From Zunongwangia mangrovi (GTDB lineage: Bacteria; Bacteroidota; Bacteroidia; Flavobacteriales; Flavobacteriaceae): DNA of 64,000 nt. Numbering within the stretch: the stretch's first letter is position 1; every line of letters begins with the position of its first letter. A model generated the notes under the pieces. The model was not told the DNA's origin. It did not search any database and saw only the letters and a list, made by a program, of their open reading frames with translations. This document shows, in pieces, positions 1-64,000 of the stretch. Position numbers and translations under genes: made by a program. Location: the NCBI RefSeq assembly GCF_900112105.1, contig NZ_FOKV01000002.1:186001-250000 (forward strand). Reading direction: 5' to 3'.

Positions 1-262
1 AAGTTCCAGACGTAGTTACATGATCGATAACCTCCGTATAATCTACCGCTAAAAAATCTAAATTATGAAGTTGAAGATCTTCCTTAGTCGTAATCGGAAT
101 TCGACGAAAATCGGTTTCATTTTTTATTGCTGAAATATCGATCGCATTCTCAATAAAAATCTGCTTGTAAAATGGCGAATTTTGGGAAGCGTAATCCAAA
201 TGCTGTTTTACCAATTGCCACTGTTCTTGTTGCGATATTTCTGGAGAAAGAAAGTCTTTCAT
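1..262 (-). CDS. PaaK-like adenylate-forming ligase, N-terminal part (cut by window edge)
   Basis: Only the first 87 or so codons are present; the rest lies left of base 1. The visible part reads MKDFLSPEISQQEQW, then YASQNSPFYKQIF, an IPITTKEDLQ segment and ends in EVIDHVTTSGT. This is the N-terminus of the phenylacetate-CoA ligase (PaaK/CapK) family; the final TTSGT is the start of the AMP-binding P-loop. The ATG directly abuts the stop codon of the C45 acylase gene upstream, so it is the last visible gene of the operon. AMP-ligases of this kind are known in aryl-polyene/flexirubin clusters, where they are thought to activate the aromatic starter acid. Activation of 4-coumarate here is inference. 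Confidence 0.75.
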   Translation of the reverse strand, partial: MKDFLSPEISQQEQWQLVKQHLDYASQNSPFYKQIFIENAIDISAIKNETDFRRIPITTKEDLQLHNLDFLAVDYTEVIDHVTTSGT

Positions 263-1918
263 TTAAAGTTTTCTATACGATTTTTTCAGTAATTTCTTAA
301 GATGCTCTTTTTCTGGCAAAGTTGATATTTCACGGCGCAAGGCCTGCTTAAAATCGATAATGGCTTTTTTATAATTGCCCTCGCGATAGTAATATTGCCC
401 ACTTAAATAATAAGCCTGCCAAAAATAAGGATTTAACTGCTTTAAAGCTTCGGCATCATCGGGATTAATTGGATTTTCATGTTCTAAATCCTGAACAAAG
501 CTTTCCCTTATTTTTCGATATTCTTCGTAATTTTTATAGTTTTTTGTTTGTAAAAAATCGGATTCAGGAATTATCTCTTCAGCATTCATCACACTTCCGC
601 TAACACTTCCTTTTTCAAATTCAGCAAAAACATTATCCAAATCATAGGAAATAAAAGCTCCCATTTGATACGGATTTGCAGATAACCACACTTTCTTTTC
701 TTCAGGTTTAAAAACGATACCGTGATGCGCTAATAATTGATTAATTGCTTTTTCATTTCCGTAGCCAATGTTTTCTCCATCTAATCCTCTTCTATTTCGT
801 AGAATTTCAACAGCTTTTTGCGGATTCAATTTATCGGCTTCAGAAACAAGCTCTGTCATGCGCTCATAACGATATTGCGAATGACTTTCTTTAATGGTTT
901 TTTGATTTCTTTTATCATGCTGATATTCAGAACTCTGAAAGTGATTGCTACAAATTAACTGATCTGAATTCTCTACTTCGTAAACTCCGAAATTTTTTGG
1001 GCTGACTTCAATTAGAATCGCTTTATGATCTTTGGCACTTCCCACCATAATCGATTCTGAAACAAAAACCTCTCTCTTTTTCGCAATATCGATCGCCTCT
1101 TCTAAATTAGAAGCATGCTGAAGAATCTCTCTTGAAACCAACGTAATTGGATCTTTAGCCAACATCGGGATCTTAGATTTTCCGGCGTTAATAGTTACAG
1201 TAATTCCTTCTTCGTTCATTCCGCTAACCGCGCCAATCATCCCGCCCCAGGTGTACATCATGAATTTATGTCCGTTGTCCGGATTTACAAAAGCCACCAT
1301 TTTTTGGTTGGAAAATTCGTCTCCTGCATAAAAATCGAAATTTCGACCTAAAAGCAACTCTCCATCTGCTGTTTTATCATCCCAGGCAGCAAAACTTGTA
1401 CAACCTACGAGCATCAAATCCTGCAAGGCGTGACCGATATCGTGCGCCCCATGGAAATACAACATACGCAAATAAGCCGGCGCAAATTCATCGTATTTTG
1501 TGAGTCCGAATCTCGAAACTCCGTAAATTTCCTGTTTATACTCTTCAGGAACATACAAATACATTTTACGATTAAACCAGGAAACGAGTTTTTTTAAGAA
1601 GTTTCTATAGCCTTCAGAAGGAACCATTTCGTTGATCTTTCCCATAAAAGCATTTTCCTGATGATGAATTAGATCCTGAGTTAAAGCTCCATTAGCTAAG
1701 CCGAGTTCCAATGCATCTCCTTCAATATAAAGTTCCCAAACACCGTATTTATTCTGAAATAGATTGTTTTTTCCTAAAGAATAATGAGTATCGCTAATTT
1801 TTGTACGAACGGTATCAACTTCAGAAATTCCGGCAACATTGGGCAAATCCTGATAAGATTTTTTAATTCCGCAGGAAGAAAGAAAAACTAAAATAAAAAG
1901 TATGAAAAACTTCTTCAT
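263..1918 (-). CDS. C45-family acylase / acyltransferase lipoprotein with C-terminal TPR
   Basis: A 551-residue protein starting MKKFFILFILVFLSSCG, a signal peptide with a lipobox (LSSC), so probably lipid-anchored. The core carries GCTSFAAWDD with the candidate nucleophile Cys at residue 173, followed by LLLGRNFDFY and NEEGITVTIN; this is the pattern of peptidase family C45 (acyl-CoA:6-APA acyltransferase, Ntn hydrolase fold), whose members self-cleave before the Cys. The last 60 residues (YFWQAYYLSGQYYYREGNYKKA) look like one or two TPR repeats. The reading frame can be extended to a TTG at 1933, but that runs into the exporter gene; the ATG at 1918 gives a proper signal peptide and is chosen. 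It lies 1 base after the exporter gene. It may acylate or deacylate the pigment outside the inner membrane (inference). Confidence 0.75.
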   Translation of the reverse strand: MKKFFILFILVFLSSCGIKKSYQDLPNVAGISEVDTVRTKISDTHYSLGKNNLFQNKYGVWELYIEGDALELGLANGALTQDLIHHQENAFMGKINEMVPSEGYRNFLKKLVSWFNRKMYLYVPEEYKQEIYGVSRFGLTKYDEFAPAYLRMLYFHGAHDIGHALQDLMLVGCTSFAAWDDKTADGELLLGRNFDFYAGDEFSNQKMVAFVNPDNGHKFMMYTWGGMIGAVSGMNEEGITVTINAGKSKIPMLAKDPITLVSREILQHASNLEEAIDIAKKREVFVSESIMVGSAKDHKAILIEVSPKNFGVYEVENSDQLICSNHFQSSEYQHDKRNQKTIKESHSQYRYERMTELVSEADKLNPQKAVEILRNRRGLDGENIGYGNEKAINQLLAHHGIVFKPEEKKVWLSANPYQMGAFISYDLDNVFAEFEKGSVSGSVMNAEEIIPESDFLQTKNYKNYEEYRKIRESFVQDLEHENPINPDDAEALKQLNPYFWQAYYLSGQYYYREGNYKKAIIDFKQALRREISTLPEKEHLKKLLKKSYRKL

Positions 1919-1919
1919 G

Positions 1920-4898
1920 CTATTCTTTTTCAAACACTAAAATTCCGCTTTGGCGATAGGTAATTTCAAAATTCGCGTCCAGCAGCCATTGCGTATTTAG
2001 GGTTTTGTGAAGTACAATTACCTTTTTTCCAAATCTATTGATCACCTGCTTAATTTCGTTCAGATCATTTATTTCGTGATCTGGAATGATAAAAGTAGAA
2101 CAGGTCTTAGCCGCATCAATTTCAGTAGAAAAATGTAAATTTTCATGTTTACTACGGAAACAATTTCTGGCGATTTCAATAGATTCTGAAGTTTCGTAAC
2201 CCGTAATATTTGAATTCGGATTGATATAACTCAGATAAATCGGAAACACCCCAATTCCTGAATAAAAAAAGAATACACATTCCCCTTTTTCAATAAAATT
2301 AGAAACACGCAAATAGGGTTCTTTTTTTTCAGTAAACTCAGCTTTCGCTTCACTGTAAACCGGCTTATATCGATAATTATCCAACACCGCATCCTGATAA
2401 TAAAGATCCTGTTTGTAATAAATTTTATTCCGAATAAAACTTCTAATTCGGCTAAATCTAAAAGGCGGTAAGCCCTTTTTACGCCGATTAATAAACAATA
2501 TATTAAACAACCAAACCTGAAGCACAAATGCCACTAAAACCGCAGAAAACACACCAATTATCGAAACACTGGAAACCGATCGCAATGCCGGGTGTTTTGC
2601 AAAGATCAAAGCGCCAATTCCCAATAAGGTTGTGATCACAGAAATCAAGATCGATGTTTGGTAAGTTTTAAGTTCGCTTTTCCCGGTTTGATATTCTTTA
2701 AGGCAGGCGTTGGTAATAAAAATGCTATAATCTAAGCCTAAACCAAAAACAAAGGTCGAAATAATAATATTCAGAATATTGAATTCGATCGCCAAAGCGC
2801 CCATAATTCCCAGCGCAATTATCCAGGTAATCCCGATTGGCAATAGCGTTAATAGACTAATTTCTAAATTTTGATAGGAAATTAAAAGAATAACAAAAAC
2901 GGCTAAAATCGATAAACCAATAAGCTGATTAAAATCGTTTTTTAAATTGCCTAAAAATCCTTCGTTAATTCGCTCGCGATCGATAATCAAAGTATTGTCG
3001 AGATTATCGAATGCTGCTGTAAATTCTTGCGATGGCAATTCTCCCAAATTTACCGTTGTTGTCACCGTTGCAAAATCTTCACTTATCGAAATAAAGTCGT
3101 TTAAATAAAGGTTTGTGGTGTTTTGGTAATCATCTAATTGTAGGTTTTCGAAGTCTTTATCCAGTAAATCATAAAAATCCTGAAAACTCTCTGGCTTAAA
3201 GCCATATTGTGCAGATTCTGACAGGATTTTATTTTTAATTGCTGAAGTATCTTTAGAATTCCAGAAATCTTTCCATTGCTGAATCTTCTGGTTTTGTGTT
3301 TGTGTCGATAACACCACACCACCAATGCTACTGTAAGAGTTTAACTCTGCTTTTTCGTTAACAGATTTTAAATTCTGGTAAACTTTAGAATTTTCCAGAA
3401 GCGCCTGGTCGATAGAGTTTCCGTAGCTAACCAAATACAAAGTTTTACCGCTACTATTGGCGATATTCTGTATTTTTTGTTCGGCTTTTTTAATGGAATC
3501 AGGCTGAAAATTGATCTCACTCAGATCATTATTGAAGTTCACTTTCGTGAAAAAAAACAGTCCGAAAACAAACAATATCACCACACTAAAAAACAGCGGT
3601 TTAATTTTAAAGAACTGAACACCCGCTAACTTGTCAAGAAAGGTGTTTTTGGGTGCTTCTCCAATTCGTCTTCCGTAGAGAATAGGAATAAGTAATAATG
3701 CCAGAAAAGCAGCAATAATTACACTAATTGCGGCAAACATCCCTAAATCGTTTAGCGCTTCACTATTTACAAATAACAGGCATAAAAAAGCAATTGCCGT
3801 AGTGAAACTGCTCATTAAGATCGGTCTTGTAACTTCTTTATAAAGCTGAGAAACATCGTGATTATTACGATAATGCGTTAGAATATGCAATCCATAATCG
3901 AGTGTGATTCCCAGTAAAATCGAACCAATCCCAATTGATATCGCAGAAATACTTCCTTTAAAAATATACAATATCGCTATTGCGGTAACCGCTGCAATGA
4001 TTCCGGGGATAAAAAGTATTAGCGGAACATAGACCTTTCGGTAAAAAAAGATTAGTAAAATCAACAATATCGAGATTGCAATACTAATTGTGATTTGTAC
4101 ATCTTTTTTAATCTGATTGGCATTGGCCAGTGAATATAAGACTCCGCCAAAAAAGTCACCTTCAACCGTATTGAATTCAGTATTTAATTGCTGCTGAATT
4201 TCTCTAAGATCGGCTATAAACTGGTTGTTTTTATTGGTTTCTGAAGCCGGTAAAGTTGGCGTGATAAAAAGTAGCAGGTGCTTTTTATCTTTAGTGAGCA
4301 AATAATTATTATACAGCAAATAATTATCGCCAATCTGAAGTTCTCGCAATTTTTCGAGCCCTATTGGTCCTAAACTAAGCGGATCCTGGAAAATAAAATT
4401 TTTGGTAACGATCCCGGTTGGAGAAATTATGCTTCGGTAATCTTCTTTTATTTGCTTTGAAATTGCAGAATCTGAAAGCTTTTTTTCAATTTCAGCATAA
4501 TCGGCTTCATTCAGAAATAAAGGTAAATTCTGATAAACGAAATTGTAAATTTCACGCACCCCTTCATCTGCAATTTCACCTTGAATGTTTTCAACAAAAT
4601 CAGGTAAGTTGGTATTTACAGAATCTATAAAACGTTCAGCATAAGAAATTAGTTCCTGCGGCTGCTTTTCTTCCGAAGAAATCGTAACGACAATTTTATC
4701 TGAAAATTCGGTTTCCTTTAAAATCCGTTTTAAAACATCCTGATTTTTCCGAGAAGGGATTAATCCGGTTACATCTTCTTCTAATTCAACCTTTGAAGCT
4801 AAAAATCCAACTCCCGCAACAAATGCTAATAATAGCAATATGCCCGGCAATTTATTCTGCTGAAAAAAACGATAGGATTTTAAAAAGAAATGATGCAT
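1920..4898 (-). CDS. MMPL/RND-family exporter fused to a C-terminal methyltransferase-like domain
   Basis: A 992-residue membrane protein with the MMPL layout: one helix near residues 17-37, a soluble loop, five helices (the run includes GITLDYGLHILTHY), then the same 1+loop+5 pattern again, ending near residue 805 (FGLGLDYSIFITNACLKEY in the second repeat). MMPL exporters occur in aryl-polyene clusters and probably carry the lipid-like pigment across the inner membrane. Residues about 840-992 form an extra soluble domain with FFYSGIGVFPIYLSYI and ITGYETSES, which resembles motif I and the acidic loop of class I SAM methyltransferases, but the glycine motif is poor, so activity is doubtful. 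The ATG directly abuts the glycosyltransferase stop codon. Confidence 0.85.
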   Translation of the reverse strand: MHHFFLKSYRFFQQNKLPGILLLLAFVAGVGFLASKVELEEDVTGLIPSRKNQDVLKRILKETEFSDKIVVTISSEEKQPQELISYAERFIDSVNTNLPDFVENIQGEIADEGVREIYNFVYQNLPLFLNEADYAEIEKKLSDSAISKQIKEDYRSIISPTGIVTKNFIFQDPLSLGPIGLEKLRELQIGDNYLLYNNYLLTKDKKHLLLFITPTLPASETNKNNQFIADLREIQQQLNTEFNTVEGDFFGGVLYSLANANQIKKDVQITISIAISILLILLIFFYRKVYVPLILFIPGIIAAVTAIAILYIFKGSISAISIGIGSILLGITLDYGLHILTHYRNNHDVSQLYKEVTRPILMSSFTTAIAFLCLLFVNSEALNDLGMFAAISVIIAAFLALLLIPILYGRRIGEAPKNTFLDKLAGVQFFKIKPLFFSVVILFVFGLFFFTKVNFNNDLSEINFQPDSIKKAEQKIQNIANSSGKTLYLVSYGNSIDQALLENSKVYQNLKSVNEKAELNSYSSIGGVVLSTQTQNQKIQQWKDFWNSKDTSAIKNKILSESAQYGFKPESFQDFYDLLDKDFENLQLDDYQNTTNLYLNDFISISEDFATVTTTVNLGELPSQEFTAAFDNLDNTLIIDRERINEGFLGNLKNDFNQLIGLSILAVFVILLISYQNLEISLLTLLPIGITWIIALGIMGALAIEFNILNIIISTFVFGLGLDYSIFITNACLKEYQTGKSELKTYQTSILISVITTLLGIGALIFAKHPALRSVSSVSIIGVFSAVLVAFVLQVWLFNILFINRRKKGLPPFRFSRIRSFIRNKIYYKQDLYYQDAVLDNYRYKPVYSEAKAEFTEKKEPYLRVSNFIEKGECVFFFYSGIGVFPIYLSYINPNSNITGYETSESIEIARNCFRSKHENLHFSTEIDAAKTCSTFIIPDHEINDLNEIKQVINRFGKKVIVLHKTLNTQWLLDANFEITYRQSGILVFEKE

Positions 4899-6104
4899 TT
4901 AGGATTTGATGATCTGCTTTTTATTCAAAACCGAAAATAACAAATAAAACACAATCCAAACCAGTATCGACGCACTAATTGCCAGAATCAAACTCCCTAA
5001 AATGTATTGTCCTAATCCAAGAAAAACATCTGTGGTAGAGCCAATACTTTGTAATTTTAATGTCCAATCCCAGCCTTCGCCCATAGCCAGTGAACCTATC
5101 TGGAAACTTACATAAACGATTGCCGGAATAAAAGGCGGTATACTTATATTGGAAAATAAAAAGGCTGTAACCTTATTTACTTTTAAAAGTGCAGCTAAAA
5201 CGAAAACCAGAAAAGTATGTATTCCCCAAAATGGCGATAAGCCCACAAAAATACCAATAGCAATAGCTGAGGCTTTTTTCACCGGACTTTCACTACTCTT
5301 TAAAATATCTTCTTTCCAGAATTTCTTAAAGCCCTTTTGTTTAAAATCGCGATATTTATTGCGAGGATGAATCCACAAAAAACTTACCAGCACAAACCAC
5401 ATGTACAACAAAACGATCCTTACAATATCCCAAAACGGGCGGAAATGACTTACACGATTCTTTTCGTCATAAAGTACTTTTATCGGTACATTTTTCACAT
5501 CGATCTTACGCCAAGTGGCTTTAACTATGGTTTCAATTTCAAACTCGAACTTCCAGGTATAAAAAGTAATGGAGTTCATCACTTTTAATGGATATAATCG
5601 ATATCCACTTTGGGTATCGTGAAGCTGAAATCCTGTAACCACGAGATACCAATAGCTCGAAAAATCATTTCCGGTAGCGCTAACATCAGGAACACCATCG
5701 CTTCCCATATTTCGATCTCCAATAAGTAAGACTTCCTTATCTTTAGGCTTTCGCTTTTCTAATTCAGATAAGAAAACGTCAAGATCGTCTGGATAATGCT
5801 GCCCATCTGAATCTATGGTAATCACATAATCGTAACCCAGTTCTTCAGCGATCTTAAAACCTTTTTTAAGCGCCTGACCCTTGCCTTTATTTTTACTGAA
5901 ATTACGGACTTCAATTTGCTTGAAGTTCTGAAGAATTTGTTTGGTACTATCGGTACTTCCGTCGTTTAAAACAAGGATCTGATCTGTGTACACTAAAAGA
6001 TCTTCTAATACTGAAGCTAAAGTGCCTTCATTATTATAAGTAGGAACTAAAACACAGCAATTTAAAGCTTTAAATCGGTTTTGATAGATACCGGAAGTTT
6101 CCAA
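4899..6104 (-). CDS. Family 2 glycosyltransferase fused to DUF2062
   Basis: 401 residues. The N-terminal 240 residues are a GT-A family 2 transferase: CVLVPTYNNEGTL, LVLNDGSTDSTKQ and TIDSDGQHYPDDL hold the nucleotide-binding Asp and the DxD-like motif. A membrane segment follows (VLLYMWFVLVSFLW), then residues about 275-390 match DUF2062 (IAIGIFVGLSPFWGIHTFLV). Such GT2-DUF2062 fusions are regular members of flexirubin and aryl-polyene clusters; the acceptor is unknown. The gene follows the small dehydratase after 77 bases, a gap that contains a TATTTTTG -7-like match on this strand (6124-6131), so it may also have its own promoter. Confidence 0.85.
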   Translation of the reverse strand: METSGIYQNRFKALNCCVLVPTYNNEGTLASVLEDLLVYTDQILVLNDGSTDSTKQILQNFKQIEVRNFSKNKGKGQALKKGFKIAEELGYDYVITIDSDGQHYPDDLDVFLSELEKRKPKDKEVLLIGDRNMGSDGVPDVSATGNDFSSYWYLVVTGFQLHDTQSGYRLYPLKVMNSITFYTWKFEFEIETIVKATWRKIDVKNVPIKVLYDEKNRVSHFRPFWDIVRIVLLYMWFVLVSFLWIHPRNKYRDFKQKGFKKFWKEDILKSSESPVKKASAIAIGIFVGLSPFWGIHTFLVFVLAALLKVNKVTAFLFSNISIPPFIPAIVYVSFQIGSLAMGEGWDWTLKLQSIGSTTDVFLGLGQYILGSLILAISASILVWIVFYLLFSVLNKKQIIKS

Positions 6105-6181
6105 GTCTCAATTTTTTGTGCTGCAAAAATATCAAATATTAGCACCTTCGCATAAGAATGTGTAAATAAGAAAATCGAATT

Positions 6182-6547
6182 TTAAACAACTTTATATAAA
6201 GCGCTGAATTTTAAAGCTAAAGCTTCATTTTGTCTTGCCACACCACGTACTTTTATTAAATCATCTTCCACGCTAATTTTAGACTCTAAAACCAGATGAT
6301 CACAAGTATTAGGATCTACAACGGCCATAAATTTTACATTACTGGCATTTTTCAGCGCCAAGCTTTTACCTGTTCTACGCTCTGCCTCTTCCTTAAATAA
6401 TTGCATTAAAATAACTCCCGGAGTTACCGGTCTGTCAGGAAAATGTCCTTCATATAAAGGATGTGTTTTCTCTATAGAAATTTTGGTGGTAAACGTATCT
6501 TCCTGTTCTGAAGATTCTAAGACCGTATAAAAATCTTTAAGCAGCAT
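6182..6547 (-). CDS. Small 3-hydroxyacyl-ACP dehydratase-like hot-dog protein
   Basis: 121 residues. The motif HPLYEGHFPDRPVTPGVI is the FabZ/FabA-type hot-dog signature with the catalytic-type His in GHFP. It should remove water during polyene chain building, together with the second dehydratase at 14339-14788. The frame can be opened at a TTG at 6568 but the ATG at 6547 (MLLKDFYTVL) is the natural start. It leads the operon dehydratase - glycosyltransferase - exporter - acylase - ligase, which is transcribed away from the fluoride transporter. Whether it acts on the growing polyene chain or on another acyl-ACP cannot be decided from sequence. Confidence 0.8.
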   Translation of the reverse strand: MLLKDFYTVLESSEQEDTFTTKISIEKTHPLYEGHFPDRPVTPGVILMQLFKEEAERRTGKSLALKNASNVKFMAVVDPNTCDHLVLESKISVEDDLIKVRGVARQNEALALKFSALYKVV

Positions 6548-6746
6548 AAAGGGGATTTGAAAAGGCAAAATACATAAATAAGATGAATATCATAGTTTTT
6601 TATCTAATATTCAATGTTTCATTGGCACCGCCAAAAGCTATGATATCTATAGGTTTGCCTCGAAATTAAATATTTAATATCAACAAATACCTTATGGGCT
6701 TGCCTAAAGGTATTTTACTATAAGACTTTATATAAATGATGAAAAA
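6548..6746. other. Non-coding divergent spacer between dehydratase operon and fluoride transporter
   Basis: About 200 bases with no credible gene. It holds a 9-bp inverted repeat (ATATCATAG at 6587-6595, CTATGATAT at 6638-6646), the palindrome ATTAAATATTTAAT (6665-6678) and a hairpin with 9-bp arms (AAATACCTT at 6685-6693, AAGGTATTT at 6707-6715). I see no exact TAnnTTTG match with a -33 partner for the leftward operon. The hairpins could be operators or the end of a short transcript; this is unresolved. Confidence 0.4.
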
Positions 6747-6777
6747 ATTGCCACTTTTTCCATTTTAGCTATCTTTG
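6747..6777 (+). promoter_or_regulatory. Promoter of the fluoride riboswitch-transporter unit
   Basis: TATCTTTG at 6770-6777 is an exact match to the Bacteroidetes -7 element TAnnTTTG. TTG at 6748-6750 is the -33 element with a 19-base spacer. Transcription should start near 6784, just before the riboswitch. This also shows that a TTG start codon at 6775 cannot be real, because it would lie inside the promoter. Confidence 0.8.
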
Positions 6778-6787
6778 TTGAAGAAAT

Positions 6788-6842
6788 ACGGCAATGAGGT
6801 CTGCCTTAAACCGTTCCACCTGGAGCTAATGACATCTACCTT
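6788..6842 (+). ncRNA. Fluoride riboswitch (crcB motif)
   Basis: The leader RNA matches the fluoride aptamer block by block: GGCAAUGAGGUCUGCC from 6790, then UUAAAC, a short stem (GUUCC / GGAGC around an ACCU loop), then UAAUGACAUCUACC to 6840. The known Thermotoga petrophila aptamer has GGCGAUGAGGCC, CAAAC, a GCCC/GGGC stem and UGAUGGCCUCUAC in the same order. The GGCA/UGCC helix forms; the long-range helix GAGGUC / GACAUC has one mismatch. It sits about 5 bases after the predicted transcription start and about 40 bases before a CLC-type antiporter, a standard target of this riboswitch. I recognised it by eye, without a covariance search. Confidence 0.87.
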
Positions 6843-6872
6843 TAATGGCTTATGCCAGTGTAGTATCATTAA

Positions 6873-6885
6873 TTTAAGGCAAATG
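6873..6885 (+). promoter_or_regulatory. Putative translational expression platform of the fluoride riboswitch
   Basis: TTTAAGGC at 6873-6880 ends 2 bases before the ATG at 6883 and is the perfect 8-base complement of GCCTTAAA at 6803-6810, inside the aptamer. Without fluoride the two could pair and hide the start codon region; with fluoride the aptamer uses the GCC strand for its own helix. A small hairpin (TGGC / GCCA, 6846-6857) lies between. The pairing is seen in the sequence; the switching is inference. Confidence 0.6.
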
Positions 6886-8202
6886 GATAAAACAAAAATC
6901 AAAAACTTTCTTTTCTCATTTCAATTCTTACCCTCTGTAATTTATTTAGGGAAATGGATATTGATCTGCTTGGTGTTAGGTGCCGTAGCAGGTAGTATTT
7001 CTGCATTTTTTCTGTGGAGTTTAAATTGGGCTACAGATTGGCGAGAATCTCATCTTTGGATCATTGCTTTGCTTCCGGTTGGAGGTTTTATAGTTGGTCT
7101 TTCTTATCATTTATATGGTAATAGTGTCGTTAAAGGAAATAATCTTTTATTAGAGGAATTTCATTCTCCCAAAAAGATCATTCCTTTTAGAATGGCACCT
7201 TTAGTACTTTTTGGTACCGTTGTAACACATTTTTTTGGTGGATCTGCTGGTCGTGAAGGTACTGCTGTACAAATTGGTGGTGCAGTCGCAGATCGTTTTA
7301 CGGGTATTCTTAAATTATCGAATAGAGATCGAAAAATTGTATTAATTGCTGGTATAAGTGCAGGATTTGCTTCAGTTTTTGGAACTCCTTTAGCCGGTGG
7401 TATTTTTGCCTTAGAGGTACTGGTTTTAGGCCGTATTCGCTTAGATGCCATTATCCCAAGTTTTATGGCAGCTGTTTTTGCTAATTACTTCTGTGAGATC
7501 TGGGGAATCGCGCATACGCATTATCATATCGAATCTATCGTCGAAATGACTCCGATTAATCTACTTTGGTCTCTTTTAGCCGGAATTCTTTTTGGTCTTG
7601 CAGCGATGTTGTTTTCTAAATCGACTCATTTTTGGAGTAGCCTTTTTAAAAATAAAATTAACTATCCTCCGTTTCGACCAGTTATTGGCGGAGTGGTGAT
7701 CGCCATTGCGGTATATTGCATTGGCACCACAAAATATATAGGACTGGGAGTTCCTACCATTGTTGACGCATTTAATATCGATCTAAATTCTTATGATTTC
7801 CTGGTAAAGATCTTATTTACTTCATTTACACTAGGAGCCGGATTTAAAGGTGGTGAAGTAACGCCACTATTTTATATAGGAGCAACTTTAGGCAATGCGT
7901 TAATTTGGTTTATTCCGTTGCCAATGGACCTTTTGGCCGGGATGGGATTTGTAGCGGTATTTGCCGGTGCGACCAATACACCAATTGCCTGTACCATTAT
8001 GGGAATCGAACTTTTTGGGATAGAATCTGGTGTTTTTATTGCAATTGCCTGTTCTACGGCATACTTATTTTCTGGACATTCTGGTGTGTATTCTTCACAG
8101 ATTATTGGAAGTCCCAAAACAGATTTATTTTCTAAAGAAAAGGGATTAAGTCTATCTGAAATCGAAGCTAATCGCGCAAAGAAAGAAAGTGAAGCTAAGT
8201 AA
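6883..8202 (+). CDS. CLC-F type fluoride/proton antiporter (CLC chloride channel family)
   Basis: 439 residues with about ten hydrophobic helices. CLC-family motifs are present: AGREGTAVQIGGA with the gating Glu at residue 125, GAGFKGGEVTPLF, and NTPIACTIMGIELFG. In place of the chloride-binding GSGIP loop it has KGNNLLLEEF (residues 84-93); the Asn replacement is typical of the CLC-F clade that exports fluoride. A fluoride riboswitch in the leader supports this strongly. The start is the ATG at 6883 (MDKTKIKNFL); a longer frame back to 6775 crosses promoter and riboswitch. The gene lies alone on this strand inside the pigment cluster and runs towards the LolA gene. Role: fluoride detoxification at the inner membrane. 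Confidence 0.88.
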   Translation: MDKTKIKNFLFSFQFLPSVIYLGKWILICLVLGAVAGSISAFFLWSLNWATDWRESHLWIIALLPVGGFIVGLSYHLYGNSVVKGNNLLLEEFHSPKKIIPFRMAPLVLFGTVVTHFFGGSAGREGTAVQIGGAVADRFTGILKLSNRDRKIVLIAGISAGFASVFGTPLAGGIFALEVLVLGRIRLDAIIPSFMAAVFANYFCEIWGIAHTHYHIESIVEMTPINLLWSLLAGILFGLAAMLFSKSTHFWSSLFKNKINYPPFRPVIGGVVIAIAVYCIGTTKYIGLGVPTIVDAFNIDLNSYDFLVKILFTSFTLGAGFKGGEVTPLFYIGATLGNALIWFIPLPMDLLAGMGFVAVFAGATNTPIACTIMGIELFGIESGVFIAIACSTAYLFSGHSGVYSSQIIGSPKTDLFSKEKGLSLSEIEANRAKKESEAK

Positions 8203-8217
8203 GTTTCAGTATAAAAA

Positions 8218-8841
8218 TTAAGGTTGAAAAACAGAAGCTTTAATAGGTGTATTCATTTTCCAGTTCTTAAAACTAATAAGCGTATAATCCTCTCCAGATT
8301 CCTGAAGCTTTACAGATTGTAGCATTTTGTCTTCAGAAAAACGCATGATCACTTTTTCAAACATATCGGCCATGCTCTTATCTTTTGGGGTAATTACAGC
8401 TTCTATATGATCATTTTTCTTTAGATACTCTACATCAAAATTCGCATCATCTTTTAGAATTTTTCCATTAAGACTGCCGGTAATTAGATCACCAAGTTTC
8501 GCAAAAAGTTTATTAGAAGTCATATCCTGTTTGCTTTTTTGGCCGTCGTCATCGATATAAATAAAATTGTTTTTGAAAAGTAAAGAATATGGATATGGCA
8601 TAGTATATTCCCATTTAATAACATCTGGAGATTGATAATAAATCCTACCATTAGAAGTTGTCTCGACATCCAACATTTTAATGACTTTGGTTTGCTCGAA
8701 CTCACCATACAGACTTTTGGCCGATTCCATCTTCTCTGTAAGTTGTGATGCTGAAGATTTTAAACTTACACTGGTAAAATTATTCTGCTGAGCAAACATT
8801 CCTAAGCTCCAGAAAAACAGGATAAAACTAAATATACGCAT
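8218..8841 (-). CDS. LolA-like outer-membrane lipoprotein carrier
   Basis: 207 residues with signal peptide MRIFSFILFFWSLGMFAQ, then LYGEFEQTKVIKMLDVETTSNGRIYYQSPDVIKWEY, which follows the LolA beginning (FxQxK... GxxxxxxPxxxxWxY). LolA proteins ferry lipoproteins through the periplasm; a dedicated LolA-like protein is a constant member of aryl-polyene clusters and may carry the pigment lipid to the outer membrane (inference). A longer frame reaches 8883 but the ATG at 8841 gives the signal peptide. It overlaps the deacetylase stop by 14 bases and ends the long leftward operon; it converges on the fluoride antiporter gene with 15 bases between. Confidence 0.8.
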   Translation of the reverse strand: MRIFSFILFFWSLGMFAQQNNFTSVSLKSSASQLTEKMESAKSLYGEFEQTKVIKMLDVETTSNGRIYYQSPDVIKWEYTMPYPYSLLFKNNFIYIDDDGQKSKQDMTSNKLFAKLGDLITGSLNGKILKDDANFDVEYLKKNDHIEAVITPKDKSMADMFEKVIMRFSEDKMLQSVKLQESGEDYTLISFKNWKMNTPIKASVFQP

Positions 8842-9598
8842 GGATTCTAAATAATTGGTCTGGCCGTATTGCCTGATATTCATTCGCTTGTAGATGCATC
8901 AATAATTGTTCCAATATACGAGCGGTTTGCTCTTTGTTATCATGAAGTAAAATTACATCTCCCGGCTTCAATTTTCGTTTTACCCGGTTAAGAATCTTAG
9001 TTTCATCATTTAAAATCGCGTCGTAAGTTCTCAGATTCCAACCAATCACGTGATGTCCAGTATTTTGTAAAGCACGTTTTGTTTTTGGATTAATAATCCC
9101 GAACGGAGGCCTAAAGAAATACAGTTTTAAACCACTAATATCGTTCGCTATAATATCACAGGCATCAATTTCTCTCGCAAGACTTTTTGAAGAAAGAAAG
9201 CCCATTTTACGAGTATGAGAATAGGTATGATTCCCAATAATATGCCCATTTTCGATAATTTGCCTAACAACTTCTGGATGCTTTTCCATTTGAGTTCCAA
9301 TACAGAAAAAGCAGGCTTTTGCATCATATTTATCTAATAGATTCAAGATCTTTGGAGTAATCTCTGTTGGGCCATCATCAAAAGTTAAGCAGACTTCCTT
9401 TTTGGGATGATCCTTTTGATGATGAAATCCTTTTACAAACACATTCCACCTTATATTAGTTGAAATTGTTATCAAAAAAATAGGATACAAGATCGCTAAT
9501 ATCGCCACAGGCCAAAGTGCTAAGCCGTTTATGCCGCAATACATCGCAAAAGCGATTAAAAAGATCCAGATAAAGAAAATTAGAATGCGGAATTTCAA
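8828..9598 (-). CDS. Membrane-anchored polysaccharide deacetylase (NodB domain)
   Basis: 256 residues: two N-terminal hydrophobic helices (residues 1-46), then a NodB homology domain with all the main motifs: CLTFDDGP (Asp 74/75), HTYSHT, FFRPPFG, VIGWN and VILLHDN. These are the metal-binding and catalytic motifs of carbohydrate esterase family 4. The start is a TTG at 9598 sharing bases with the TGA of the preceding gene (TTGA); the first ATG would remove the first helix, so TTG is preferred. It sits between the chain-length-factor-like gene and the LolA gene. The substrate in the pigment pathway is unknown. Confidence 0.82.
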   Translation of the reverse strand: MKFRILIFFIWIFLIAFAMYCGINGLALWPVAILAILYPIFLITISTNIRWNVFVKGFHHQKDHPKKEVCLTFDDGPTEITPKILNLLDKYDAKACFFCIGTQMEKHPEVVRQIIENGHIIGNHTYSHTRKMGFLSSKSLAREIDACDIIANDISGLKLYFFRPPFGIINPKTKRALQNTGHHVIGWNLRTYDAILNDETKILNRVKRKLKPGDVILLHDNKEQTARILEQLLMHLQANEYQAIRPDQLFRIHAYI

Positions 9599-10659
9599 AG
9601 ACTTCGAAGCAAGGTTAAACTGTGATTTTTCCCAAGATACTGATTATAAATTAAAATAGATTTTGGTTGTTTTACCTCCAAATTATTTAATTTTAATTGC
9701 TGCGGAATTTCATTCCTTTTCAAGATTTCAGCCCCAAGCCAACAAGAATAAGCCGTTACCGTATTATAATCGCCAACCCAGTTCTTATAGCCTAACTGAA
9801 GTGTATTTTTAAATATCGTATCCTGAAGTTGATGATAATAATGATCAAATCTTTTATCACCATTATTTCCTAAAATCACGGCATCCAGATCTTCAGGTTT
9901 TAGATCGTTTTTCTTTAAAAACCAGCTGATTTCTTCCTCAAGTTTTTCTTCTGAAATTTCCCGGTAAATCATACAATCTGAAATTTCAGCAAATGAATCC
10001 TGAGTTCTAATTTCTGAAAGTAAAAAGAATGCAGCACCTTCTGAAGTTATCGTTCCGCCAGACTCAGATTGTAGAATTTCAGCAGTATTTATTTCTCCGG
10101 CTTTCAATTGCCCGTCCAGATTGTAAAAAGGCGTACTTGTTTTCGCCAGTTCATCTACACCACCAACCAAAACACATCGCGTATCTGGATCTTCAGCAAA
10201 TTGAAGCTTAGCATCGATCAAAGCCGACTCGAACGAAACGCTATTTTGCGTATACGTCATATTATAACCGGTGCATTTTAGATCGAGTGCAATTTGCCCT
10301 CCCACCGTATTATGGGTACTCTGGATAAAAGCCGTTGGCGTTAAAAAGCTTTCATTTTCATCGAGAATATTCTCCAGAAACTTCTCGGTATCCTGCTTAC
10401 AACCTTCACCAGTTCCCACGATAATACTATCGGGCACTTCTACCCCAGCCTCATTTAAAGCTTGCTTGGCTGCCACCAATCCCATTTTTATAGCCTTCGA
10501 CATTCGGCGAAGCATCATGGGTTTGATATACTCTTTATAATTTACAATAGTTGCCGGAAATATATTTTGCTGAAAAGACTTCAAATTTCCCGCAAACAGA
10601 TCTTCCTCAGTTTGTGCAGCTATGCTAGCCATCCCATTGATGTACATTTTTCTATCCAT
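9595..10659 (-). CDS. Ketosynthase-like protein lacking the active-site Cys (chain length factor-like)
   Basis: 354 residues of thiolase fold (SIIVGTGEGCKQDTEKF, NTVGGQIALDL, VLVGGVDELA). Where active ketosynthases have TACSS this protein has YTQNS, so there is no nucleophilic Cys, and the His-containing loops are also missing. In aryl-polyene systems a Cys-less ketosynthase (ApeC) pairs with the active one as chain length factor; this gene directly follows the Cys-His-His ketosynthase with an 8-base overlap, as expected for a heterodimer. The Gln-Asn pair in the active-site segment recalls the Gln of type II polyketide chain length factors. Function by homology and context; no direct proof of pairing. 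Confidence 0.8.
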   Translation of the reverse strand: MDRKMYINGMASIAAQTEEDLFAGNLKSFQQNIFPATIVNYKEYIKPMMLRRMSKAIKMGLVAAKQALNEAGVEVPDSIIVGTGEGCKQDTEKFLENILDENESFLTPTAFIQSTHNTVGGQIALDLKCTGYNMTYTQNSVSFESALIDAKLQFAEDPDTRCVLVGGVDELAKTSTPFYNLDGQLKAGEINTAEILQSESGGTITSEGAAFFLLSEIRTQDSFAEISDCMIYREISEEKLEEEISWFLKKNDLKPEDLDAVILGNNGDKRFDHYYHQLQDTIFKNTLQLGYKNWVGDYNTVTAYSCWLGAEILKRNEIPQQLKLNNLEVKQPKSILIYNQYLGKNHSLTLLRSL

Positions 10660-11833
10660 TTTTGCTGAATATTAAAGAGGTACAATTTCCGCCGAAACCA
10701 AAAGAATTTGATAACACATGATCGATTTTAGCCGATTTCAACTCGGTTACAGGTTCTAATTTTGTCTCGTTTATTACCGAATTAAAATTAAGATTGGGAT
10801 AAATTTGCTGATGTTTTATCGCCAGTAAACTAAACACCGCTTCGATACCACCAGCCGCTGCAAGCGTATGCCCGGTAAAAGATTTTGTACTGCTCAAGGC
10901 CGGCATTTCTTTAAAAGTGCGAATTAAAGCTCTACTTTCAGAAAGGTCGTTATTCTGTGTTGCCGTGCCGTGTGCGTTGATATAATCGATTTGATGCGGA
11001 TTGAATCTTGCAGTTTTTAAAGCTTTTTGCATCGCCAGATAAGCACCTTCGCCATTTTCTGAAGAAGCGGTTTGATGGAATGCATCGTTCGCATTTCCGT
11101 AACCCGAAACATAACCTAAAACCTCTTTATTTTCAGCTAATTCAGCCGATTCTAAAACTAAATATGCCGCAGCTTCGCCAAGATTTAATCCTTTTCTTTC
11201 AGCATCAAAAGGTTTCGGAAAATCTTCAGAATAGATCATTAAAGAATTAAAACCATTCAGCGTAAAACGAGAAAGACAATCTGTACCGCCAACGATCACG
11301 CGATCCAATCGACCAGATTTGATTAACCTGGCGCCCATCATAATTGCGTTGGCAGCAGACGAACATGCCGTGCTAATCGTCGTTACATAATTATTGATCC
11401 CAAAATAACTTGCAATTTGCTCGGTCGTAAAACCCGGGTGCTGCGCCTGAATAAATCTTCGATTGGTTGCATCGTTTTCGTATTCACGATAAAAACGTTC
11501 GGTCATATCCATCCCGCCAACACTAGTCCCATTCACAAAGCCAATATTCGTAAAATCCTTGATTTTAGCGTTTTTAACAGCTTCTTTTAAAGCTATAGTT
11601 CCCAATAGCGCCGCACGCGTGAATGCGTGACTTTCATCTAAATTCAAGTTTTTAGCAAGATCTATATTTGTAGCTTTTATCTCGCCAATAGGTAATTTTT
11701 GATGAGTCGTTTCTAAAATTTCAGGAGTCGAAAGTCCGTGTTTTCCATGAATAAGCGAGCTGTGATTTTCTTCAAGATCTTTTCCTATGGCAGAAAAAAT
11801 ACCCATTCCGGTTACAGCTACGCTCCTACTCAT
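10652..11833 (-). CDS. Beta-ketoacyl-ACP synthase (active KS of the aryl-polyene system)
   Basis: 393 residues, FabF-like. The triad is complete: Cys157 in STACSSAANA, His in INAHGTATQNND and His in TKSFTGHTLAAAGG. It should condense malonyl-ACP units onto the growing aryl chain. It begins 14 bases after the ACP gene and overlaps the Cys-less partner gene by 8 bases, which suggests translational coupling of the pair. It corresponds in role to ApeO of the E. coli aryl-polyene system (family knowledge); the length of the polyene it builds cannot be read from sequence. Confidence 0.88.
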   Translation of the reverse strand: MSRSVAVTGMGIFSAIGKDLEENHSSLIHGKHGLSTPEILETTHQKLPIGEIKATNIDLAKNLNLDESHAFTRAALLGTIALKEAVKNAKIKDFTNIGFVNGTSVGGMDMTERFYREYENDATNRRFIQAQHPGFTTEQIASYFGINNYVTTISTACSSAANAIMMGARLIKSGRLDRVIVGGTDCLSRFTLNGFNSLMIYSEDFPKPFDAERKGLNLGEAAAYLVLESAELAENKEVLGYVSGYGNANDAFHQTASSENGEGAYLAMQKALKTARFNPHQIDYINAHGTATQNNDLSESRALIRTFKEMPALSSTKSFTGHTLAAAGGIEAVFSLLAIKHQQIYPNLNFNSVINETKLEPVTELKSAKIDHVLSNSFGFGGNCTSLIFSKNG

Positions 11834-11847
11834 AAATAAGTTTTAGA

Positions 11848-12114
11848 TTACTTAGTACGGTTCGCTTCAATAAAATCTGCCATTTTATTGATACTTTCAA
11901 AAATCTCACGGCCTTTTTTAGGATCGGTAAGTTTGATACCGTAATCTTTCTCCAGTAAAACGATAAGCTCTAAGGCATCGATTGAGTCAAGACCAAGACC
12001 GTCTCCAAAAAGCGGTTCATCATTTTCAATATCGCTCACCTCCATATCCTCAAGGTTTAGCTGCTCTATAATACTGGCTTTTAACTCGGTATGCAAATCA
12101 GTCATAATCGGCAT
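11848..12114 (-). CDS. Acyl carrier protein
   Basis: 88 residues. GDGLGLDSIDALELIVLLE holds the phosphopantetheine Ser (residue 44, motif DSID), and the protein is acidic and helical, as in type II ACPs. It would carry the coumaroyl starter and the polyene intermediates. Two start codons are possible, ATG at 12114 and ATG at 12105 (MTDLHTEL); neither has a visible ribosome site, and both overlap the end of the preceding gene. It sits between the half-ketosynthase gene and the active ketosynthase gene. Confidence 0.88.
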   Translation of the reverse strand: MPIMTDLHTELKASIIEQLNLEDMEVSDIENDEPLFGDGLGLDSIDALELIVLLEKDYGIKLTDPKKGREIFESINKMADFIEANRTK

Positions 12115-12694
12115 CGTATATTTTGCGTATTTGTTCTTCAGAAGCTTCTTTTTTATGAGATTCTGAACTTAGCCACAAAAATACATCATATTCATCATTG
12201 TGCAAGTTTAACCAGGCACAAAGCACTTTATTTGCTTTTTTAGATTCGATTAACTGCTTAGAATAATCGATCAATAAATTTGCATTAAACTCATCTTCAA
12301 TAAAAAAGACATTTTCACTTTTTAATTGATGCCGAATGCTAATCTCACCCAAAACAATATTTGGTAAGGTGTAAACAAAAAGCGACGGCGAAGGAAAATC
12401 CTTAACCGATTCCTGATAATTTTGATCGCTATCTAAACTTGAACTATTATTACTGAAAACCAAAGCCGTTTCCTCATCGATATTGTTGTTTTTCAGCACA
12501 ATTTCTGAAGCGATGAATCCCAATTTAGAAAGCCTGTCCATTTTATGGAATTTGGGATATTTAATATTCAAGAACTTAAAAGAAGCCTTTAGAAATCGAG
12601 CAATATCAACTTCCGAAGAAAATATCACTTCGCCATCTAAAATGATTCTTTCATTTTTGATACGCACCCAATGCTCTACACCAAGATTAGCCAT
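12098..12694 (-). CDS. Half-length ketosynthase-like (thiolase N-terminal fold) protein
   Basis: 198 residues, about half a ketosynthase. The segments ALVFSNNSSSLDSDQNYQ and PSPSLFVYTLPNIVLGEIS look like the N-terminal thiolase-fold half (the region before the active site), and the place where Cys would be reads KSENVFFIEDEF. No Cys and no His loops, so it cannot be a catalyst of condensation. Small ketosynthase-like genes of this sort are seen next to ACP genes in flexirubin clusters. Its job may be structural or regulatory in the synthase complex. It overlaps the genes on both sides (8 bases upstream; 8 or 17 bases downstream), so it is translated in step with them. Confidence 0.65.
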   Translation of the reverse strand: MANLGVEHWVRIKNERIILDGEVIFSSEVDIARFLKASFKFLNIKYPKFHKMDRLSKLGFIASEIVLKNNNIDEETALVFSNNSSSLDSDQNYQESVKDFPSPSLFVYTLPNIVLGEISIRHQLKSENVFFIEDEFNANLLIDYSKQLIESKKANKVLCAWLNLHNDEYDVFLWLSSESHKKEASEEQIRKIYDADYD

Positions 12695-13841
12695 TTTCTC
12701 CTTCCTTTTTAAAAATCATCGCCAAATTACAGCCACCAAAACCCGAAGCTGTTTTTAAAACATAGTCCAGATTTATCGATTTTTGATATGCTGTAACCAC
12801 ATTTATTTTCGCGGAAACTCCATTTTCAGTGAAATTTAGGCTCGGATATATTTCACGGTTCAGCATCATGTGTTTGCATAAAATTGCTTCGATCAATGCC
12901 GAAGCACCCAATGTATGACCGTAATATCCTTTTACGCTATGAAGCGGAATTTCACCCAATTCACTTCTGGAAATTGCAATCGCTTCCATCTCATCATTGT
13001 AAAGTGTAGCTGTGCCGTGCGTGGAAATTGCTTTAATTGCTTCGGAAGAAATCTGAGCTTCTTTTAGCGAATTCTGAATGCTTTTATACAAACCTTCACC
13101 CGTTCGTGATGGTCCCGAAATATGATTTGCGTCGTTTGCTGAAGCATCGCCTACCAAGCTTATGTTAACCGAATTTTTCTTCGGAAGATCGCTCACCAGG
13201 ATTGCTGCTGCAGCTTCGCCAAGATTAATCCCGGTTCGATCTTTTGAAAAAGGCTTGCAATCATTTTCACTAAGTGCCTGAAAAGAATTAAAGCCGGAAA
13301 CAACGAATTTCGATAACATATCGCCACCAACTACGATGGCTTCTGAAAATTTCCCGGCATTGATCATTTTCTTAGCAACGGCCAATGCCAATCCACCCGA
13401 AATACAAGCGTTAGAAACTACAATTGGCTTCAGTTTAAAGCCAAAAAAATCTTTAACGATATTGCCCAAATTCGATAAAAATAGGCGCTCTTTTTTAAAG
13501 TCGGCCAAATCATCTAAAAGATGAACATTGCCTTTAGTTGTTGAAATTATGAGTCCGGTTTTATCTAAATCTAACTCCGGATTTTTATCTAAAACTCCCT
13601 GAACCGCCAGCAACATCATTTGCTCGAGCTTTGTAAAATCTTGCGGATTCCCGATTTCAGCAAAAGTTTCAGTCAGTATTTCTGAATTAACTATTCCCGC
13701 ACAAATTGGAGTATCTAAAAAATCATTTTTATTAAGTTTCTGTAAACCGGTAGTTCCGCTTCGTAGATTTTCAAGATTTTTTGAAGTAGTAAATCCAAGC
13801 GGAGAAATTATGCAATCGTCATGTAAGTAAAGCTTCTTCAT
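12687..13841 (-). CDS. Second beta-ketoacyl-ACP synthase
   Basis: 384 residues with a complete triad: Cys146 in VSNACISGGLALA, His in STHGTATLYND and His in KGYYGHTLGASA. The active-site neighbourhood (SNAC) differs from the STAC of the other ketosynthase, so the two may use different chain lengths, for example priming versus extension (inference). The ATG at 13841 overlaps the TAA of the thioesterase gene by one base (TAATG); a TTG extension to 13868 lies inside the thioesterase gene and is rejected. It resembles ApeR in role among the E. coli aryl-polyene genes, with moderate certainty. Confidence 0.85.
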   Translation of the reverse strand: MKKLYLHDDCIISPLGFTTSKNLENLRSGTTGLQKLNKNDFLDTPICAGIVNSEILTETFAEIGNPQDFTKLEQMMLLAVQGVLDKNPELDLDKTGLIISTTKGNVHLLDDLADFKKERLFLSNLGNIVKDFFGFKLKPIVVSNACISGGLALAVAKKMINAGKFSEAIVVGGDMLSKFVVSGFNSFQALSENDCKPFSKDRTGINLGEAAAAILVSDLPKKNSVNISLVGDASANDANHISGPSRTGEGLYKSIQNSLKEAQISSEAIKAISTHGTATLYNDEMEAIAISRSELGEIPLHSVKGYYGHTLGASALIEAILCKHMMLNREIYPSLNFTENGVSAKINVVTAYQKSINLDYVLKTASGFGGCNLAMIFKKEGENG

Positions 13842-14257
13842 TAAATAAGCCCTATTTTCTTTTTCCAATCTAGAAAAAATGAAGGATTATTAAGCACTAA
13901 TTCTCCATTTTTATCTGTAAAAACCTGCACCGTTTCACCGGTACAGATCAATTTATTGTCTTTAAAAATTCTATAATTATAAATGATCTTTGCCGCGTCT
14001 GTTGGAACAAATTTCGTTTCGACCGTAAATTCGTCACCATATTTTAAAGGCAGTTTATGCTCGCAAGAAGATTTTACAATAGGCGTAGCAAAACCGTTTG
14101 ATTTGGCATCTAAATAAGAAATAGCGTTTTGCATACCAAAATCTTCACGACCTTCCTCAAAATACTGCAGATAATTACCATGCCATACAATTTGCAAGGA
14201 ATCACACTCGCTAAAACGCACTTTCAGTTTGGTATGTATGCTTAACTTATTATTCAT
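13841..14257 (-). CDS. 4HBT-type acyl-CoA/acyl-ACP thioesterase
   Basis: 138 residues, hot-dog fold of the YbgC/FadM/4-hydroxybenzoyl-CoA thioesterase group. VRFSECDSLQIVWHGNYLQYFEEGRE holds the signature with the Asp (ECD) and the HGNYL loop. It would release an acyl chain from the ACP or serve as an editing enzyme. It is separated from the dehydratase by about 80 bases, the largest gap in the long operon, and is coupled to the following ketosynthase gene by a TAATG overlap. Confidence 0.82.
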   Translation of the reverse strand: MNNKLSIHTKLKVRFSECDSLQIVWHGNYLQYFEEGREDFGMQNAISYLDAKSNGFATPIVKSSCEHKLPLKYGDEFTVETKFVPTDAAKIIYNYRIFKDNKLICTGETVQVFTDKNGELVLNNPSFFLDWKKKIGLI

Positions 14258-14338
14258 TTTTGAAAAATAATCGCATCAGAAAAGACGATGCTGAAAAGAA
14301 TTTTGCTTCAAAAGATTCAATTAAAGCTAAATTATGGC

Positions 14339-14788
14339 TTAATCTACTGTTACGGTTTTCATTTCTGAAGTTGCTATCACCTGCTCGTTTTCATCTAAAG
14401 TTCTTGCCGTAACCAAAGTCACTTTCATTACTTCATGTAAGATTTCAACATGCGTGGTAAGCTGCTCACCTACCTTTGGTAACCTAAAAATTTCAACCGA
14501 TTTAATAGCGCCAATAAAGCCTGTTTTCGGTTTGTCTAATCCGCCAATATAACCCTGATAACCACGATGAAGCGACATACTTTGCGCCATGTGTTCAATA
14601 AGACCAGGTTCAGAAAAGATACCGTTTTCTACCAAAATATTATCGGCCGGCACCAAAAATCCTGTAATTCCGGTAAGTTTAGTGTAATCGTGCAGTTTAT
14701 CGACCATTACAAATGGCGGTTTCTGCGGAATTAGTTTTATGATCTCCTGTGGATCTAAAATTGGAGCTTCAAGTAATTTTTCTGCCAT
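14339..14788 (-). CDS. 3-hydroxyacyl-ACP dehydratase (FabZ/ApeI-ApeP-like)
   Basis: 149 residues with the hot-dog dehydratase pattern LIPQKPPFVMVDKL at the N-terminus and EPGLIEHMAQSMSLHRGYQG in the central helix; the Glu-His pair here stands for the catalytic site. It should dehydrate 3-hydroxyacyl-ACP to the trans-enoyl form and so make the conjugated double bonds, since no enoyl reductase is visible in the cluster. It starts 9 bases after the acyltransferase gene. Which of the two cluster dehydratases does most of the work is not decidable from sequence. Confidence 0.83.
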   Translation of the reverse strand: MAEKLLEAPILDPQEIIKLIPQKPPFVMVDKLHDYTKLTGITGFLVPADNILVENGIFSEPGLIEHMAQSMSLHRGYQGYIGGLDKPKTGFIGAIKSVEIFRLPKVGEQLTTHVEILHEVMKVTLVTARTLDENEQVIATSEMKTVTVD

Positions 14789-14797
14789 AAAAATTGT

Positions 14798-15676
14798 TTA
14801 GCTGAAATCGTTCCAATAGTCGTAAAAATTATACCACTGATGCGGATATTTTTTGACCATCTTTTCAAGATTTTCAAGATACGCTTTTAAAACTTCTTTG
14901 GGAGTATTTTTTTCAGGAATATAAGGCCTTGCATAGAAATGATAATGGAAATTTTTCTCTCGCATTATATGAACAAACAAGACAGGAATATCATTTCTTA
15001 TCGCCAGTTTAAACGGCCCTTGCGGAAATTTTGCCTTAGCGCCCAGAAAATCAGCATTCCAAGTTTTAGCTTCTTCTAAATAACGATCTGCCGCAAAAAC
15101 CAGTAATTCATTATTCTTTAGTGCCTGATTCATTTTAAAAATATGAGAAAGGTCTTTTTGTAGCACTATTATTTTAACAGCCGATTGGCCCGTAACCGAT
15201 TCCATGTAATTTTTGATGTTCTCGTGTTCAAAATCACTAATCACCAAATTAATTACAGCGCTGGTATGCTTTTCGTCAAAAAAATGTTTTGCGAGATTAA
15301 AGTTACCAATATGCGCGGTAAGTAGAATTCCGCCTTTATTTAATTTTCGAAGATTTTCGATATGTTTTATACCATCAAATTCAAAAGTATATCGATCTTT
15401 CATTCCGGCTGTGATCACTACGCGATCTAACTGAACTTTGCCGTATTTAAAGTAAGTTTTGTAGACATTTATAAAAGCACTAAAACCAGAATAGTTTAAT
15501 CTTCTGCGGAAATAATAGTACATACTTCGCGAAGAAGTTGGCGCAAAAATGAAGAAATACAGCGCAATAAAGATCAGTAGAAAATAAGCCGGATATAAAC
15601 CGAAGCTTCGAATAATAAATACGTATATCCGAATCGTTAACAGCGTTCCGCGTGATTTTCCACTCCAGCCTGCCAT
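14798..15676 (-). CDS. LpxL/HtrB-type lysophospholipid acyltransferase family protein
   Basis: 292 residues. A hydrophobic N-terminal helix (FGLYPAYFLLIFIALYFFIF) anchors it in the inner membrane. The acyltransferase box GILLTAHIGNFNLAKH has His followed by Asn-Phe rather than the usual HxxxxD/E, which is common in the LpxL/HtrB family (HxGNWE-like). A later IRNDIPVLFVHIMRE segment fits the substrate pocket. In aryl-polyene clusters an acyltransferase of this type moves the polyene onto a lipid or alcohol acceptor; here the acceptor could be the dialkylresorcinol of flexirubin. It lies 3 bases after the ketoreductase gene. Confidence 0.8.
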   Translation of the reverse strand: MAGWSGKSRGTLLTIRIYVFIIRSFGLYPAYFLLIFIALYFFIFAPTSSRSMYYYFRRRLNYSGFSAFINVYKTYFKYGKVQLDRVVITAGMKDRYTFEFDGIKHIENLRKLNKGGILLTAHIGNFNLAKHFFDEKHTSAVINLVISDFEHENIKNYMESVTGQSAVKIIVLQKDLSHIFKMNQALKNNELLVFAADRYLEEAKTWNADFLGAKAKFPQGPFKLAIRNDIPVLFVHIMREKNFHYHFYARPYIPEKNTPKEVLKAYLENLEKMVKKYPHQWYNFYDYWNDFS

Positions 15677-15679
15677 GCT

Positions 15680-16411
15680 TTAAGAATATAAACCGCCGTT
15701 GATATTAATCACCTCTCCCGTGATGTAGGACGCTTTTTTTGAGGCCAGGAAACTAACCAGATCGGCAACTTCTTCAGCATCTCCAAATCGCTGTAACGGA
15801 ATCATTTTTTTTAGCTCTTTTTCATCAAAATCGGCCGTCATATCTGAAGTTATAAATCCGGGAGCCACAGCATTTACGGTAACTTTTCGTTTCCCGATTT
15901 CCTGCGCTAAAGCTTTTGTTGCTGAAATTACCGCTCCTTTAGCCGCCGAATAATTTACCTGTCCGGGATTTCCTTTTACACCAGATAAAGAGACTATATT
16001 AATGATTCTGCCATATCTTTTTTGCAACATACTTTTTACAAATTGCTGCGTCACATTATAAAATCCGTTTAAAGATGTATTGATCACCGAATGCCAATCC
16101 TCTTCTCCCATCCACATAAATAAACCGTCTTTAGTGATTCCTGCATTATTCACGATCACTTCAACAACAGCTTCAGGATTCGATTTTTGCCAGTTTTCGA
16201 GGGAATTTTTGGTTGCTTCAGCATCAGCAATATCAAATTTCAACAAATCGCAGGTAACATCGCTTTCTTTAATAATTTTAGCAGTTGCTTCCGCAGCTTC
16301 AGTATTAGAATGATAATTCAATAAAATATGATAACCCAAATCTGCCGCTAATTTTATAGCGATGGCTTTTCCTATTCCGCGTGAACCTCCTGTTACTAAA
16401 GCGTATTTCAT
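15680..16411 (-). CDS. 3-oxoacyl-ACP reductase (FabG-like)
   Basis: 243 residues, classical short-chain dehydrogenase: TGGSRGIGKAIA for the cofactor, NNAGITKDGLFMWM, Ser in SLSGVKGNPGQ and the YSAAKGAVI catalytic Tyr-Lys pair, ending in a typical TGEVININGG. The Arg/Ser after the first glycines suggests NADPH. It reduces 3-oxoacyl-ACP intermediates of the polyene chain (equivalent of ApeQ). The ATG overlaps the TGA of the ammonia-lyase gene (ATGA). Confidence 0.9.
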   Translation of the reverse strand: MKYALVTGGSRGIGKAIAIKLAADLGYHILLNYHSNTEAAEATAKIIKESDVTCDLLKFDIADAEATKNSLENWQKSNPEAVVEVIVNNAGITKDGLFMWMGEEDWHSVINTSLNGFYNVTQQFVKSMLQKRYGRIINIVSLSGVKGNPGQVNYSAAKGAVISATKALAQEIGKRKVTVNAVAPGFITSDMTADFDEKELKKMIPLQRFGDAEEVADLVSFLASKKASYITGEVININGGLYS

Positions 16412-17946
16412 TTATAGATTTCGTTTTCTTTTAAAGACTTTGTAAAATCTTCTATTGTTGCATATAATGGAAAATCGTGCTGATCTTCCAATTCAATTTT
16501 ATGCTGAAATTGTTTAAAAACAGCCTTCGTTTTTTCGCTAAAACTATCCAGATCGTCAATATATTTTATTCCCTGGATAATCGCCATCATTTCTACCGCA
16601 AGCACCTGGTACGCATTATCGATCACCGTTTTAGTAATGTTTGCTGAATTGGTTCCCATACTCACAATATCCTGATTATCATTATTATTCGGGATGCTAT
16701 GCACATACATGCTATTTGACAGCGTTTGATTTTCAGCAGTGGTTGAAACCGCCGTAAACTGCGCGCCCTGCAATCCAAAATTGAGCCCCAATTTACCTAA
16801 ATTCACAAAAGGCGGGAAAATTTCGTTCAGTTTGCTATTCAGAATATAATTTAATTGCCGCTCGGCCAACATCGATAATCGCGTGATCACGAGTTTTAAT
16901 TTATCCATTTCAAGCGAAATAAAATCGCCGTGAAAATTTCCGCCGTGATAAACCATTTGCTTTTCTACGGAAACAATTGGATTGTCGTTAGCCGAATTTA
17001 CTTCGTCCATCAAAATCTTTTCTGCGGAATTTATCGTATCCAACACCGGACCTAAAATCTGCGGAATGCAGCGCAAACTATAATATTCCTGAACTTTCTC
17101 TGAAAAAATTGATTCAGAATTTGACGAATCTCGATATAAATGATCCTGCCTGTTTTTAATACGTTGGCTATCCTTCAAATGATCTCGCATCATTTTAGCG
17201 ATGCTATGCTGACTTTCATGCAATTTCGATGCATTCAATTCCGAAGAAAAATGATCGGAATAAGCTGAAACCAGTTCGTTCAACATTGAAGAACAACAAA
17301 CCGACCATTCCAATAATCGCCGAGCATGAATCAAATTTACGATCCCAATCCCCGTCATTACTGAAGTTCCGTTGATCAACGCCAAACCTTCTCGCAATTT
17401 AATTTCGATAGGTTTGATATTCAATTCCTTTAAAACCGATTTTGTAGATTTTCGCTCGCCTTTATAAAAAACCTCTCCTTCACCAATCAAGACTAGGGCT
17501 AAATGCGCTAGCTGCACCAAATCGCCAGAAGCTCCTACTCCACCGTGTTCAAAAATAAGTGGTGTAATATCATGATTGATCAATTGCTGCATCGTTTCTA
17601 AAACCGAAATATTTACTCCGGAATATCCCAAAGAAAGCGTATTTAAACGTGCTAACATTGAAGCTTTTACGTATAAAAGATCGATAGGTTTCCCAGTTCC
17701 AGAAGCATGACTGCGAATAAGATTATATTGCAGTTGCAAACGATCTTCGTCTTTAATTCGGTATTGTGCCATAGGCCCAAAACCCGTATTTACACCATAA
17801 ATCACCTTATCTTTCACAAATTCCTGTAGAAATTGAAATGATCTATCTGCTTTTTGAAGAATTTCATCGGAAATTTCAAGATTTTGGTTTTCAAATAAAA
17901 CCTCTTTGAAATCACTTATTTTTAATGGAGCTTTGATGCTAAGCAT
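16408..17946 (-). CDS. Tyrosine ammonia-lyase (aromatic amino acid lyase)
   Basis: 512 residues of the HAL/PAL/TAL family. The self-processing MIO triad Ala-Ser-Gly is at residues 139-141 in GGVGASGDLVQL. The sequence is strikingly like the F. johnsoniae tyrosine ammonia-lyase I know (VIYGVNTGFGPMAQYRIK, HSIPNNNDNQDIVSMGTNSA). The selectivity position reads RSHASGTG with a His, which favours tyrosine; phenylalanine lyases usually have Phe-Leu there. Product: 4-coumarate plus ammonia, the starter of the aryl polyene. It is the first gene of the long leftward operon and so sets entry into the pathway. The C-terminal tail (about residues 470-512) is divergent. Confidence 0.92.
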   Translation of the reverse strand: MLSIKAPLKISDFKEVLFENQNLEISDEILQKADRSFQFLQEFVKDKVIYGVNTGFGPMAQYRIKDEDRLQLQYNLIRSHASGTGKPIDLLYVKASMLARLNTLSLGYSGVNISVLETMQQLINHDITPLIFEHGGVGASGDLVQLAHLALVLIGEGEVFYKGERKSTKSVLKELNIKPIEIKLREGLALINGTSVMTGIGIVNLIHARRLLEWSVCCSSMLNELVSAYSDHFSSELNASKLHESQHSIAKMMRDHLKDSQRIKNRQDHLYRDSSNSESIFSEKVQEYYSLRCIPQILGPVLDTINSAEKILMDEVNSANDNPIVSVEKQMVYHGGNFHGDFISLEMDKLKLVITRLSMLAERQLNYILNSKLNEIFPPFVNLGKLGLNFGLQGAQFTAVSTTAENQTLSNSMYVHSIPNNNDNQDIVSMGTNSANITKTVIDNAYQVLAVEMMAIIQGIKYIDDLDSFSEKTKAVFKQFQHKIELEDQHDFPLYATIEDFTKSLKENEIYK

Positions 17947-17984
17947 AATGATTTGGTTAGGCGAAACCGCAATCGGTTCAGCCG

Positions 17985-18014
17985 CAAATGTAGTATATTT
18001 ACTCGATAATCGAG
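17985..18014 (-). promoter_or_regulatory. Candidate promoter of the pigment operon with overlapping palindrome
   Basis: On the minus strand TACATTTG (17985-17992) matches TAnnTTTG, about 40 bases upstream of the lyase ATG. No TTTG stands at -33; instead a perfect 13-bp palindrome CTCGATAATCGAG (18002-18014) begins 9 bases upstream of the -7 element and overlaps the usual -33 place. This is what an operator or activator site would look like. The regulator is unknown and none is encoded next to it. Confidence 0.5.
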
Positions 18015-18122
18015 ATTTAATGAGCGCTTAGACGAATGTTCACAAATAGTGATTTACAGTTTTAAACTCAAAATCAGATTATTGAGAACGATTTTTAGAA
18101 ATTCGAAAATTTCATTGAACGC

Positions 18123-19346
18123 ATGAAAAGAGAATTTACCGATATTTTAATTATTGGCGCCGGGCCATCGGGAATGGTTTCTGCTGGTTATCTTCAGCAA
18201 CATAATGTGCAACTAAAAGTGGTCGAAAAACAGCGATTTCCACGTTTTAGTATTGGTGAAAGTTTGATTCCGCGTTGCATGGATAATTTTGCGGAAGCCG
18301 GTTTATTGGAAACTATAGATAAGCATGGATTTCAGCGAAAATTTGGTGCTCGTTTTATCAAAAATGAGCTGGTAGGAGAATTCGATTTTAGTCAGAAATT
18401 CGGTGAAGGTTGGGATTGGACCTGGCAGGTTCCCAGAGCTGATTTTGACAATATTTTAGCTGAAGAAATAGCTTCACGTGGTGTAGATATTGCTTTTGAA
18501 ACCGAAGTGATCGCGGCAGATTTCACTAAAGAAAATCCTGTTATTACTATTCAGCATAAAAACGGAGAACAAACTGAAATTGAAGCCAAATTTGTGATCG
18601 ACAGCAGTGGTTTTGGCCGTCTTTTACCTAGATTATTAGATTTAGAGAAACCATCTAAACTAGAGTCGCATTCATCTATTTTTACTCATATCAAAGAAAC
18701 AAATCGACCGGATGGCAAAGAAGGTGAATTGATCACTTTTGAGGTTTTAGAAACCGAAGTTTGGTTTTGGTATATTCCTTTTTCTAACGGAAAAACAAGT
18801 TTAGGTTTTGTGGCGCCAACAGCATGGTTTGATCAATTTGATGAGGATCCTAAGGTTGCTTTTAATCAAATGATCTCGAAACTGAATTATTATAATGGCA
18901 GATTTGATGATTATGAGCCAGAATTTATTCCGAAGAAAATAAAACATATCGCGAAAAGCGTAAAATCTCTCTACGGAAAGAATTTTGCTTTAACAGGAAA
19001 TAGCGCCGAGTTTTTAGATCCCGTGTTTTCATCTGGTGTTAGTTTTGCAACAGAGTCGGGTTTAAAAGCAGCGAAATTAGCCTTAAAAGAATTAAATGGC
19101 GCAAATGTAGATTGGCAAGCAGAATATGAGGATTATATGAATGAAGGTATTGCCGTGTTTTCGAGTTACGTAAAAGATTGGTATAATGGTGATTTGCAGG
19201 ATATTTTCTTTCATAGATCACCAAACCCAGAATTTAAGAAACAAATTTGTGCGGTTTTAGCGGGCTATGTATGGAATAAGGAGAATCCATTCGTAAAAAA
19301 ACACAAACGTATTGTTGGATCTGTCGCTAAATTTATAAATCTATAA
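18123..19346 (+). CDS. FAD-dependent halogenase / monooxygenase-like oxidoreductase
   Basis: 407 residues. The N-terminal Rossmann motif DILIIGAGPSGMVSAGYL binds FAD; RFSIGESLIPRC and RADFDNIL follow as in the tryptophan-halogenase-like group. WFWYIP at residues 214-219 is an exact WxWxIP motif, the mark of flavin-dependent halogenases. GNSAEFLDPVFSSGVSF near residue 302 is the second FAD/substrate motif. Flexirubins exist in chlorinated and hydroxylated forms, so it may chlorinate or hydroxylate the aryl ring, but many homologues in these clusters are uncharacterised and may be plain monooxygenases. It is divergent from the lyase operon and shares its 176-base control region. Confidence 0.75.
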   Translation: MKREFTDILIIGAGPSGMVSAGYLQQHNVQLKVVEKQRFPRFSIGESLIPRCMDNFAEAGLLETIDKHGFQRKFGARFIKNELVGEFDFSQKFGEGWDWTWQVPRADFDNILAEEIASRGVDIAFETEVIAADFTKENPVITIQHKNGEQTEIEAKFVIDSSGFGRLLPRLLDLEKPSKLESHSSIFTHIKETNRPDGKEGELITFEVLETEVWFWYIPFSNGKTSLGFVAPTAWFDQFDEDPKVAFNQMISKLNYYNGRFDDYEPEFIPKKIKHIAKSVKSLYGKNFALTGNSAEFLDPVFSSGVSFATESGLKAAKLALKELNGANVDWQAEYEDYMNEGIAVFSSYVKDWYNGDLQDIFFHRSPNPEFKKQICAVLAGYVWNKENPFVKKHKRIVGSVAKFINL

Positions 19347-19448
19347 AATTATTAAATTTTTTATTTATTTTAAATAGTTGACTAGAAACAGATTAAACTG
19401 GAAATGCATTCAAGCCTCGAAATTATTGAGGAAAAAAGCTAAAAAAGG

Positions 19449-19480
19449 TTTGCAGGCTTCGTAAGTTTAAAGTAAGTTTG
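19449..19480 (+). promoter_or_regulatory. Strong promoter of the tRNA-Ser / tRNA-Pro unit
   Basis: TTTG at 19449-19452, a 20-base spacer and TAAGTTTG at 19473-19480: an exact match to the Bacteroidetes vegetative promoter. Transcription should start near 19487, some 35 bases before the mature tRNA-Ser. Confidence 0.8.
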
Positions 19481-19521
19481 CAACCGCAAAAATGATTGCG
19501 ACGTTCTTTTTAAAATTACTA

Positions 19522-19603
19522 GGAGAGGTGGCAGAGTGGTAATGCAGCAGCCTGCTAAGCTGTCATCCTTCGGGATGCCCGGGTTCGAATCCCGGTCTCT
19601 CCG
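19522..19603 (+). tRNA. tRNA-Ser (anticodon GCT)
   Basis: Acceptor stem GGAGAGG pairs with TCTCTCC; the anticodon stem GCAGC / GCTGT encloses the loop CTGCTAA with anticodon GCT. A long variable arm (ATCCTTCGGGAT hairpin) marks a class II tRNA, and GGGTTCGAATCCC is the T arm. CCA is not encoded. It reads serine codons AGC/AGT. Confidence 0.95.
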
Positions 19604-19637
19604 CAAATCGCGTCCAAGTCGCGATCAATAAATAACT

Positions 19638-19712
19638 CGGGGTGTAGCGTAGCCCGGTCATCGCGCCTGCTTTGGGAGCAGGAGGTCGCAGGTTCGAATC
19701 CTGCCACCCCGA
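19638..19712 (+). tRNA. tRNA-Pro (anticodon TGG)
   Basis: Acceptor stem CGGGGTG pairs with CACCCCG; the anticodon stem CTGCT / AGCAG... encloses a loop with anticodon TGG; CAGGTTCGAATCCTG is the T arm. The CCA end is not encoded (ACA follows). It lies 34 bases after the tRNA-Ser and is read by the same promoter. Confidence 0.95.
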
Positions 19713-19715
19713 CAT

Positions 19716-19755
19716 AAGCCTTATAATTATCCAATTATAAGGCTTTTATTTTTTA
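19716..19755 (+). terminator. Terminator of the tRNA unit
   Basis: Perfect 13-bp arms AAGCCTTATAATT (19716-19728) and AATTATAAGGCTT (19733-19745) with a 4-base loop, followed by TTATTTTTT. It lies directly after tRNA-Pro. Confidence 0.85.
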
Positions 19756-19855
19756 AACAAAATGAGGCCTATGTATGGAACACAGTACCATAATATTCAA
19801 AAAAATCTCCTACCACTCCAATTAATTTTTGAATTAAAACGAGTTTTGAGTTAAA

Positions 19856-20557
19856 TTATTCTTTCAAAAGTTTATTAACCTGAGCTTTATAATAATTACC
19901 AATTGGGAGATAGTTTTCAAGTACTTTGATCCTGTTTCCTTCAATGATCTTGATGTGCTTTTTGGAGACGATAAAGGATTTATGAATGCGTATAAAATCA
20001 GTTTGAGGTAATTTTTCCATTAAGTAGGAAAATTTGGATCTAACCAATAGTTGATCATTTTCAAAGATGATTTTAGCGTAATTTCCGGCGGCTTCGATGT
20101 AAACAATTTCATCGAGTGTTATTTGAATATGCTTCTTATCAGCATACACAAAAATGGTTTCTTTTTGCGGTTTATTTTGAGTAGAACTCCTTGATGAATG
20201 CTTTGCGTCTATTTCCAATGCTTTATTGACCGCCTTCAGAAATCGCTCAAAACTGAAGGGTTTTAAAAGATAGTCTGAAATCTCCAGTTCGTATCCTTCT
20301 AAAGCATATTCTTTGTAAGCCGTAGTCACAATGATCTTAGGTTTTTTAGATAAACTTCTCAAGAAATCAAAGCCTTTAAGTTTCGGCATATTTAGATCTA
20401 AGAATATAAGATCAACCTGATTACTTCTCAGATATTCCAAAGCTTCCAGCGCGTCATAGCAATGTTTTGCAAGCTTTAAATCTGGAATGAGATCGCAATA
20501 CTCTTTTATGATTTCGTGAGCCATTTGCTCATCGTCAATGATTAAATAGTTGGTCAT
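19856..20557 (-). CDS. LytTR-family response regulator
   Basis: 233 residues. Receiver domain (1-120) with the acidic pair in IIDDEQMAHEI, phospho-acceptor Asp in LIFLDLNMPKLKG, Thr in VTTAYKEYALEGYE and Lys in DYLLKPFS. Residues about 140-233 are a LytTR DNA-binding domain (VYADKKHIQITLDEIVYIEA, IRIHKSFIVSKKHIK). It overlaps the sensor kinase gene by 4 bases (ATGA), so the two are co-translated and surely form one two-component system. The target genes are unknown; the divergent metallophosphoesterase gene is a candidate by neighbourhood only. Confidence 0.92.
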   Translation of the reverse strand: MTNYLIIDDEQMAHEIIKEYCDLIPDLKLAKHCYDALEALEYLRSNQVDLIFLDLNMPKLKGFDFLRSLSKKPKIIVTTAYKEYALEGYELEISDYLLKPFSFERFLKAVNKALEIDAKHSSRSSTQNKPQKETIFVYADKKHIQITLDEIVYIEAAGNYAKIIFENDQLLVRSKFSYLMEKLPQTDFIRIHKSFIVSKKHIKIIEGNRIKVLENYLPIGNYYKAQVNKLLKE

Positions 20558-21372
20558 TGCTTTAATTGAAGTTTGGCTTTAAAAATAGCGTCTTCTTTAG
20601 AGCTACTGAATTTATGTCTTTGCGGATAGGCTAATTCTAATCTACGTTTTAAATTCTGAAGTCCAATTCCGTGGTTTTCTTCAAGCTCAGTTGCGTCAAA
20701 ATTGTTGCTAATTTCAAAATCGATGATATTGTCTGAAGCTTTCAGATTAATATGCACAAAAGCATCTTCTCGCAATTTTTCCACGCCGTGTTTAAACGCA
20801 TTTTCAACAAGAATGATAAACAGCAACGGTATTACTTTCAGGTTTTCATTCTTAACCTCAACATCAAATTGGATATCTACTTTTTTATGATACCGCATTT
20901 GATTGAGTGCTATAAAATTTTCTAAGTAGGTTAGTTCTTCAGTCAATTTTACCCGATGCTTTTCACCTTCATAAATGCTATAGCGCATCAATTCTGATAA
21001 TTTCAGAATAAGTCCTTTTACCTTGTCTGTATCCTTACCAACCATTCCGTAGAGGTTATTCAGCATATTGAAAAAGAAGTGCGGATTCACCTGATTTTGT
21101 AAATGCAAAAGCTCGTTGACTTTCTTTTCATTTTTAAGAATTATGAGTTCTTTCAACTGAATAACAAGCCAAATTACAGCCCACAAAAGGATAAGGCCAT
21201 AATAGCACAAAACACCAATACTGAATGCTGTAGGATAGCCTTCAAGAAAAACTACCGAGTTTTTCCCGAGAAATAGAATTTGGTAAGTGACGATACTCAG
21301 GGGTATCAGGATCGATAACCCAATCAGGAATTTAAGAATCCCCCATCGATTGTATGAAAACGTAGAAATCAT
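20554..21372 (-). CDS. LytS/AgrC-type sensor histidine kinase
   Basis: 272 residues. Two hydrophobic helices (ILKFLIGLSILIPLSIVTY and a second near residues 45-68) anchor it in the inner membrane with a very short outer loop. The His_kinase motif LQNQVNPHFFFNMLNNLYG carries the phospho-acceptor His; IILVENAFKHG is the N box and NHGIGLQNLKRRL the G2 box. This short layout, with no separate sensor domain, is common in Bacteroidetes partners of LytTR regulators. The stop overlaps the regulator start by 4 bases. Confidence 0.92.
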   Translation of the reverse strand: MISTFSYNRWGILKFLIGLSILIPLSIVTYQILFLGKNSVVFLEGYPTAFSIGVLCYYGLILLWAVIWLVIQLKELIILKNEKKVNELLHLQNQVNPHFFFNMLNNLYGMVGKDTDKVKGLILKLSELMRYSIYEGEKHRVKLTEELTYLENFIALNQMRYHKKVDIQFDVEVKNENLKVIPLLFIILVENAFKHGVEKLREDAFVHINLKASDNIIDFEISNNFDATELEENHGIGLQNLKRRLELAYPQRHKFSSSKEDAIFKAKLQLKQ

Positions 21373-21587
21373 ACCGCAAAATACTCAGATTTTGTAAAGC
21401 CTGGGCAAACTTGTGATGAATAGGCTTCAAGGGATTATAAGATTGCTTTTAAACGTGACAAACTCAATTTGGATAACGCAATCCATTATTCAGACTGAAA
21501 ATGAGCATTCTGAACACAAATTTTTCAGCAAAAAGAATCGGAAGAACACATTTGCGGTAAGCTTTTGTTCAACGAATTAAAAACACA

Positions 21588-22760
21588 ATGAAAACAAAAA
21601 TTTTACGCTACTTGAAGCATTTGGGTCTTACCATTTTGGTGCTACTCTTAATTTTAATACCTGTCGGGATTTCTGAAGGCGCTCAGGTAAGTTACGGTCA
21701 CGATTCCACAAGTCTCAATTTTGATGGTGAAGGTCCGTATGCATTTTATAAGAATGATAGTTTGGTTACAGTAAAGTACATTAGAGGAAACAAGGACGAT
21801 GGTTTTGCGATAGATGAAAAGGACTTTTCTGTAAACCAACCTATTCCTGCGGAAGTTTATTTTCCTTTAGATCAGACGAAATTCAATTTTACGATACCAA
21901 CAAGATTTGAGACTCCACGAAGTGTTTATAAGGATGACAAGAAGATCTTAGCGATTTCTGATATTGAAAGCGGATTTAAAACCTTCCAAGATTTTCTCAT
22001 CAAGAATAAAGTGATCGATAAAAACCTGAATTGGACTTTCGGTGAAAATCATCTTGTCCTCTTGGGAGATTTTGTAGATCGTGGATTTTCAACAACGCAA
22101 GTGCTCTGGTTGATTTTCAAATTAGAACAAGAAGCCAAAAAGCAAGGCGGAATCGTACACTTTATATTGGGCAACCACGAATTGAAGAATATGTACGGCG
22201 ACCATCAGACGGCTTCTTTAAAATATACGTTTGTTGCCTCAATGCTTGGTAAAACACAGTCTGAGCTTTATAGTAAGGATGCAGTCTTAGGCAGATGGTT
22301 GTCTAGTAAAAATATAATTGAATCTATCAATGGAACGCTTTTCGTGCACGGTGGTCTACATCCTGAAATCACCGATTTGAATATGAGCATTCCGCAGATC
22401 AATGATTTTATGCGGAAAACCTATTATGAAGCGCCTTACCCAAAAGTTGATGAGGATAAAAAAGAGCTTTTAATTTCGTCCAAAACCGGTATTTGCTGGT
22501 ATCGTGGTTATTTTAAAGAAGATCTAAGTCAGGAAGAAGTTGAAAAACCTTTGAAGAAATTCAAGGCAAATGCTATAGTTGTGGGACACACATTACATTT
22601 AAGGGTTAAAAAGTTTTTTGACGGCAAGGTGTACGGGATCGATGTAAAACATAGCAGCGATTATCACAAAAACTGGCCAGATTTTGATTCTGAAGGTTTG
22701 CTCATCACAAACGGGAACTATTACAGAGCTATGGCTGATGGAACGCTTGAGAAATTATAG
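21588..22760 (+). CDS. Membrane-anchored calcineurin-like metallophosphoesterase
   Basis: 390 residues with an N-terminal hydrophobic helix (residues 10-28), so the catalytic part is probably periplasmic. The PPP-type motifs are LLGDFVDRG (Asp161), LGNHELKN (Asn196-His197), FVHGGLHP and VVGHTLHL. The first motif, normally GDxHG, reads SDIES with Glu127 in place of the metal-binding His; Glu here may be normal for this flavobacterial subfamily, but the Gly is also lost. It resembles Shewanella-like serine/threonine phosphatases. It lies divergent from the LytS/LytTR pair with 215 bases between, in which I see no exact -7/-33 pair. Confidence 0.8.
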   Translation: MKTKILRYLKHLGLTILVLLLILIPVGISEGAQVSYGHDSTSLNFDGEGPYAFYKNDSLVTVKYIRGNKDDGFAIDEKDFSVNQPIPAEVYFPLDQTKFNFTIPTRFETPRSVYKDDKKILAISDIESGFKTFQDFLIKNKVIDKNLNWTFGENHLVLLGDFVDRGFSTTQVLWLIFKLEQEAKKQGGIVHFILGNHELKNMYGDHQTASLKYTFVASMLGKTQSELYSKDAVLGRWLSSKNIIESINGTLFVHGGLHPEITDLNMSIPQINDFMRKTYYEAPYPKVDEDKKELLISSKTGICWYRGYFKEDLSQEEVEKPLKKFKANAIVVGHTLHLRVKKFFDGKVYGIDVKHSSDYHKNWPDFDSEGLLITNGNYYRAMADGTLEKL

Positions 22761-22994
22761 TTATTTCCAGTTCAGAGTAAAAAATAATACGAGATTTAAA
22801 ATTCAAGATCAAATTATCTATTTTCATAACTAGTAAAAATTAGATTACGAACTGTAAGCATATCAAATATTTAATTAAGTAAGTCTACTATGAATGATTG
22901 CACGATTTTAAAGCAATATCCTTGGTTTTTCCGTAAAATCATCGATTAAAGTTTTATCTTTACCGTTCTAAGTAAGATTACAAGAAAGTTTATC

Positions 22995-25031
22995 ATGGTA
23001 AATCCGCCTATTCCCTACAACGATTCAGAGCGATCTGAAGAGGCAATAAAGTACAGTAGCTATTCTATCGAAAACGAAGATCTAAACTTCTTAAGTTCAA
23101 TGGCTGCAGAAATTTGTAATACCGATAGTGCGTTAATAACACTTATTGGTCGAGAAAAGCAATATATACAATCATCATTTGGGATCGAACTAGAGGTAAG
23201 AGAATTCCCCAGAGAATTTGCATTTTGCTCTCATACGATCAATAATACGAAAAAAGCTACCGTTGTTCCCGATGCCAGAAAAGATGAGCGTTTTCATGAT
23301 AATCCATTCGTAACTGGTGAAAATCCTGTGATTTTTTATTCAGGATATCCATTAATAAATAAAGAAGGACTAGCACTGGGCACCATTTGCGCAATAGATG
23401 GTGAACCGAAAGAATTAAGTGAGGAACAGGAGAAGAAATTGGCTTTATTGGCAAAGCAGATAATGAATCTACTGGAGTTAAAAAGACAGTCTGAAATTCT
23501 TACCAAAACAAATAAAGAGCTTTCAATATTAAACAAAAGATTTCAGTACATTACAAATAGTACCAACATTGGTACTTTTGAATTTGATATTAACGATCGT
23601 TCTATCGTTTTTAATGATGCTTGGTGGAAAATCACCGGATATTCCCATGAGGCAGGTATAAGACTAGAAGATTGGCAAAAACTTATTCATCCACAAGATG
23701 CTTTAGACCTTAAGGAGAAATTCAGCAAAAATTATAATGCTAAAGATCAGTTTAGTCATCAATACAGAATTCAGCATAAAAACGGAAAATACATCTGGTT
23801 AAACTTAAAAGCGCAATTTAATTTTAATAGTGAAAGTGATGATCCAACTCATATCTACGGAATATTCTTAGATATTACAGAGCAGAAGAACAAAGAATCT
23901 GAGATTCTTTATCGTCAAAAGCTTTTGCAATTATTGTATGAGCTTTCTCCTATTGGAATTTCCTTAAATGATTTCGCAACAGGTGGATTTTTAGAGGTTA
24001 ATGAGAAACTAATAGAACCTACCGGCTATACCAGAGAAGAATTTTTAAAACTGAATTACTGGGACGTTACGCCAAAAGAATATGAACCTCAGGAAGCGCA
24101 ACAAATAGAATCGATGAATTCTACTGGTGCATATGGTCCTTACGAAAAAGAGTACATTAAAAAGAACGGCGAAAGATATCCAGTTTTATTACGAGGTATC
24201 TTGGTTGAAGACACCGATGGCAATAAGAAAATCTGGAGTTTTATAGAAGATATTTCTGAACGTAAAAAAGATGAAGCTGTAAAAGCTGAACGCCTTGAAA
24301 GAATTCAAAGTTTATTGCGCATTAAAAACGACCAAAATGAGCGATTAAAGAATTTTGCTCATATCGTTTCTCATAATCTAAGATCGCATTCTGGAGCTAT
24401 TGGTATGCTAATTCAATTAATTCAGCAGGAAAATAGCGTTTTAAATGAACAAGAGGCTTTTAAACATTTAATTCAATCTTCATCCAATCTCGAGACCACT
24501 ATTCAGGATCTAAATGAGATCGTTGAAGTGAATTTATCTGATGCTAAAGATTTTCAAAGAATTGATATTTTTCCTTTGATCAAAAAAAACGTAGAAAGTG
24601 TTTTCCCTTTAGCGAAAGAGAATAAAGTTGAAATATTAATAGACGTTGCACCAGAAACCTACATGTTAGGTGTACGTTCTTATCTGGAGAGTATTTTCCT
24701 TAATTTTATCACTAACGGAATAAAATACAGTTCCCCAGACAGAGAAAGCTTTATTAAAATTACTGCTGAAATTGAAGAAAATTACACCTGTGTTATTTTT
24801 GAAGATAATGGGTTAGGAATCGATATGCAGACTTACGGTGATAAGTTATTTAAAATGTATAAAACCTTTCATAAACATAAAGATGCACGCGGAATTGGTC
24901 TTTTTATCACCAAAAATCAGATCGAAACCATGAATGGGACGATCGAGGTTACTAGTGAAGTTAACAAAGGAACTACTTTTAAAATTAAAATCCCTAATAA
25001 AGAACTAAAGGCACCTGCTTTGGTTTCATAA
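22995..25031 (+). CDS. Soluble GAF-PAS-PAS hybrid sensor histidine kinase
   Basis: 678 residues without membrane segments. A GAF domain covers about residues 20-165 (FCSHTINNTKKATVVPDARK), PAS/PAC domains about 178-295 and 305-425 (GIFLDITEQKN and SFIEDISERKK are the PAC ends), then a kinase core: phospho-acceptor His in FAHIVSHNLRSHSGAI, N box FLNFITNGIKYSS, G1 EDNGLGIDM, G2 ARGIGLFITKNQI. It lacks a receiver domain and has no regulator gene beside it, so it is an orphan cytoplasmic sensor, perhaps of a small molecule or redox/light state through the GAF/PAS domains. The 234 bases before it hold only a weak TATCTTTA -7-like match (22955-22962). Confidence 0.88.
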   Translation: MVNPPIPYNDSERSEEAIKYSSYSIENEDLNFLSSMAAEICNTDSALITLIGREKQYIQSSFGIELEVREFPREFAFCSHTINNTKKATVVPDARKDERFHDNPFVTGENPVIFYSGYPLINKEGLALGTICAIDGEPKELSEEQEKKLALLAKQIMNLLELKRQSEILTKTNKELSILNKRFQYITNSTNIGTFEFDINDRSIVFNDAWWKITGYSHEAGIRLEDWQKLIHPQDALDLKEKFSKNYNAKDQFSHQYRIQHKNGKYIWLNLKAQFNFNSESDDPTHIYGIFLDITEQKNKESEILYRQKLLQLLYELSPIGISLNDFATGGFLEVNEKLIEPTGYTREEFLKLNYWDVTPKEYEPQEAQQIESMNSTGAYGPYEKEYIKKNGERYPVLLRGILVEDTDGNKKIWSFIEDISERKKDEAVKAERLERIQSLLRIKNDQNERLKNFAHIVSHNLRSHSGAIGMLIQLIQQENSVLNEQEAFKHLIQSSSNLETTIQDLNEIVEVNLSDAKDFQRIDIFPLIKKNVESVFPLAKENKVEILIDVAPETYMLGVRSYLESIFLNFITNGIKYSSPDRESFIKITAEIEENYTCVIFEDNGLGIDMQTYGDKLFKMYKTFHKHKDARGIGLFITKNQIETMNGTIEVTSEVNKGTTFKIKIPNKELKAPALVS

Positions 25032-25050
25032 AAAAAACAGCTGAAAATCA

Positions 25051-25094
25051 ACAATCTGAAGGTTTATTCTATATGAATTGAACCTTCAGATTGT
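25051..25094. terminator. Bidirectional terminator hairpin
   Basis: Perfect 14-bp arms ACAATCTGAAGGTT (25051-25064) and AACCTTCAGATTGT (25081-25094) lie between the convergent histidine kinase and UvrA-like genes. The run of A before the left arm gives a T run for the leftward transcript. Confidence 0.7.
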
Positions 25095-25119
25095 CCAAAT
25101 TGGATAAAATTTCCTTGAA

Positions 25120-28100
25120 TTATTTCAGCTCTATCCCTACTCCTATTTTAGCCAACAGATAAGGATTGTGATCGATCACTAAAAGATCATTATTTTCGCT
25201 TAACTGCTGCAAGACTTCTAACAATAAATCAATATCGGCATAATGCAAACCGATACTAGGTTCGTCTAGGATCAACAGTTGGTTTTTAGTTTTTGCCTGC
25301 AACCAATTGTTTAGTAATAATCGTTGTTTTTCTCCCGAAGAAAGCGATTTTACATATTGATCTATTCGCAAATGCGATAAACCAATCTCCACAAGGTCTT
25401 CTAATTGCAGAACGGCTTTTGTTGTTCCTGAAAAATTACTTAACCATTCCTGCAATTCTGAAATATTCATCGCTAAAATATCAGCAATATTTTTATCATT
25501 TATAGTTTGTGCCAAAATTTCATCTCGGTAACGCTTTCCATTACAAACATCACAAGTTTCTATATGTTTTACAGCTATATCTAAACTTGTAGAAACAGTA
25601 CCTGTTCCCTGACAGTTTGGACACTGACTCGCTTTGGTTTTATAGGAGAAGTCTTTGGCTTTACCACCAGTTTCCTTGGCAAACACTTTGGTAATCACAT
25701 TCAAAACATTTAAGTAATCGACCAGCAAAGTACTGTTGTAGGCTCTTAATTGTTTTGGTTCAAAATAATGCACGCCTTCATATTGCTTCGGAAAATCAAT
25801 ACTTTCACAATTTATTGGTTGTTGCTGTTCTAAACTCGGCATCAGCACCTTTTTCACCAACGTAGTTTTTCCTATTCCCGATTTACCGGTGATTGCGGTA
25901 ATTCCGCCTACCGGAATTTCAATTTGTTCTTTTTGTAAACTATGTTTCGAAATTCCTTCAATATGAATTGCTTTCTTTCCTTGCTGAAATTCGATGTTTT
26001 TAGATGCTGTTTTTACAAACGGATGACATACTACTGAATTCAAATAGGTTTCTGGTTTTCCTTCAAACATAACTTCGCCACCTAAACTTCCTGCTTTCGG
26101 CCCAATTTGCACCAAATGATCTGCTGCCAACATAATATCTTTATGATGCTCTATCACAATCACCGTATTTCCTTTGGTAACCAAGGCTTTTAGTAAGGCA
26201 ATCACATCGGCAATGTTGTTTTGCGACAATCCCGCCGATGGTTCATCTAACAAATAGGTAACGCCTTGCAACGGACTGTTTAATTGTTTGATGAGCGACA
26301 CCCGTTGCTGCTCGCCTCCGCTCAAGGTTTTCGATTTTCGATTCAAATGCAAATGGTCAATATGCAATTGTTTGGAGCGTTGCAAAGTCGCTTGTAAATG
26401 TTCATTCAGTTTTGAAATCAATTCCGCGTCTATAGTTTCTTTCGGTTCTGAATTGAGCAACCAATCTTCAAAAGCTCCTAAACTTTTTGCTTTTACATTA
26501 TGCATCGACAAGCCGTCTAAAGTGACGCTTAGTCGTTCGGGTTGTAAACCACTTCCCTGGCAATGACTACAGGTTTCCGGACTCAACAAAGCAAGCATAT
26601 GATCTTTGTGTTTGTTTTTTCGAATCATGAAATATTCATCCATTAAATACGTAAACAAACCTTTCCAAACCATATTAACCTGCTGCGTTCCTTCTCTTGA
26701 TTTAGTTTTAAATGTCCAAGTTGCTTCCCAGCTTTTTTCTGGTATTCCGTGAAATAAAATATCTTTTTGCTGCTGCGTAAACTCTTTAAAAGGCGTCTGC
26801 AACGTAAATCCGTATTCCTTACCAATTTCGCTTAAGATTGCCATGTATTGTCCGCCAGCCTGACCGTAATAATACAAAGCTTTGTTATGTTCTAAAAGTC
26901 CGTTTGAAATGCTCAGATTAGGATCTAAAATGATTTTAGAAACATCCGGAAGCAATGCTTCTCCAATCCCATCACAAACGCCACATTTCCCTAATTCATG
27001 TACGTTCGAAAAATGACTAGCCGACCATTCTTTGCCTTCGAACTGCGCTTTTCGTGAAAAGGCAAAACGCAAACTTTTATCAATATCGGTTTGTTTGGCT
27101 ACATCAGAACGCTGCGAAAATTTATGATCTTTCCGCGTGATGCAAATACTAGGCGTTAATCCTGAAATATGATCAACTTCAAACTGATAATCAACACCTA
27201 CTCTATTTTGCTGATAGCTGGAAAATTGTTTGCTCATTTCCTGCAAACCATACCCATGAAGCGTATCGATAACCAAAGAAGATTTCCCCGATCCTGAAAT
27301 TCCCGTCACCACCGATAATTGTTGCTTCGGAAAGCTGATATTCAAATCTTTCAACGCATGTGTTCGTGCGCCTTTAATTTGAATCTCATCTGTAAAAACC
27401 GACTCAGGGATCGATTCGTTTTCAGTATTAATTACTTCAGAATTATCTACAAATACATCACAATTTGCTTGAAACAAGGCATGATTTTCAAAACATACAA
27501 TTCCAGATGTGGCTGTTTTTAATTGCTGCAAAGCGTTTACCAGTTGCGTCACATTTTGTTGATGCAATCCAATGCTTGGTTCCTCTAACAAAAGAATGGT
27601 TTGCTTCGTTGGTTTTGCGAAATGCTTGGTCAGTTTAATTCGTTGTGCTTCGCCTCCACTTAACGTATTCGAAGGTTGTCCCAACTTTAAATAACCAACG
27701 CCTAAACGCTGCAACAAAGCTAAAACTTCTGCTAATTTCTTTTCGTTTTGAAAGAACTCAGAAGCTTCATCAATACTCAGATTATAGATGTCTGAAATGT
27801 TCTTGTTATTCCAATGAACCTGCAAAACTTCCGGCTTAAAACGCTTGCCATTACATTCGGGACAGGTTTGATTAATGGTGCCCATCACGCTCATGGATAA
27901 TGTAATGACACCCGCACCTTCGCAACGAGGGCAACGTCCTGCTTTGTTGTTAAATGAAAATGCGCTTTTCTTCAATTCTGATGCTTTGGCCTCATCAGTT
28001 TTGGCCAATAAATCCCTGATCTTATCGGCAATTCCGGTATAGGTCGCAGGATTACTTCGGGGTGTTTTTCCAATGGGTTGATCGGTCACTGTAAGCAATT

Positions 28101-29610
28101 GCAATCCTTTTGCTTCACTATAATTTTCAATTGAAGTTAAGACGGTGGCAGTTTTTCTACTCACCACCGCTAACTGTTTTTCAAGTGGTTGAAATCCAGT
28201 TTCTGAAACTTCTTTTCTTTCAGAATTGATTTTAGTTTCGGGAGTATTTAAAGCCTCTAAAGTTGGACTTTCAATATCTTTTGCCTTGAGAAAATCTGTT
28301 CGATTTCCGTTGAAAATGATCTCTCCACCTTCAACACCTGCTTTGGGTCCTAATTCAACAATCCAATCTGCTTTTTTGATTAAATTCAGATCATGTTCCA
28401 CCACTAAAACGGTATTTCCACGACTGATCAATCGTCTTAGAATGTTATACAAATGCTGTTGATAGGCGGGCGACAAACCAATAGAAGGTTCGTCAAAAAC
28501 GTATAAAATGCCTTGCAAACTACTGTTTACCTGTTTGATGAGTTTGATTCGCTGGCCGTCACCGCTTGAAATTTCCATACTCGGCGTACTCAATCGGTAA
28601 TGATCCATGCCCAAGCGAATCAAATCTTGCAATTGCGTACAAAGCTTGTTTACCAACACCTGTTCGCCTGCTTCATAGGTTTCCGATTGTAATTTTTCAT
28701 ACAATTCATTCAAAGGCAATTCCATCCATTCTTGAAAATTCAGTCCTTTCCAACGATACTTCAAATGATCTGCCTTGATTCGTGCACCATGACAACTAGG
28801 ACAAGTCTTGGCACTGGCAAAACGAAGAATACTCGGATTTCTATCTAAGCGAAGAATATCGCTCATGATAGGCAAAATTCCTTTGTAATAGCCTATTTCA
28901 CGAGGTTTTGCTTTGAAACCTTCCCAACGTAAACGCGATTCCAAACTATGTTTTCCGTAGTATACTTGTATGCGATCGCTCCCGTTCCAAATTACATTTT
29001 GCTGTTCTTCAGATAAATCTTTCCACGGAATATCTACATTGAATCCGTGCGCCTCACAAACCTTGTTCAACTCCTCTACCGTTACCTGGGAATACACGAT
29101 ATAACCGTTAGGCAAAGTAGTAACAATGGCTCCTTCGCGCAAGGTCTTATTTTCATCACCTACCAATTTTTCAATATCGATATACTCAGCTTCACCAATT
29201 CCACGACAGGTTTCGCAAGCTCCTTTTGGATGATTGAACGAAAAAAGCGATTTGCTCATGCTTTCTTCCGCAGCATAACGCGCAAACAGAATTCGAAAAA
29301 TAGGCGTCAACTCCGATAAGGTACCAAACGTAGCGTTTATGGACTGAAAGCGTTTGGATTGTTCTACTTTGATGACCGGAGGTAATTCGGTAATATCATC
29401 AACCAAAGCCGTTGGAATTGCTGCGGCATTTTGCTGATTGTAAGCCGGTAAACTTTCTAAAAAATACCGATAGCCTTCGTTACCAATAACTCCCATAGCC
29501 AAGGACGATTTCCCGGAACCCGAGAGTCCTGTTACCACAATTAATTGGTTTTTAGGTAAGTTTAAGGATACATTTTTAAGGTTGTTTTGGTAAGCATTTT
29601 GAATGCGCAT
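25120..29610 (-). CDS. Tandem double UvrA-like ABC ATPase (four ABC modules)
   Basis: 1496 residues, against about 940 for UvrA and about 750 for small UvrA-like proteins. Two UvrA-like halves follow each other, the border being near residue 740. Half 1: Walker A GLSGSGKSS (about 30), zinc-type CETCRGIG, signature SSGDGQRIK, Walker B VFDEPSIGL, then zinc pair CPRCEGAG / CPECNGKRF, LSGGEAQRI, LLEEPSIGL. Half 2: GISGSGKSS (about 775), CGVCDGIG, LSGGEQQRV, LLDEPSAGL, then GKSGIGKTT (about 1243), CPNCQGTG / CDVCNGKRY, LSSGEKQRL, LILDEPSIGL. No UvrB-binding insert is apparent from the length. The frame opens at a GTG (29664), but ATG 29610 (MRIQNAYQNNLKN) matches the UvrA beginning. Possible roles: drug resistance like DrrC, or DNA lesion handling. 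Confidence 0.85.
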   Translation of the reverse strand: MRIQNAYQNNLKNVSLNLPKNQLIVVTGLSGSGKSSLAMGVIGNEGYRYFLESLPAYNQQNAAAIPTALVDDITELPPVIKVEQSKRFQSINATFGTLSELTPIFRILFARYAAEESMSKSLFSFNHPKGACETCRGIGEAEYIDIEKLVGDENKTLREGAIVTTLPNGYIVYSQVTVEELNKVCEAHGFNVDIPWKDLSEEQQNVIWNGSDRIQVYYGKHSLESRLRWEGFKAKPREIGYYKGILPIMSDILRLDRNPSILRFASAKTCPSCHGARIKADHLKYRWKGLNFQEWMELPLNELYEKLQSETYEAGEQVLVNKLCTQLQDLIRLGMDHYRLSTPSMEISSGDGQRIKLIKQVNSSLQGILYVFDEPSIGLSPAYQQHLYNILRRLISRGNTVLVVEHDLNLIKKADWIVELGPKAGVEGGEIIFNGNRTDFLKAKDIESPTLEALNTPETKINSERKEVSETGFQPLEKQLAVVSRKTATVLTSIENYSEAKGLQLLTVTDQPIGKTPRSNPATYTGIADKIRDLLAKTDEAKASELKKSAFSFNNKAGRCPRCEGAGVITLSMSVMGTINQTCPECNGKRFKPEVLQVHWNNKNISDIYNLSIDEASEFFQNEKKLAEVLALLQRLGVGYLKLGQPSNTLSGGEAQRIKLTKHFAKPTKQTILLLEEPSIGLHQQNVTQLVNALQQLKTATSGIVCFENHALFQANCDVFVDNSEVINTENESIPESVFTDEIQIKGARTHALKDLNISFPKQQLSVVTGISGSGKSSLVIDTLHGYGLQEMSKQFSSYQQNRVGVDYQFEVDHISGLTPSICITRKDHKFSQRSDVAKQTDIDKSLRFAFSRKAQFEGKEWSASHFSNVHELGKCGVCDGIGEALLPDVSKIILDPNLSISNGLLEHNKALYYYGQAGGQYMAILSEIGKEYGFTLQTPFKEFTQQQKDILFHGIPEKSWEATWTFKTKSREGTQQVNMVWKGLFTYLMDEYFMIRKNKHKDHMLALLSPETCSHCQGSGLQPERLSVTLDGLSMHNVKAKSLGAFEDWLLNSEPKETIDAELISKLNEHLQATLQRSKQLHIDHLHLNRKSKTLSGGEQQRVSLIKQLNSPLQGVTYLLDEPSAGLSQNNIADVIALLKALVTKGNTVIVIEHHKDIMLAADHLVQIGPKAGSLGGEVMFEGKPETYLNSVVCHPFVKTASKNIEFQQGKKAIHIEGISKHSLQKEQIEIPVGGITAITGKSGIGKTTLVKKVLMPSLEQQQPINCESIDFPKQYEGVHYFEPKQLRAYNSTLLVDYLNVLNVITKVFAKETGGKAKDFSYKTKASQCPNCQGTGTVSTSLDIAVKHIETCDVCNGKRYRDEILAQTINDKNIADILAMNISELQEWLSNFSGTTKAVLQLEDLVEIGLSHLRIDQYVKSLSSGEKQRLLLNNWLQAKTKNQLLILDEPSIGLHYADIDLLLEVLQQLSENNDLLVIDHNPYLLAKIGVGIELK

Positions 29611-29715
29611 GTAGAACTGGCTTTTGCGTTTGAAAAGCAAAGGTAGGAGAATATGAACGGGCACACAATGTTATAAGAAGATAGCCTTTGAACATTAAAA
29701 TTTGAGCAAAATTAA

Positions 29716-29765
29716 AAAATCGAAATTGGATAAAATAGGCCTTATTTTTATCCAATTTCGATTTT
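29716..29765 (-). terminator. Long perfect inverted repeat acting as terminator
   Basis: Arms of 20 bp (29716-29735 and 29746-29765) are perfect complements (AAAATCGAAATTGGATAAAA and its reverse) around a 10-base loop. Read on the minus strand it lies just after the sigma-factor operon and is followed by a T-rich stretch. It is A+T-rich and longer than most terminators here. Confidence 0.65.
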
Positions 29766-29772
29766 GGTACTT

Positions 29773-30366
29773 CTATTTATTTCCGGTTTCAAAATCGCTT
29801 ACAATTTCATCCAATTTCTTCAAAAGTTTACCATAAATGGCTTCCGTAGAGATTAAATATGAGAATAAACTTATTCCGCCAATCACCAAATATATAAATA
29901 CGGCAAAAATTATCTTTTTAATGAAAGAAATACTGGCAATCGTATTCAAATAAACTTCAGAATCGTTAAAAACAAGCCATAATTCAACAAGCATAAACAG
30001 AGGGATTATTAGTCCTGTAAAAACAACGTAATTTCTTTTCTGATTTTTGATGAAAACCTGGTTCGTTTTCATGTAATGCTGAACATCGTCTGAAGGCTTA
30101 ATATTCTTTAATTTCGTAATAGTATTTTTATTCAGCAAAAAAAGAAATAATAGAAAGCCAAAAGCTAAACCAGCTGCCAAAAATTCTTGATAAAGAAGCA
30201 ACATTCCTAGGATTAATAAGCCTACGGGAATTAGACTCATATTATCCTTCTTTAAATACTTGAGTATTTGCTGAAACCAAAGTTTAGATTCTCTATTATA
30301 AAATTCAATATTTTTAACATTTCCGTGATTTCCGTTTTTCCAGACGTTTTCGATACTATTTTCCAT
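29773..30366 (-). CDS. Membrane protein coupled to the ECF sigma factor
   Basis: 197 residues, no family recognised. About 70 N-terminal cytoplasmic residues (IENVWKNGNHGNVKNIEFYN) are followed by three or four hydrophobic helices (MSLIPVGLLILGMLLLYQ, LAFGFLLFLFLL, FTGLIIPLFMLVELWLVF, IIFAVFIYLVIGGISLFSYL) and a short charged tail. The gene overlaps the sigma gene by 11 bases, so it is made together with it. Such membrane proteins beside ECF sigma genes often act as anti-sigma factors, but no zinc-binding anti-sigma motif is visible. Function therefore open; anti-sigma is inference from context. Confidence 0.65.
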   Translation of the reverse strand: MENSIENVWKNGNHGNVKNIEFYNRESKLWFQQILKYLKKDNMSLIPVGLLILGMLLLYQEFLAAGLAFGFLLFLFLLNKNTITKLKNIKPSDDVQHYMKTNQVFIKNQKRNYVVFTGLIIPLFMLVELWLVFNDSEVYLNTIASISFIKKIIFAVFIYLVIGGISLFSYLISTEAIYGKLLKKLDEIVSDFETGNK

Positions 30367-30835
30367 AAATAATCGTTTTTAGTTTTGTTTTTATTCTATT
30401 GATTCTTGCGCCAACGGCACTGGTTTTCATTCCGCTTACATCGGCTATTTCTCTATACGAATTGTCTTCCAGATAAAGAACGATAATGGCTTTATCTACT
30501 TCAGGCAATTGTCGAATCGCGTTATACAGCAGTTGTAATTCTTCATTATTAAAAGCCTCACTTTCTATACTTAGATCGTTTTGAACAATCTCGCTAGCTC
30601 CCGTATGTTTTTTTTGTTTTTTCAGCATGGTCATACAAACGTTAAGCGTTATTCTGTACACCCAGGTAGACCATTTAGATTGTTCTTTGAAATTATGCCT
30701 ACTCTTCCAGATTTGAAGACAGACTTCCTGAAAGTAATCTTCAAAATCGAATTCGGTATCGGTATATGCTCTGCAGAGTTTTATTATAATCCCTTTATGT
30801 GGAACGATATACTTTATGTAAAAATCTTCACTCAA
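30356..30835 (-). CDS. ECF-type RNA polymerase sigma factor
   Basis: 159 residues. Region 2 reads FDFEDYFQEVCLQIWKSRHNF then WSTWVYRITLNVCMTMLKK (core and -10 contacts); region 4 reads LYLEDNSYREIADVSGMKTSAVGARINRIKTKLK, a helix-turn-helix. Start is a TTG at 30835: an in-frame TAA lies 7 codons earlier and there is no ATG that keeps region 2, so TTG is accepted. Divergent from the PepSY-type operon across 136 bases with metal-regulator-like palindromes. Confidence 0.9.
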   Translation of the reverse strand: MSEDFYIKYIVPHKGIIIKLCRAYTDTEFDFEDYFQEVCLQIWKSRHNFKEQSKWSTWVYRITLNVCMTMLKKQKKHTGASEIVQNDLSIESEAFNNEELQLLYNAIRQLPEVDKAIIVLYLEDNSYREIADVSGMKTSAVGARINRIKTKLKTIIYGK

Positions 30836-30892
30836 AATTGTTGTTTATTGAATAGGTAATCGTAAAACGAATTTTATTACGAGCAAACTCTA

Positions 30893-30966
30893 TTTAAATT
30901 AAATCTAAATAATTTTTGATACCTAATTTCAGCATTATATATTTGCCTAGATAGATTTAATCTAAA
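30893..30966 (+). promoter_or_regulatory. Promoter with two DtxR-like palindromic operators
   Basis: Promoter: TTTG 30915-30918, 19-base spacer, TATATTTG 30938-30945, exact to consensus. Two 17-bp copies of the pattern TTTAGATTnAATCTAAA flank it: TTTAAATTAAATCTAAA (30893-30909, one arm mismatch) and GATAGATTTAATCTAAA (30950-30966, perfect in the inner 13 bp) which covers the predicted transcription start. The pattern is close to DtxR/IdeR/MntR operators (TTTAGGTTAACCTAAA-like). Repression by iron or manganese is inferred. Confidence 0.7.
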
Positions 30967-30971
30967 TAAAG

Positions 30972-31298
30972 ATGATAAGCTTTGGTTTCGTTTTTTGCCT
31001 TTTAGGATGTTGGTGTCGTTATGCCAGATCAAAAAAAATAAAAATAGATAAGATGTTTATAGAGAACTGGATTGGAGAGCATGAATTAGCTGCAAAAGTA
31101 GCGACATTCGTTTTTTTTACGCTTTCTTATTCACTTTTTTATGCAGAATACGGGCTGGTTAGCGGTTTAATCATTCTTATTACAGTTCTAAGTGTAATGC
31201 TAAGTTTATTGATTTTGGGACGACCTCTAAAAACTCCTAAACTCAGTGTTTTAGTATTTATTTTTTTAGTCAGTTTATTTTCTGAAATTTTTATTTAA
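30972..31298 (+). CDS. Small membrane protein, first gene of the PepSY operon
   Basis: 108 residues, no family named with certainty. Three or four hydrophobic helices (MISFGFVFCLLGCW; VATFVFFTLSYSLFYAEYG; LVSGLIILITVLSVMLSLLILG; LSVLVFIFLVSLFSEIFI) with short basic loops such as RYARSKKIKIDK. The start ATG lies about 20 bases after the predicted transcription start and next to the second palindrome. Small DUF3325/DUF3649-like membrane proteins commonly accompany PepSY-associated membrane genes in iron-linked operons; this one fits that scheme by size and position. Confidence 0.65.
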   Translation: MISFGFVFCLLGCWCRYARSKKIKIDKMFIENWIGEHELAAKVATFVFFTLSYSLFYAEYGLVSGLIILITVLSVMLSLLILGRPLKTPKLSVLVFIFLVSLFSEIFI

Positions 31299-31300
31299 TC

Positions 31301-31603
31301 ATGCCAGCTAATAAGAAATATCTAACAAACTCGTTTCATCAAAAATTTGCGAAACTAAGTGCAGGAATTCTGGGTGGCTATATAATTTCAGCATTACTGC
31401 ATATGGCGTTGGCGTTTTGGCTGCCAAATCATAAGATCATTTTTATCACTTCTGTATTTAGTCTTTTTCTGGTGTGGATGCTATTAATCATCATTCCGTA
31501 TTTATACAAAAATGCCTGGAAAGTCTGGGGTATTTACCTGGCCATAATCGCTTTGCTTTATGGCGCTGTTTATTTTGGAAAATTATATCATCCAATCGTC
31601 TAA
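31301..31603 (+). CDS. Small membrane protein of the PepSY operon (DUF3649-like)
   Basis: 100 residues with three hydrophobic helices (LSAGILGGYIISALLHMALAFWL, IIFITSVFSLFLVWMLLIIIPYL, WGIYLAIIALLYGAVYFG). The pattern of a small three-helix protein between another small membrane protein and a PepSY-associated membrane protein is seen in siderophore or iron-regulated operons. It starts 2 bases after the preceding gene and ends 1 base before the next ATG. Family assignment is tentative. Confidence 0.65.
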   Translation: MPANKKYLTNSFHQKFAKLSAGILGGYIISALLHMALAFWLPNHKIIFITSVFSLFLVWMLLIIIPYLYKNAWKVWGIYLAIIALLYGAVYFGKLYHPIV

Positions 31604-31604
31604 T

Positions 31605-33152
31605 ATGAGCAAAAGAAATTACAACGTATTTTTTCACGTTCATACCATAAGTGGTATCATAATTAGTGCTGCATTATTTATTATTTTTTTCTGCGGAGCT
31701 TTTGCCTTGATAAAGGATGAAATTACCGCCTGGGAAAAAGGCGAAAATGTTAACATGGAAATAGCATCAGACGTAGATTACGATCGCGCTATGCAAAGCC
31801 TGAAGGATGAGGGCTTAAATTTAACAGGAAGAGACATTAGGATGATTCCGCCAGATGTTAAACAGAAAATGTTCGTCGGCGTTTCAGCTTCAAAGTCAGA
31901 AAATGCTAGTGAAGAAGATAAATTAAGCACTTATTATAACCTTCACACTCGAACGTATGAATTATCTACTTACTATGCTTTTTACAGTATTGGTGAGTTG
32001 ATCTATAGACTTCATTTCTTTCATCAAATTCCAACCTACGGAATCTTAACAGCGGGGTTCGTTGCTTTTTTCTTTTTACTGGCAATTGTAAGCGGACTAA
32101 TAGTTCATTGGAAAAAAATTGTTTCAAATTTTTACATTTTCAGACCAAAAACAAAACTTAAAACTATTTGGACAGACGCACATACAGCTTTAGGAGTTAT
32201 TGGATTACCATTTCAATTTATGTTTGCGCTTACCAGTAGCTTTTTATGCCTTTCAAGTCTTATTTTACTTCCTATAAATTTTGCTTACGATGGAAATCAG
32301 CAACAAGCGTTGGAAGATCTTAGGCCAATGCAAAAAACCTATGAGTGGGAAGAACAGGCAACAGGTGAAATTCCGAGTTTAAATGCTTTATATGAAAAAA
32401 CTCAGGAAAAATGGCCAGAATTTGAAGCAGCTCAGGTTTATGTAAAAAATTATGGTGGAACCAACATGAAATTTCAGATTGATGGATTACTAAAACCAGA
32501 TGAGGCATTTCTAGGTCACGGTAGAATCGTATATGATGTCATGTCGAATACGATTACTGAAGAAAAAAATCCTGAAGATTCAGGCTATGCTGAAACTGTA
32601 GAATTAGCCATAAGAAGACTTCATTTTGGAGATTTTGGCGGCTTATCTTTAAAAGTCATTTATTTTGCTTTAGCGATTATTACCTGTTTTGTTATTCTTA
32701 GTGGTGTTTTGATTTGGTTAGAAGCCAGAGATAAAAAACATATCCCAGAAAAGAAACGTAAGTTTAATAGAGCCCTTGGTTACTTTTATGTAGCAATATG
32801 CATGTCACTTTATCCTATAACTGCAATTAGCATGCTGGTAGCTAAATATATTCCCAGAACCATGGATACCGATAGACAATCTATACTTTATGCGGTTTTC
32901 TTTATAGGCTGGTTAATATTTACACTATTTTTCACATTTAGAAAAAACAATTATATCACCACAAAATATTCATTAATACTAGGAAGTTTCTTCGGGATTT
33001 TAGTTCCGATAATCAACGGACTGGTTTCCGGAAACTGGATTTGGAAGATGTATCAACAAGATCAAACAGCTATTTTGTTTGTAGATATTTTCTGGATCTG
33101 TATATCGCTTATAAGCTTCGGAATTTTACTAAGAATGAAGAAGCCGGTTTAA
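31605..33152 (+). CDS. PepSY-associated transmembrane protein (putative ferric/siderophore reductase)
   Basis: 515 residues. MSKRNYNVFFHVHTISGIIISAALF has the His-rich first helix typical of PepSY_TM proteins; HFFHQIPTYG, KTIWTDAHTALGVIGLP and LRRLHFGDFGGL... follow with further His residues that could hold heme, then helices to the C-terminus including WLIFTLFFTF and ILGSFFGILVPIING. The family is linked to iron-siderophore reduction at the inner membrane and the promoter carries DtxR-like sites, so an iron role is likely. The start is the ATG at 31605, not the upstream in-frame codon at 31560 inside the previous gene. It converges on and overlaps the next gene by 4 bases. Confidence 0.82.
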   Translation: MSKRNYNVFFHVHTISGIIISAALFIIFFCGAFALIKDEITAWEKGENVNMEIASDVDYDRAMQSLKDEGLNLTGRDIRMIPPDVKQKMFVGVSASKSENASEEDKLSTYYNLHTRTYELSTYYAFYSIGELIYRLHFFHQIPTYGILTAGFVAFFFLLAIVSGLIVHWKKIVSNFYIFRPKTKLKTIWTDAHTALGVIGLPFQFMFALTSSFLCLSSLILLPINFAYDGNQQQALEDLRPMQKTYEWEEQATGEIPSLNALYEKTQEKWPEFEAAQVYVKNYGGTNMKFQIDGLLKPDEAFLGHGRIVYDVMSNTITEEKNPEDSGYAETVELAIRRLHFGDFGGLSLKVIYFALAIITCFVILSGVLIWLEARDKKHIPEKKRKFNRALGYFYVAICMSLYPITAISMLVAKYIPRTMDTDRQSILYAVFFIGWLIFTLFFTFRKNNYITTKYSLILGSFFGILVPIINGLVSGNWIWKMYQQDQTAILFVDIFWICISLISFGILLRMKKPV

Positions 33153-33718
33153 AATGTATAATATAGAGAGACATAAGAACTAGCTACATAATAGTTCCTG
33201 TTTTCTAAATTTGGAGCGATATCATCTCTCTTTTCTAAATTAAACTGTAATCCAGCTCTAAAGTTCCTTAAAAAAAGATATCGCAATTCCAGATTCATTG
33301 CGAGATTAATAAATTGATCTGATTCTGTATTAGTATTTAAATAATCTCGACTTACCATACCTATATCACCACCAGCAAGAGCCTGTATCTTATCATTTAA
33401 AAAAACAGTGTATATCTTTCCTCCTATTCCAAATTGTTGGTAACCTACATCATTAAAATTCTCATAGTAAGCATACAACTCTATTGGTATAAAAAACTTA
33501 TTAGTACCGTAACCAGCTTTAAAAAGTAAATCTAAACTTTCAGCAGTAAAGTTGGGATCTGCAACATTAATCCATTTTTCGGTAGGAACAGGATCTGCCC
33601 CTGCAGAAACAAAAAAATAAGAATCATTTTTATTTTTTCTTTTTGGCCCCAGATCATAACATTGAGAAAAACTTTGGAAACTAATAAAGAGAGCTACAAG
33701 TAAAAACTTAATTTTCAA
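33149..33718 (-). CDS. Secreted outer-membrane-barrel-like protein of unknown function
   Basis: 189 residues. A signal peptide (MKIKFLLVALFISFQSFSQ) is followed by alternating strand-like segments rich in aromatic residues (YFFVSAGADPVP, FIPIELYAYYENF, FGIGGKIYTVF, NLELRYLFLRNFRAGLQFNLE) and a C-terminal SSYVSLYYTF ending in Phe, the usual end of an outer-membrane beta barrel. No family recognised. It is a single gene convergent with the PepSY protein gene; only 29 bases separate its start from the end of the BRCT gene upstream of it, so those two may be one transcript. Confidence 0.6.
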   Translation of the reverse strand: MKIKFLLVALFISFQSFSQCYDLGPKRKNKNDSYFFVSAGADPVPTEKWINVADPNFTAESLDLLFKAGYGTNKFFIPIELYAYYENFNDVGYQQFGIGGKIYTVFLNDKIQALAGGDIGMVSRDYLNTNTESDQFINLAMNLELRYLFLRNFRAGLQFNLEKRDDIAPNLENRNYYVASSYVSLYYTF

Positions 33719-33747
33719 AATTGGGATATTTAAATTTAAAACTAAAA

Positions 33748-34194
33748 TTAGATAATTTCAGCGGAGTTAACTTTTCTTGCACCAGTATTATCTCGAAGGT
33801 TATTTTTACTAGGGAATTTGCTTTTATTAAGTTTTATTGCTTTTTGCCAATCCATTTCATCGACAATAGTAATACCATGTTCCTTAGCTTCTTCTACGAC
33901 GAGCCAATCAGGGTTTTTTCCTGTAATAAGAAAATTAGTATCCATTGCCATTTTTTCTTCAACTATCGCATTTTTACTTAGAAGATCGCATTTGATGGAT
34001 TCTTCTCTTAATTCATCTAATTTACCATCGAAAACTACCTTTTTTCCCTCAAAGCTATCTGTAGATTTTTCTTCAACCTCTATGTTTTGTTTGATTTCCT
34101 CTTCTTTTGATGAAACAAAGTAATAATTCCAAGTAAGATAAATAATCCCAAGAAGAAGCAGGATATAGGCGGTTATAATTATCTGCAAAGTCAT
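33748..34194 (-). CDS. Membrane-anchored BRCT-domain protein
   Basis: 148 residues: one N-terminal helix (LQIIITAYILLLLGIIYLTW), an acidic linker and residues about 47-118 that read FEGKKVVFDGKLDELREES, then NAIVEEKMAMDTNFLITGKN and EEAKEHGITIVDEMDWQKAI. This is the order of a BRCT domain (FxGKxxxxxG, GAxV, LVxG, KAxxxGIxIV, xxF). BRCT domains are normally part of DNA ligases or repair proteins and are not tethered to a membrane. A TTG extension to 34221 is rejected in favour of ATG 34194. No partner gene is obvious. Confidence 0.7.
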   Translation of the reverse strand: MTLQIIITAYILLLLGIIYLTWNYYFVSSKEEEIKQNIEVEEKSTDSFEGKKVVFDGKLDELREESIKCDLLSKNAIVEEKMAMDTNFLITGKNPDWLVVEEAKEHGITIVDEMDWQKAIKLNKSKFPSKNNLRDNTGARKVNSAEII

Positions 34195-34435
34195 AGTTAG
34201 TGTGTGGTTAGTAACAATCAAATAATAAATCTATTATTCAACTGAATTTATGACAAACTTACATTATTTTTATTCACTATTCTTCATGATTTTTAGTTTT
34301 TAACGATTTTAATACATTCTTACGCTTCTTATATACAGCTGCATTCGCCAGCAGTTTCAAAGCGTTAATCATTGTTTAAAACGCCTCTAAACTTTTATCC
34401 ATTCATATAATCTTACTATTTTCAAAGAAAAAATT

Positions 34436-35404
34436 ATGGAATTAAAGAATTTAGGAAATACCGATCTTAAAACACCACCTATTATTTTTGGCGGTAATGT
34501 ATTTGGATGGACACTTGATGAGAAAGAATCATTTAAAATGCTAGATGAGCTGCTTGAAAAAGGCTATACCTGCATCGACACAGCAGATGTTTATTCCAGG
34601 TGGGCAGATGATAACGAAGGAGGCGAATCTGAAAAAATTATTGGTAAATGGATGAAAGATCGTGGCGTAAGAGATAAAATTACGCTTGCCACTAAAGTAG
34701 GTTCAGATATGGGGCAAGGCAAAAAAGATATTTCTGAAAATTACATTTTAAAAGCCGCACAGGAATCACTGAAAAGATTAGAAACAGGTTATATCGATTT
34801 GTATTACACGCACTGGGACGATGATCGCACTCCTGTTGAAGAAACTTTAGGCGCTTACCAAAAACTGATCAAAAACGGATTCGTTAAATATATTGGTGCC
34901 TCAAATTTGAGTCCGGCGAGATTAAGAGATTCTTTAAACGCTTCTAAAGCAAAAGCTTTACCAAAATATCAGGTTTTTCAGCAGGAATATAGCTTAATGA
35001 ATCGTGATAAAGTTGAAGGTGATATTTTAAAATTATGCCAGGAAAATAATGTGAGTATTACAACCTATTTTTCTTTGGCTAGCGGATTTTTAACCGGTAA
35101 ATATCGCAGCAAAGACGATCTTGAGGGACAAAACCGAAAGGATTTTGTAAAAGATTATCTGGATGATCGCGGTAAAAATATTCTTAAAACTTTAGACGAA
35201 GTTTCTGAAGAGCACGGAATCTCTAATGCTGGTGTGGCTTTAGCCTGGATTATTAACAGACCAGGAATCACTGCCGCAATCGCCAGTGCTACAAAATCCT
35301 CGCATTTAAAAGCTTTCGAGGAAGCAACTTCAGTAAAACTATCTAGTGAAAATATGGAAAAATTGAATGAAGCAAGTAGTAAAAAAGCGCTACAGGATAA
35401 ATAG
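34436..35404 (+). CDS. Aldo/keto reductase
   Basis: 322 residues. The (beta/alpha)8 pattern is clear: NTDLKTPPIIFGGNVFG, CIDTADVYSRW with the catalytic Tyr, TLATKVGSDM with the Lys, DLYYTHWDDDRTPVEET with the His, and FVKYIGASNLSPARL. The C-terminal NADPH-binding stretch is ITAAIASATKSSHLKA. It belongs to the AKR group near YhdN/general stress protein 69-like oxidoreductases. Substrate unknown. A single gene with its own terminator; 241 bases upstream hold no clear promoter match. Confidence 0.9.
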   Translation: MELKNLGNTDLKTPPIIFGGNVFGWTLDEKESFKMLDELLEKGYTCIDTADVYSRWADDNEGGESEKIIGKWMKDRGVRDKITLATKVGSDMGQGKKDISENYILKAAQESLKRLETGYIDLYYTHWDDDRTPVEETLGAYQKLIKNGFVKYIGASNLSPARLRDSLNASKAKALPKYQVFQQEYSLMNRDKVEGDILKLCQENNVSITTYFSLASGFLTGKYRSKDDLEGQNRKDFVKDYLDDRGKNILKTLDEVSEEHGISNAGVALAWIINRPGITAAIASATKSSHLKAFEEATSVKLSSENMEKLNEASSKKALQDK

Positions 35405-35430
35405 AATCAAGATGTAGAAAATAAATAAAA

Positions 35431-35455
35431 AAGCCCCAAAATTGGGGCTTTTTTT
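35431..35455. terminator. Bidirectional terminator between the reductase gene and hisS
   Basis: AAGCCCCAA (35431-35439) and TTGGGGCTT (35442-35450) form a 9-bp stem with a 2-base gap, followed by five T; on the other strand the A run before it also gives T. The hisS stop codon touches the T run. Confidence 0.85.
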
Positions 35456-36824
35456 ATGCAATCTTAGCTACAAGATCTTTCAAGTTTAATCGATCCTGCT
35501 CACCTGTTTTCATATTTTTCAAAGTATACTCTCCTGCTGCCATCTCTTCGTCACCCGCAAGGATCACAAATGGAATATTACGTTTATTAGCGTAGTTCAT
35601 TTGCTTTTTCATTTTGGCTGAATCTGGGAAAACTTCAGCATTTACACCTTCAGCACGTAAAGCATTTATACCTTTAAACGCATATAGGGCTTCTTTTTCA
35701 CCAAAGTTCACAAATAAGACTTTTACATCATCTGCAACCGCTTCGGGGAATAAATTCAATTCTTCCAGCACAAGGTAAATACGGTCTAAGCCAAATGAAA
35801 TCCCAACACCACTCATATTTTTAAGTCCGAATATTCCCGTTAGATCATCATAACGACCACCGCCGCCAATCGATCCCATCTTCACTCCTTTTGGCGCTGC
35901 AACTTCAAAAATCGCTCCTGTATAATAATTTAATCCTCGTGCCAGCGTCACATCTAAATCGAGTTTCGCTGTTTTTAAAGGCATTTCTGCAATGGCATTC
36001 TGAATAAACTCTAACTCTTCAATTCCTTTTAAACCAGCTTCAGAAGTTGATAATATCGATTTTAAAGCCTCAATTTTTTCAGCAAAATTACCTTCCAATC
36101 CAAAAATTGGTTTGATTTTTTCTATAGCGTCGTCAGCAATTCCTTTAGCAAGCATTTCTTTTACCACACCATCTTCACCAATCTTATCCAGTTTATCCAG
36201 CGCAACGGTAAAATCGATTAATTTATCCTGCTCGCCAATAACTTCAGCAAAACCAGATAAAATTTTACGATTATTGATCTTAATTGTAACTCCGTCTAGT
36301 TTTAATGCTGAAAAAACCGAATCATACAATTGTACAAACTCCACTTCCTGCCATAAACTATCACTCCCAACAACATCGGCATCGCACTGAAAAAACTCTC
36401 TAAATCTCCCTTTTTGAGGACGATCTGCACGCCAAACCGGCTGAATTTGATAGCGTTTAAACGGAAAATCGATTTCATTTTGATGTTGTACCACGTAACG
36501 AGCAAAGGGCACGGTAAGATCGTAGCGAAGCGCTTTTTCTGAAATCGAAGGCGTAAGTTTTAAGCTATCTTTATCGGCATAAGCAGTTTCATCAGCTTTC
36601 TTTAAAAAGTCTCCAGAATTAAGAATCTTAAAAATAAGGCGGTCTCCTTCTTCACCATATTTTCCCATTAGGGTATCAGAATTTTCGAAACTTGGTGTTT
36701 CGATCGCCTGAAAACCAAACTTTTTAAATTCAGTTTTAATCTTGTCGAATATAAAATTACGTTTTGCAACTTCCTGCGGAGTAAAATCTCTGGTTCCTTT
36801 TGGTATTGATGGTTTTTGTGCCAT
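35454..36824 (-). CDS. hisS: Histidyl-tRNA synthetase
   Basis: 456 residues, class II aminoacyl-tRNA synthetase. Motif 1 region KGTRDFTPQEVAKRN, motif 2 region RYQIQPVWRADRPQKGRFREFFQCDADVVG, the histidine loop ARGLNYYTGAIFEV and motif 3 GGGGRYDDL...GVGISFGLDRIYLVLEEL are all present. It charges tRNA-His. C-terminal anticodon-binding domain about residues 365-456. An internal segment about 190-290 (GEDGVVKEMLAKGIADDAIEK) is the insertion domain usual in Bacteroidetes HisRS. A TAATTTTG -7-like element on this strand lies at 36883-36890, about 60 bases upstream, without a clear -33. Confidence 0.96.
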   Translation of the reverse strand: MAQKPSIPKGTRDFTPQEVAKRNFIFDKIKTEFKKFGFQAIETPSFENSDTLMGKYGEEGDRLIFKILNSGDFLKKADETAYADKDSLKLTPSISEKALRYDLTVPFARYVVQHQNEIDFPFKRYQIQPVWRADRPQKGRFREFFQCDADVVGSDSLWQEVEFVQLYDSVFSALKLDGVTIKINNRKILSGFAEVIGEQDKLIDFTVALDKLDKIGEDGVVKEMLAKGIADDAIEKIKPIFGLEGNFAEKIEALKSILSTSEAGLKGIEELEFIQNAIAEMPLKTAKLDLDVTLARGLNYYTGAIFEVAAPKGVKMGSIGGGGRYDDLTGIFGLKNMSGVGISFGLDRIYLVLEELNLFPEAVADDVKVLFVNFGEKEALYAFKGINALRAEGVNAEVFPDSAKMKKQMNYANKRNIPFVILAGDEEMAAGEYTLKNMKTGEQDRLNLKDLVAKIA

Positions 36825-37037
36825 AAATCGATCTATATTCAGGTAAATAACCTGAATTCTTTCAGTTTTAAAATTCGTTGTTCAAAATTAACGAAAATCG
36901 CCTACTATATTTGGATTGCAGACCATTTTATCGGCTGCAAATATCTTAAATTTTGCCTGAACCTAAACAATTTTCAAATTTTAAGTAACATTCTTCTCAA
37001 AATTGAGTCTAACTTACAGTGACTGAAATTTCAAAAT

Positions 37038-38279
37038 ATGTTTGCACTCTTACGCGAGAACATTAGTATCGCTTTCGATTCGATTAAAGGCCAGCTTTTA
37101 AGAACTATTCTAACTGTTCTTATTATTGCTATTGGGATTACCGCATTGGTAGGGATTCTAAGTGCCGTTGGTGCTTTAGAAAACACGATTAGCGGGAATT
37201 TTGCTTCTATGGGCGCCAATACATTCAATATTCAGCGTTATAATTACACATCACAAAGGGGAAACGAGATCAATAAAGTAAACCCTGTGATCACGTATCG
37301 TGAAGTGAAAACCTTTCAAGATAAATATCAATATCCTTTAACCACAACGGCGATTAGTTTTACGGGAACGTCTTCTGCGGAAATTAAATGGGAAAACGAA
37401 AAAACCGATCCTGAAATAAATGTACTCGGAATCAACGAAAATTACCTTACTAACTCTGGTTTAGAGATTGAAACAGGTAGAAATTTCAACTATTTTGATA
37501 TTCAGAATAATAACAATGTAGCCATTATTGGAGCCGATTTTGCTAAAAATAACGGACTATTTAAAGGAGCGAGCCCAATTGATAAAACGATTAGTGTTCG
37601 TGGTGCAAAATTTAAAGTGATTGGTGTTCTAGAATCTAAAGGTTCTACCTTTGGAAACAATGAAGATCTACGTGTTTTGATTCCGCTGCAACATGCCAGA
37701 TCAATATTTAGCAGCCCCGGTATAAATTATAATCTTAGTATTAAGGTTGAAAACAAAGAAGCTTTAGATGCTGCTCAAGACGAAGCCATCCTTACTTTTA
37801 GGAACATAAGAAAACTAAGTCCTGTTGAAAAAGATAATTTTGGGATCGAAAGAAGTGACAGTTTATTAAATGAGATTGCTGAAATGTCTTCAGTTTTAAA
37901 CCTCGCTGCCTGGATCATTAGCCTGGTAACAATTTTTGGTTCTTCTATCGCTTTAATGAATATCATGTTGGTGAGTGTTACTGAAAGAACTCGCGAAATT
38001 GGTGTGCGTAAAGCACTTGGAGCAAAGAAAAACACGATTGCTGCGCAGTTTTTTATGGAAACTCTAATTATTGGTCAGTTTGGTGGAGTTTTAGGGATTA
38101 TTTTGGGAATCTTAATTGGTATGGCAGTTTCAGCCGGAGTTGGTTTCGATTTTACAACTCCGTGGTTAGCGATGTTCTGGGCCGTGGTTGTAACCTTGCT
38201 TACCGCGCTATTTTCAGGATTATATCCTGCAATTAAAGCCTCAAAACAAGATCCAATCGAATCACTACGATACGAATAA
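37038..38279 (+). CDS. MacB/FtsX-type ABC transporter permease
   Basis: 413 residues: helix 1 (LLRTILTVLIIAIGITALVGILSAV), a large periplasmic MacB_PCD domain (about 50-280), then three helices of the FtsX domain (LAAWIISLVTIFGSSIALMNIMLVSV; IIGQFGGVLGIILGILIGM; WAVVVTLLTALFSGLYP). TERTREIGVRKALGAKKN is the typical MacB cytoplasmic loop and SKQDPIESLRYE the typical end. Such permeases work with an ATPase for lipoprotein or peptide export, but no ATPase gene is in the neighbourhood, so the partner is elsewhere. A TATATTTG -7-like element lies at 36906-36913 but its -33 is not clear. Confidence 0.9.
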   Translation: MFALLRENISIAFDSIKGQLLRTILTVLIIAIGITALVGILSAVGALENTISGNFASMGANTFNIQRYNYTSQRGNEINKVNPVITYREVKTFQDKYQYPLTTTAISFTGTSSAEIKWENEKTDPEINVLGINENYLTNSGLEIETGRNFNYFDIQNNNNVAIIGADFAKNNGLFKGASPIDKTISVRGAKFKVIGVLESKGSTFGNNEDLRVLIPLQHARSIFSSPGINYNLSIKVENKEALDAAQDEAILTFRNIRKLSPVEKDNFGIERSDSLLNEIAEMSSVLNLAAWIISLVTIFGSSIALMNIMLVSVTERTREIGVRKALGAKKNTIAAQFFMETLIIGQFGGVLGIILGILIGMAVSAGVGFDFTTPWLAMFWAVVVTLLTALFSGLYPAIKASKQDPIESLRYE

Positions 38280-38303
38280 GGAACATCACGAAAACCAACA
38301 ATA

Positions 38304-39800
38304 TTGATTGCTCTAAAAAAGTTCTTTCCAGTAATTTTTGTCTTATCACTTGTAAAATTATGTATTCAGTTACTAGGCAATAGAAATTATGGATTTCACA
38401 GGGACGAGCTTTTACATCTTTCTGTAAGCGAACATTTAGATTGGGGATTTATGGAATTCCCGCCATTTATAGCTTTCCTTGGTAAATTCTCATATTGGTT
38501 TTTCGATTATTCTTTAATGGGCGTTCGTTTATTTCCAACATTTTCAGGTGTTGCGATTCTTATACTTTGCTGCTTAATTTGTATCGAGCTAGGTGGTAAA
38601 AAACAAGCGATTTTACTTTCCGGCATTTGCATTTTAGCTTTTTTGCCATTTTATCGAAATCATACATTATTTCAGCCGGTAGCATTTAACCAGTTATTTT
38701 GGACACTTGGCTTTTACTTTTACATCAGATTTATTAATTCTGAAAACAAAAAGTATCTCGTTTATCTTGGAATCACTCTAGGATTTGGATTACTGAATAA
38801 GTACACCATAGTTATCTGGACATTCGGGATCTTAATAAGTATACTGTTTTATAGAAAAGGGAATTTATTCAGAAATAAATGGATGTATTTTTCTGCAATA
38901 TTAGCTCTACTCATTTTTTTGCCGAATATTATCTGGCAAATCGATCATGATTTTCCAATCCTGAAACATTTACAGGCTCTAAAAGAACATCAACTAGAGG
39001 AAATAAATCCATGGAGGTTTGGCTTGGCGCAGTTGGACTATCCCTTCACGTTATTAGTTAGCATTCTGGGAATTATTGGACTGTTTATAGATGAAAAACT
39101 GAAGAAATATAAGTCGGTCGCCATTGCTTGTCTGGTTATCTTCGGACTAATGTGGATCTTAAAATCAAAAGCTTATTATGTTTTTGGAATTTACCCTATT
39201 TTATTCGCGGCAGGTTCGGCTAAAGTTTCATTTATTTTCAATAAAAAACCAGTCTGGATTTATGCAATTTCAATAATAGTTTTGATGACTTCAGTTTATT
39301 TTATTCCTGAAGCTACACCAATTCTTTCCGTAGAAAATTATATAGAATATGCCGATTTAAAAGGAAATAACGGCCGAGTTGAACTTACCAGTGATTATGC
39401 TGATATGTTTGGCTGGGAAGAACAGGTAAAATTGGTAGATAGCGTTTACCAAAGTCTGAGTACTGCAGAACAGCAAAAAACAGTGATCTGGGCTGAAAAT
39501 TATGGAGAAGCGGGTGCTATTAAAATCTTAGGAAAAAAATACGACCTGCCTAATCCTATTAGTCGGCATGGTAGTTTTTGGACCTGGGGTTATGGCAATA
39601 AAAATGCCGAAATATGGATAAGTTTAGGAAACGAAAAGGAAGTTTTAAACAGTGTTTTCGAGGACATAAAACTTATAAAAACGATCACGCACAAATACGC
39701 AGTTGACGAAGAAAACAATATTCCGCTATATATTTGCCGTACACCTAAAGTCGATATTGAAGATTGGTGGCAACAGTATAAAGATCATATCTATGATTAG
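38304..39800 (+). CDS. GT39/PMT-type membrane glycosyltransferase
   Basis: 498 residues with about nine hydrophobic helices. The first outer loop NRNYGFHRDELLHLSVSEHLDWGFMEFPPFIAF carries the Asp-Glu pair found in the ArnT/PMT (GT39/GT83) superfamily, where the acidic residues bind metal and lipid-linked sugar. The C-terminal 130 residues are a soluble domain. Start is a TTG at 38304: an in-frame TAA lies just 8 codons upstream and no ATG precedes the first helix. It begins 24 bases after the permease gene. Acceptor unknown, perhaps protein or lipid A-like. Confidence 0.8.
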   Translation: MIALKKFFPVIFVLSLVKLCIQLLGNRNYGFHRDELLHLSVSEHLDWGFMEFPPFIAFLGKFSYWFFDYSLMGVRLFPTFSGVAILILCCLICIELGGKKQAILLSGICILAFLPFYRNHTLFQPVAFNQLFWTLGFYFYIRFINSENKKYLVYLGITLGFGLLNKYTIVIWTFGILISILFYRKGNLFRNKWMYFSAILALLIFLPNIIWQIDHDFPILKHLQALKEHQLEEINPWRFGLAQLDYPFTLLVSILGIIGLFIDEKLKKYKSVAIACLVIFGLMWILKSKAYYVFGIYPILFAAGSAKVSFIFNKKPVWIYAISIIVLMTSVYFIPEATPILSVENYIEYADLKGNNGRVELTSDYADMFGWEEQVKLVDSVYQSLSTAEQQKTVIWAENYGEAGAIKILGKKYDLPNPISRHGSFWTWGYGNKNAEIWISLGNEKEVLNSVFEDIKLIKTITHKYAVDEENNIPLYICRTPKVDIEDWWQQYKDHIYD

Positions 39801-39862
39801 ATATTTTAAAATTTCCCGCTACAGAAGTCTTACTCTGAAATTGCTATTAAAAATATATAATC

Positions 39863-40336
39863 TTAAGACTTTACAATTTCAGCAAAATAATTATATAAAT
39901 CTCCCTTGGTAATATTAGATCCTTGTTTGATTAACGCAAAAATATCTTTGTTTCGATCTTCACTTATCGCTTTAGTCGATGTATAAATATTCACTGCATC
40001 ATTCATTAAATTAGATCGTAACCAATTATAGCCTTCGTGCGTGGTGATATCGATAGCTTCATTCTCAACTTTAACAGCGATAAGATTAATCGTAGCAGCT
40101 GTGATTTGAAATAAAAATATTTGTTGTTTAGAGAAATGTTCCAGATACTCCACTTTATTTAAAACGCCTTCCCAAATTAGATCACTAAAAACATCGATCT
40201 CCTTTTCTGCAACATCAGGCTTATTGGTTTTTATATCTTTCCACTCTTCAGCAGTAATAGATTGGGTAGCTAGAAAATTGATAAATTCCTGATGCATTTC
40301 TTCAAGCTGCTCACGTGTAAGTCTTGCGTATTTCAT
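39863..40336 (-). CDS. Conserved Bacteroidetes protein (DUF6495-like)
   Basis: 157 residues, soluble and helical, no enzyme motif. MKYARLTREQLEEMHQEFINFLATQSITAEEW and HFSKQQIFLFQITAATINLIAVKVE look like the DUF6495 family that is common in Bacteroidetes and found beside ribosomal genes; the family name is from memory. The start is ATG 40336; a longer frame to 40366 runs into the terminator of the ribosomal operon. It follows rplI after a terminator and is convergent with the glycosyltransferase gene. Confidence 0.7.
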   Translation of the reverse strand: MKYARLTREQLEEMHQEFINFLATQSITAEEWKDIKTNKPDVAEKEIDVFSDLIWEGVLNKVEYLEHFSKQQIFLFQITAATINLIAVKVENEAIDITTHEGYNWLRSNLMNDAVNIYTSTKAISEDRNKDIFALIKQGSNITKGDLYNYFAEIVKS

Positions 40337-40355
40337 AACAATTAAATAGTTATAA

Positions 40356-40384
40356 AAAAAGCCCACTCATAGAGCAGGCTTTTT
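40356..40384 (-). terminator. Terminator of the rpsF-rpsR-rplI operon
   Basis: AAAAAGCC (40356-40363) pairs with GGCTTTTT (40377-40384), and CTC with GAG inside the loop. It lies 18 bases past the rplI stop codon on the minus strand and is followed by a T run. Confidence 0.75.
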
Positions 40385-40402
40385 AAAAATTATATAGGTT
40401 TA

Positions 40403-40852
40403 TTAAGCTTCTCCTACAACATCGAATGATAAAGTAGAAATTACCTCACGGTGAAAACGTAAAGTAGCTTCGTATTGTCCTAATCTTTTAATGTTTCCAC
40501 CGGCAATATTGATAAATTTCTTGTCGATTTCTACACCTTCTTTAGCTAAAGCATCAGCTAGATCTGCATTAGTGATAGATCCAAATAATTTGTCTCCGGC
40601 ACCAGATTTAGCAGTAAGTTTAATATCTAAACCGTTAAGCTTTTCAGCTTGTTTTTTAGCTTCGTCGATATGCTTTTGCTCTTTATAAGCTCTTTGTTTA
40701 AGAGTTTCAGCAAGAACTTTCTTAGCTGATGGAGTTGCTAATTCTGCGAAGCCTTGTGGGATTAAAAAGTTACGACCATAACCGTTCTTTACAGATACCA
40801 CATCGTCTTTAAACCCTAAATTATCTACGTCTTTTTTAAGTATCAATTCCAT
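40403..40852 (-). CDS. rplI: 50S ribosomal protein L9
   Basis: 149 residues, the usual length. The N-terminal rRNA-binding part begins MELILKKDVDNLGFKDDVVSVKNGYGRNFLIPQGFAE, the classic L9 signature, followed by the long connecting helix (KQRAYKEQKHIDEAKKQAEKL) and the C-terminal domain ending in FHREVISTLSFDVVGEA. Third gene of the S6-S18-L9 operon, 12 bases after rpsR. Confidence 0.97.
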   Translation of the reverse strand: MELILKKDVDNLGFKDDVVSVKNGYGRNFLIPQGFAELATPSAKKVLAETLKQRAYKEQKHIDEAKKQAEKLNGLDIKLTAKSGAGDKLFGSITNADLADALAKEGVEIDKKFINIAGGNIKRLGQYEATLRFHREVISTLSFDVVGEA

Positions 40853-40864
40853 AATTGCTTCTTT

Positions 40865-41164
40865 TTATTTTAATAAATCACCAACGTATGGCATTAATGC
40901 TAAATGACGTGCGCGTTTAACAGCAACAGCCACTTTTCTTTGGTATTTTAAAGAAGTCCCAGTTAAACGACGAGGAAGTAATTTCCCTTGCTCGTTTACA
41001 AAACTCATTAAAAAGTCTGGATCTTTATAATCGATATATTTAATACCAGATCTTTTAAATCTACAGTACTTTTTAGTTTTAGAAGTTTCTATATTAAGTG
41101 GAGTAAGATATCTAATCTCTCCGTCTTTTTTACCTTTTGCTTGTTGTTCAATAGATGTAGCCAT
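40865..41164 (-). CDS. rpsR: 30S ribosomal protein S18
   Basis: 99 residues. [63 protein letters not shown] is the complete S18 core; a 25-residue basic N-terminal tail ([20 protein letters not shown]) is usual in Bacteroidetes. S18 binds S6 on the platform of the 30S subunit, and its gene follows rpsF after 2 bases, which matches the S6:S18 dimer. Confidence 0.97.
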
Positions 41165-41166
41165 AC

Positions 41167-41505
41167 TTACGCTTTTTCTTGGATTCTTTTTCTTCTTTTC
41201 TCAGCCCAGGCTGCAGCGTGCTTATCTAACTTCACAGTTAAATAACGCATCATACGCTCATCTCTTCTAAAAGCAAGTTCTAAAGGCTCGATAGCCTCTC
41301 CTGGTGCTTTAAATTCAAATAAGTGATAAAAACCACTTTTTTTGTGCTGAATTGCGTAAGCTAATTTTTTAAGCCCCCAATTCTCCTTTGATACCATCTC
41401 AGCTCCTTTAGAAATAAGAAATTCTTCGTATTTCTTAACTGTTTCCTTTATCTGCTCATCAGATAAAACGGGATTCAAGATGAAAACAGTTTCATAATGA
41501 TTCAT
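41167..41505 (-). CDS. rpsF: 30S ribosomal protein S6
   Basis: 112 residues beginning [26 protein letters not shown]; the central [24 protein letters not shown] and the R-rich helix [14 protein letters not shown] are typical of S6. A longer frame back to 41535 overlaps the promoter, so the ATG at 41505 is used. First gene of the operon rpsF-rpsR-rplI. Confidence 0.97.
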
Positions 41506-41532
41506 AAAATTATATTTTATTAAAATTGGCTG

Positions 41533-41563
41533 CAAAAATAGAACTATTTTTTATATTTCACAA
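41533..41563 (-). promoter_or_regulatory. Promoter of the ribosomal protein operon
   Basis: On the minus strand TATTTTTG (41533-41540) is an exact -7 match, and TTG (41561-41563) stands 20 bases upstream as -33. The start codon of rpsF is 28 bases downstream of the -7 element. Confidence 0.75.
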
Positions 41564-41599
41564 GCTAATTTTATTACGGTTAAAATCCCTATTTAATCG

Positions 41600-42385
41600 A
41601 TGAAATTATACCCAATCTTGCTTTTATCAAATATAATGTCTAATATTGTTAATTGTAAAACTACAAAAAGACCTGTGGAAGATATTTTGCTAAAATGTGC
41701 AGTTGTAGATGACTCTAGTCTACAACGATTATCAATCGTTAAGATGATAAAAGATCATTCTAATCTTACTTTGGTAGCAGAATACAACAATGCTATCGAA
41801 ACTAAGAACGGTCTTTTAGATACCGAGATCGATTTGATCTTCCTGGATATCGAAATGCCTATTCTTTCTGGGTTCGAACTTTTGGACGATCTTCCTAATC
41901 AGCCGCAAATAGTATTTGTTACTGGAAAAACAAAATATGCTTATAAGGCATTTGATTATAGCGCAACAGATTATTTACAGAAGCCCGTTAGTAAGGAACG
42001 TTTTAATAGTGCTGTGATCAAAGCTTTGAATATGTATAAGCTTAAAACGCAGGCTGTACTTCCTGAAGACGAAGATTTTATTTTCGTAAAAAGTAATCTT
42101 AAAAACCGTAAGGTATTTTTAAATCGCTTAAAATATATTCAGGCACTTGGGGATTACGTGAAATTCGTTACTGAAGAAGATAATTTTGTAGTACTGGCTA
42201 CCATGAAGTCTTTTGAGAAAGAATTACCTTCAGAAAAATTTATGAGGACGCATAAATCCTACATCGTAAATTTAGATAAAGTTGAAAGATACAACAGCAA
42301 AACTGTAGAGATCGCAGGAGAAAAACTTCCGTTAAGCAGGCATAAGAAAAATAATCTTATCGAAGCACTTAGCAGTAAAGCTTAA
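41600..42385 (+). CDS. Orphan LytTR-family response regulator
   Basis: 261 residues. Receiver: VVDDSSLQRLSIVKMI, phospho-acceptor Asp in LIFLDIEMPILSGFELL, then FVTGKTKYAYKAFDYSATDYLQKPVSKERF. LytTR domain: FIFVKSNLKNRKVFLNRLKYIQA, MRTHKSYIVNLDKVERYN and LPLSRHKKNNLIEAL. No sensor kinase gene is adjacent, unlike the pair at 19856-21372. The N-terminus has about 30 extra residues before the receiver (KTTKRPVEDILLKC); an ATG at 41636 would shorten it, and the true start is uncertain. Confidence 0.9.
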   Translation: MKLYPILLLSNIMSNIVNCKTTKRPVEDILLKCAVVDDSSLQRLSIVKMIKDHSNLTLVAEYNNAIETKNGLLDTEIDLIFLDIEMPILSGFELLDDLPNQPQIVFVTGKTKYAYKAFDYSATDYLQKPVSKERFNSAVIKALNMYKLKTQAVLPEDEDFIFVKSNLKNRKVFLNRLKYIQALGDYVKFVTEEDNFVVLATMKSFEKELPSEKFMRTHKSYIVNLDKVERYNSKTVEIAGEKLPLSRHKKNNLIEALSSKA

Positions 42386-42412
42386 TTATAAAACATTTTA
42401 ATTTTCAGATAC

Positions 42413-42450
42413 AAAGCCGAATATCGACGATTAGATATTCGGCTTTTATA
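42413..42450 (+). terminator. Terminator hairpin between the LytTR gene and priA
   Basis: AAAGCCGAATATC (42413-42425) and GATATTCGGCTTT (42434-42446) form a perfect 13-bp stem with an 8-base loop, followed by TATATTTTATATT. It probably serves both convergent genes. Confidence 0.85.
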
Positions 42451-42472
42451 TTTTATATTAATTCTGAAAATC

Positions 42473-44926
42473 CTACACGGGATCTACATTTACGATAACT
42501 CTTACGCTTCTATAAGCTGAAATTGCATTAAAACTAATAAGAATCTTTTGAAGTACAGATTTTGTCTTCCCTAAAGATTGACTCTGCGGAATTTTAAGCA
42601 TGATATTCTTATAATATTCATTTCTAATTCTAGCCACTGGAGGAAATTCTGGTCCTAACACATGCTGGTTAAATACATTTTGCATCGCTTTCGCTATCCA
42701 ATCTGCTGCTTCATTTGTTTTACTGAAATCACGCGATTTTAAACTCAATCGAACTAATCTAAAATAAGGCGGATACTTATAATTGTATCTTTCCTGAAGT
42801 TGCTCTTTATACATCCCCGCATAATCATTAGTAGAAACTTGCTGAATGATCTGGTGATGCGGATTATAACTTTGAATTAAAACCTTACCACGCTTCTTCG
42901 TTCTACCGGCTCTTCCTGCAACCTGAAGCATTAATTGAAAACTTCGTTCGTGCGCTCTAAAATCTGGAAAGTTCAATAGATTATCGGCATTCATAACGCC
43001 TACCAGGTTTACATTTCTAAAATCTAATCCCTTGGTTAGCATTTGTGTTCCTACCAAAATATCGATCTCTAGATCTTCAAAAGCAGTGATGATTTTCTCG
43101 TATCCATGTTTTCCCCTAGTGGTATCCTGATCCATTCTGCCAATTTTATGATCGGGAAACAGCGCTTTTAATTCGGTTTCAATTTGCTCGGTTCCAAAAC
43201 CTTTTGTAGAAACATCATCGCTGTGACAGGCCATACAACGTTGCTGCATCGCGATATGATAACCACAATAATGGCAACGTAATTGATTGCTATGGCTGTG
43301 ATAAGTTAAACTTACATCACAATTAGGACATTGTGGAGAATGCCCGCAGGTATTACATTCTAATATTGGTGAAAATCCTCGCCTATTCTGAAATAATATC
43401 ACCTGCTCACCTTCAGCTAAAGATTCCTCGATCTCTTTCAGCAACCGATCTGAAAAATGCCCCGTCATTCTTTTTTTGCGATGTTTCTCCTTAATATCGA
43501 CAATTTCAATTTCTGGCATTAAGACATCACCAAAACGCCTGGATAATTCAGTAAAACCATATTTATTATGTTCAGCATTAAAATAAGATTCTAGCGAAGG
43601 AGTTGCAGAACCCATTAAGGTTTTAGCTTTAAAAAAATTAGCTAAAACTACGGCGGCATCTCTTGCATGGTATCTTGGAGCAGGATCATATTGCTTAAAC
43701 GTAGCTTCGTGTTCTTCATCGACAATGATCAATCCTAATTGTTGGAACGGTAAAAATATTGCCGATCTGGCGCCAATAACTACTTTAGGATCATCACCGG
43801 CATTAAGCACATTTTGGTAGACCTCTACCCTCTCGTTCATGGAATATTTACTGTGAAAAACTAAAACTTTATCTCCAAAATAAGCCTGAAGTCGGTTTAT
43901 TAACTGCGTGGTAAGCGCAATTTCTGGTAATAAATAAAGTGCTTGTTTCCCTTCGTTTAAAACCTCTTCGATAAGTTTTAGGTAAATTTCAGTTTTACCA
44001 CTGGAAGTTACGCCGTGTAATAAACAAACGGTTTTTTCTTCAAAAGAAGCTTTAATTTGCCCAAAAGCTTTAAGCTGATATTCGTTAAATTCTATATGTT
44101 TTCTGGTAATTTCACCATCAAAACCAACACGATCTTCATTGATATAATATTCCTGAAAAATATTCTTTTTAACCAGACTTTTTAAAGTGGATGCAGTTAC
44201 TTCTGAAGATTTTTGAAGCTCTTTTGCACTAATTGGCTTGGTACTTCTGGCTTTTATGCTGAAATAATTAAGGACGACTTCTCGCTGTTTATGCGCCCTG
44301 GAAAGATTGTCTAAAAGCTGATGCATTGCATCCTCAGATTCGTGATTTTCGTGAAGTTTTATATATCGAACGCGTTTTGGTTTGTATTGCTCGTAAATCT
44401 CCTGACTTAGTACCACAATATCTTTCGCCATTAATCGGTTTAAAACCGGTAAAACCGATTTTCGATCTAATAGTGCTTCGACTTCTTTAATTTTTAAAGA
44501 GGATTGGTTTTGCAAAGCTTCAACCACCAAAAACTCATCGTCCTTAAGCTCAGATTCGATAATTTCCGACTCTTTTTGTAGCTGAACTATACTTTCACTT
44601 TCTAGAATAAATGCTCCGGGTAAAGCCGCTCGCATCACTTCACCTTCAGTACACATATAATAAGAAGCGATCCAACTCCAAAACTTCAGTTGTTGACTAG
44701 TCACCAAAGGAGCTTCATCTAAAATCTGACTAATAGGTTTGGCTTCGTAAACTTCTGGTGCTCGATCGTGCACTTCAGCAATTATCCCTGTGTAAACTTT
44801 TGATTTTCCGAAGGGAACAGCAACACGTATACCTGCTTGTAGAAAATTAGCCTCATCTTTAGAAATACTGTAAGTAAATCTATTATCTAAAGGTAGCGGT
44901 AAAATAACATCTACAAAATGGGACAT
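42473..44926 (-). CDS. priA: Primosomal protein N' (replication restart helicase PriA)
   Basis: 817 residues. N-terminal DNA-binding part, then superfamily 2 helicase motifs: LLHGVTSSGKTEIYLKLI (Walker A), IIVDEEHEATFKQYDP (DEEH box), MGSATPSLESYF, DILVGTQMLTKGLDF and QVAGRAGRTKKRG. A zinc region with paired Cys residues (CNTCGHSPQCPNCDVS, CHYCGYH, CMACHSDD) lies between the helicase motifs, as in PriA. It reloads the replisome at stalled forks. A TATGTTTG -7-like element lies upstream (44967-44974) with no clear -33. Confidence 0.96.
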   Translation of the reverse strand: MSHFVDVILPLPLDNRFTYSISKDEANFLQAGIRVAVPFGKSKVYTGIIAEVHDRAPEVYEAKPISQILDEAPLVTSQQLKFWSWIASYYMCTEGEVMRAALPGAFILESESIVQLQKESEIIESELKDDEFLVVEALQNQSSLKIKEVEALLDRKSVLPVLNRLMAKDIVVLSQEIYEQYKPKRVRYIKLHENHESEDAMHQLLDNLSRAHKQREVVLNYFSIKARSTKPISAKELQKSSEVTASTLKSLVKKNIFQEYYINEDRVGFDGEITRKHIEFNEYQLKAFGQIKASFEEKTVCLLHGVTSSGKTEIYLKLIEEVLNEGKQALYLLPEIALTTQLINRLQAYFGDKVLVFHSKYSMNERVEVYQNVLNAGDDPKVVIGARSAIFLPFQQLGLIIVDEEHEATFKQYDPAPRYHARDAAVVLANFFKAKTLMGSATPSLESYFNAEHNKYGFTELSRRFGDVLMPEIEIVDIKEKHRKKRMTGHFSDRLLKEIEESLAEGEQVILFQNRRGFSPILECNTCGHSPQCPNCDVSLTYHSHSNQLRCHYCGYHIAMQQRCMACHSDDVSTKGFGTEQIETELKALFPDHKIGRMDQDTTRGKHGYEKIITAFEDLEIDILVGTQMLTKGLDFRNVNLVGVMNADNLLNFPDFRAHERSFQLMLQVAGRAGRTKKRGKVLIQSYNPHHQIIQQVSTNDYAGMYKEQLQERYNYKYPPYFRLVRLSLKSRDFSKTNEAADWIAKAMQNVFNQHVLGPEFPPVARIRNEYYKNIMLKIPQSQSLGKTKSVLQKILISFNAISAYRSVRVIVNVDPV

Positions 44927-45000
44927 AAGCTTAGCTATTCTAAAATTGAATTTAAGTTAAGAACAGCAAACATACTATTCTTGATCTTTGAGTAAAAATA

Positions 45001-45029
45001 AAAACCATTCTCGATTAAAGAATGGTTTT
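45001..45029 (-). terminator. Terminator of the nadC-yihY-chalcone isomerase-DUF2147 operon
   Basis: AAAACCATTCT (45001-45011) and AGAATGGTTTT (45019-45029) make a perfect 11-bp stem with a 7-base loop; on the minus strand it is followed by a T-rich run. It lies 55 bases past the DUF2147 stop codon. Confidence 0.8.
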
Positions 45030-45083
45030 TAAAATATTTTAATAATTGGCCAAAATTAGCCATTTTTTGATATGCTTTTTAGA

Positions 45084-45521
45084 TCATTCGGCGCGTTCCC
45101 AGGTCATCGTTTTATAGAAAAAAGCAACATAACCTCTTACATTTAACATATCTGGATTATCTTCGTCTACCCAAATTTTTACTTTGTAAACTTTACCAGA
45201 TTTAGGATTAATGATTTCCCCACCAGCGTAATGATCGCCTTCTTTTTTTAAGCCGTGCATTAATTGCAAACCTTCTATTGGTTTGTCTTTTAGCGCTCCT
45301 TTACATTCTGTACAAAGTTTATCGCGATCTTCTTCTTTGGTTATTCTAAGCACTTTACCGCAAACTTCGCCATCTTCTTTTTTAAAGATCTTTACGATCG
45401 AATTTACTTTTCCTTCGTCGTTAGTACATTTCCATTTCCCGAAAACGTCGTCTTGCGCATAAACACTATTAAGCGCTGCAAAGGCAATAAAGAATACGGA
45501 AAATAAAATATACTTTTTCAT
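45084..45521 (-). CDS. Secreted DUF2147 domain protein
   Basis: 145 residues. A signal peptide (MKKYILFSVFFIAFAALNSVYAQ) is followed by FGKWKCTNDEGKVNSIVKIFKKEDG, GKVLRI, LCTECKGALKDKPIEGLQLM, ILNPKSGKVY-like INPKSGKVYKVKIWVDE and LNVRGYVAFFYKTMTWERAE, the conserved blocks of DUF2147. The two Cys in CTEC may form a disulfide or bind metal. Biochemical role unknown. It starts 1 base after the chalcone-isomerase-like gene, so both are periplasmic products of one operon. Confidence 0.88.
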   Translation of the reverse strand: MKKYILFSVFFIAFAALNSVYAQDDVFGKWKCTNDEGKVNSIVKIFKKEDGEVCGKVLRITKEEDRDKLCTECKGALKDKPIEGLQLMHGLKKEGDHYAGGEIINPKSGKVYKVKIWVDEDNPDMLNVRGYVAFFYKTMTWERAE

Positions 45522-45522
45522 C

Positions 45523-46083
45523 TTATAAATTTAACATTGCTTCTTTTAAATCGTCTTCGGCAGGTTTTTTAGAAAGCCAAATACCAAATAATGCTTTTTT
45601 AAATGCCATTCCTTTAATAGTACCTTTTTCTTCTCCGTTTTTATAAGAGATCACTCCGGTACCGGGAATATAAACTAAATCGAAAACATCGTCTTTTTTG
45701 ATCTCGTCACTAAAAAAACCTTTAAATTTTTTAATTTCTGAAGCTAAAGGAGCGGTATTTCCATTGGTCGAATTTTCGAAACCTTCGTTCACGGCATCGA
45801 CCATTTTATTACTTGTTATTAATTTTGAAACAATATGAAGTTTAATAGCCATTGGCTTATCTGCACTCATTATTTGCTTCTCATCACTACTTTTTTCCTG
45901 AAGGTATAATCCCCCTGCGTAAAGATCGATCCAAAATTTTTCACGAACTCCTGCTCCATTCAATTTTAATGATTCTCCTTTAAATTCTACTGAATTTGGT
46001 AAAGAAACTCCACCAACTTCGGTTTGTGCACTCAACATCGTTACCGAGCATAATGCAACGAAAAGTAACATATACTTTTTCAT
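45523..46083 (-). CDS. Secreted chalcone isomerase-like protein
   Basis: 186 residues with signal peptide MKKYMLLFVALCSVTMLSAQ. VGGVSLPNSVEFKGESLKLNGAGVREKFWIDLYAGGLYL is the chalcone-isomerase-fold beginning, and FFSDEIKKDDVFDLVYIPGTGV and FKKALFGIWLSKKP follow. Bacterial members of this family are not known to make flavonoids and may bind fatty acids or other hydrophobic ligands (family knowledge). Third gene of the nadC operon, 28 bases after the YihY gene. Confidence 0.88.
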   Translation of the reverse strand: MKKYMLLFVALCSVTMLSAQTEVGGVSLPNSVEFKGESLKLNGAGVREKFWIDLYAGGLYLQEKSSDEKQIMSADKPMAIKLHIVSKLITSNKMVDAVNEGFENSTNGNTAPLASEIKKFKGFFSDEIKKDDVFDLVYIPGTGVISYKNGEEKGTIKGMAFKKALFGIWLSKKPAEDDLKEAMLNL

Positions 46084-46111
46084 TTTTTGTGTAGTTTAAG
46101 TTAAAATAAAT

Positions 46112-47044
46112 TTATTTAAAATTTTTCTTCAGTTTTATCAGCGAGGCATTAAGTTCAAACCCCAACAGAAGAATATTAGCATTTAACCAAATATACACCA
46201 TTAAAATTAACAATGCTCCAATAGAACCGTACAATTCGTTATAATTTGAAAAATTTTCAATATATAATCCAAATAAAAATGAGGTGATTAAAGTCAAAAT
46301 TGTGGTGAAAAATGCACCTACAGAGAAAAATCTAGCCTGTCGTGCTTCTTTTGTTCCGAAGTAATAAAGCGTTGCAACGGCGATATAAATAAGTACCACT
46401 AACGCAATATATTTCACTACTCCGGTTCCTGTACCATCATTCGAAATTAATCCATATTCACTTAGATCTTCTACGGCATAGGTTAAATAGACTACCAATA
46501 TTACGGTAAGAAGCAAAAGGAATGCCAAAACGAGCGAAACACCAATTGCAACGATATATTGCCTAACTAAAGATCTTTTAATATTAGTATGGTAAGAAAA
46601 CTCGAAACCAGTAAAAATAGCGTTTACCCCATTGGTCATTAAAAAAATAGAAAGTATAAAAGAAAAAGACAGCAAGCCGGCACGAGGATTATTAGCAATA
46701 TCTGCAAAAATATCTCCTAAATATTCCTGCGTTTCCGGCGGTAAAAGCGTGTCTATAAAAAGTAAAAATTTTATCCTGAAATCGTCGATGACATTCAGAT
46801 CTTCCACATAAGGAATCAAATTGAAGATAAATAACAAATAAGGAAACAAAGCCATAAAAAAACTAAAAGCGATGGCACTGGCCCTTGTAGAAAAAGTACC
46901 ATGTATAATCCCGCCACTATAAATATCCCATAAATGATAGAGCGAAAGCCCATCTGTTCCCGGTATAGTTACCTTGCTCGATGTTCTTTTCCACCAATCT
47001 GAGACATTATCCAGTTTAGTTGTTATCGCCTCGAGTATCGACAT
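46112..47044 (-). CDS. YihY/BrkB family inner-membrane protein
   Basis: 310 residues with six hydrophobic helices. GTFSTRASAIAFSFFMALFPYLLFI is the YihY signature, with TGFEFSYHTNIKRSLVRQY and ELYGSIGALLILMVYIWLNANILLLGFELNASL near the end. The family was once called RNase BN by mistake; its function is still unclear. It begins 3 bases after nadC. Confidence 0.9.
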   Translation of the reverse strand: MSILEAITTKLDNVSDWWKRTSSKVTIPGTDGLSLYHLWDIYSGGIIHGTFSTRASAIAFSFFMALFPYLLFIFNLIPYVEDLNVIDDFRIKFLLFIDTLLPPETQEYLGDIFADIANNPRAGLLSFSFILSIFLMTNGVNAIFTGFEFSYHTNIKRSLVRQYIVAIGVSLVLAFLLLLTVILVVYLTYAVEDLSEYGLISNDGTGTGVVKYIALVVLIYIAVATLYYFGTKEARQARFFSVGAFFTTILTLITSFLFGLYIENFSNYNELYGSIGALLILMVYIWLNANILLLGFELNASLIKLKKNFK

Positions 47045-47047
47045 ATT

Positions 47048-47905
47048 TTACATAGCTTTTAAGCTAAGATCCATATTATAAACCGAATGAGTTAAAGCGC
47101 CGCTCGAAATATAATCCACACCACATTCGGCATATTTCTTGGCGGTTTCTAAAGTAATCCCGCCACTAGATTCGGTTAAACACTGGTCTCCGATAAGTTT
47201 GACCGCTTTTTTTGTTTCAGCATAATCAAAATTATCGATTAGGATTCGGTATACGCCACCTTCAGCTAAAATTTCTTCGATTTCTTTCATATCCCGGGCT
47301 TCTACAATGATCTTAAGATCAAGATTGTTAGTTTCCAGATACTTTTTTGTTTTCTGAATAGCTTGTGCAACACCACCTGCAAAATCGATATGATTATCCT
47401 TTAACATGATCATATCATAAAGTGCAAATCGATGATTTTCTCCACCACCAATTTTTACGGCCCATTTTTCTAAAGCACGAATTCCCGGTGTAGTTTTTCT
47501 GGTATCAAGAATTTTGGTGCCGGTTCCTTCCAACTTATCTACAAATTCTTTGGTTTTGGTAGCGATAGCACTCATACGTTGCATAGCATTAAGTACTAAT
47601 CGTTCTGCCTTTAAAATAGATTGCGAAGCAGCTTCAACATAAAAAGCAACATCACCTTTCTTCACTTTTTGGCCATCATTTATTTTGATATCCAGCTTAA
47701 CTTCAGGATCTACAAATTCAAAAACTTTTTTAGCGAAATCTACGCCGGCTAAAATACCATTGTCTTTAACTAAAAGTTGCGCTTTTCCCTTAGCATCGGC
47801 AGGAATACAAGCCAGTGAACTGTGATCGCCATCACCAATATCTTCTCTTATTGCGTTGGTTATGATTAATTCAATTTCTTTTTCAAATTGTGCTGCTGAG
47901 ATCAT
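47048..47905 (-). CDS. nadC: Nicotinate-nucleotide pyrophosphorylase (carboxylating)
   Basis: 285 residues. DIGDGDHSSLACIPADAKG, the phosphoribosyl-binding LNAMQRMSAIATKTKEFVD, the KxxDTRKTTPGIRALEKWAVKIGGGENHRFALYDMIMLKDNH block and SSGGITLETAKKYAECGVDYISSGALTHS identify quinolinate phosphoribosyltransferase of NAD synthesis. A TTG upstream (47911) is ignored for ATG 47905. First gene of its operon and divergent from rlmH with 51 bases between. Confidence 0.95.
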   Translation of the reverse strand: MISAAQFEKEIELIITNAIREDIGDGDHSSLACIPADAKGKAQLLVKDNGILAGVDFAKKVFEFVDPEVKLDIKINDGQKVKKGDVAFYVEAASQSILKAERLVLNAMQRMSAIATKTKEFVDKLEGTGTKILDTRKTTPGIRALEKWAVKIGGGENHRFALYDMIMLKDNHIDFAGGVAQAIQKTKKYLETNNLDLKIIVEARDMKEIEEILAEGGVYRILIDNFDYAETKKAVKLIGDQCLTESSGGITLETAKKYAECGVDYISSGALTHSVYNMDLSLKAM

Positions 47906-47956
47906 TTGCAATACTTATTTTTGTAAATGTAGGAAAGTCTGCGCTAAATATACCGA

Positions 47957-48430
47957 ATGACGATAAAATTACTCTGCATAGGAAAAACCGATAGCAAGGA
48001 ATTACAAAAGCTAATCGAGGTCTATCTAAAACGGCTTCAGTTTTATACAAAATTTGAAATCGATGTGATTCCAGATCTAAAAAAGGCTAAAAATTTAGAC
48101 GAAAATCAGCAAAAATCGAAAGAAGGCGAATTGATTCTTAATAAAGTACAAACTTCAGATTATTTAGTGCTTTTGGATGAAAACGGAAAACAATTTTCTT
48201 CGGAAGCTTTTTCAGAATACCTTCAGAAAAGAATGAATAGCGGCTTAAAACAACTCATTTTTGTTATTGGCGGCCCTTACGGATTTTCTGAAGCGGTGTA
48301 TCAACGCGCCAATGGTAAAATATCTCTATCCAAAATGACGTTCTCTCACCAGATGGTACGACTTTTTGTAACCGAACAAATTTACCGCGGCTTTACCATC
48401 TTAAAAAACGAACCCTATCACCACAGATAA
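47957..48430 (+). CDS. rlmH: 23S rRNA pseudouridine-1915 N3-methyltransferase
   Basis: 157 residues, family length. MTIKLLCIGKTDSKELQKLIEVYLKRL at the start, LLDENGKQFSSEAFSEYLQ, the SAM-binding knot IFVIGGPYGFSEAVY and the end HQMVRLFVTEQIYRGFTILKNEPYHHR are all typical of RlmH (SPOUT class). It acts on the complete ribosome. The rdgB-like gene starts 5 bases later. Confidence 0.96.
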   Translation: MTIKLLCIGKTDSKELQKLIEVYLKRLQFYTKFEIDVIPDLKKAKNLDENQQKSKEGELILNKVQTSDYLVLLDENGKQFSSEAFSEYLQKRMNSGLKQLIFVIGGPYGFSEAVYQRANGKISLSKMTFSHQMVRLFVTEQIYRGFTILKNEPYHHR

Positions 48431-48435
48431 TATAC

Positions 48436-49008
48436 ATGGAATTAGTATTTGCAACTCACAATCAAAATAAATTTAAAGAAATCGAAGCGATGCTTCCAGA
48501 TCACATCACCTTATTATCCTTAGATGATATTGGCTGTACTGAGGATATTGCTGAAACCGCCGATACCATTGATGGTAACGCTATTTTAAAAGCAGAATAT
48601 GTTCGCCATCGTTATGGCTACAATTGTTTTGCAGATGATACAGGTCTTGAAGTGGATGCACTGGCAGGAGCTCCCGGAGTATATTCTGCTCGTTATGCCG
48701 GGGAACAAAAAGATGATAAAGCGAATGTTGCTAAACTTCTAGATCAACTTAAAGATAAAGAAAGCAGGAAAGCACATTTTAAAACTGTGATCGCCCTAAA
48801 TTTAAAAGACAACGAAAACCTGTTTACAGGTATTTGCAAAGGTGAAATTATCGAGGAACGTCGCGGCGAAAAGGGCTTTGGATACGATCCTGTTTTTATT
48901 CCTGAAGGCTACGATCGTACTTTTGCTGAAATGGAAATGAAAGAAAAAGCTGAAATTAGCCATCGTGGCAAGGCTTTCAAGGCTTTAATGGAGTATCTTT
49001 CCAAATAA
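48436..49008 (+). CDS. rdgB: Non-canonical purine NTP pyrophosphatase (RdgB/HAM1)
   Basis: 190 residues. MELVFATHNQNKFKEIEAML, CFADDTGLEVDALAGAPGVYSARYAG, GEIIEERRGEKGFGYDPVFIPEGYDRTFAEM and AEISHRGKAFKAL are the complete HAM1/ITPase signature, including the catalytic Asp-Asp. It hydrolyses dITP and XTP and keeps them out of DNA and RNA. It forms a short operon with rlmH. Confidence 0.95.
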   Translation: MELVFATHNQNKFKEIEAMLPDHITLLSLDDIGCTEDIAETADTIDGNAILKAEYVRHRYGYNCFADDTGLEVDALAGAPGVYSARYAGEQKDDKANVAKLLDQLKDKESRKAHFKTVIALNLKDNENLFTGICKGEIIEERRGEKGFGYDPVFIPEGYDRTFAEMEMKEKAEISHRGKAFKALMEYLSK

Positions 49009-49032
49009 AAGAGGAATTAAAAATATAATGTG

Positions 49033-49068
49033 ATAAGCTGTAAACTAATACGTACATTTGCAGCTTAT
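49033..49068 (+). promoter_or_regulatory. Candidate promoter and operator of the DEAD-box helicase gene
   Basis: TACATTTG (49053-49060) matches the -7 element but no TTTG is found at -33. An 8-bp inverted repeat ATAAGCTG (49033-49040) / CAGCTTAT (49061-49068) encloses the -7 element with 20 bases between the arms. It may bind a regulator or, as RNA, form part of the leader control. Confidence 0.4.
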
Positions 49069-49079
49069 TAAATTTTATA

Positions 49080-50882
49080 ATGAATAAATTTCAAGAATTA
49101 GGTTTAAATTCCTCTATTTTAAAAGCTATTGAAGACATGGGCTTTGAAAGTCCTAGTGAAGTACAGGAAAAAACCATCCCCATTTTATTAGACGAAGAGA
49201 CCGATATGGTTGCCTTAGCCCAGACCGGGACAGGAAAGACGGCAGCTTTTGGTTTCCCTTTGATTCAGAAAATAGACCCGAAATCAAAGCACACACAGGC
49301 ATTAATTTTATCTCCTACCAGAGAATTATGCCTCCAAATTACAAACGAACTAAAGAATTACTCTAAATACGAGCCTTCATTACATCCGGTAGCGGTTTAT
49401 GGTGGAGCAAGTATTACAGAACAGGCAAAGCAAATAGAGCGCGGTGCCCAGATCATTGTTGCAACTCCTGGGAGAATGCAGGATATGATAAGACGTAAAC
49501 TTACCGATATCTCAAGAATCGAGTATTGCGTTTTAGATGAAGCAGATGAAATGTTGAATATGGGATTTTATGAAGATATCACTTCTATCCTATCTCATAC
49601 TCCTAAAGAGAAGAACACCTGGTTATTCTCTGCAACAATGCCTAAAGAAGTGGCAACGATCGCTAAGAAGTTTATGCGTAGTCCTATCGAGGTTACCGTT
49701 GGTAGCAAAAACATGGGATCTACTAACGTATCGCACGAATTTTACCTGGTAAATGCACGTGATCGATATGCAGCTTTAAAACGTTTAGCTGATACTAATC
49801 CAGATATTTTCTCGGTTATCTTTTGCCGAACTAAAAGAGATACGCAAAAAGTTGCAGAGCGTTTAATCGAAGATGGTTATTCTGCTGCTGCATTACACGG
49901 AGATTTAAGTCAGAATCAACGTGATTTGGTGATGAAGTCTTTTAGAACTCGCCAAATCCAAATGTTGGTGGCTACAGATGTTGCTGCCAGAGGTATTGAT
50001 GTAGACGATATTACTCACGTAATAAACTATCAATTACCAGACGAAGTAGAGACCTATACACACCGTAGTGGTCGTACTGGTCGTGCCGGTAAAACTGGTA
50101 CTTCGATGGTAATCGTTTCTAAAAGTGAACTTCGAAAAATTAAAAGTATCGAGCGTATCATCAAACAATCTTTTGATGAGAAGCAGTTACCAGACGGTAA
50201 AGATATTTGCAAAGTGCAGCTATTGCATTTAGCTAATGATATTAAGAATACAGAGATCAATCACGATATCGATGAATATCTTCCTAATATCAATAAAGTA
50301 TTGGAAGACTTCAGTAAAGAAGAACTAATTAAAAAGTTCTTTTCTGTTGAATTTACTAGGTTCTCTAATTATTATAAAAAAGCGAATGATCTTGCTCCAG
50401 TTAGTGGTGGAGCTAATGTAGATCTAGATCCAAACTCTACCCGTTACTTTATGAACGTTGGTAAGAAAGATGGATTTGATTGGATGAGCTTAAAAGATTT
50501 CCTTAAAGACGCTTTACAATTGGGTAAAGATGGAGTATTTAAGGTAGATGTAAAAGACAGCTTTTCATTCTTTAATACTGAAAATTCTGAAACCGATAAA
50601 GTTCTTACCGCATTTAATGATTTTGAATATCAGGGAAGAAGAATTAACGTAGAAATCACCAAAAACTCAAATAGTAGCGGTGGTAATGGCGGTCGCAGAC
50701 GTAAAGGTCGTAAAGGCGGCGGTGGCGGCTTTGGAAAAAGCGATTTTAAATCTGGCGGTAAGGGGAGATCACGCTCAAAAGACGGAAGAGATTCTGGATT
50801 TAAAGGCAAGAAATCCAAAGGCTCTGGGAGTCGTGGTAAGAATATAGAAAATTCGATAAAAAGGAGAAAATCTAAAAAATAA
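49080..50882 (+). CDS. DEAD-box RNA helicase with DbpA-type RNA-binding domain and basic tail
   Basis: 600 residues. Q motif FESPSEVQEKTIP, Walker A AQTGTGKTAAF, PTRELCLQI, GGASI, TPGRM, VLDEADEML, SATMP, and in the second lobe VIFCRTKRDTQKVAERL, TDVAARGIDVDDI and HRSGRTGRAG. Residues about 430-530 look like the DbpA RNA-binding domain; the last 70 residues are a Gly/Lys/Arg/Ser-rich disordered tail (GGNGGRRRKGRKGGGGGFG). DeaD/CsdA-like proteins unwind RNA in ribosome assembly and cold adaptation. It follows rdgB after 71 bases. Confidence 0.93.
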   Translation: MNKFQELGLNSSILKAIEDMGFESPSEVQEKTIPILLDEETDMVALAQTGTGKTAAFGFPLIQKIDPKSKHTQALILSPTRELCLQITNELKNYSKYEPSLHPVAVYGGASITEQAKQIERGAQIIVATPGRMQDMIRRKLTDISRIEYCVLDEADEMLNMGFYEDITSILSHTPKEKNTWLFSATMPKEVATIAKKFMRSPIEVTVGSKNMGSTNVSHEFYLVNARDRYAALKRLADTNPDIFSVIFCRTKRDTQKVAERLIEDGYSAAALHGDLSQNQRDLVMKSFRTRQIQMLVATDVAARGIDVDDITHVINYQLPDEVETYTHRSGRTGRAGKTGTSMVIVSKSELRKIKSIERIIKQSFDEKQLPDGKDICKVQLLHLANDIKNTEINHDIDEYLPNINKVLEDFSKEELIKKFFSVEFTRFSNYYKKANDLAPVSGGANVDLDPNSTRYFMNVGKKDGFDWMSLKDFLKDALQLGKDGVFKVDVKDSFSFFNTENSETDKVLTAFNDFEYQGRRINVEITKNSNSSGGNGGRRRKGRKGGGGGFGKSDFKSGGKGRSRSKDGRDSGFKGKKSKGSGSRGKNIENSIKRRKSKK

Positions 50883-50948
50883 GCTAGGTTTAAGCCTATT
50901 TTGGCATCATTTTTTAGAATGATTTTTATATTTTAGGCCCCAAGATTT

Positions 50949-51713
50949 ATGAAGCAGTTAGTTACTTTTATATTTTCAGTATTTTTTGTTTGTCAACTGG
51001 CAAGCGCTCAGGATATTATTTCGGGAACCGTGATGAACGCGGCTAACGATGTACCTTTAGAAAATGTTCATATTGTAAATTTGAACCAGGTAAAAGGAAG
51101 TACTTCTGAAGAAGATGGTTCTTTTGAGATCCATGCTACAGCAAACGATACTTTATATTTTACTTATTTAGGATTCAAATCTATTAAAGTAAGAGTAACT
51201 AACGACTGGTTAAAATATGGTAATGTAAAAGTGAAAATGACCGAGGTTGGTATCGCTTTAGAAGAAGTTACCGTTAGCGACGTAAAACTTACCGGATATC
51301 TTGAAATTGATGCTAAGAATATTCCGATTTACGAAAATAAGAGATATAGTATTTCCGGCCTTAATATAGGATATGAGGCCGGAGGTTCTTCTCCAAGTGC
51401 ATTTAATAAAGTTGTTGGTTCTATATTTAATCCTGCAGATGCGCTTAATAATCTCTTTAGCCGAAGAGAGCGACAATTACGCAAGCTTAGACAAATGAAG
51501 GAAGACGAAAGTATTCGTGACCTTTTAGGTTCTAAATACAATAGAGAAACCCTAAGCGCCATGTTACAACTAAGTAAAGCTGAAATTGAAGAAGTTTTAA
51601 GTAGGTGTAATTATTCTGAAGATTTTGTAAATACTGCTACAGATCTTCAAATTCTTGATGCCATTAGCGGATGCTGGGAAGAATATAAATTACTTCAGCG
51701 AAACAAGAATTAA
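50949..51713 (+). CDS. Secreted carboxypeptidase-like regulatory-domain protein
   Basis: 254 residues. Signal peptide MKQLVTFIFSVFFVCQLASAQ, then a CarboxypepD_reg-like beta sandwich at about residues 24-95 (ISGTVMNAANDVPLENVHIV, GSTSEEDGSFEI, LYFTYLGFKSIKVRV), the plug-preceding domain seen in TonB-dependent receptors. The remaining part is helical and charged (RRERQLRKLRQMKEDESIRDL) without a barrel. Function unknown; a cell-envelope role in Bacteroidetes is likely. Confidence 0.82.
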   Translation: MKQLVTFIFSVFFVCQLASAQDIISGTVMNAANDVPLENVHIVNLNQVKGSTSEEDGSFEIHATANDTLYFTYLGFKSIKVRVTNDWLKYGNVKVKMTEVGIALEEVTVSDVKLTGYLEIDAKNIPIYENKRYSISGLNIGYEAGGSSPSAFNKVVGSIFNPADALNNLFSRRERQLRKLRQMKEDESIRDLLGSKYNRETLSAMLQLSKAEIEEVLSRCNYSEDFVNTATDLQILDAISGCWEEYKLLQRNKN

Positions 51714-52246
51714 ATATTATCATTTTCAAGATAAGTTTTTAGGTTTTGAAGGCTCTTCTCAAAATCTTCTCCCAATCTATTTTCCATACTATAAAAAATA
51801 GAGATCACAGAATAAGGAAACGGCAAATAACCACGAACACCAAATACGATCTTTGTTCTTTCTGGCTGAATTTCTTTAGAAGCAAAATAAACCATTGCAA
51901 CTGCTTCTACAGGTTTAACCAGTAATAATTTGGTTTCAAAAACATGTCCTGGCTTTACTTTTATGATCTTTTGTGTACCTTCACCAATAGTCTTATCGCC
52001 TTTCCAATATACGATAGCATCTTCTTTACCATCTACACCACTAAACCTTAATTTTGCGGTTTTAGCGCCTTGCAACTGGGAAATCCATTTCTTTTGATTC
52101 TTAAGTTGGCGTACAAAACCATAAATATCTGCCTTCGATCTATTAATTACAATAGTTCGACTAACATCATAATCCTTTTTAGACCAGGCATGTAAAAAAG
52201 CAACAAACGTAATTATCGCAATAATCACGTAGAAGAAAAGCGTCAT
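51710..52246 (-). CDS. Membrane-anchored SRPBCC/START-like protein
   Basis: 178 residues. An N-terminal helix (LFFYVIIAIITFVAFLHAW) is followed by a SRPBCC-type domain: YDVSRTIVINRSKADIYGFVRQLKNQKKWI, then FSGVDGKEDAIVYWKGDKTIGEGTQKI and MENRLGEDFEKSLQNLKTYLE. The fold binds hydrophobic ligands; many members act as polyketide cyclases or coenzyme Q carriers, but nothing here shows the ligand. The 3' end overlaps the convergent gene by 4 bases. Confidence 0.82.
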   Translation of the reverse strand: MTLFFYVIIAIITFVAFLHAWSKKDYDVSRTIVINRSKADIYGFVRQLKNQKKWISQLQGAKTAKLRFSGVDGKEDAIVYWKGDKTIGEGTQKIIKVKPGHVFETKLLLVKPVEAVAMVYFASKEIQPERTKIVFGVRGYLPFPYSVISIFYSMENRLGEDFEKSLQNLKTYLENDNI

Positions 52247-52278
52247 CTGTAAAATTTACTTTTTGTTAAAATTAGCAA

Positions 52279-52932
52279 TTATTTCGAATAAAAATGAGAA
52301 ATAAGCTCATTACTATTCTTCAGGTTATTTTTAAGCCATTTAAACTTTAAGTCCTCTTTTTCCTGTTCATTTAGTTGCCAACTCACATCTTCTTTCCTAA
52401 TCCTCTCAGCCAGACTTTGTAATATGATCGCGGCAGAAACAGAGATATTTAGACTCTCCGTAAAACCATACATTGGTATTTTTAATGTACAATCTGCTTC
52501 TTTCATGATTTCGTCTGATAGTCCATGACGCTCTGTCCCGAAGAATAAAGCCGACTTCTTATTGACATCAAAATCTCCCAAGTGTAAAGAATCATTATGG
52601 GGGCTTGTCGCTACAATTTGATAGCCACTTTCCCTTAAATGCGAAATACATTCTTTAGCTGAAGCATGACGATTTACAGTAACCCATTTTTGAGCGCCCA
52701 TAGCTATCTCACGATCTATCCTTTTAGGAAATTTTTCTTCAATTACATGTACATTTTGGATTCCAAAAACATCACAACTTCGTATAACTGCACTGGTATT
52801 ATGTAATTGATATACATCTTGTGTAGCCACAGTTATATGATTAGTTCGTTGATCGATCACTTTATTCATAAGTGATCTTCTACGATCGGTAAGAAAATCT
52901 TCTAAATAAGAAATTAGAGCAGGGTCATTCAT
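52279..52932 (-). CDS. trmH: tRNA (guanosine-18-2'-O)-methyltransferase, SpoU family
   Basis: 217 residues. RRRSLMNKVIDQRTNHITVATQDVYQLHNTSAVIRSCDVFGI is the TrmH beginning with the Asn and Arg of motif 1; ALFFGTERHGLSDEI is motif 2 and IPMYGFTESLNISVSAAIIL motif 3 of the SPOUT knot. A C-terminal tail (RKEDVSWQLNEQEKEDLKFKWLK) is characteristic of TrmH. It methylates G18 of tRNAs. Confidence 0.93.
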   Translation of the reverse strand: MNDPALISYLEDFLTDRRRSLMNKVIDQRTNHITVATQDVYQLHNTSAVIRSCDVFGIQNVHVIEEKFPKRIDREIAMGAQKWVTVNRHASAKECISHLRESGYQIVATSPHNDSLHLGDFDVNKKSALFFGTERHGLSDEIMKEADCTLKIPMYGFTESLNISVSAAIILQSLAERIRKEDVSWQLNEQEKEDLKFKWLKNNLKNSNELISHFYSK

Positions 52933-52939
52933 ATAACTT

Positions 52940-52974
52940 CAAAAATATAAAAATGAAATTATTAAAAGGCCAAA
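52940..52974 (-). promoter_or_regulatory. Promoter of trmH
   Basis: On the minus strand TATTTTTG (52940-52947) is an exact -7 element, with TTTG (52971-52974) 23 bases upstream, at the long end of the allowed spacing. The trmH ATG begins 7 bases further down, so the leader is very short. Confidence 0.55.
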
Positions 52975-53060
52975 AACCTCGTATAAAAGCCCATTCTGAC
53001 TGAAATTATTAAATACAAAGCTTTATTTGATTCAGTATAAATGGTGAGCATTGCTCTAAA

Positions 53061-53104
53061 TTCGATATTCGATAAAATTAGAATCAATTTTATCGAATAT
53101 CGAA
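53061..53104. repeat. Perfect 19-bp inverted repeat in a divergent intergenic region
   Basis: Arms TTCGATATTCGATAAAATT (53061-53079) and its exact complement (53086-53104) enclose a 6-base loop AGAATC. It lies between the divergent trmH and sirtuin genes, so it cannot be the terminator of either neighbour. It could be an operator, a cruciform or a hairpin RNA. A TTTG-N17-TATCTTTT promoter-like pair (53108-53136) for the sirtuin gene starts right after it. Confidence 0.75.
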
Positions 53105-53152
53105 ACTTTTGATTTTCTATAAAATCATTATCTTTTTTAAAAATTTGAGATC

Positions 53153-53842
53153 ATGAAAAATCTTGTAGTTCTTACAGGAGCAGGAATAAGTGCAGAAAGC
53201 GGAATTAAAACCTTTAGAGATGCCGATGGTTTATGGGAAGGACATGATGTAATGCAGGTTGCCTCTCCGTTAGGCTGGGAAAAAGATCAGGAATTGGTAC
53301 TCGATTTTTACAATCAGCGTAGAAAACAGCTGCTAAGCGTTGATCCTAATAAAGCACATACGGTTTTGGCCGAATTAGAGCAGGATTTTAATGTTGAAAT
53401 CATTACCCAAAACATCGACGATCTTCACGAACGTGCCGGCAGTTCTAATGTGTTGCATTTACATGGCGAACTTTTAAAAGCTCGCAGCACTTTTGATGAG
53501 AACTTGGTAATCGACTGGAAGCAGGATATTAAAATTGGTGATTTTTGCGAACATAATTTTCAATTACGTCCGCATGTGGTTTGGTTTGGCGAAGCAGTCC
53601 CAATGATGGAAAAAGCGATTCAAAAAGTATCAAATGCCGATATTATTGCAATTATTGGAACCTCTATGCAGGTGTATCCAGCAGCGGGCCTTATCGATTT
53701 CGCTCCAGTGAAAACTCCGGTTTACTTTATAGATCCAAATCCTAATATTCGGGAGAATGAATATCTAAATATTTATGCTGAAAAAGCAGTAAGTGGCGTC
53801 CCAAAAATGGCCGAAGAACTTCGTAAAAGATTTATCTCTTGA
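53153..53842 (+). CDS. cobB: Sirtuin-type NAD-dependent protein deacylase (class III-like)
   Basis: 229 residues. NAD site GAGISAESGIKTFRD, TQNIDDLHERAG, catalytic His104 in LHLHGELL, and VWFGEAVP. Tyr53 and Arg56 in FYNQRRKQL reproduce the YxxR motif of desuccinylating sirtuins (SIRT5/CobB), so succinyl or malonyl groups are likely substrates. The usual zinc site of four Cys is absent: the segment LLKARSTFDENLVIDWKQD has none and there is one Cys nearby (GDFCEH), which is normal for several Bacteroidetes sirtuins. It is coupled to the next gene by a TTGA overlap. Confidence 0.93.
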   Translation: MKNLVVLTGAGISAESGIKTFRDADGLWEGHDVMQVASPLGWEKDQELVLDFYNQRRKQLLSVDPNKAHTVLAELEQDFNVEIITQNIDDLHERAGSSNVLHLHGELLKARSTFDENLVIDWKQDIKIGDFCEHNFQLRPHVVWFGEAVPMMEKAIQKVSNADIIAIIGTSMQVYPAAGLIDFAPVKTPVYFIDPNPNIRENEYLNIYAEKAVSGVPKMAEELRKRFIS

Positions 53843-54372
53843 ATATCGAATATGAGCTCGATACAATGACTATGCATGCTGAAAGTAGGGCGAATTTCAG
53901 CAGGATAATTAGCGAAAACCAGTTTCTACCGGATTTAATTCAGGTTATTCAGCAATCTTCAGCATATCGCTTAAAAGCAATTGTAGCTCTAGAGTTTTAT
54001 GCCAGAGATCACTGGGAAGAAGTGAAAAATTATTCCGAAGAAATCATTGAAATATCAACCAAAATCACTTCAGAAACCGAGAAACGCTGTATTTCAAAAT
54101 TAATGGAGAAAATTAGCGAATTTCAATATAAAGATCCAGATTTTAAACTTCCGCAGCAATCCTTGGAACAAATGGCAAGTGTTTGTTTCGATTGGTTACT
54201 AACAGACAGTAAAATAGCGACTAAAGCTTTTTCTATGCAAAGTCTTTTTTATCTGGGTTATAAAATAGACTGGATCCATACCGAATTAAAAGCTTATTTG
54301 GAACGAAATTTGGCATATCAGTCTGCCGGTTTTAAATCCCGCGGCACAAAAATATTAAAGAAATTAAGATAG
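53839..54372 (+). CDS. Conserved HEAT-repeat-like helical protein next to purB
   Basis: 177 residues, all-helical, no enzyme motif. CFDWLLTDSKIATKAFSMQSLFYLGYKIDWIHTELKAYLE and SAGFKSRGTKILKKLR match a Bacteroidetes family of HEAT-like proteins that stand just upstream of purB and are often misnamed adenylosuccinate lyase. Start is a TTG at 53839 overlapping the sirtuin TGA (TTGA); the YEL near the N-terminus is conserved in the homologues I know, which supports TTG over the ATG at 53866. Confidence 0.72.
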   Translation: MNIEYELDTMTMHAESRANFSRIISENQFLPDLIQVIQQSSAYRLKAIVALEFYARDHWEEVKNYSEEIIEISTKITSETEKRCISKLMEKISEFQYKDPDFKLPQQSLEQMASVCFDWLLTDSKIATKAFSMQSLFYLGYKIDWIHTELKAYLERNLAYQSAGFKSRGTKILKKLR

Positions 54373-54430
54373 TGGTTTCGCAGATGGTTTTGAAGCACTA
54401 TCTTTACGCTTTAACTTTTAAAATAAGAAA

Positions 54431-55768
54431 ATGACACCGCTAAATGCAATTTCTCCGATAGACGGAAGATATCATTCTAAAACAAAGGCTTTATCGGCTT
54501 ATTTTAGTGAAAATGCGCTTATAAAATATCGTGTAAAAGTAGAAGTTGAATACTTTATCGCCTTATGTAAACTACCTTTACCACAGCTAAAAGATGTGGA
54601 AGAGGCTGTTTTTCCACAACTTCGTGGATTGTACGAAAACTTTACAACTCAGGATGCACAAGCGATCAAAGAGATTGAAAAAACAACCAATCACGATGTA
54701 AAAGCGGTAGAATATTTCTTAAAAGAAGAGTTTGAAAAATTAGGCTTAGAAACCTCGAAAGAATTTATACATTTTGGGCTTACTTCCCAAGATATTAATA
54801 ATACTGCGGTTCCGCTTTCGTTAAAAGATGCGATAGAAGAAGTTTATGTTCCGCAATTAGACGAAATTATAAGCAAATTAAAATCACTTGCTAAAGATTG
54901 GAAAGATGTACCAATGCTTGCCCGTACTCACGGCCAGCCTGCCTCTCCTACTCGACTTGGAAAAGAAATAGAGGTTTTTACTACTCGCTTAAAAGAACAA
55001 AAAGAGCTTTTAGATGCTTGCAGTCACGCAGCTAAATTTGGTGGTGCTACCGGAAATTACAATGCGCATTTCGTAGCTTATCCAGAAACCGACTGGAAGA
55101 AATTTGGAAGCGGATTTGTAGAAAACACTCTTGGTTTGAAACATTCTTTCCCAACAACTCAAATCGAGCACTACGATCACATGGCTGCACTTTTTGATGC
55201 GTTAAAAAGAATAAACACCATAATCCTGGATTTAGATAAAGATATCTGGACGTATGTTTCTATGGATTATTTTAAGCAAAAGATCAAAGCTGGAGAAATA
55301 GGAAGCTCTGCCATGCCACATAAGGTAAATCCTATCGATTTTGAAAACAGTGAAGGGAACTTGGGTATCGCCAATGCTATTTTTGAGCATTTAGCCGCTA
55401 AATTACCAGTGAGTAGATTACAGCGAGATTTAACGGATAGTACTGTTTTAAGAAATATAGGCGTTCCTGTTGGTCATACGCTAATTGGTTTTCAGTCTAC
55501 TTTAAAAGGCTTAAATAAATTATTGCTGAATGAAGAAAAGCTTAATGCAGATCTTGAAGCTAACTGGGCGGTTGTTGCTGAAGCAATCCAGACGATATTA
55601 AGACGTGAAGGTTTTAAAAATCCTTATGAAACTCTAAAAGGACTTACTCGTACTAACGAAAAAATCAATAAAACAAGTATCGCGAACTTTATTGAAACTT
55701 TAGAAGTTGAAGATCATATAAAAGAAGAATTAAAGAAAATTACTCCACAAAACTACACCGGAATCTAA
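54431..55768 (+). CDS. purB: Adenylosuccinate lyase
   Basis: 445 residues. TPLNAISPIDGRYHSKTKAL, KTTNHDVKAVEYFLKEE, the HFGLTSQDINNTAVPL segment, ARTHGQPASPTRLGKEI with the general acid His, and the signature loop GSSAMPHKVNPIDFENSEGN are present. It splits SAICAR and adenylosuccinate in purine synthesis. Size fits the shorter (E. coli-like) form. It lies 58 bases after the HEAT-like gene and ends in a terminator. Confidence 0.96.
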   Translation: MTPLNAISPIDGRYHSKTKALSAYFSENALIKYRVKVEVEYFIALCKLPLPQLKDVEEAVFPQLRGLYENFTTQDAQAIKEIEKTTNHDVKAVEYFLKEEFEKLGLETSKEFIHFGLTSQDINNTAVPLSLKDAIEEVYVPQLDEIISKLKSLAKDWKDVPMLARTHGQPASPTRLGKEIEVFTTRLKEQKELLDACSHAAKFGGATGNYNAHFVAYPETDWKKFGSGFVENTLGLKHSFPTTQIEHYDHMAALFDALKRINTIILDLDKDIWTYVSMDYFKQKIKAGEIGSSAMPHKVNPIDFENSEGNLGIANAIFEHLAAKLPVSRLQRDLTDSTVLRNIGVPVGHTLIGFQSTLKGLNKLLLNEEKLNADLEANWAVVAEAIQTILRREGFKNPYETLKGLTRTNEKINKTSIANFIETLEVEDHIKEELKKITPQNYTGI

Positions 55769-55796
55769 TTTACATTTTTTATTCTTATTGAATATC

Positions 55797-55825
55797 AAAG
55801 GATTGCCAGTGGCAATCCTTTTTTG
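55797..55825 (+). terminator. Terminator of purB
   Basis: AAAGGATTGCC (55797-55807) and GGCAATCCTTT (55811-55821) form an 11-bp stem with a 3-base loop AGT, followed by more T. It stands 29 bases past the purB stop codon. Confidence 0.88.
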
Positions 55826-55902
55826 TATCACAACTAATAGAAATTCGACTATTTTTGTAATAAATAAATCTATATTTTTACACTAAACCGTAAATTGAAA
55901 TT

Positions 55903-56637
55903 ATGAATTCAGACTCTCAAATATCAGAAAATATAAATCCTGAAGAGCAGGTAATTTACTCTGATGCGCAACTTAAACAAGGACAAACAGCTTATATAAA
56001 TAAGGTTTTTAACTGGATGTCACTAGCACTTCTAATTACCGGTGTAACTGCATTTTTTGCTGCTGGTAGTTATGAATTTATGAATTTAATTTTCTCTAAT
56101 AAGCTTGTTTTTTACGGACTTATAATTGGGGAAGTTTTATTAGTTGGATATATTGGCGCTAATATTCAAAAGTTGTCGACTACTACCGCTACAGCTTTAT
56201 TTATCCTGTATTCCGTGTTAAATGGGATTACTTTATCATTTATTTTACTTGTATTTACTTCAGCTTCTATAGCCACAACCTTTTTTGTAACTGCCGGTAC
56301 GTTTGGTGCTATGAGTGCTTACGGATATTTTACTAAAAGAGATCTTACCAGTATTGGTAATCTTTGCTTTATGGCATTAATCGGGATTATAATCGCCTCG
56401 ATCGTAAATATTTTCTTTTTTAGTGAAATTTTATATTGGGTAATTACTTATGCCGGTGTTTTGATTTTTGTTGGCCTAACTGCTTACGACACTCAAAAGA
56501 TCAAAAGAATGTATAGAGCAGGAATGGAAGATTCAGATATCGGCCATAATTTAGCATTAATGGGAGCTATTACACTTTACTTAGACTTTATAAATATGTT
56601 CCTTTTCCTACTTAGAATCTTTGGAAATAGGAAATAG
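55903..56637 (+). CDS. Bax inhibitor-1 / YccA family membrane protein
   Basis: 244 residues with seven hydrophobic helices (for example YINKVFNWMSLALLITGVTAF, LIIGEVLLVGYIGANI, LNGITLSFILLVFTSASIATTF, LCFMALIGIIIASIVNIFFF, GVLIFVGLTAYDTQKIKRM, LYLDFINMFLFLLRIFG). GLTAYDTQKIK with its Asp and the final DFINMFLFLLR are family marks; the Asp pair gates a proton/calcium leak in BsYetJ. Cytoplasmic side N-terminus is acidic. A TATTTTTG (55850-55857) with TTTG 24 bases upstream may be its promoter, although the spacing is long. Confidence 0.92.
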   Translation: MNSDSQISENINPEEQVIYSDAQLKQGQTAYINKVFNWMSLALLITGVTAFFAAGSYEFMNLIFSNKLVFYGLIIGEVLLVGYIGANIQKLSTTTATALFILYSVLNGITLSFILLVFTSASIATTFFVTAGTFGAMSAYGYFTKRDLTSIGNLCFMALIGIIIASIVNIFFFSEILYWVITYAGVLIFVGLTAYDTQKIKRMYRAGMEDSDIGHNLALMGAITLYLDFINMFLFLLRIFGNRK

Positions 56638-56762
56638 AAAAAATTGCTTCAGGTCTATCCTTTGAGGTATTTGTTTGAAAATAGTCTTTATTTAGACATC
56701 ACTATAAAAATCGTGAACTAGAGGATTTAAACTCAATTATCGAGTTAAATATTAGAAACTAT

Positions 56763-56794
56763 AAAAAAGCTTCAATTAAAATTGAAGCTTTTTT
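56763..56794. terminator. Bidirectional terminator between the Bax-inhibitor gene and rfbD
   Basis: AAAAAAGCTTCAATT and AATTGAAGCTTTTTT make a 15-bp stem with a 2-3 base loop; both strands show T runs. It lies 4 bases from the rfbD stop codon. Confidence 0.85.
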
Positions 56795-56797
56795 GTT

Positions 56798-57649
56798 TTA
56801 GTTTATATTCTGAATAGCTTTTGAAAGCGATTTCTGCCAATGTGGAATTTCAACCTGAAAAGTTTTTTTAATCTTAGATTTATCAAGAACACTAAACGCA
56901 GGTCTTTTTGCAGGTGTTGGGTAGTCTTGGGATCGTATAGGTTTTAAATTACAATTGATCTCTGCCAATTTAAAAATGTTAAAAGCAAAATCATACCAAC
57001 TAGCGACTCCTTCATTACTATAATGGTAAATCCCATATTTTTTTGATTGAGATTGGATGATCTTAAGAATCATTTCAGCTAAATCCATAGCGTAAGTAGG
57101 CGTACCTACCTGATCAAAAACTACAGATAGTTCTTCTCGTTCCTTACCATACTTTAGCATCGACTTTAAAAAATTGTTTCCGAATTCAGAATATAACCAG
57201 GAAGTTCTGATGATAAAAAATTGATCTAAATTTTGTAGAATCTTAGATTCTCCGTCAAGTTTAGTTTTACCATAAATTCCTAAAGGATTGGTTTTATCGT
57301 CTTCTAAATAAGGTAGAGAATTATCTCCCGAAAAAACAAAATCTGTAGAAATATGAATTAATTTCACCTGATTTTTCGAGCAAGCCTTAGCCAGTTTTTC
57401 AACAGCGATATGGTTTATGAGATCAGCTTTTGTTACATCAGATTCTGCTTTATCAACCTGAGTATAAGCAGCGCAATTAATGCAATAATCGTAACTATAA
57501 TTAGATAATTCTTGCTCTATATTTTTTGCATTAGTAATATCTAATTCTGAAGAGCTTTTGAAAATGAATTCAAATTGATAAGAACTGCTTAACTTTTTAA
57601 TACATTGTGCAAGTTGTCCTTTACCACCAGTAACAAGAATTTTAAGCAT
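56798..57649 (-). CDS. rfbD: dTDP-4-dehydrorhamnose reductase
   Basis: 283 residues, extended SDR. ILVTGGKGQLAQCIKKL at the N-terminus, CAAYTQVDKAESD, LIHISTDFVFSGDN, NPLGIYGKTKLDGE with the catalytic Tyr-Lys, RTSWLYSEFGNNFLKSML and RPAFSVLDKSKI identify RmlD. It performs the last step to dTDP-L-rhamnose. It starts 1 base after rfbC and ends the four-gene operon. Confidence 0.95.
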   Translation of the reverse strand: MLKILVTGGKGQLAQCIKKLSSSYQFEFIFKSSSELDITNAKNIEQELSNYSYDYCINCAAYTQVDKAESDVTKADLINHIAVEKLAKACSKNQVKLIHISTDFVFSGDNSLPYLEDDKTNPLGIYGKTKLDGESKILQNLDQFFIIRTSWLYSEFGNNFLKSMLKYGKEREELSVVFDQVGTPTYAMDLAEMILKIIQSQSKKYGIYHYSNEGVASWYDFAFNIFKLAEINCNLKPIRSQDYPTPAKRPAFSVLDKSKIKKTFQVEIPHWQKSLSKAIQNIN

Positions 57650-57650
57650 A

Positions 57651-58214
57651 TTATTGTACTTCAGAATATTGAGAAATATACTGTTTGAAACCAGGTAAAA
57701 CTAAATCCTTATCTGATATGATCAATTCTTCTTCAGATAACTGCCAATCTATGCAAAGATCTTTATCGTTATAAATAATTCCTGCTTCAGCTTCTTTATT
57801 ATAAAAATTATCGCATTTATAGTAAAAAAGCGCTGTTTCACTTAAAACAACAAATCCATGAGCGCAACCTCTGGGAACAAATAATTGCTTTTTATTTTCT
57901 TCGGAAAGCAATGTACTATAAACTTCGCCAAAGGTTTCACTTTCTTTTCTTAGATCTACCACCACATCTAAAACCTTTCCTTGCAAAGCAGAAACTAATT
58001 TTGCCTGAGAGAAATCACCTTCCTGCAGATGAAGACCTCTTAAAACGCCTCTCTGTGAAAATGACTGATTATCCTGAACAAATTCTGTATTTATACCTGT
58101 TTCCTGCTGAAAAACTTTTTTATTAAAACTTTCATAGAAATATCCTCTTTTATCATTAATTATTTTTGGTTCAATTTCAAAACAGCCTTCTATGCTAGTT
58201 CTTTTTACTTTCAT
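57651..58214 (-). CDS. rfbC: dTDP-4-dehydrorhamnose 3,5-epimerase
   Basis: 187 residues, cupin fold. GYFYESFNKKVF, QDNQSFSQRGVLRGLHLQ with the catalytic His, KLVSALQGKVLDVVVDLRK, QLFVPRGCAHGFVVLSETA and INWQLS-type WQLSEEELIIS are the RmlC blocks. The start ATG overlaps the rfbA stop by one base (TAATG). Confidence 0.95.
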   Translation of the reverse strand: MKVKRTSIEGCFEIEPKIINDKRGYFYESFNKKVFQQETGINTEFVQDNQSFSQRGVLRGLHLQEGDFSQAKLVSALQGKVLDVVVDLRKESETFGEVYSTLLSEENKKQLFVPRGCAHGFVVLSETALFYYKCDNFYNKEAEAGIIYNDKDLCIDWQLSEEELIISDKDLVLPGFKQYISQYSEVQ

Positions 58215-59071
58215 TAAATTGTTGCTAATAAATTTTTACTGTATCCACTTTTTAGAAAGGGCTCAGTTAAATTCACAAATTGCTCTTTTGTGATATATCC
58301 CATTTTTAAAGCTGAAGCCTCGATAGCACCAACTTTTAGCCCTTGTCTTTCTTCAATTACTTGAACAAATTGGGACGCCTGCATTAAAGAATTAAATGTT
58401 CCTGTATCGAGCCAGGCCGTTCCGCGGTCTAATATACTAACATTAAGTTTTCCTTGATTAAGATATTCCTTATTTATATCAGTTATTTCTAATTCTCCTC
58501 TCTTACTTGGCTTTATATTCTTGGCTATATCTATAACATTATTGTCGTAAAAGTAGATTCCAGGCACTGCATAGTTTGATTTTGGTATTGATGGTTTTTC
58601 TTCAATAGAAATTGCTTTTTGATTATCATCAAACTCTACGACACCATATCTTTCGGGATCTGTCACGTGATATGCATATATAATTCCTCCATCTGGTTCA
58701 TTGTTTGTCTGTAATAAATTAGATAATCCTGAACCGTAAAAAATATTATCACCTAATACCAATGCAACTTTATCTTTGCCTATAAAATCTTCGCCAATTA
58801 AAAAAGCTTGAGCCAAGCCCTCTGGCTTAGGTTGGACCGCATATTCAAAAACACAGCCATATTTAGTTCCATCCCCCAATAATTTTTTAAATAAAGGCAT
58901 ATCATGAGGGGTACTTATAATTAAAATTTCCCTTATTCCTGCTTCCATTAAAGTTGAAAGCGGATAGTAGATCATTGGTTTATCGTAGATAGGCATTAAT
59001 TGCTTACTTACTGCTATTGTACAAGGATGGAGTCTTGTACCAGATCCTCCTGCTAAAATTATTCCTTTCAT
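58214..59071 (-). CDS. rfbA: Glucose-1-phosphate thymidylyltransferase
   Basis: 285 residues. [40 protein letters not shown] is the nucleotidyltransferase signature; [44 protein letters not shown] follow. It makes dTDP-glucose, step one of the pathway. It starts 30 bases after rfbB. Confidence 0.96.
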
Positions 59072-59101
59072 ATAATCTGGTTGTGTTAGTTTTTTGGTTA
59101 A

Positions 59102-60133
59102 TTAAACTGTCTCAAGAATACTTTTATATTTATTTAAATACCAGTCAACTGTTAATTCAATTCCGGTTTCAAAGTTTTCATCTGCCTTCCACCCTAAATC
59201 ATTCTCAATTTTTGTGGCATCAATAGCATACCTAAAGTCATGTCCTGCTCTATCGGTAACATACGATATTTGTTCTGCATAACTTTTGCCAGAATTTAAT
59301 GGAACTTTTTGATCAAGTATTTCGCAAATCTTTTCAGCAATATAGATATTGGTTCGCTCATTTCTGCCACCTACATTATAGGTTTCTCCAGAAATTCCTT
59401 TCTTAAAAGCTAACTCGATTCCTTTACAGTGATCTAAAACGTAAAGCCAGTCTCTTATATTTTTACCGTTCCCATAGATAGGAATTTTTTCACCAGATAA
59501 TGCCTTTCTAATAATAACAGGAATTAATTTTTCATCATGCTGTTTGGGCCCATAATTATTTGAGCAATTAGTTGTTACTACATTCATCCCATAAGTATGA
59601 TGATAACTGCGAACAATAAAATCAGAAGAAGCTTTTGATGCACTATAAGGACTATTTGGAGCATAAGGAGTAGTCTCATGAAATAATCCTTCTTCGCCTA
59701 AAGTGCCATAAACTTCGTCTGTAGAAACGTGATGAAACCTCGAGTTTTTAAATTTATCTTTATAATCTCCGGGGGAATTCATCCAATATTCCTTGGCAAC
59801 ATTAAGTAGATTGAAAGTCCCAATAATATTTGTCTGCATAAATGCATCAGGATTAGCTATACTATTATCTACATGAGACTCTGCTGCTAAATGGATGACA
59901 TCCTGAATATCATATTTAGAAAATAAATGCTCTATAAAATCTCTATTACAAATATCTCCTTTTTCAAAAATGTATCTAGGATTATCGGATATCTCGATTA
60001 AATTAAGAAGATCTCCTGCATAGGTCAACGCGTCAACGTTAATGATTGATTTATTAGGATTATTATTTAGAAAATGGATTATAAAATTTGATCCTATAAA
60101 GCCACAGCCCCCAGTAACTAGTATATTGCTCAT
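59102..60133 (-). CDS. rfbB: dTDP-glucose 4,6-dehydratase
   Basis: 343 residues, extended SDR. ILVTGGCGFIGSNFIIHFL (NAD site), HLAAESHVDNSI, HVSTDEVYGTLGEEG, YSASKASSDFIVRSYHHTYG with the catalytic Tyr-Lys, and NCSNNYGPKQHDEKLIP are RmlB marks. First gene of rfbB-rfbA-rfbC-rfbD. About 70-85 bases upstream lie ATCTAATTATTAGAT (60206-60220, perfect palindrome) and a CAAAATAA block that nearly matches a -7 element, so the operon may be regulated there. Confidence 0.96.
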   Translation of the reverse strand: MSNILVTGGCGFIGSNFIIHFLNNNPNKSIINVDALTYAGDLLNLIEISDNPRYIFEKGDICNRDFIEHLFSKYDIQDVIHLAAESHVDNSIANPDAFMQTNIIGTFNLLNVAKEYWMNSPGDYKDKFKNSRFHHVSTDEVYGTLGEEGLFHETTPYAPNSPYSASKASSDFIVRSYHHTYGMNVVTTNCSNNYGPKQHDEKLIPVIIRKALSGEKIPIYGNGKNIRDWLYVLDHCKGIELAFKKGISGETYNVGGRNERTNIYIAEKICEILDQKVPLNSGKSYAEQISYVTDRAGHDFRYAIDATKIENDLGWKADENFETGIELTVDWYLNKYKSILETV

Positions 60134-60289
60134 CTTTTCTTTTGTTTTTAAAATTAAGTAAATCGAAATGAATTAAATACTTTTTTTTTATTTCCGATCA
60201 AAATAATCTAATTATTAGATAATTAGATAAAAAAAAAGGATGAAGGGGTGGAATAATAATCGAAATTACGATTAAATAAAAGATATAAA

Positions 60290-60321
60290 AAAAGCTCAAA
60301 TCAATAAAGATATGAGCTTTT
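60290..60321 (-). terminator. Terminator of the YadA-head protein gene
   Basis: AAAAGCTCA (60290-60298) and TGAGCTTTT (60313-60321) pair over 9 bp around a 14-base loop; the minus strand continues with T. It lies 29 bases past the stop codon at 60350. Confidence 0.7.
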
Positions 60322-60349
60322 AGGGTTTTTAGTTATATTCACTATAAAA

Positions 60350-62212
60350 TTATAGTCGTCTTACTAATTCTATATTAAAATTGGTACCGTCTGGCATGAT
60401 AATTATACTATCATCAGATTCAGGACCTCCAGCGATTATAGATAATTTATTATTAGCATTAAGAGATAATAATTTTGTTTTAGAAACAGTTTTAATATCT
60501 CCATTTTTAACGTTTGCTATAGACAAACTACCGGGAACGTCGTTACCGTTATTCTGTAATTTCAAATAAATATCTTTACCACCTCCTCCACTAGTATTAT
60601 CCATCATTACACTATAACTAATTCGATATATACCTTTTACAGGAACAGTAATGGAAGTAGAAGAAGTTGCCACATTTGTACTTAAAACAACCTCTGTCCC
60701 AAAATCTACATCTTTCCATACCGCTGTGGCATTATTTCCATTACCAGCGTTTAATAGTTTTGTAGCATTCCCAGACTTGTAAACTTCAGCATAAACAAAA
60801 TAACCATCTATATAATCCTGCACCCATTCTTGTGTAGCAGCATCTTTCCATGAGGCATTTCCATTGGCATCTGAAGTCAATACTTTATCCTCTCCTTGAT
60901 TACCATCTACGTATCTAAAGGTTCCATTCACGTGAAGCTTTGCTGTAGGATCGCTTGTTCCAATACCAACCTTAGATCCTGCCCAGTTAGATGCACTAGT
61001 ATTATTACCTAAAACAATTGAATATGCTGTATTCGAGGTTGCCTGGTAACCAATTGCGGTAGAGTTTTGCCCTACAGCATTTGAATTTGACCCTAAAGCT
61101 GTAGTGTTTTGTTGCGAAGCTTTACTATTGTATCCAATTGCTGCAGCATATTGCCCAGAAACGTTAGAAGAATGTCCAATAGCCATGCTATTATTTCCAG
61201 ATGCCTGAGCATTTACACCTAAAGCAAGAGCATTCTGCTGACTTGAAGTTTTAGCACCAACTCCTATAGCCATCCCATGGTCACTAGCGGAACTAGCATT
61301 TTGACCTATTGCAAAAGATTCGCTAGAAGTTGCTTTAGCCCCATCACCAATTGCAAAAGCAATATTTTGTGTAGCCCTTGAATTTGAACCAATTGCAAAT
61401 GAACTATTACCACTTGCCGATGCTGATTGTCCTATCGCTACAGCGTTATTGGCAGATGCAACAGATGAATTACCAATAGCTGTTGCTTTACTTCCTGAAC
61501 TATTGGCATTAAAACCTAAACCTATAGCTTCATTACTTGTTGCTAATGCTCCATGTCCTAAAGAAATTGACTTACTACCAGATTTTGAATTTTTTCCAAT
61601 AGCAACAGCCTCATCTGCAGTGATACTTGCTGCATTTCCTATAGCTACTCCGGCCCAATCTGCTTTTGTATCAAATCCTAATGCGATACCTCCATGAGGA
61701 TCAAATTCCGCAATTTGCTTATCATTTGATCTTAAAAACAAAGAATGCCATGTAGTCGTACCCAAAAATTTACTCTCAGCATTAGAAACATTATCAAAAT
61801 TATTTCCTGTTAAAGCCCATCCAGAACCATCTTCTAACTCATTAAAACGTTCATCTATTTCTTCCATGATATCGTCGATATCGGATTGATTTTCTACTTT
61901 ATCCCACTTTTCATCATCCCAGATATAAAATCCCTTTCTTAGGTCACGAGAATTATCATCACGCTTATTATATACTAATAAACCTTCTGTTGGATTATGA
62001 ACTGTATTTTTATCTGTAAGATTCTCTAAATCTACTTTAGGTAATAAAACTCCTTTATCTGTACTTTGAATATGTAAAACTGCTGAAGGATCTGGATCTG
62101 ATGTACCTATACCAACTTGTGCCACTAATGAATTTGAGAAAAACAGGGTAGTAAAAACTAAAAAAATAACTGCAGAAACGAAGTTATTTTTTGAGGGGTA
62201 ATTTTTCTTCAT
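60350..62212 (-). CDS. Secreted fibre-like protein with YadA-head repeats and C1q-like end
   Basis: 620 residues. A signal-like N-terminus (SAVIFLVFTTLFFSNSLVAQ) leads to a module of about 95 residues (VGIGTSDPDPSAVLHIQSTD, LLVYNKRDDNSRDLRKGFYIW), then a heptad-like stretch (DIDDIMEEIDERFNELEDG), 17 repeats of about 14 residues of the YadA head type (AVAIGKNSKSGSKS), another VGIGTSDPTAKLHVNG module and a C-terminal jelly-roll like C1q/TNF (GIYRISYSVMMDN, KDIYLKLQNNGNDV). There is no membrane-anchor barrel and no T9SS C-terminal domain that I can see, so it is not a complete trimeric autotransporter. Likely a trimeric surface fibre. Paralogue at 62465-63250. Confidence 0.8.
   Translation of the reverse strand: MKKNYPSKNNFVSAVIFLVFTTLFFSNSLVAQVGIGTSDPDPSAVLHIQSTDKGVLLPKVDLENLTDKNTVHNPTEGLLVYNKRDDNSRDLRKGFYIWDDEKWDKVENQSDIDDIMEEIDERFNELEDGSGWALTGNNFDNVSNAESKFLGTTTWHSLFLRSNDKQIAEFDPHGGIALGFDTKADWAGVAIGNAASITADEAVAIGKNSKSGSKSISLGHGALATSNEAIGLGFNANSSGSKATAIGNSSVASANNAVAIGQSASASGNSSFAIGSNSRATQNIAFAIGDGAKATSSESFAIGQNASSASDHGMAIGVGAKTSSQQNALALGVNAQASGNNSMAIGHSSNVSGQYAAAIGYNSKASQQNTTALGSNSNAVGQNSTAIGYQATSNTAYSIVLGNNTSASNWAGSKVGIGTSDPTAKLHVNGTFRYVDGNQGEDKVLTSDANGNASWKDAATQEWVQDYIDGYFVYAEVYKSGNATKLLNAGNGNNATAVWKDVDFGTEVVLSTNVATSSTSITVPVKGIYRISYSVMMDNTSGGGGKDIYLKLQNNGNDVPGSLSIANVKNGDIKTVSKTKLLSLNANNKLSIIAGGPESDDSIIIMPDGTNFNIELVRRL
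61000..61695 (-). repeat. Tandem YadA-head coding repeats (about 42-base period)
   Basis: Seventeen imperfect copies of a 14-codon unit with the core AxAIGxxAxAxG, read leftwards, for example AVAIGKN, SISLGHG, AIGLGFN, ATAIGNS, AVAIGQS, SFAIGSN and AFAIGDG. The unit forms a left-handed beta-roll in YadA heads. The DNA repeat could expand or shrink by slippage or recombination. Confidence 0.8.
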
Positions 62213-62272
62213 TTTAAATCTTATTTAAATAAAATAGTCAAGAAAAGGTTAAGTTACTGACTTATAGATAGT

Positions 62273-62348
62273 CAAAATTAAACCTTAGCTTTTACTTAAA
62301 TAAAACTTTACGATGAAGCGCGCAAATAATCGTTTAAAAACGTTTAAA
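62273..62348 (-). promoter_or_regulatory. Promoter of the YadA-head gene with upstream AAACGTTTAAA box
   Basis: On the minus strand TAATTTTG (62273-62280) is an exact -7 element, about 60 bases before the ATG, without a clear -33. AAACGTTTAAA stands at 62338-62348, 57 bases further up, inside a richer stretch (CGTTTAAAAACGTTTAAACG at 62331-62350). The same box occurs at the same distance before the paralogue gene. Activator binding is inferred. Confidence 0.6.
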
Positions 62349-62464
62349 CGGTTATTTAACTGGCATTTTATCAGTATTATTTTTACAAAATCCTTGTAAT
62401 AGTCACTGTTTTCGTTCAAATATTCATAATACTCTAGATATTAACAAATTGATTTTTAATTGAA

Positions 62465-63250
62465 TTACAACTTAAAAAGTGAAATTGAACAAGCCTCCGG
62501 TATGGTAGATAACTCGGTGATCTCTCCTCTCGAATTTGCTTTCCTGGCATAGACACTAAGATCATCTGTATCTGAAAATTCAATTATACCTTGTAATGCA
62601 ACTGTGTATTTTTCATCGTCATCAACTGAACTATCAATAGTTAAATAAACTGAAGAACCGTTTACTTTTTCTCCAGATTTAGTGAAATAGAATTCTACCA
62701 CAGCATCTTCGGCATCATCGTCGTCTATATTCAAAGAAATGATAGCATTAACTTTAAATATTCCGTCGCTCTCTACATCCAATGCATTTTTAGAGTTATT
62801 CCATCGAATATTGTTGGAGGTATAAGCTCTATCAAATCTAATTATTCTAATGTACCTATCGCTAAGGCTTTGTTTACTTCTAGCGTAAAAATTCCCATAG
62901 GCTTTGGGTGTTGATTCCTCACTGGACAAGTCTGACTCATTAGTAATTTTATCCCATTGGTTGCTATCCCAACAATACAATCCTCTTTCAAGATTTTGAG
63001 CCCTATCGTTATTAGTGTTATAGACTAAAAGGCCCTCCGCAGGATTATCTACCGTATTCTTATCCCAAAGGTTTTTTAGATCTACCCTAGGTAATAATAC
63101 GCCTTTATCTGTGCTGGAAATGTGTAAAATTGAAGAAGGATCTGGCTCTGATGTACCTATACCAACTTGTGCATGGCTTGTTTCAAAATAGCAGGTGAAA
63201 ACAAGTAAAATCAAGGTATAACTACACCAAGAAAAGTAATTATGTGTCAT
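62465..63250 (-). CDS. Secreted paralogue with VGIGT module and C1q-like end
   Basis: 261 residues. A signal peptide (YTLILLVFTCYFETSHAQ) is followed by VGIGTSEPDPSSILHISSTD, GVLLPRVDLKNLWDKNTVDN, LLVYNTNNDRAQNLERGLYCW, close to the same module of the larger neighbour, then a jelly-roll-like domain (FKVNAIISLNIDDDDAEDAVVEF, DEKYTVALQGIIEFSDTDDLSVYARK). The YadA-head repeats are missing. It probably arose by duplication. It may be a smaller companion fibre or cap. No outer-membrane anchor or T9SS signal seen. Confidence 0.75.
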   Translation of the reverse strand: MTHNYFSWCSYTLILLVFTCYFETSHAQVGIGTSEPDPSSILHISSTDKGVLLPRVDLKNLWDKNTVDNPAEGLLVYNTNNDRAQNLERGLYCWDSNQWDKITNESDLSSEESTPKAYGNFYARSKQSLSDRYIRIIRFDRAYTSNNIRWNNSKNALDVESDGIFKVNAIISLNIDDDDAEDAVVEFYFTKSGEKVNGSSVYLTIDSSVDDDEKYTVALQGIIEFSDTDDLSVYARKANSRGEITELSTIPEACSISLFKL

Positions 63251-63292
63251 AGCAAATATTTAAAGTAGGGTTAATATTGCTTCGTAATGAAA

Positions 63293-63368
63293 CAAACATA
63301 ATACTTTAATTTGCAATACATTAAAAATTTAACAAAAATTAAACTTTATTATTTATTAAACGTTTAAA
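63293..63368 (-). promoter_or_regulatory. Promoter of the paralogue gene with AAACGTTTAAA box
   Basis: On the minus strand TATGTTTG (63293-63300) is an exact -7 element, 42 bases upstream of the ATG. AAACGTTTAAA is at 63358-63368, again 57 bases up from the -7 element. The -33 place carries no TTTG, which suits an activator-dependent promoter. Confidence 0.6.
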
Positions 63369-63398
63369 AATAGATATGTAATGTGAAATTAAAAATAA

Positions 63399-63441
63399 CT
63401 GCCCAAACAAAAATTCGTAGACGTTCATGGTGTTCGGGCAG
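63399..63441 (-). terminator. Terminator of the partial gene at the right edge
   Basis: CTGCCCAAACA (63399-63409) and TGTTCGGGCAG (63431-63441) pair with one mismatch over 11 positions; the minus strand continues TTATTTTTAATT. It is 13 bases past the stop codon at 63455. Confidence 0.6.
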
Positions 63442-63454
63442 CGTAAAATGAGTT

Positions 63455-64000
63455 TTATTTTTCTAAACCACGTTTTAAAACCTCTCTAATACCCTCTAAA
63501 TTTTCACTAAAAGCCATCATTTGGGATAATACCTGTGCCATCTCATTCTTGTCGCCAAATCCCTTCAGCTTATTGTTCTTTAAAAAGGTCTCTTTAATCG
63601 CATTCCAACGAGCCTCTTCATCTTCAGAAATACTTCCGCGCAATTCTTTAAACTTTAATAAATTCGCTTCCGCAGCAGCTGTTAGTGTTTGAGATTCGTT
63701 CTCGTAATGCGATAATAACAAACTATTTAGTTCTTTTTCATTCATAATCGGTACCACTTTCGAGACCAGTTTATTCATATCTCGATACGATCCCTGCAAC
63801 TTAAAAGCCGGTTCTGTTCGATATTCGTCTTCCATCCCGGCCGATTTTATATAAGTTGCATTTACTTTTAAAACGGTATTACGAATGCTTAACACTTTCT
63901 CTAAAACCGATTTATAATCCTGAATTTCCTGTTGAGTATGATTCCCCTTTAATTCCCCGGCATCAGAATTATTTTCTACACGATCGATCAACGTATACAC
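63455..64000 (-). CDS. C-terminal part of a large protein, possibly DNA repair ATPase (DUF3686-like)
   Basis: The gene is cut at base 64000; 181 C-terminal residues are visible. They are soluble, mostly helical and read IRNTVLKVNATYIKSAGMEDEY, EPAFKLQGSYRDMNKLVSKVV, EKELNSLLLSHYENESQTLTAAAEANLLKFKELRG. This resembles, from memory, the end of large Bacteroidetes and proteobacterial proteins annotated as DNA repair ATPase (DUF3686, AAA domain upstream). The catalytic part is outside the window, so this cannot be tested here. Confidence 0.5.
   Translation of the reverse strand: MYTLIDRVENNSDAGELKGNHTQQEIQDYKSVLEKVLSIRNTVLKVNATYIKSAGMEDEYRTEPAFKLQGSYRDMNKLVSKVVPIMNEKELNSLLLSHYENESQTLTAAAEANLLKFKELRGSISEDEEARWNAIKETFLKNNKLKGFGDKNEMAQVLSQMMAFSENLEGIREVLKRGLEK

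Follow-up and report, generated by a model that had tools for sequence, protein, structure and literature searches.

The window, a 64,000-nucleotide stretch of the Zunongwangia mangrovi contig NZ_FOKV01000002.1, carries an uninterrupted reading frame with zero internal stops, encoding four UvrA-type ABC modules (Table 1). The ORF finder offered a longer start, GTG at 29664, which is unlikely, because a TAnnTTTG box, the Bacteroidota promoter consensus, would then fall inside the frame. A sigma-70 scan gave 14 sites vs. 14.0 expected. The four-module, two-unit architecture is well supported. The intact frame and its modules bear out the first-pass annotation, which had described one chain with unequal halves, and all motifs quoted there were found in the sequence at the coordinates of Table 1. 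A frameshift or an assembly join of two genes, also considered in that annotation, was ruled out together with a pseudogene by orthologues of similar length and low dN/dS ratios. Full-length orthologues were present in 5/5 other genomes of the genus searched (up to nine candidates scored per genome) and in further genera.

Table 1. Features of the double UvrA-like gene and its upstream box, in window coordinates; fractions out of 17 refer to the orthologue motif table.
Feature	Position	Strand	Basis or remark
Double UvrA-like gene	25120..29610	(-)	ATG at 29610; 1496 aa
TACCTTTG, probable -7 promoter element	29638..29645	(-)	TAnnTTTG in 5/7 aligned upstream regions
Half 1, aa 1-737, modules 1 and 2	27400..29610	(-)	UvrA_DNA-bind present, UvrA_inter absent
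Walker A of module 1, GLSGSGKSS, intact	29503..29529	(-)	17/17 orthologues
Insertion (DNA-binding) domain of half 1	28951..29178	(-)	matches positions 1-74 of the 110 in PF17755; aa 145-220
Degenerate signature of module 1, ISSGDGQ (half-1 distal site)	28552..28572	(-)	ISSGD in 17/17
Walker B of module 1, YVFDEPSIGL, intact	28474..28503	(-)	motif comparison
Walker A remnant of module 2, VVSRKTA, P-loop deleted (half-1 distal site)	28147..28167	(-)	17/17
Q-loop/DNA-contact block of module 2, DQPIGKTPRSNPATYTG, kept	28033..28083	(-)	motif and block comparison
Signature of module 2, LSGGEAQ, intact (half-1 proximal site)	27643..27663	(-)	17/17
Altered Walker B of module 2, LLLEEPSIGL (half-1 distal site)	27565..27594	(-)	altered in 16/17
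Altered H-loop of module 2, CFENH (half-1 distal site)	27481..27495	(-)	17/17
Half 2, aa 738-1496, modules 3 and 4	25123..27399	(-)	domain scan; AF2 model
Walker A of module 3, GISGSGKSS, intact	27277..27303	(-)	motif comparison
Q-loop of module 3, CITRK, with Arg in place of Gln	27130..27144	(-)	17/17
Insertion (DNA-binding) domain of half 2	26623..26946	(-)	PF17755 match
Signature of module 3, LSGGEQQ, intact	26305..26325	(-)	motif comparison
Walker B of module 3, YLLDEPSAGL, intact	26227..26256	(-)	motif comparison
Walker A of module 4, GKSGIGKTT, intact	25861..25887	(-)	motif comparison
Replaced Q-loop/DNA-contact block of module 4, FEPKQLRAYNSTLLVDYL	25711..25764	(-)	1/18 identical to canonical
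Slightly changed signature of module 4, LSSGEKQ	25324..25344	(-)	LSSGE in 17/17
Walker B of module 4, LILDEPSIGL, intact	25246..25275	(-)	motif comparison

The Pfam scan of the double matched the ABC modules and two UvrA_DNA-bind domains. The boundary between the halves was taken from the position of Walker A3; the domain scan cut one codon later. The insertion domain and zinc-type cysteines were found in both halves. The UvrB-interaction domain (PF17760, UvrA_inter) was absent from both and present in one copy in UvrA1 (L069). The UvrA superfamily model TIGR00630 scored 1060.1 bits against a cut-off of 729.8, a whole-protein score that sums over two units. The structure prediction proposed with the first-pass annotation covered half 2 (AF2 model, pLDDT 87.0, pTM 0.78) and residues 1–1200, and yielded a UvrA fold for both parts. 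Ecm16 gave the highest TM-score by target for each of them, at rank 27–32 by E-value. With insertion domains in both halves, half 2 may still hold DNA.

According to two reports (PMC10192343, PMC6486640), the proximal site of UvrA combines ATP-binding I with signature II, and the distal site ATP-binding II with signature I. On this motif assignment, everything that half 1 has lost (signature 1, H-loop 2, and both Walker motifs of module 2) belongs to a single composite site, the distal one. The proximal composite site of half 1 (Walker A1, Walker B1, and signature 2) is complete. Half 2 retains the Walker residues of both composite sites, and its module 4 is without the canonical Q-loop/DNA-contact block PIGRTPRSNPATYTG. 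The opposite fates proposed for modules 2 and 4 held up: in the former, the DNA-contact block is kept and the Walker A loss is seen in all 17 sequences, and in the latter, an intact Walker A accompanies the replaced block. In the group A doubles, the half-1 blocks shared at least 14/18 canonical identities, a count partly shifted out of register by a one-residue deletion. The claimed alteration of signature 1 stood throughout, while that of Walker B2 proved variable (LLEEPS-like in 15/17, LVLEQP in L066); L073 retains an intact LLDEPS. Most UvrA DNA contacts come from signature domain II and the insertion domain, as stated in PMC7835731. Signature domain II did not carry a consistently lower net charge in half 2 than in half 1 (L073, +6 vs. 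+5; L063, +3 vs. +4).

From the suggested survey for UvrA-like proteins of about 1500 residues, 16 further orthologues of near-equal length, from the same genus and further genera, were compared, giving a motif table of n = 17. Motif retention was not random among these homologues; the pattern is fixed, with 17/17 for most motifs. The dN/dS ratio was 0.018–0.194 in 30/32 module comparisons (two undefined), and all modules are under purifying selection. Among the wider relatives (a set of 80 of at least 583), we distinguished group B (L067, L068, and L071) and group C (L072 and L075, the N-terminus of the latter being the first base of the match, without a start codon). The half-1 losses grow stepwise from C through B to A, and in group B the Q-loop glutamine of half 1 is replaced by His (3/3). 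We built two unrooted trees with long branches from chosen subsets of 66 and 39 rows, L068 being in one only. Each half fell into its own matching clade, and the sister relation of A and B was recovered for either half. A single fusion predating the losses would be the simplest account, because the distant doubles decay in steps and the halves form matching clades. A recent tandem duplication was ruled out, since neither tree places the two halves together as sisters. The trees gave no support for descent from the class II clade or from that of the single UvrA-like proteins of about 750 aa.

Double UvrAs as such are already known, and class III is the scheme name for fused UvrAs. The tandem double model NF001885/PRK00635 (profile of 1809 positions), which we take to be chlamydial, likewise has two UvrA units per chain, but it gives the window protein 684 bits against a cut-off of 3054. 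The one Chlamydiae double scanned (L114) contains the UvrB-interaction domain twice, in contrast to the window double. The 12 longer tandem doubles found, from Chlamydiae and other groups, also differ, having 1777–2441 aa and four intact Walker A motifs; as in the window protein, the DNA block is better preserved in half 1 than in half 2 in 6/11, with 4/11 equal and 1/11 worse. L127, whose half split was misplaced, was kept in the motif table and left out of the DNA-contact block count and both trees. The group B and C doubles share the architecture and the clades of both halves, and the two scanned (L067 and L072) have no UvrA_inter; unlike the window protein, they possess Walker A2, and their half-1 distal site is nearly intact or partly decayed. 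Class I UvrA, acting in nucleotide excision repair (NER), differs from the double in having PF17760 and two ABC modules per chain instead of four. The class II UvrAs (D. radiodurans UvrA2, Ecm16, and DrrC) resemble it in lacking the UvrB-binding domain while keeping the insertion domain, in having two ABC modules per unit, and in fold (7sh1, TM-score by target of 0.80–0.83). The double differs from them in being two fused units, in the lost composite ATP site (half-1 distal), in the missing module-4 DNA block, and in the placement of both halves in separate clades of the unrooted, long-branched trees. The single proteins of about 750 aa (Listeria, Enterococcus, and Bacteroidota) match one unit in length and have a relaxed DNA-contact block (8–14/18 identities in 16 of them), so loss of this block alone is not special to doubles. 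They differ in being single units with largely kept catalytic motifs and a clade of their own.

A close form of the double was found in at least 13 of the 397 family genomes searched (two candidates scored per genome), compared with UvrA1 and UvrB in 11/11 genomes checked. Transfer to another genus is likely, because the double there is 94% identical while UvrA1 is 78% identical, and the double looks like an optional extra gene able to pass between species. The plasmid and phage collections contained 295 and 43 matching records, respectively, all below 60% identity, and the ten listed from each span 2.1–2.5 kb, equivalent to one UvrA unit. Across 23 loci (L074, which ends at a contig edge, was used in this comparison only), no recurrent partner or operon gene was detected, and no neighbour family occurred in more than six. 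Family c0 was present at 6/23 loci with varying places and strands, c1 at 6/23, mainly in a common same-genus stretch, and c2–c6 at five loci, all same-genus; the remaining families were at two to four loci. No biosynthetic, resistance, or transporter gene was a conserved neighbour across the 23 loci. A pigment-like cluster lies at 8–21 kb of the window and begins about 6 kb downstream of the double. A literature search confined to open-licence PMC papers showed no publication on this protein among the matches listed.

The losses had been read as complementary, with one half hydrolysing ATP and the other binding the substrate. They are indeed non-random, fixed, and complementary, but this division is too simple, since half 1 keeps its proximal ATP site, half 2 its Walker residues, and both halves an insertion domain. 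We regard the double as a covalently fused, functionally asymmetric UvrA working without UvrB, with a probability of roughly 0.55. It probably works as a built-in lopsided pair, not as two identical partners. The halves would face a single DNA groove, packed as the two protomers are in a UvrA dimer. Half 1 would read the DNA via signature domain II, and half 2, with the sole complete distal, fast-hydrolysing motor, would power a conformational change or release, leaving one DNA-reading side and one driving side. The narrower model of a single-chain, obligately asymmetric heterodimer, in which half 1 is the DNA reader with a regulatory proximal site and half 2 the distal motor without signature-II contact, is tentative and falls somewhat short of even odds. 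By analogy with the class II UvrAs, we infer a UvrB-independent sensor or clearer of DNA-bound adducts or drugs. It would bind adduct- or drug-bearing DNA, which would be dislodged, marked, or protected without UvrB/UvrC, and the gene would serve as an accessory tolerance gene. Several observations given above weigh against this model: the relaxed block of the single UvrAs, the intact Walker B2 of L073, the His in half 1 of group B, the signature-II charges, the insertion domain of half 2, and the lack of a conserved biosynthetic or resistance neighbour in the loci compared.

A UvrA dimer has four ATP sites, and a mutation in the homodimer hits both protomers, which makes the roles of sites and protomers hard to dissect. 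The double represents a natural one-sided mutant, with the distal site gone in half 1 and the DNA-contact block gone in half 2. If the asymmetric model is true, UvrA can act without a symmetric pair of protomers that both read DNA and hydrolyse ATP, and evolution has used an asymmetric principle to build a DNA-clearing machine that is transferable and independent of UvrB. Together with its group B and C relatives, the double offers a ready set on the sufficiency of one distal motor and one DNA-reading face, and it would inform on UvrB-independent accessory UvrAs outside antibiotic producers.

A role within ordinary NER, e.g., by pairing with UvrA1 or passing lesions to UvrA1/UvrB, would suit the UvrA fold of both modelled parts and the presence of UvrA1, a second UvrA of 928 aa, UvrB, and UvrC in the same genome. 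We consider it quite improbable, as the double lacks the UvrB-interaction domain and is patchy where UvrA1 and UvrB are constant; moreover, the analogous drUvrA2 was inactive in NER in vitro and no substitute for UvrA1, according to PMC8837605. Self-protection against one environmental DNA-binding natural product, close to the use of Ecm16 or DrrC, has a precedent in Ecm16, which confers echinomycin resistance without UvrA/B/C/D (PMC10192343), and an accessory resistance gene would match the patchy presence, the likely transfer, and the absence of constant partners. This reading is nevertheless rather unlikely: the double lies outside the class II clade, and no biosynthetic or transporter gene recurs nearby. 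The pigment-like cluster was rejected as the reason for a resistance gene, since its two edge genes are near the double in 2/23 loci (the window and L052, of the same genus) and absent from the other 21 flanks, a weak test given that these flanks reached about 8 kb at most.

A defence role, sensing phage or plasmid DNA, is very improbable. A patchy, partner-less, DNA-sensing ABC protein would fit such a role, and the PADLOC models mad3 and mad8 match the double, but we judged these matches, obtained with PADLOC on the double only, to reflect the shared ABC fold and rejected the assignment. In addition, no neighbour recurs, and Pfam scans of 19 window neighbours gave no recognised defence family. 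Against the functional asymmetry favoured above, the half-1 distal site might be decaying without functional meaning, as neutral asymmetry after fusion. The dN of module 2 exceeds that of module 1, and the stepwise losses in the relatives agree with such decay. We doubt this explanation strongly, because module 2 is highly constrained (dN/dS of 0.070–0.138 in 7/8 pairs), all 17 sequences share the P-loop deletion and CFENH, and the adjoining block and signature 2 are retained.

The double UvrA-like protein of the window scores as UvrA and comprises four ABC modules together with two UvrA_DNA-bind (insertion) domains. Modules 1 and 2 form half 1 (residues 1–737), and modules 3 and 4 form half 2 (residues 738–1496). 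Eight zinc-type cysteines in each half were invariant across 18 aligned doubles. UvrA structures were the top matches for the AlphaFold2 models of residues 1–1200 (pLDDT 83.1, pTM 0.71) and half 2 (pLDDT 87.0, pTM 0.78). Ecm16 gave the highest TM-score by target in each list (0.80–0.81 and 0.82–0.83, respectively), ranking 27–32 by E-value in the structure match lists.

The motifs quoted in the first-pass annotation were all located in the sequence, and its view of a single four-module chain held: full-length orthologues in other genomes and low dN/dS values argue against a frameshift or assembly artefact. Such orthologues were found in 7/60 near genomes (own genome counted), including all six genus genomes searched. 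The family search detected a close double in 13 of 397 genomes and more distant (group B) doubles in 2 more; at the same threshold, single UvrA-likes were found in 11 of 397. In the phylum sample, the double occurred in 2/395 genomes, one being its own, and singles in 12 others. A named carrier is Salegentibacter salinarum (L073; Flavobacteriaceae). Calculated per module for eight pairs, dN/dS was 0.018–0.194 for 30 of 32 values, with 2 undefined. Module 2, which has lost its P-loop, gave 0.070–0.138 in seven of eight pairs. One orthologue (L061, 7295–11881) has approximately 33 extra residues past the ATP-binding part of module 1, where the DNA search match is split.

According to PMC10192343 and PMC6486640, the proximal composite site of a UvrA unit comprises ATP-binding I and signature II, and the distal site ATP-binding II and signature I. 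We tabulated the motifs of 17 close orthologues (group A: the window, L052–L066, and L073). Half 1 retained Walker A1, Walker B1, and signature 2 in 17/17 each, and H-loop 1 as EH in 16/17 (GH in one). Its Walker A2 was gone, signature 1 was changed to ISSGD, and H-loop 2 to CFENH, each in 17/17; Walker B2 was changed in 16/17, with DE still present in L073. These four altered elements are all parts of the distal site. The chance of four random losses among eight catalytic elements sharing one site is 2/70, the elements not being independent. In half 2, both Walker motifs (A and B) of modules 3 and 4 were retained in 17/17, as was signature 3. Its signature 4 reads LSSGE, the module 3 Q-loop glutamine is replaced by arginine, and the module 4 PIGRTPRSNPATYTG block is nearly erased (1/18 identities); half 1 retains this block. 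In L066, Walker B2 of module 2 has also changed at the position of its catalytic glutamate (LVLEQPG), a further decay step in the half-1 distal site.

The more distant doubles displayed partial losses. In group B (L067, L068, and L071), signature 1, Walker B2, and H-loop 2 were degenerate, Walker A2 was intact, and the half-1 Q-loop glutamine was replaced by His. The half-1 distal site was nearly intact in group C (L072 and L075), and the module 4 block was damaged in all five of these doubles (6–10/18 identities). The simplest order suggested by these sequences would be loss of the half-2 DNA block, then of hydrolysis at the half-1 distal site, and then of its ATP binding. Groups A, B, and C formed one clade in the trees of both half 1 (100/100) and half 2 (100/99) with 39 rows, as also with 66 rows. 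Groups A and B were sisters for both halves, and group C itself was not resolved. The two halves were not sisters of each other. Both fell outside the class II clade, the clade of ~750-aa singles, and the UvrA1 group, although deep placement is unsure because the trees have no root and their branches are long (2.4 changes per column in group A half 2). The simplest reading would be one fusion, after which the halves evolved jointly.

According to PMC6486640, the distal sites of UvrA perform fast hydrolysis and require ATP at the proximal sites. Half 2 alone carries a complete set of distal catalytic motifs, its Q-loop having gone together with the block. The canonical signature-II block and a fully canonical proximal site are present in half 1 alone. 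We infer that the two halves would pack as a cis pseudodimer, with half 1 reading DNA and half 2 driving cycling. For its role we hypothesize, as a best guess by analogy with class II UvrA, a UvrB-independent sensing or clearing of adducts or drugs on DNA, because the protein has no UvrB-binding domain, the same genome has complete NER genes, and its occurrence is patchy and transferable.

Longer doubles (1777–2441 aa) made up 12 of the 80 loci kept from at least 583 relatives, one being from Chlamydiae. In contrast to the window's double, each of the 12 has Walker A intact in all four modules, and the Chlamydiae protein has two UvrB-interaction domains whereas the window's has none. Against NCBIfam PRK00635 (1809 positions), the window's double scored 684 bits versus a cut-off of 3054. 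Of 11 longer doubles (L127, whose halves were split wrongly, was excluded), several being near copies of each other, 6 retained the DNA block better in half 1, 4 equally in both halves, and 1 better in half 2. A milder asymmetry between halves may thus be general among doubles, since half 1 was favored in 6/11. The Planctomycetes proteins L106 and L111 reach 2167 and 2441 aa, with second halves of 1178 and 1425 residues. The second UvrA of the own genome (L070, G000:C14:124742-127498; 928 aa) clustered with half 1 of the long doubles L085, L131, and L132 and not with the main UvrA1 in the 66-row tree. UvrA1 and UvrB were present in 11/11 genomes checked, each of which also had a second UvrA as an open frame of 930–948 aa.

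The double of G144, a genome of another genus, was 94% identical to that of the window, versus 78% for UvrA1 and 83% for UvrB, and the 20-kb region around it had almost no neighbor family in common with the window's. This is likely explained by transfer, the one clear case. In the same-genus genomes G003 and G005, UvrA1 (96–97%) and UvrB (97–98%) were highly similar, but the double only 73–74%, at the same place as in the window (families c1–c6). This would reflect either fast divergence or replacement.

Features in and around the double UvrA-like gene (window positions)
Feature	Position	Strand	Location or size	Basis
MMPL protein	1.9–4.9 kb		further out from the 8200–21400 cluster	Pfam
Ketosynthases, aromatic amino acid lyase, short-chain reductase, lipid A-type acyltransferase, FAD halogenase-like protein	8200–21400		cluster	Pfam
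Double UvrA-like ORF	25120–29610	minus	1496 aa, single frame	
Near-perfect A/T-rich hairpin with T run, terminator-like	29710–29766		between upstream gene and double	reading of sequence

A TAnnTTTG box lies directly 5' of the ATG of the double and is retained in 5/7 aligned upstream regions. Given this box and the terminator-like hairpin 3' of the upstream gene, which was missing from the output of a consensus scan, the double gene probably has its own transcript. Across 23 loci, no neighbor family recurred in more than 6. The ketosynthase-containing cluster resembles a flexirubin or aryl-polyene pigment cluster; two of its edge genes also lie near the double in L052. PADLOC matched the double (P0002, 25123–29610) to mad3 (283.7 bits) and mad8 (117.1 bits). 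These matches probably reflect the shared ABC fold and are a possible trap for automatic defense annotation.
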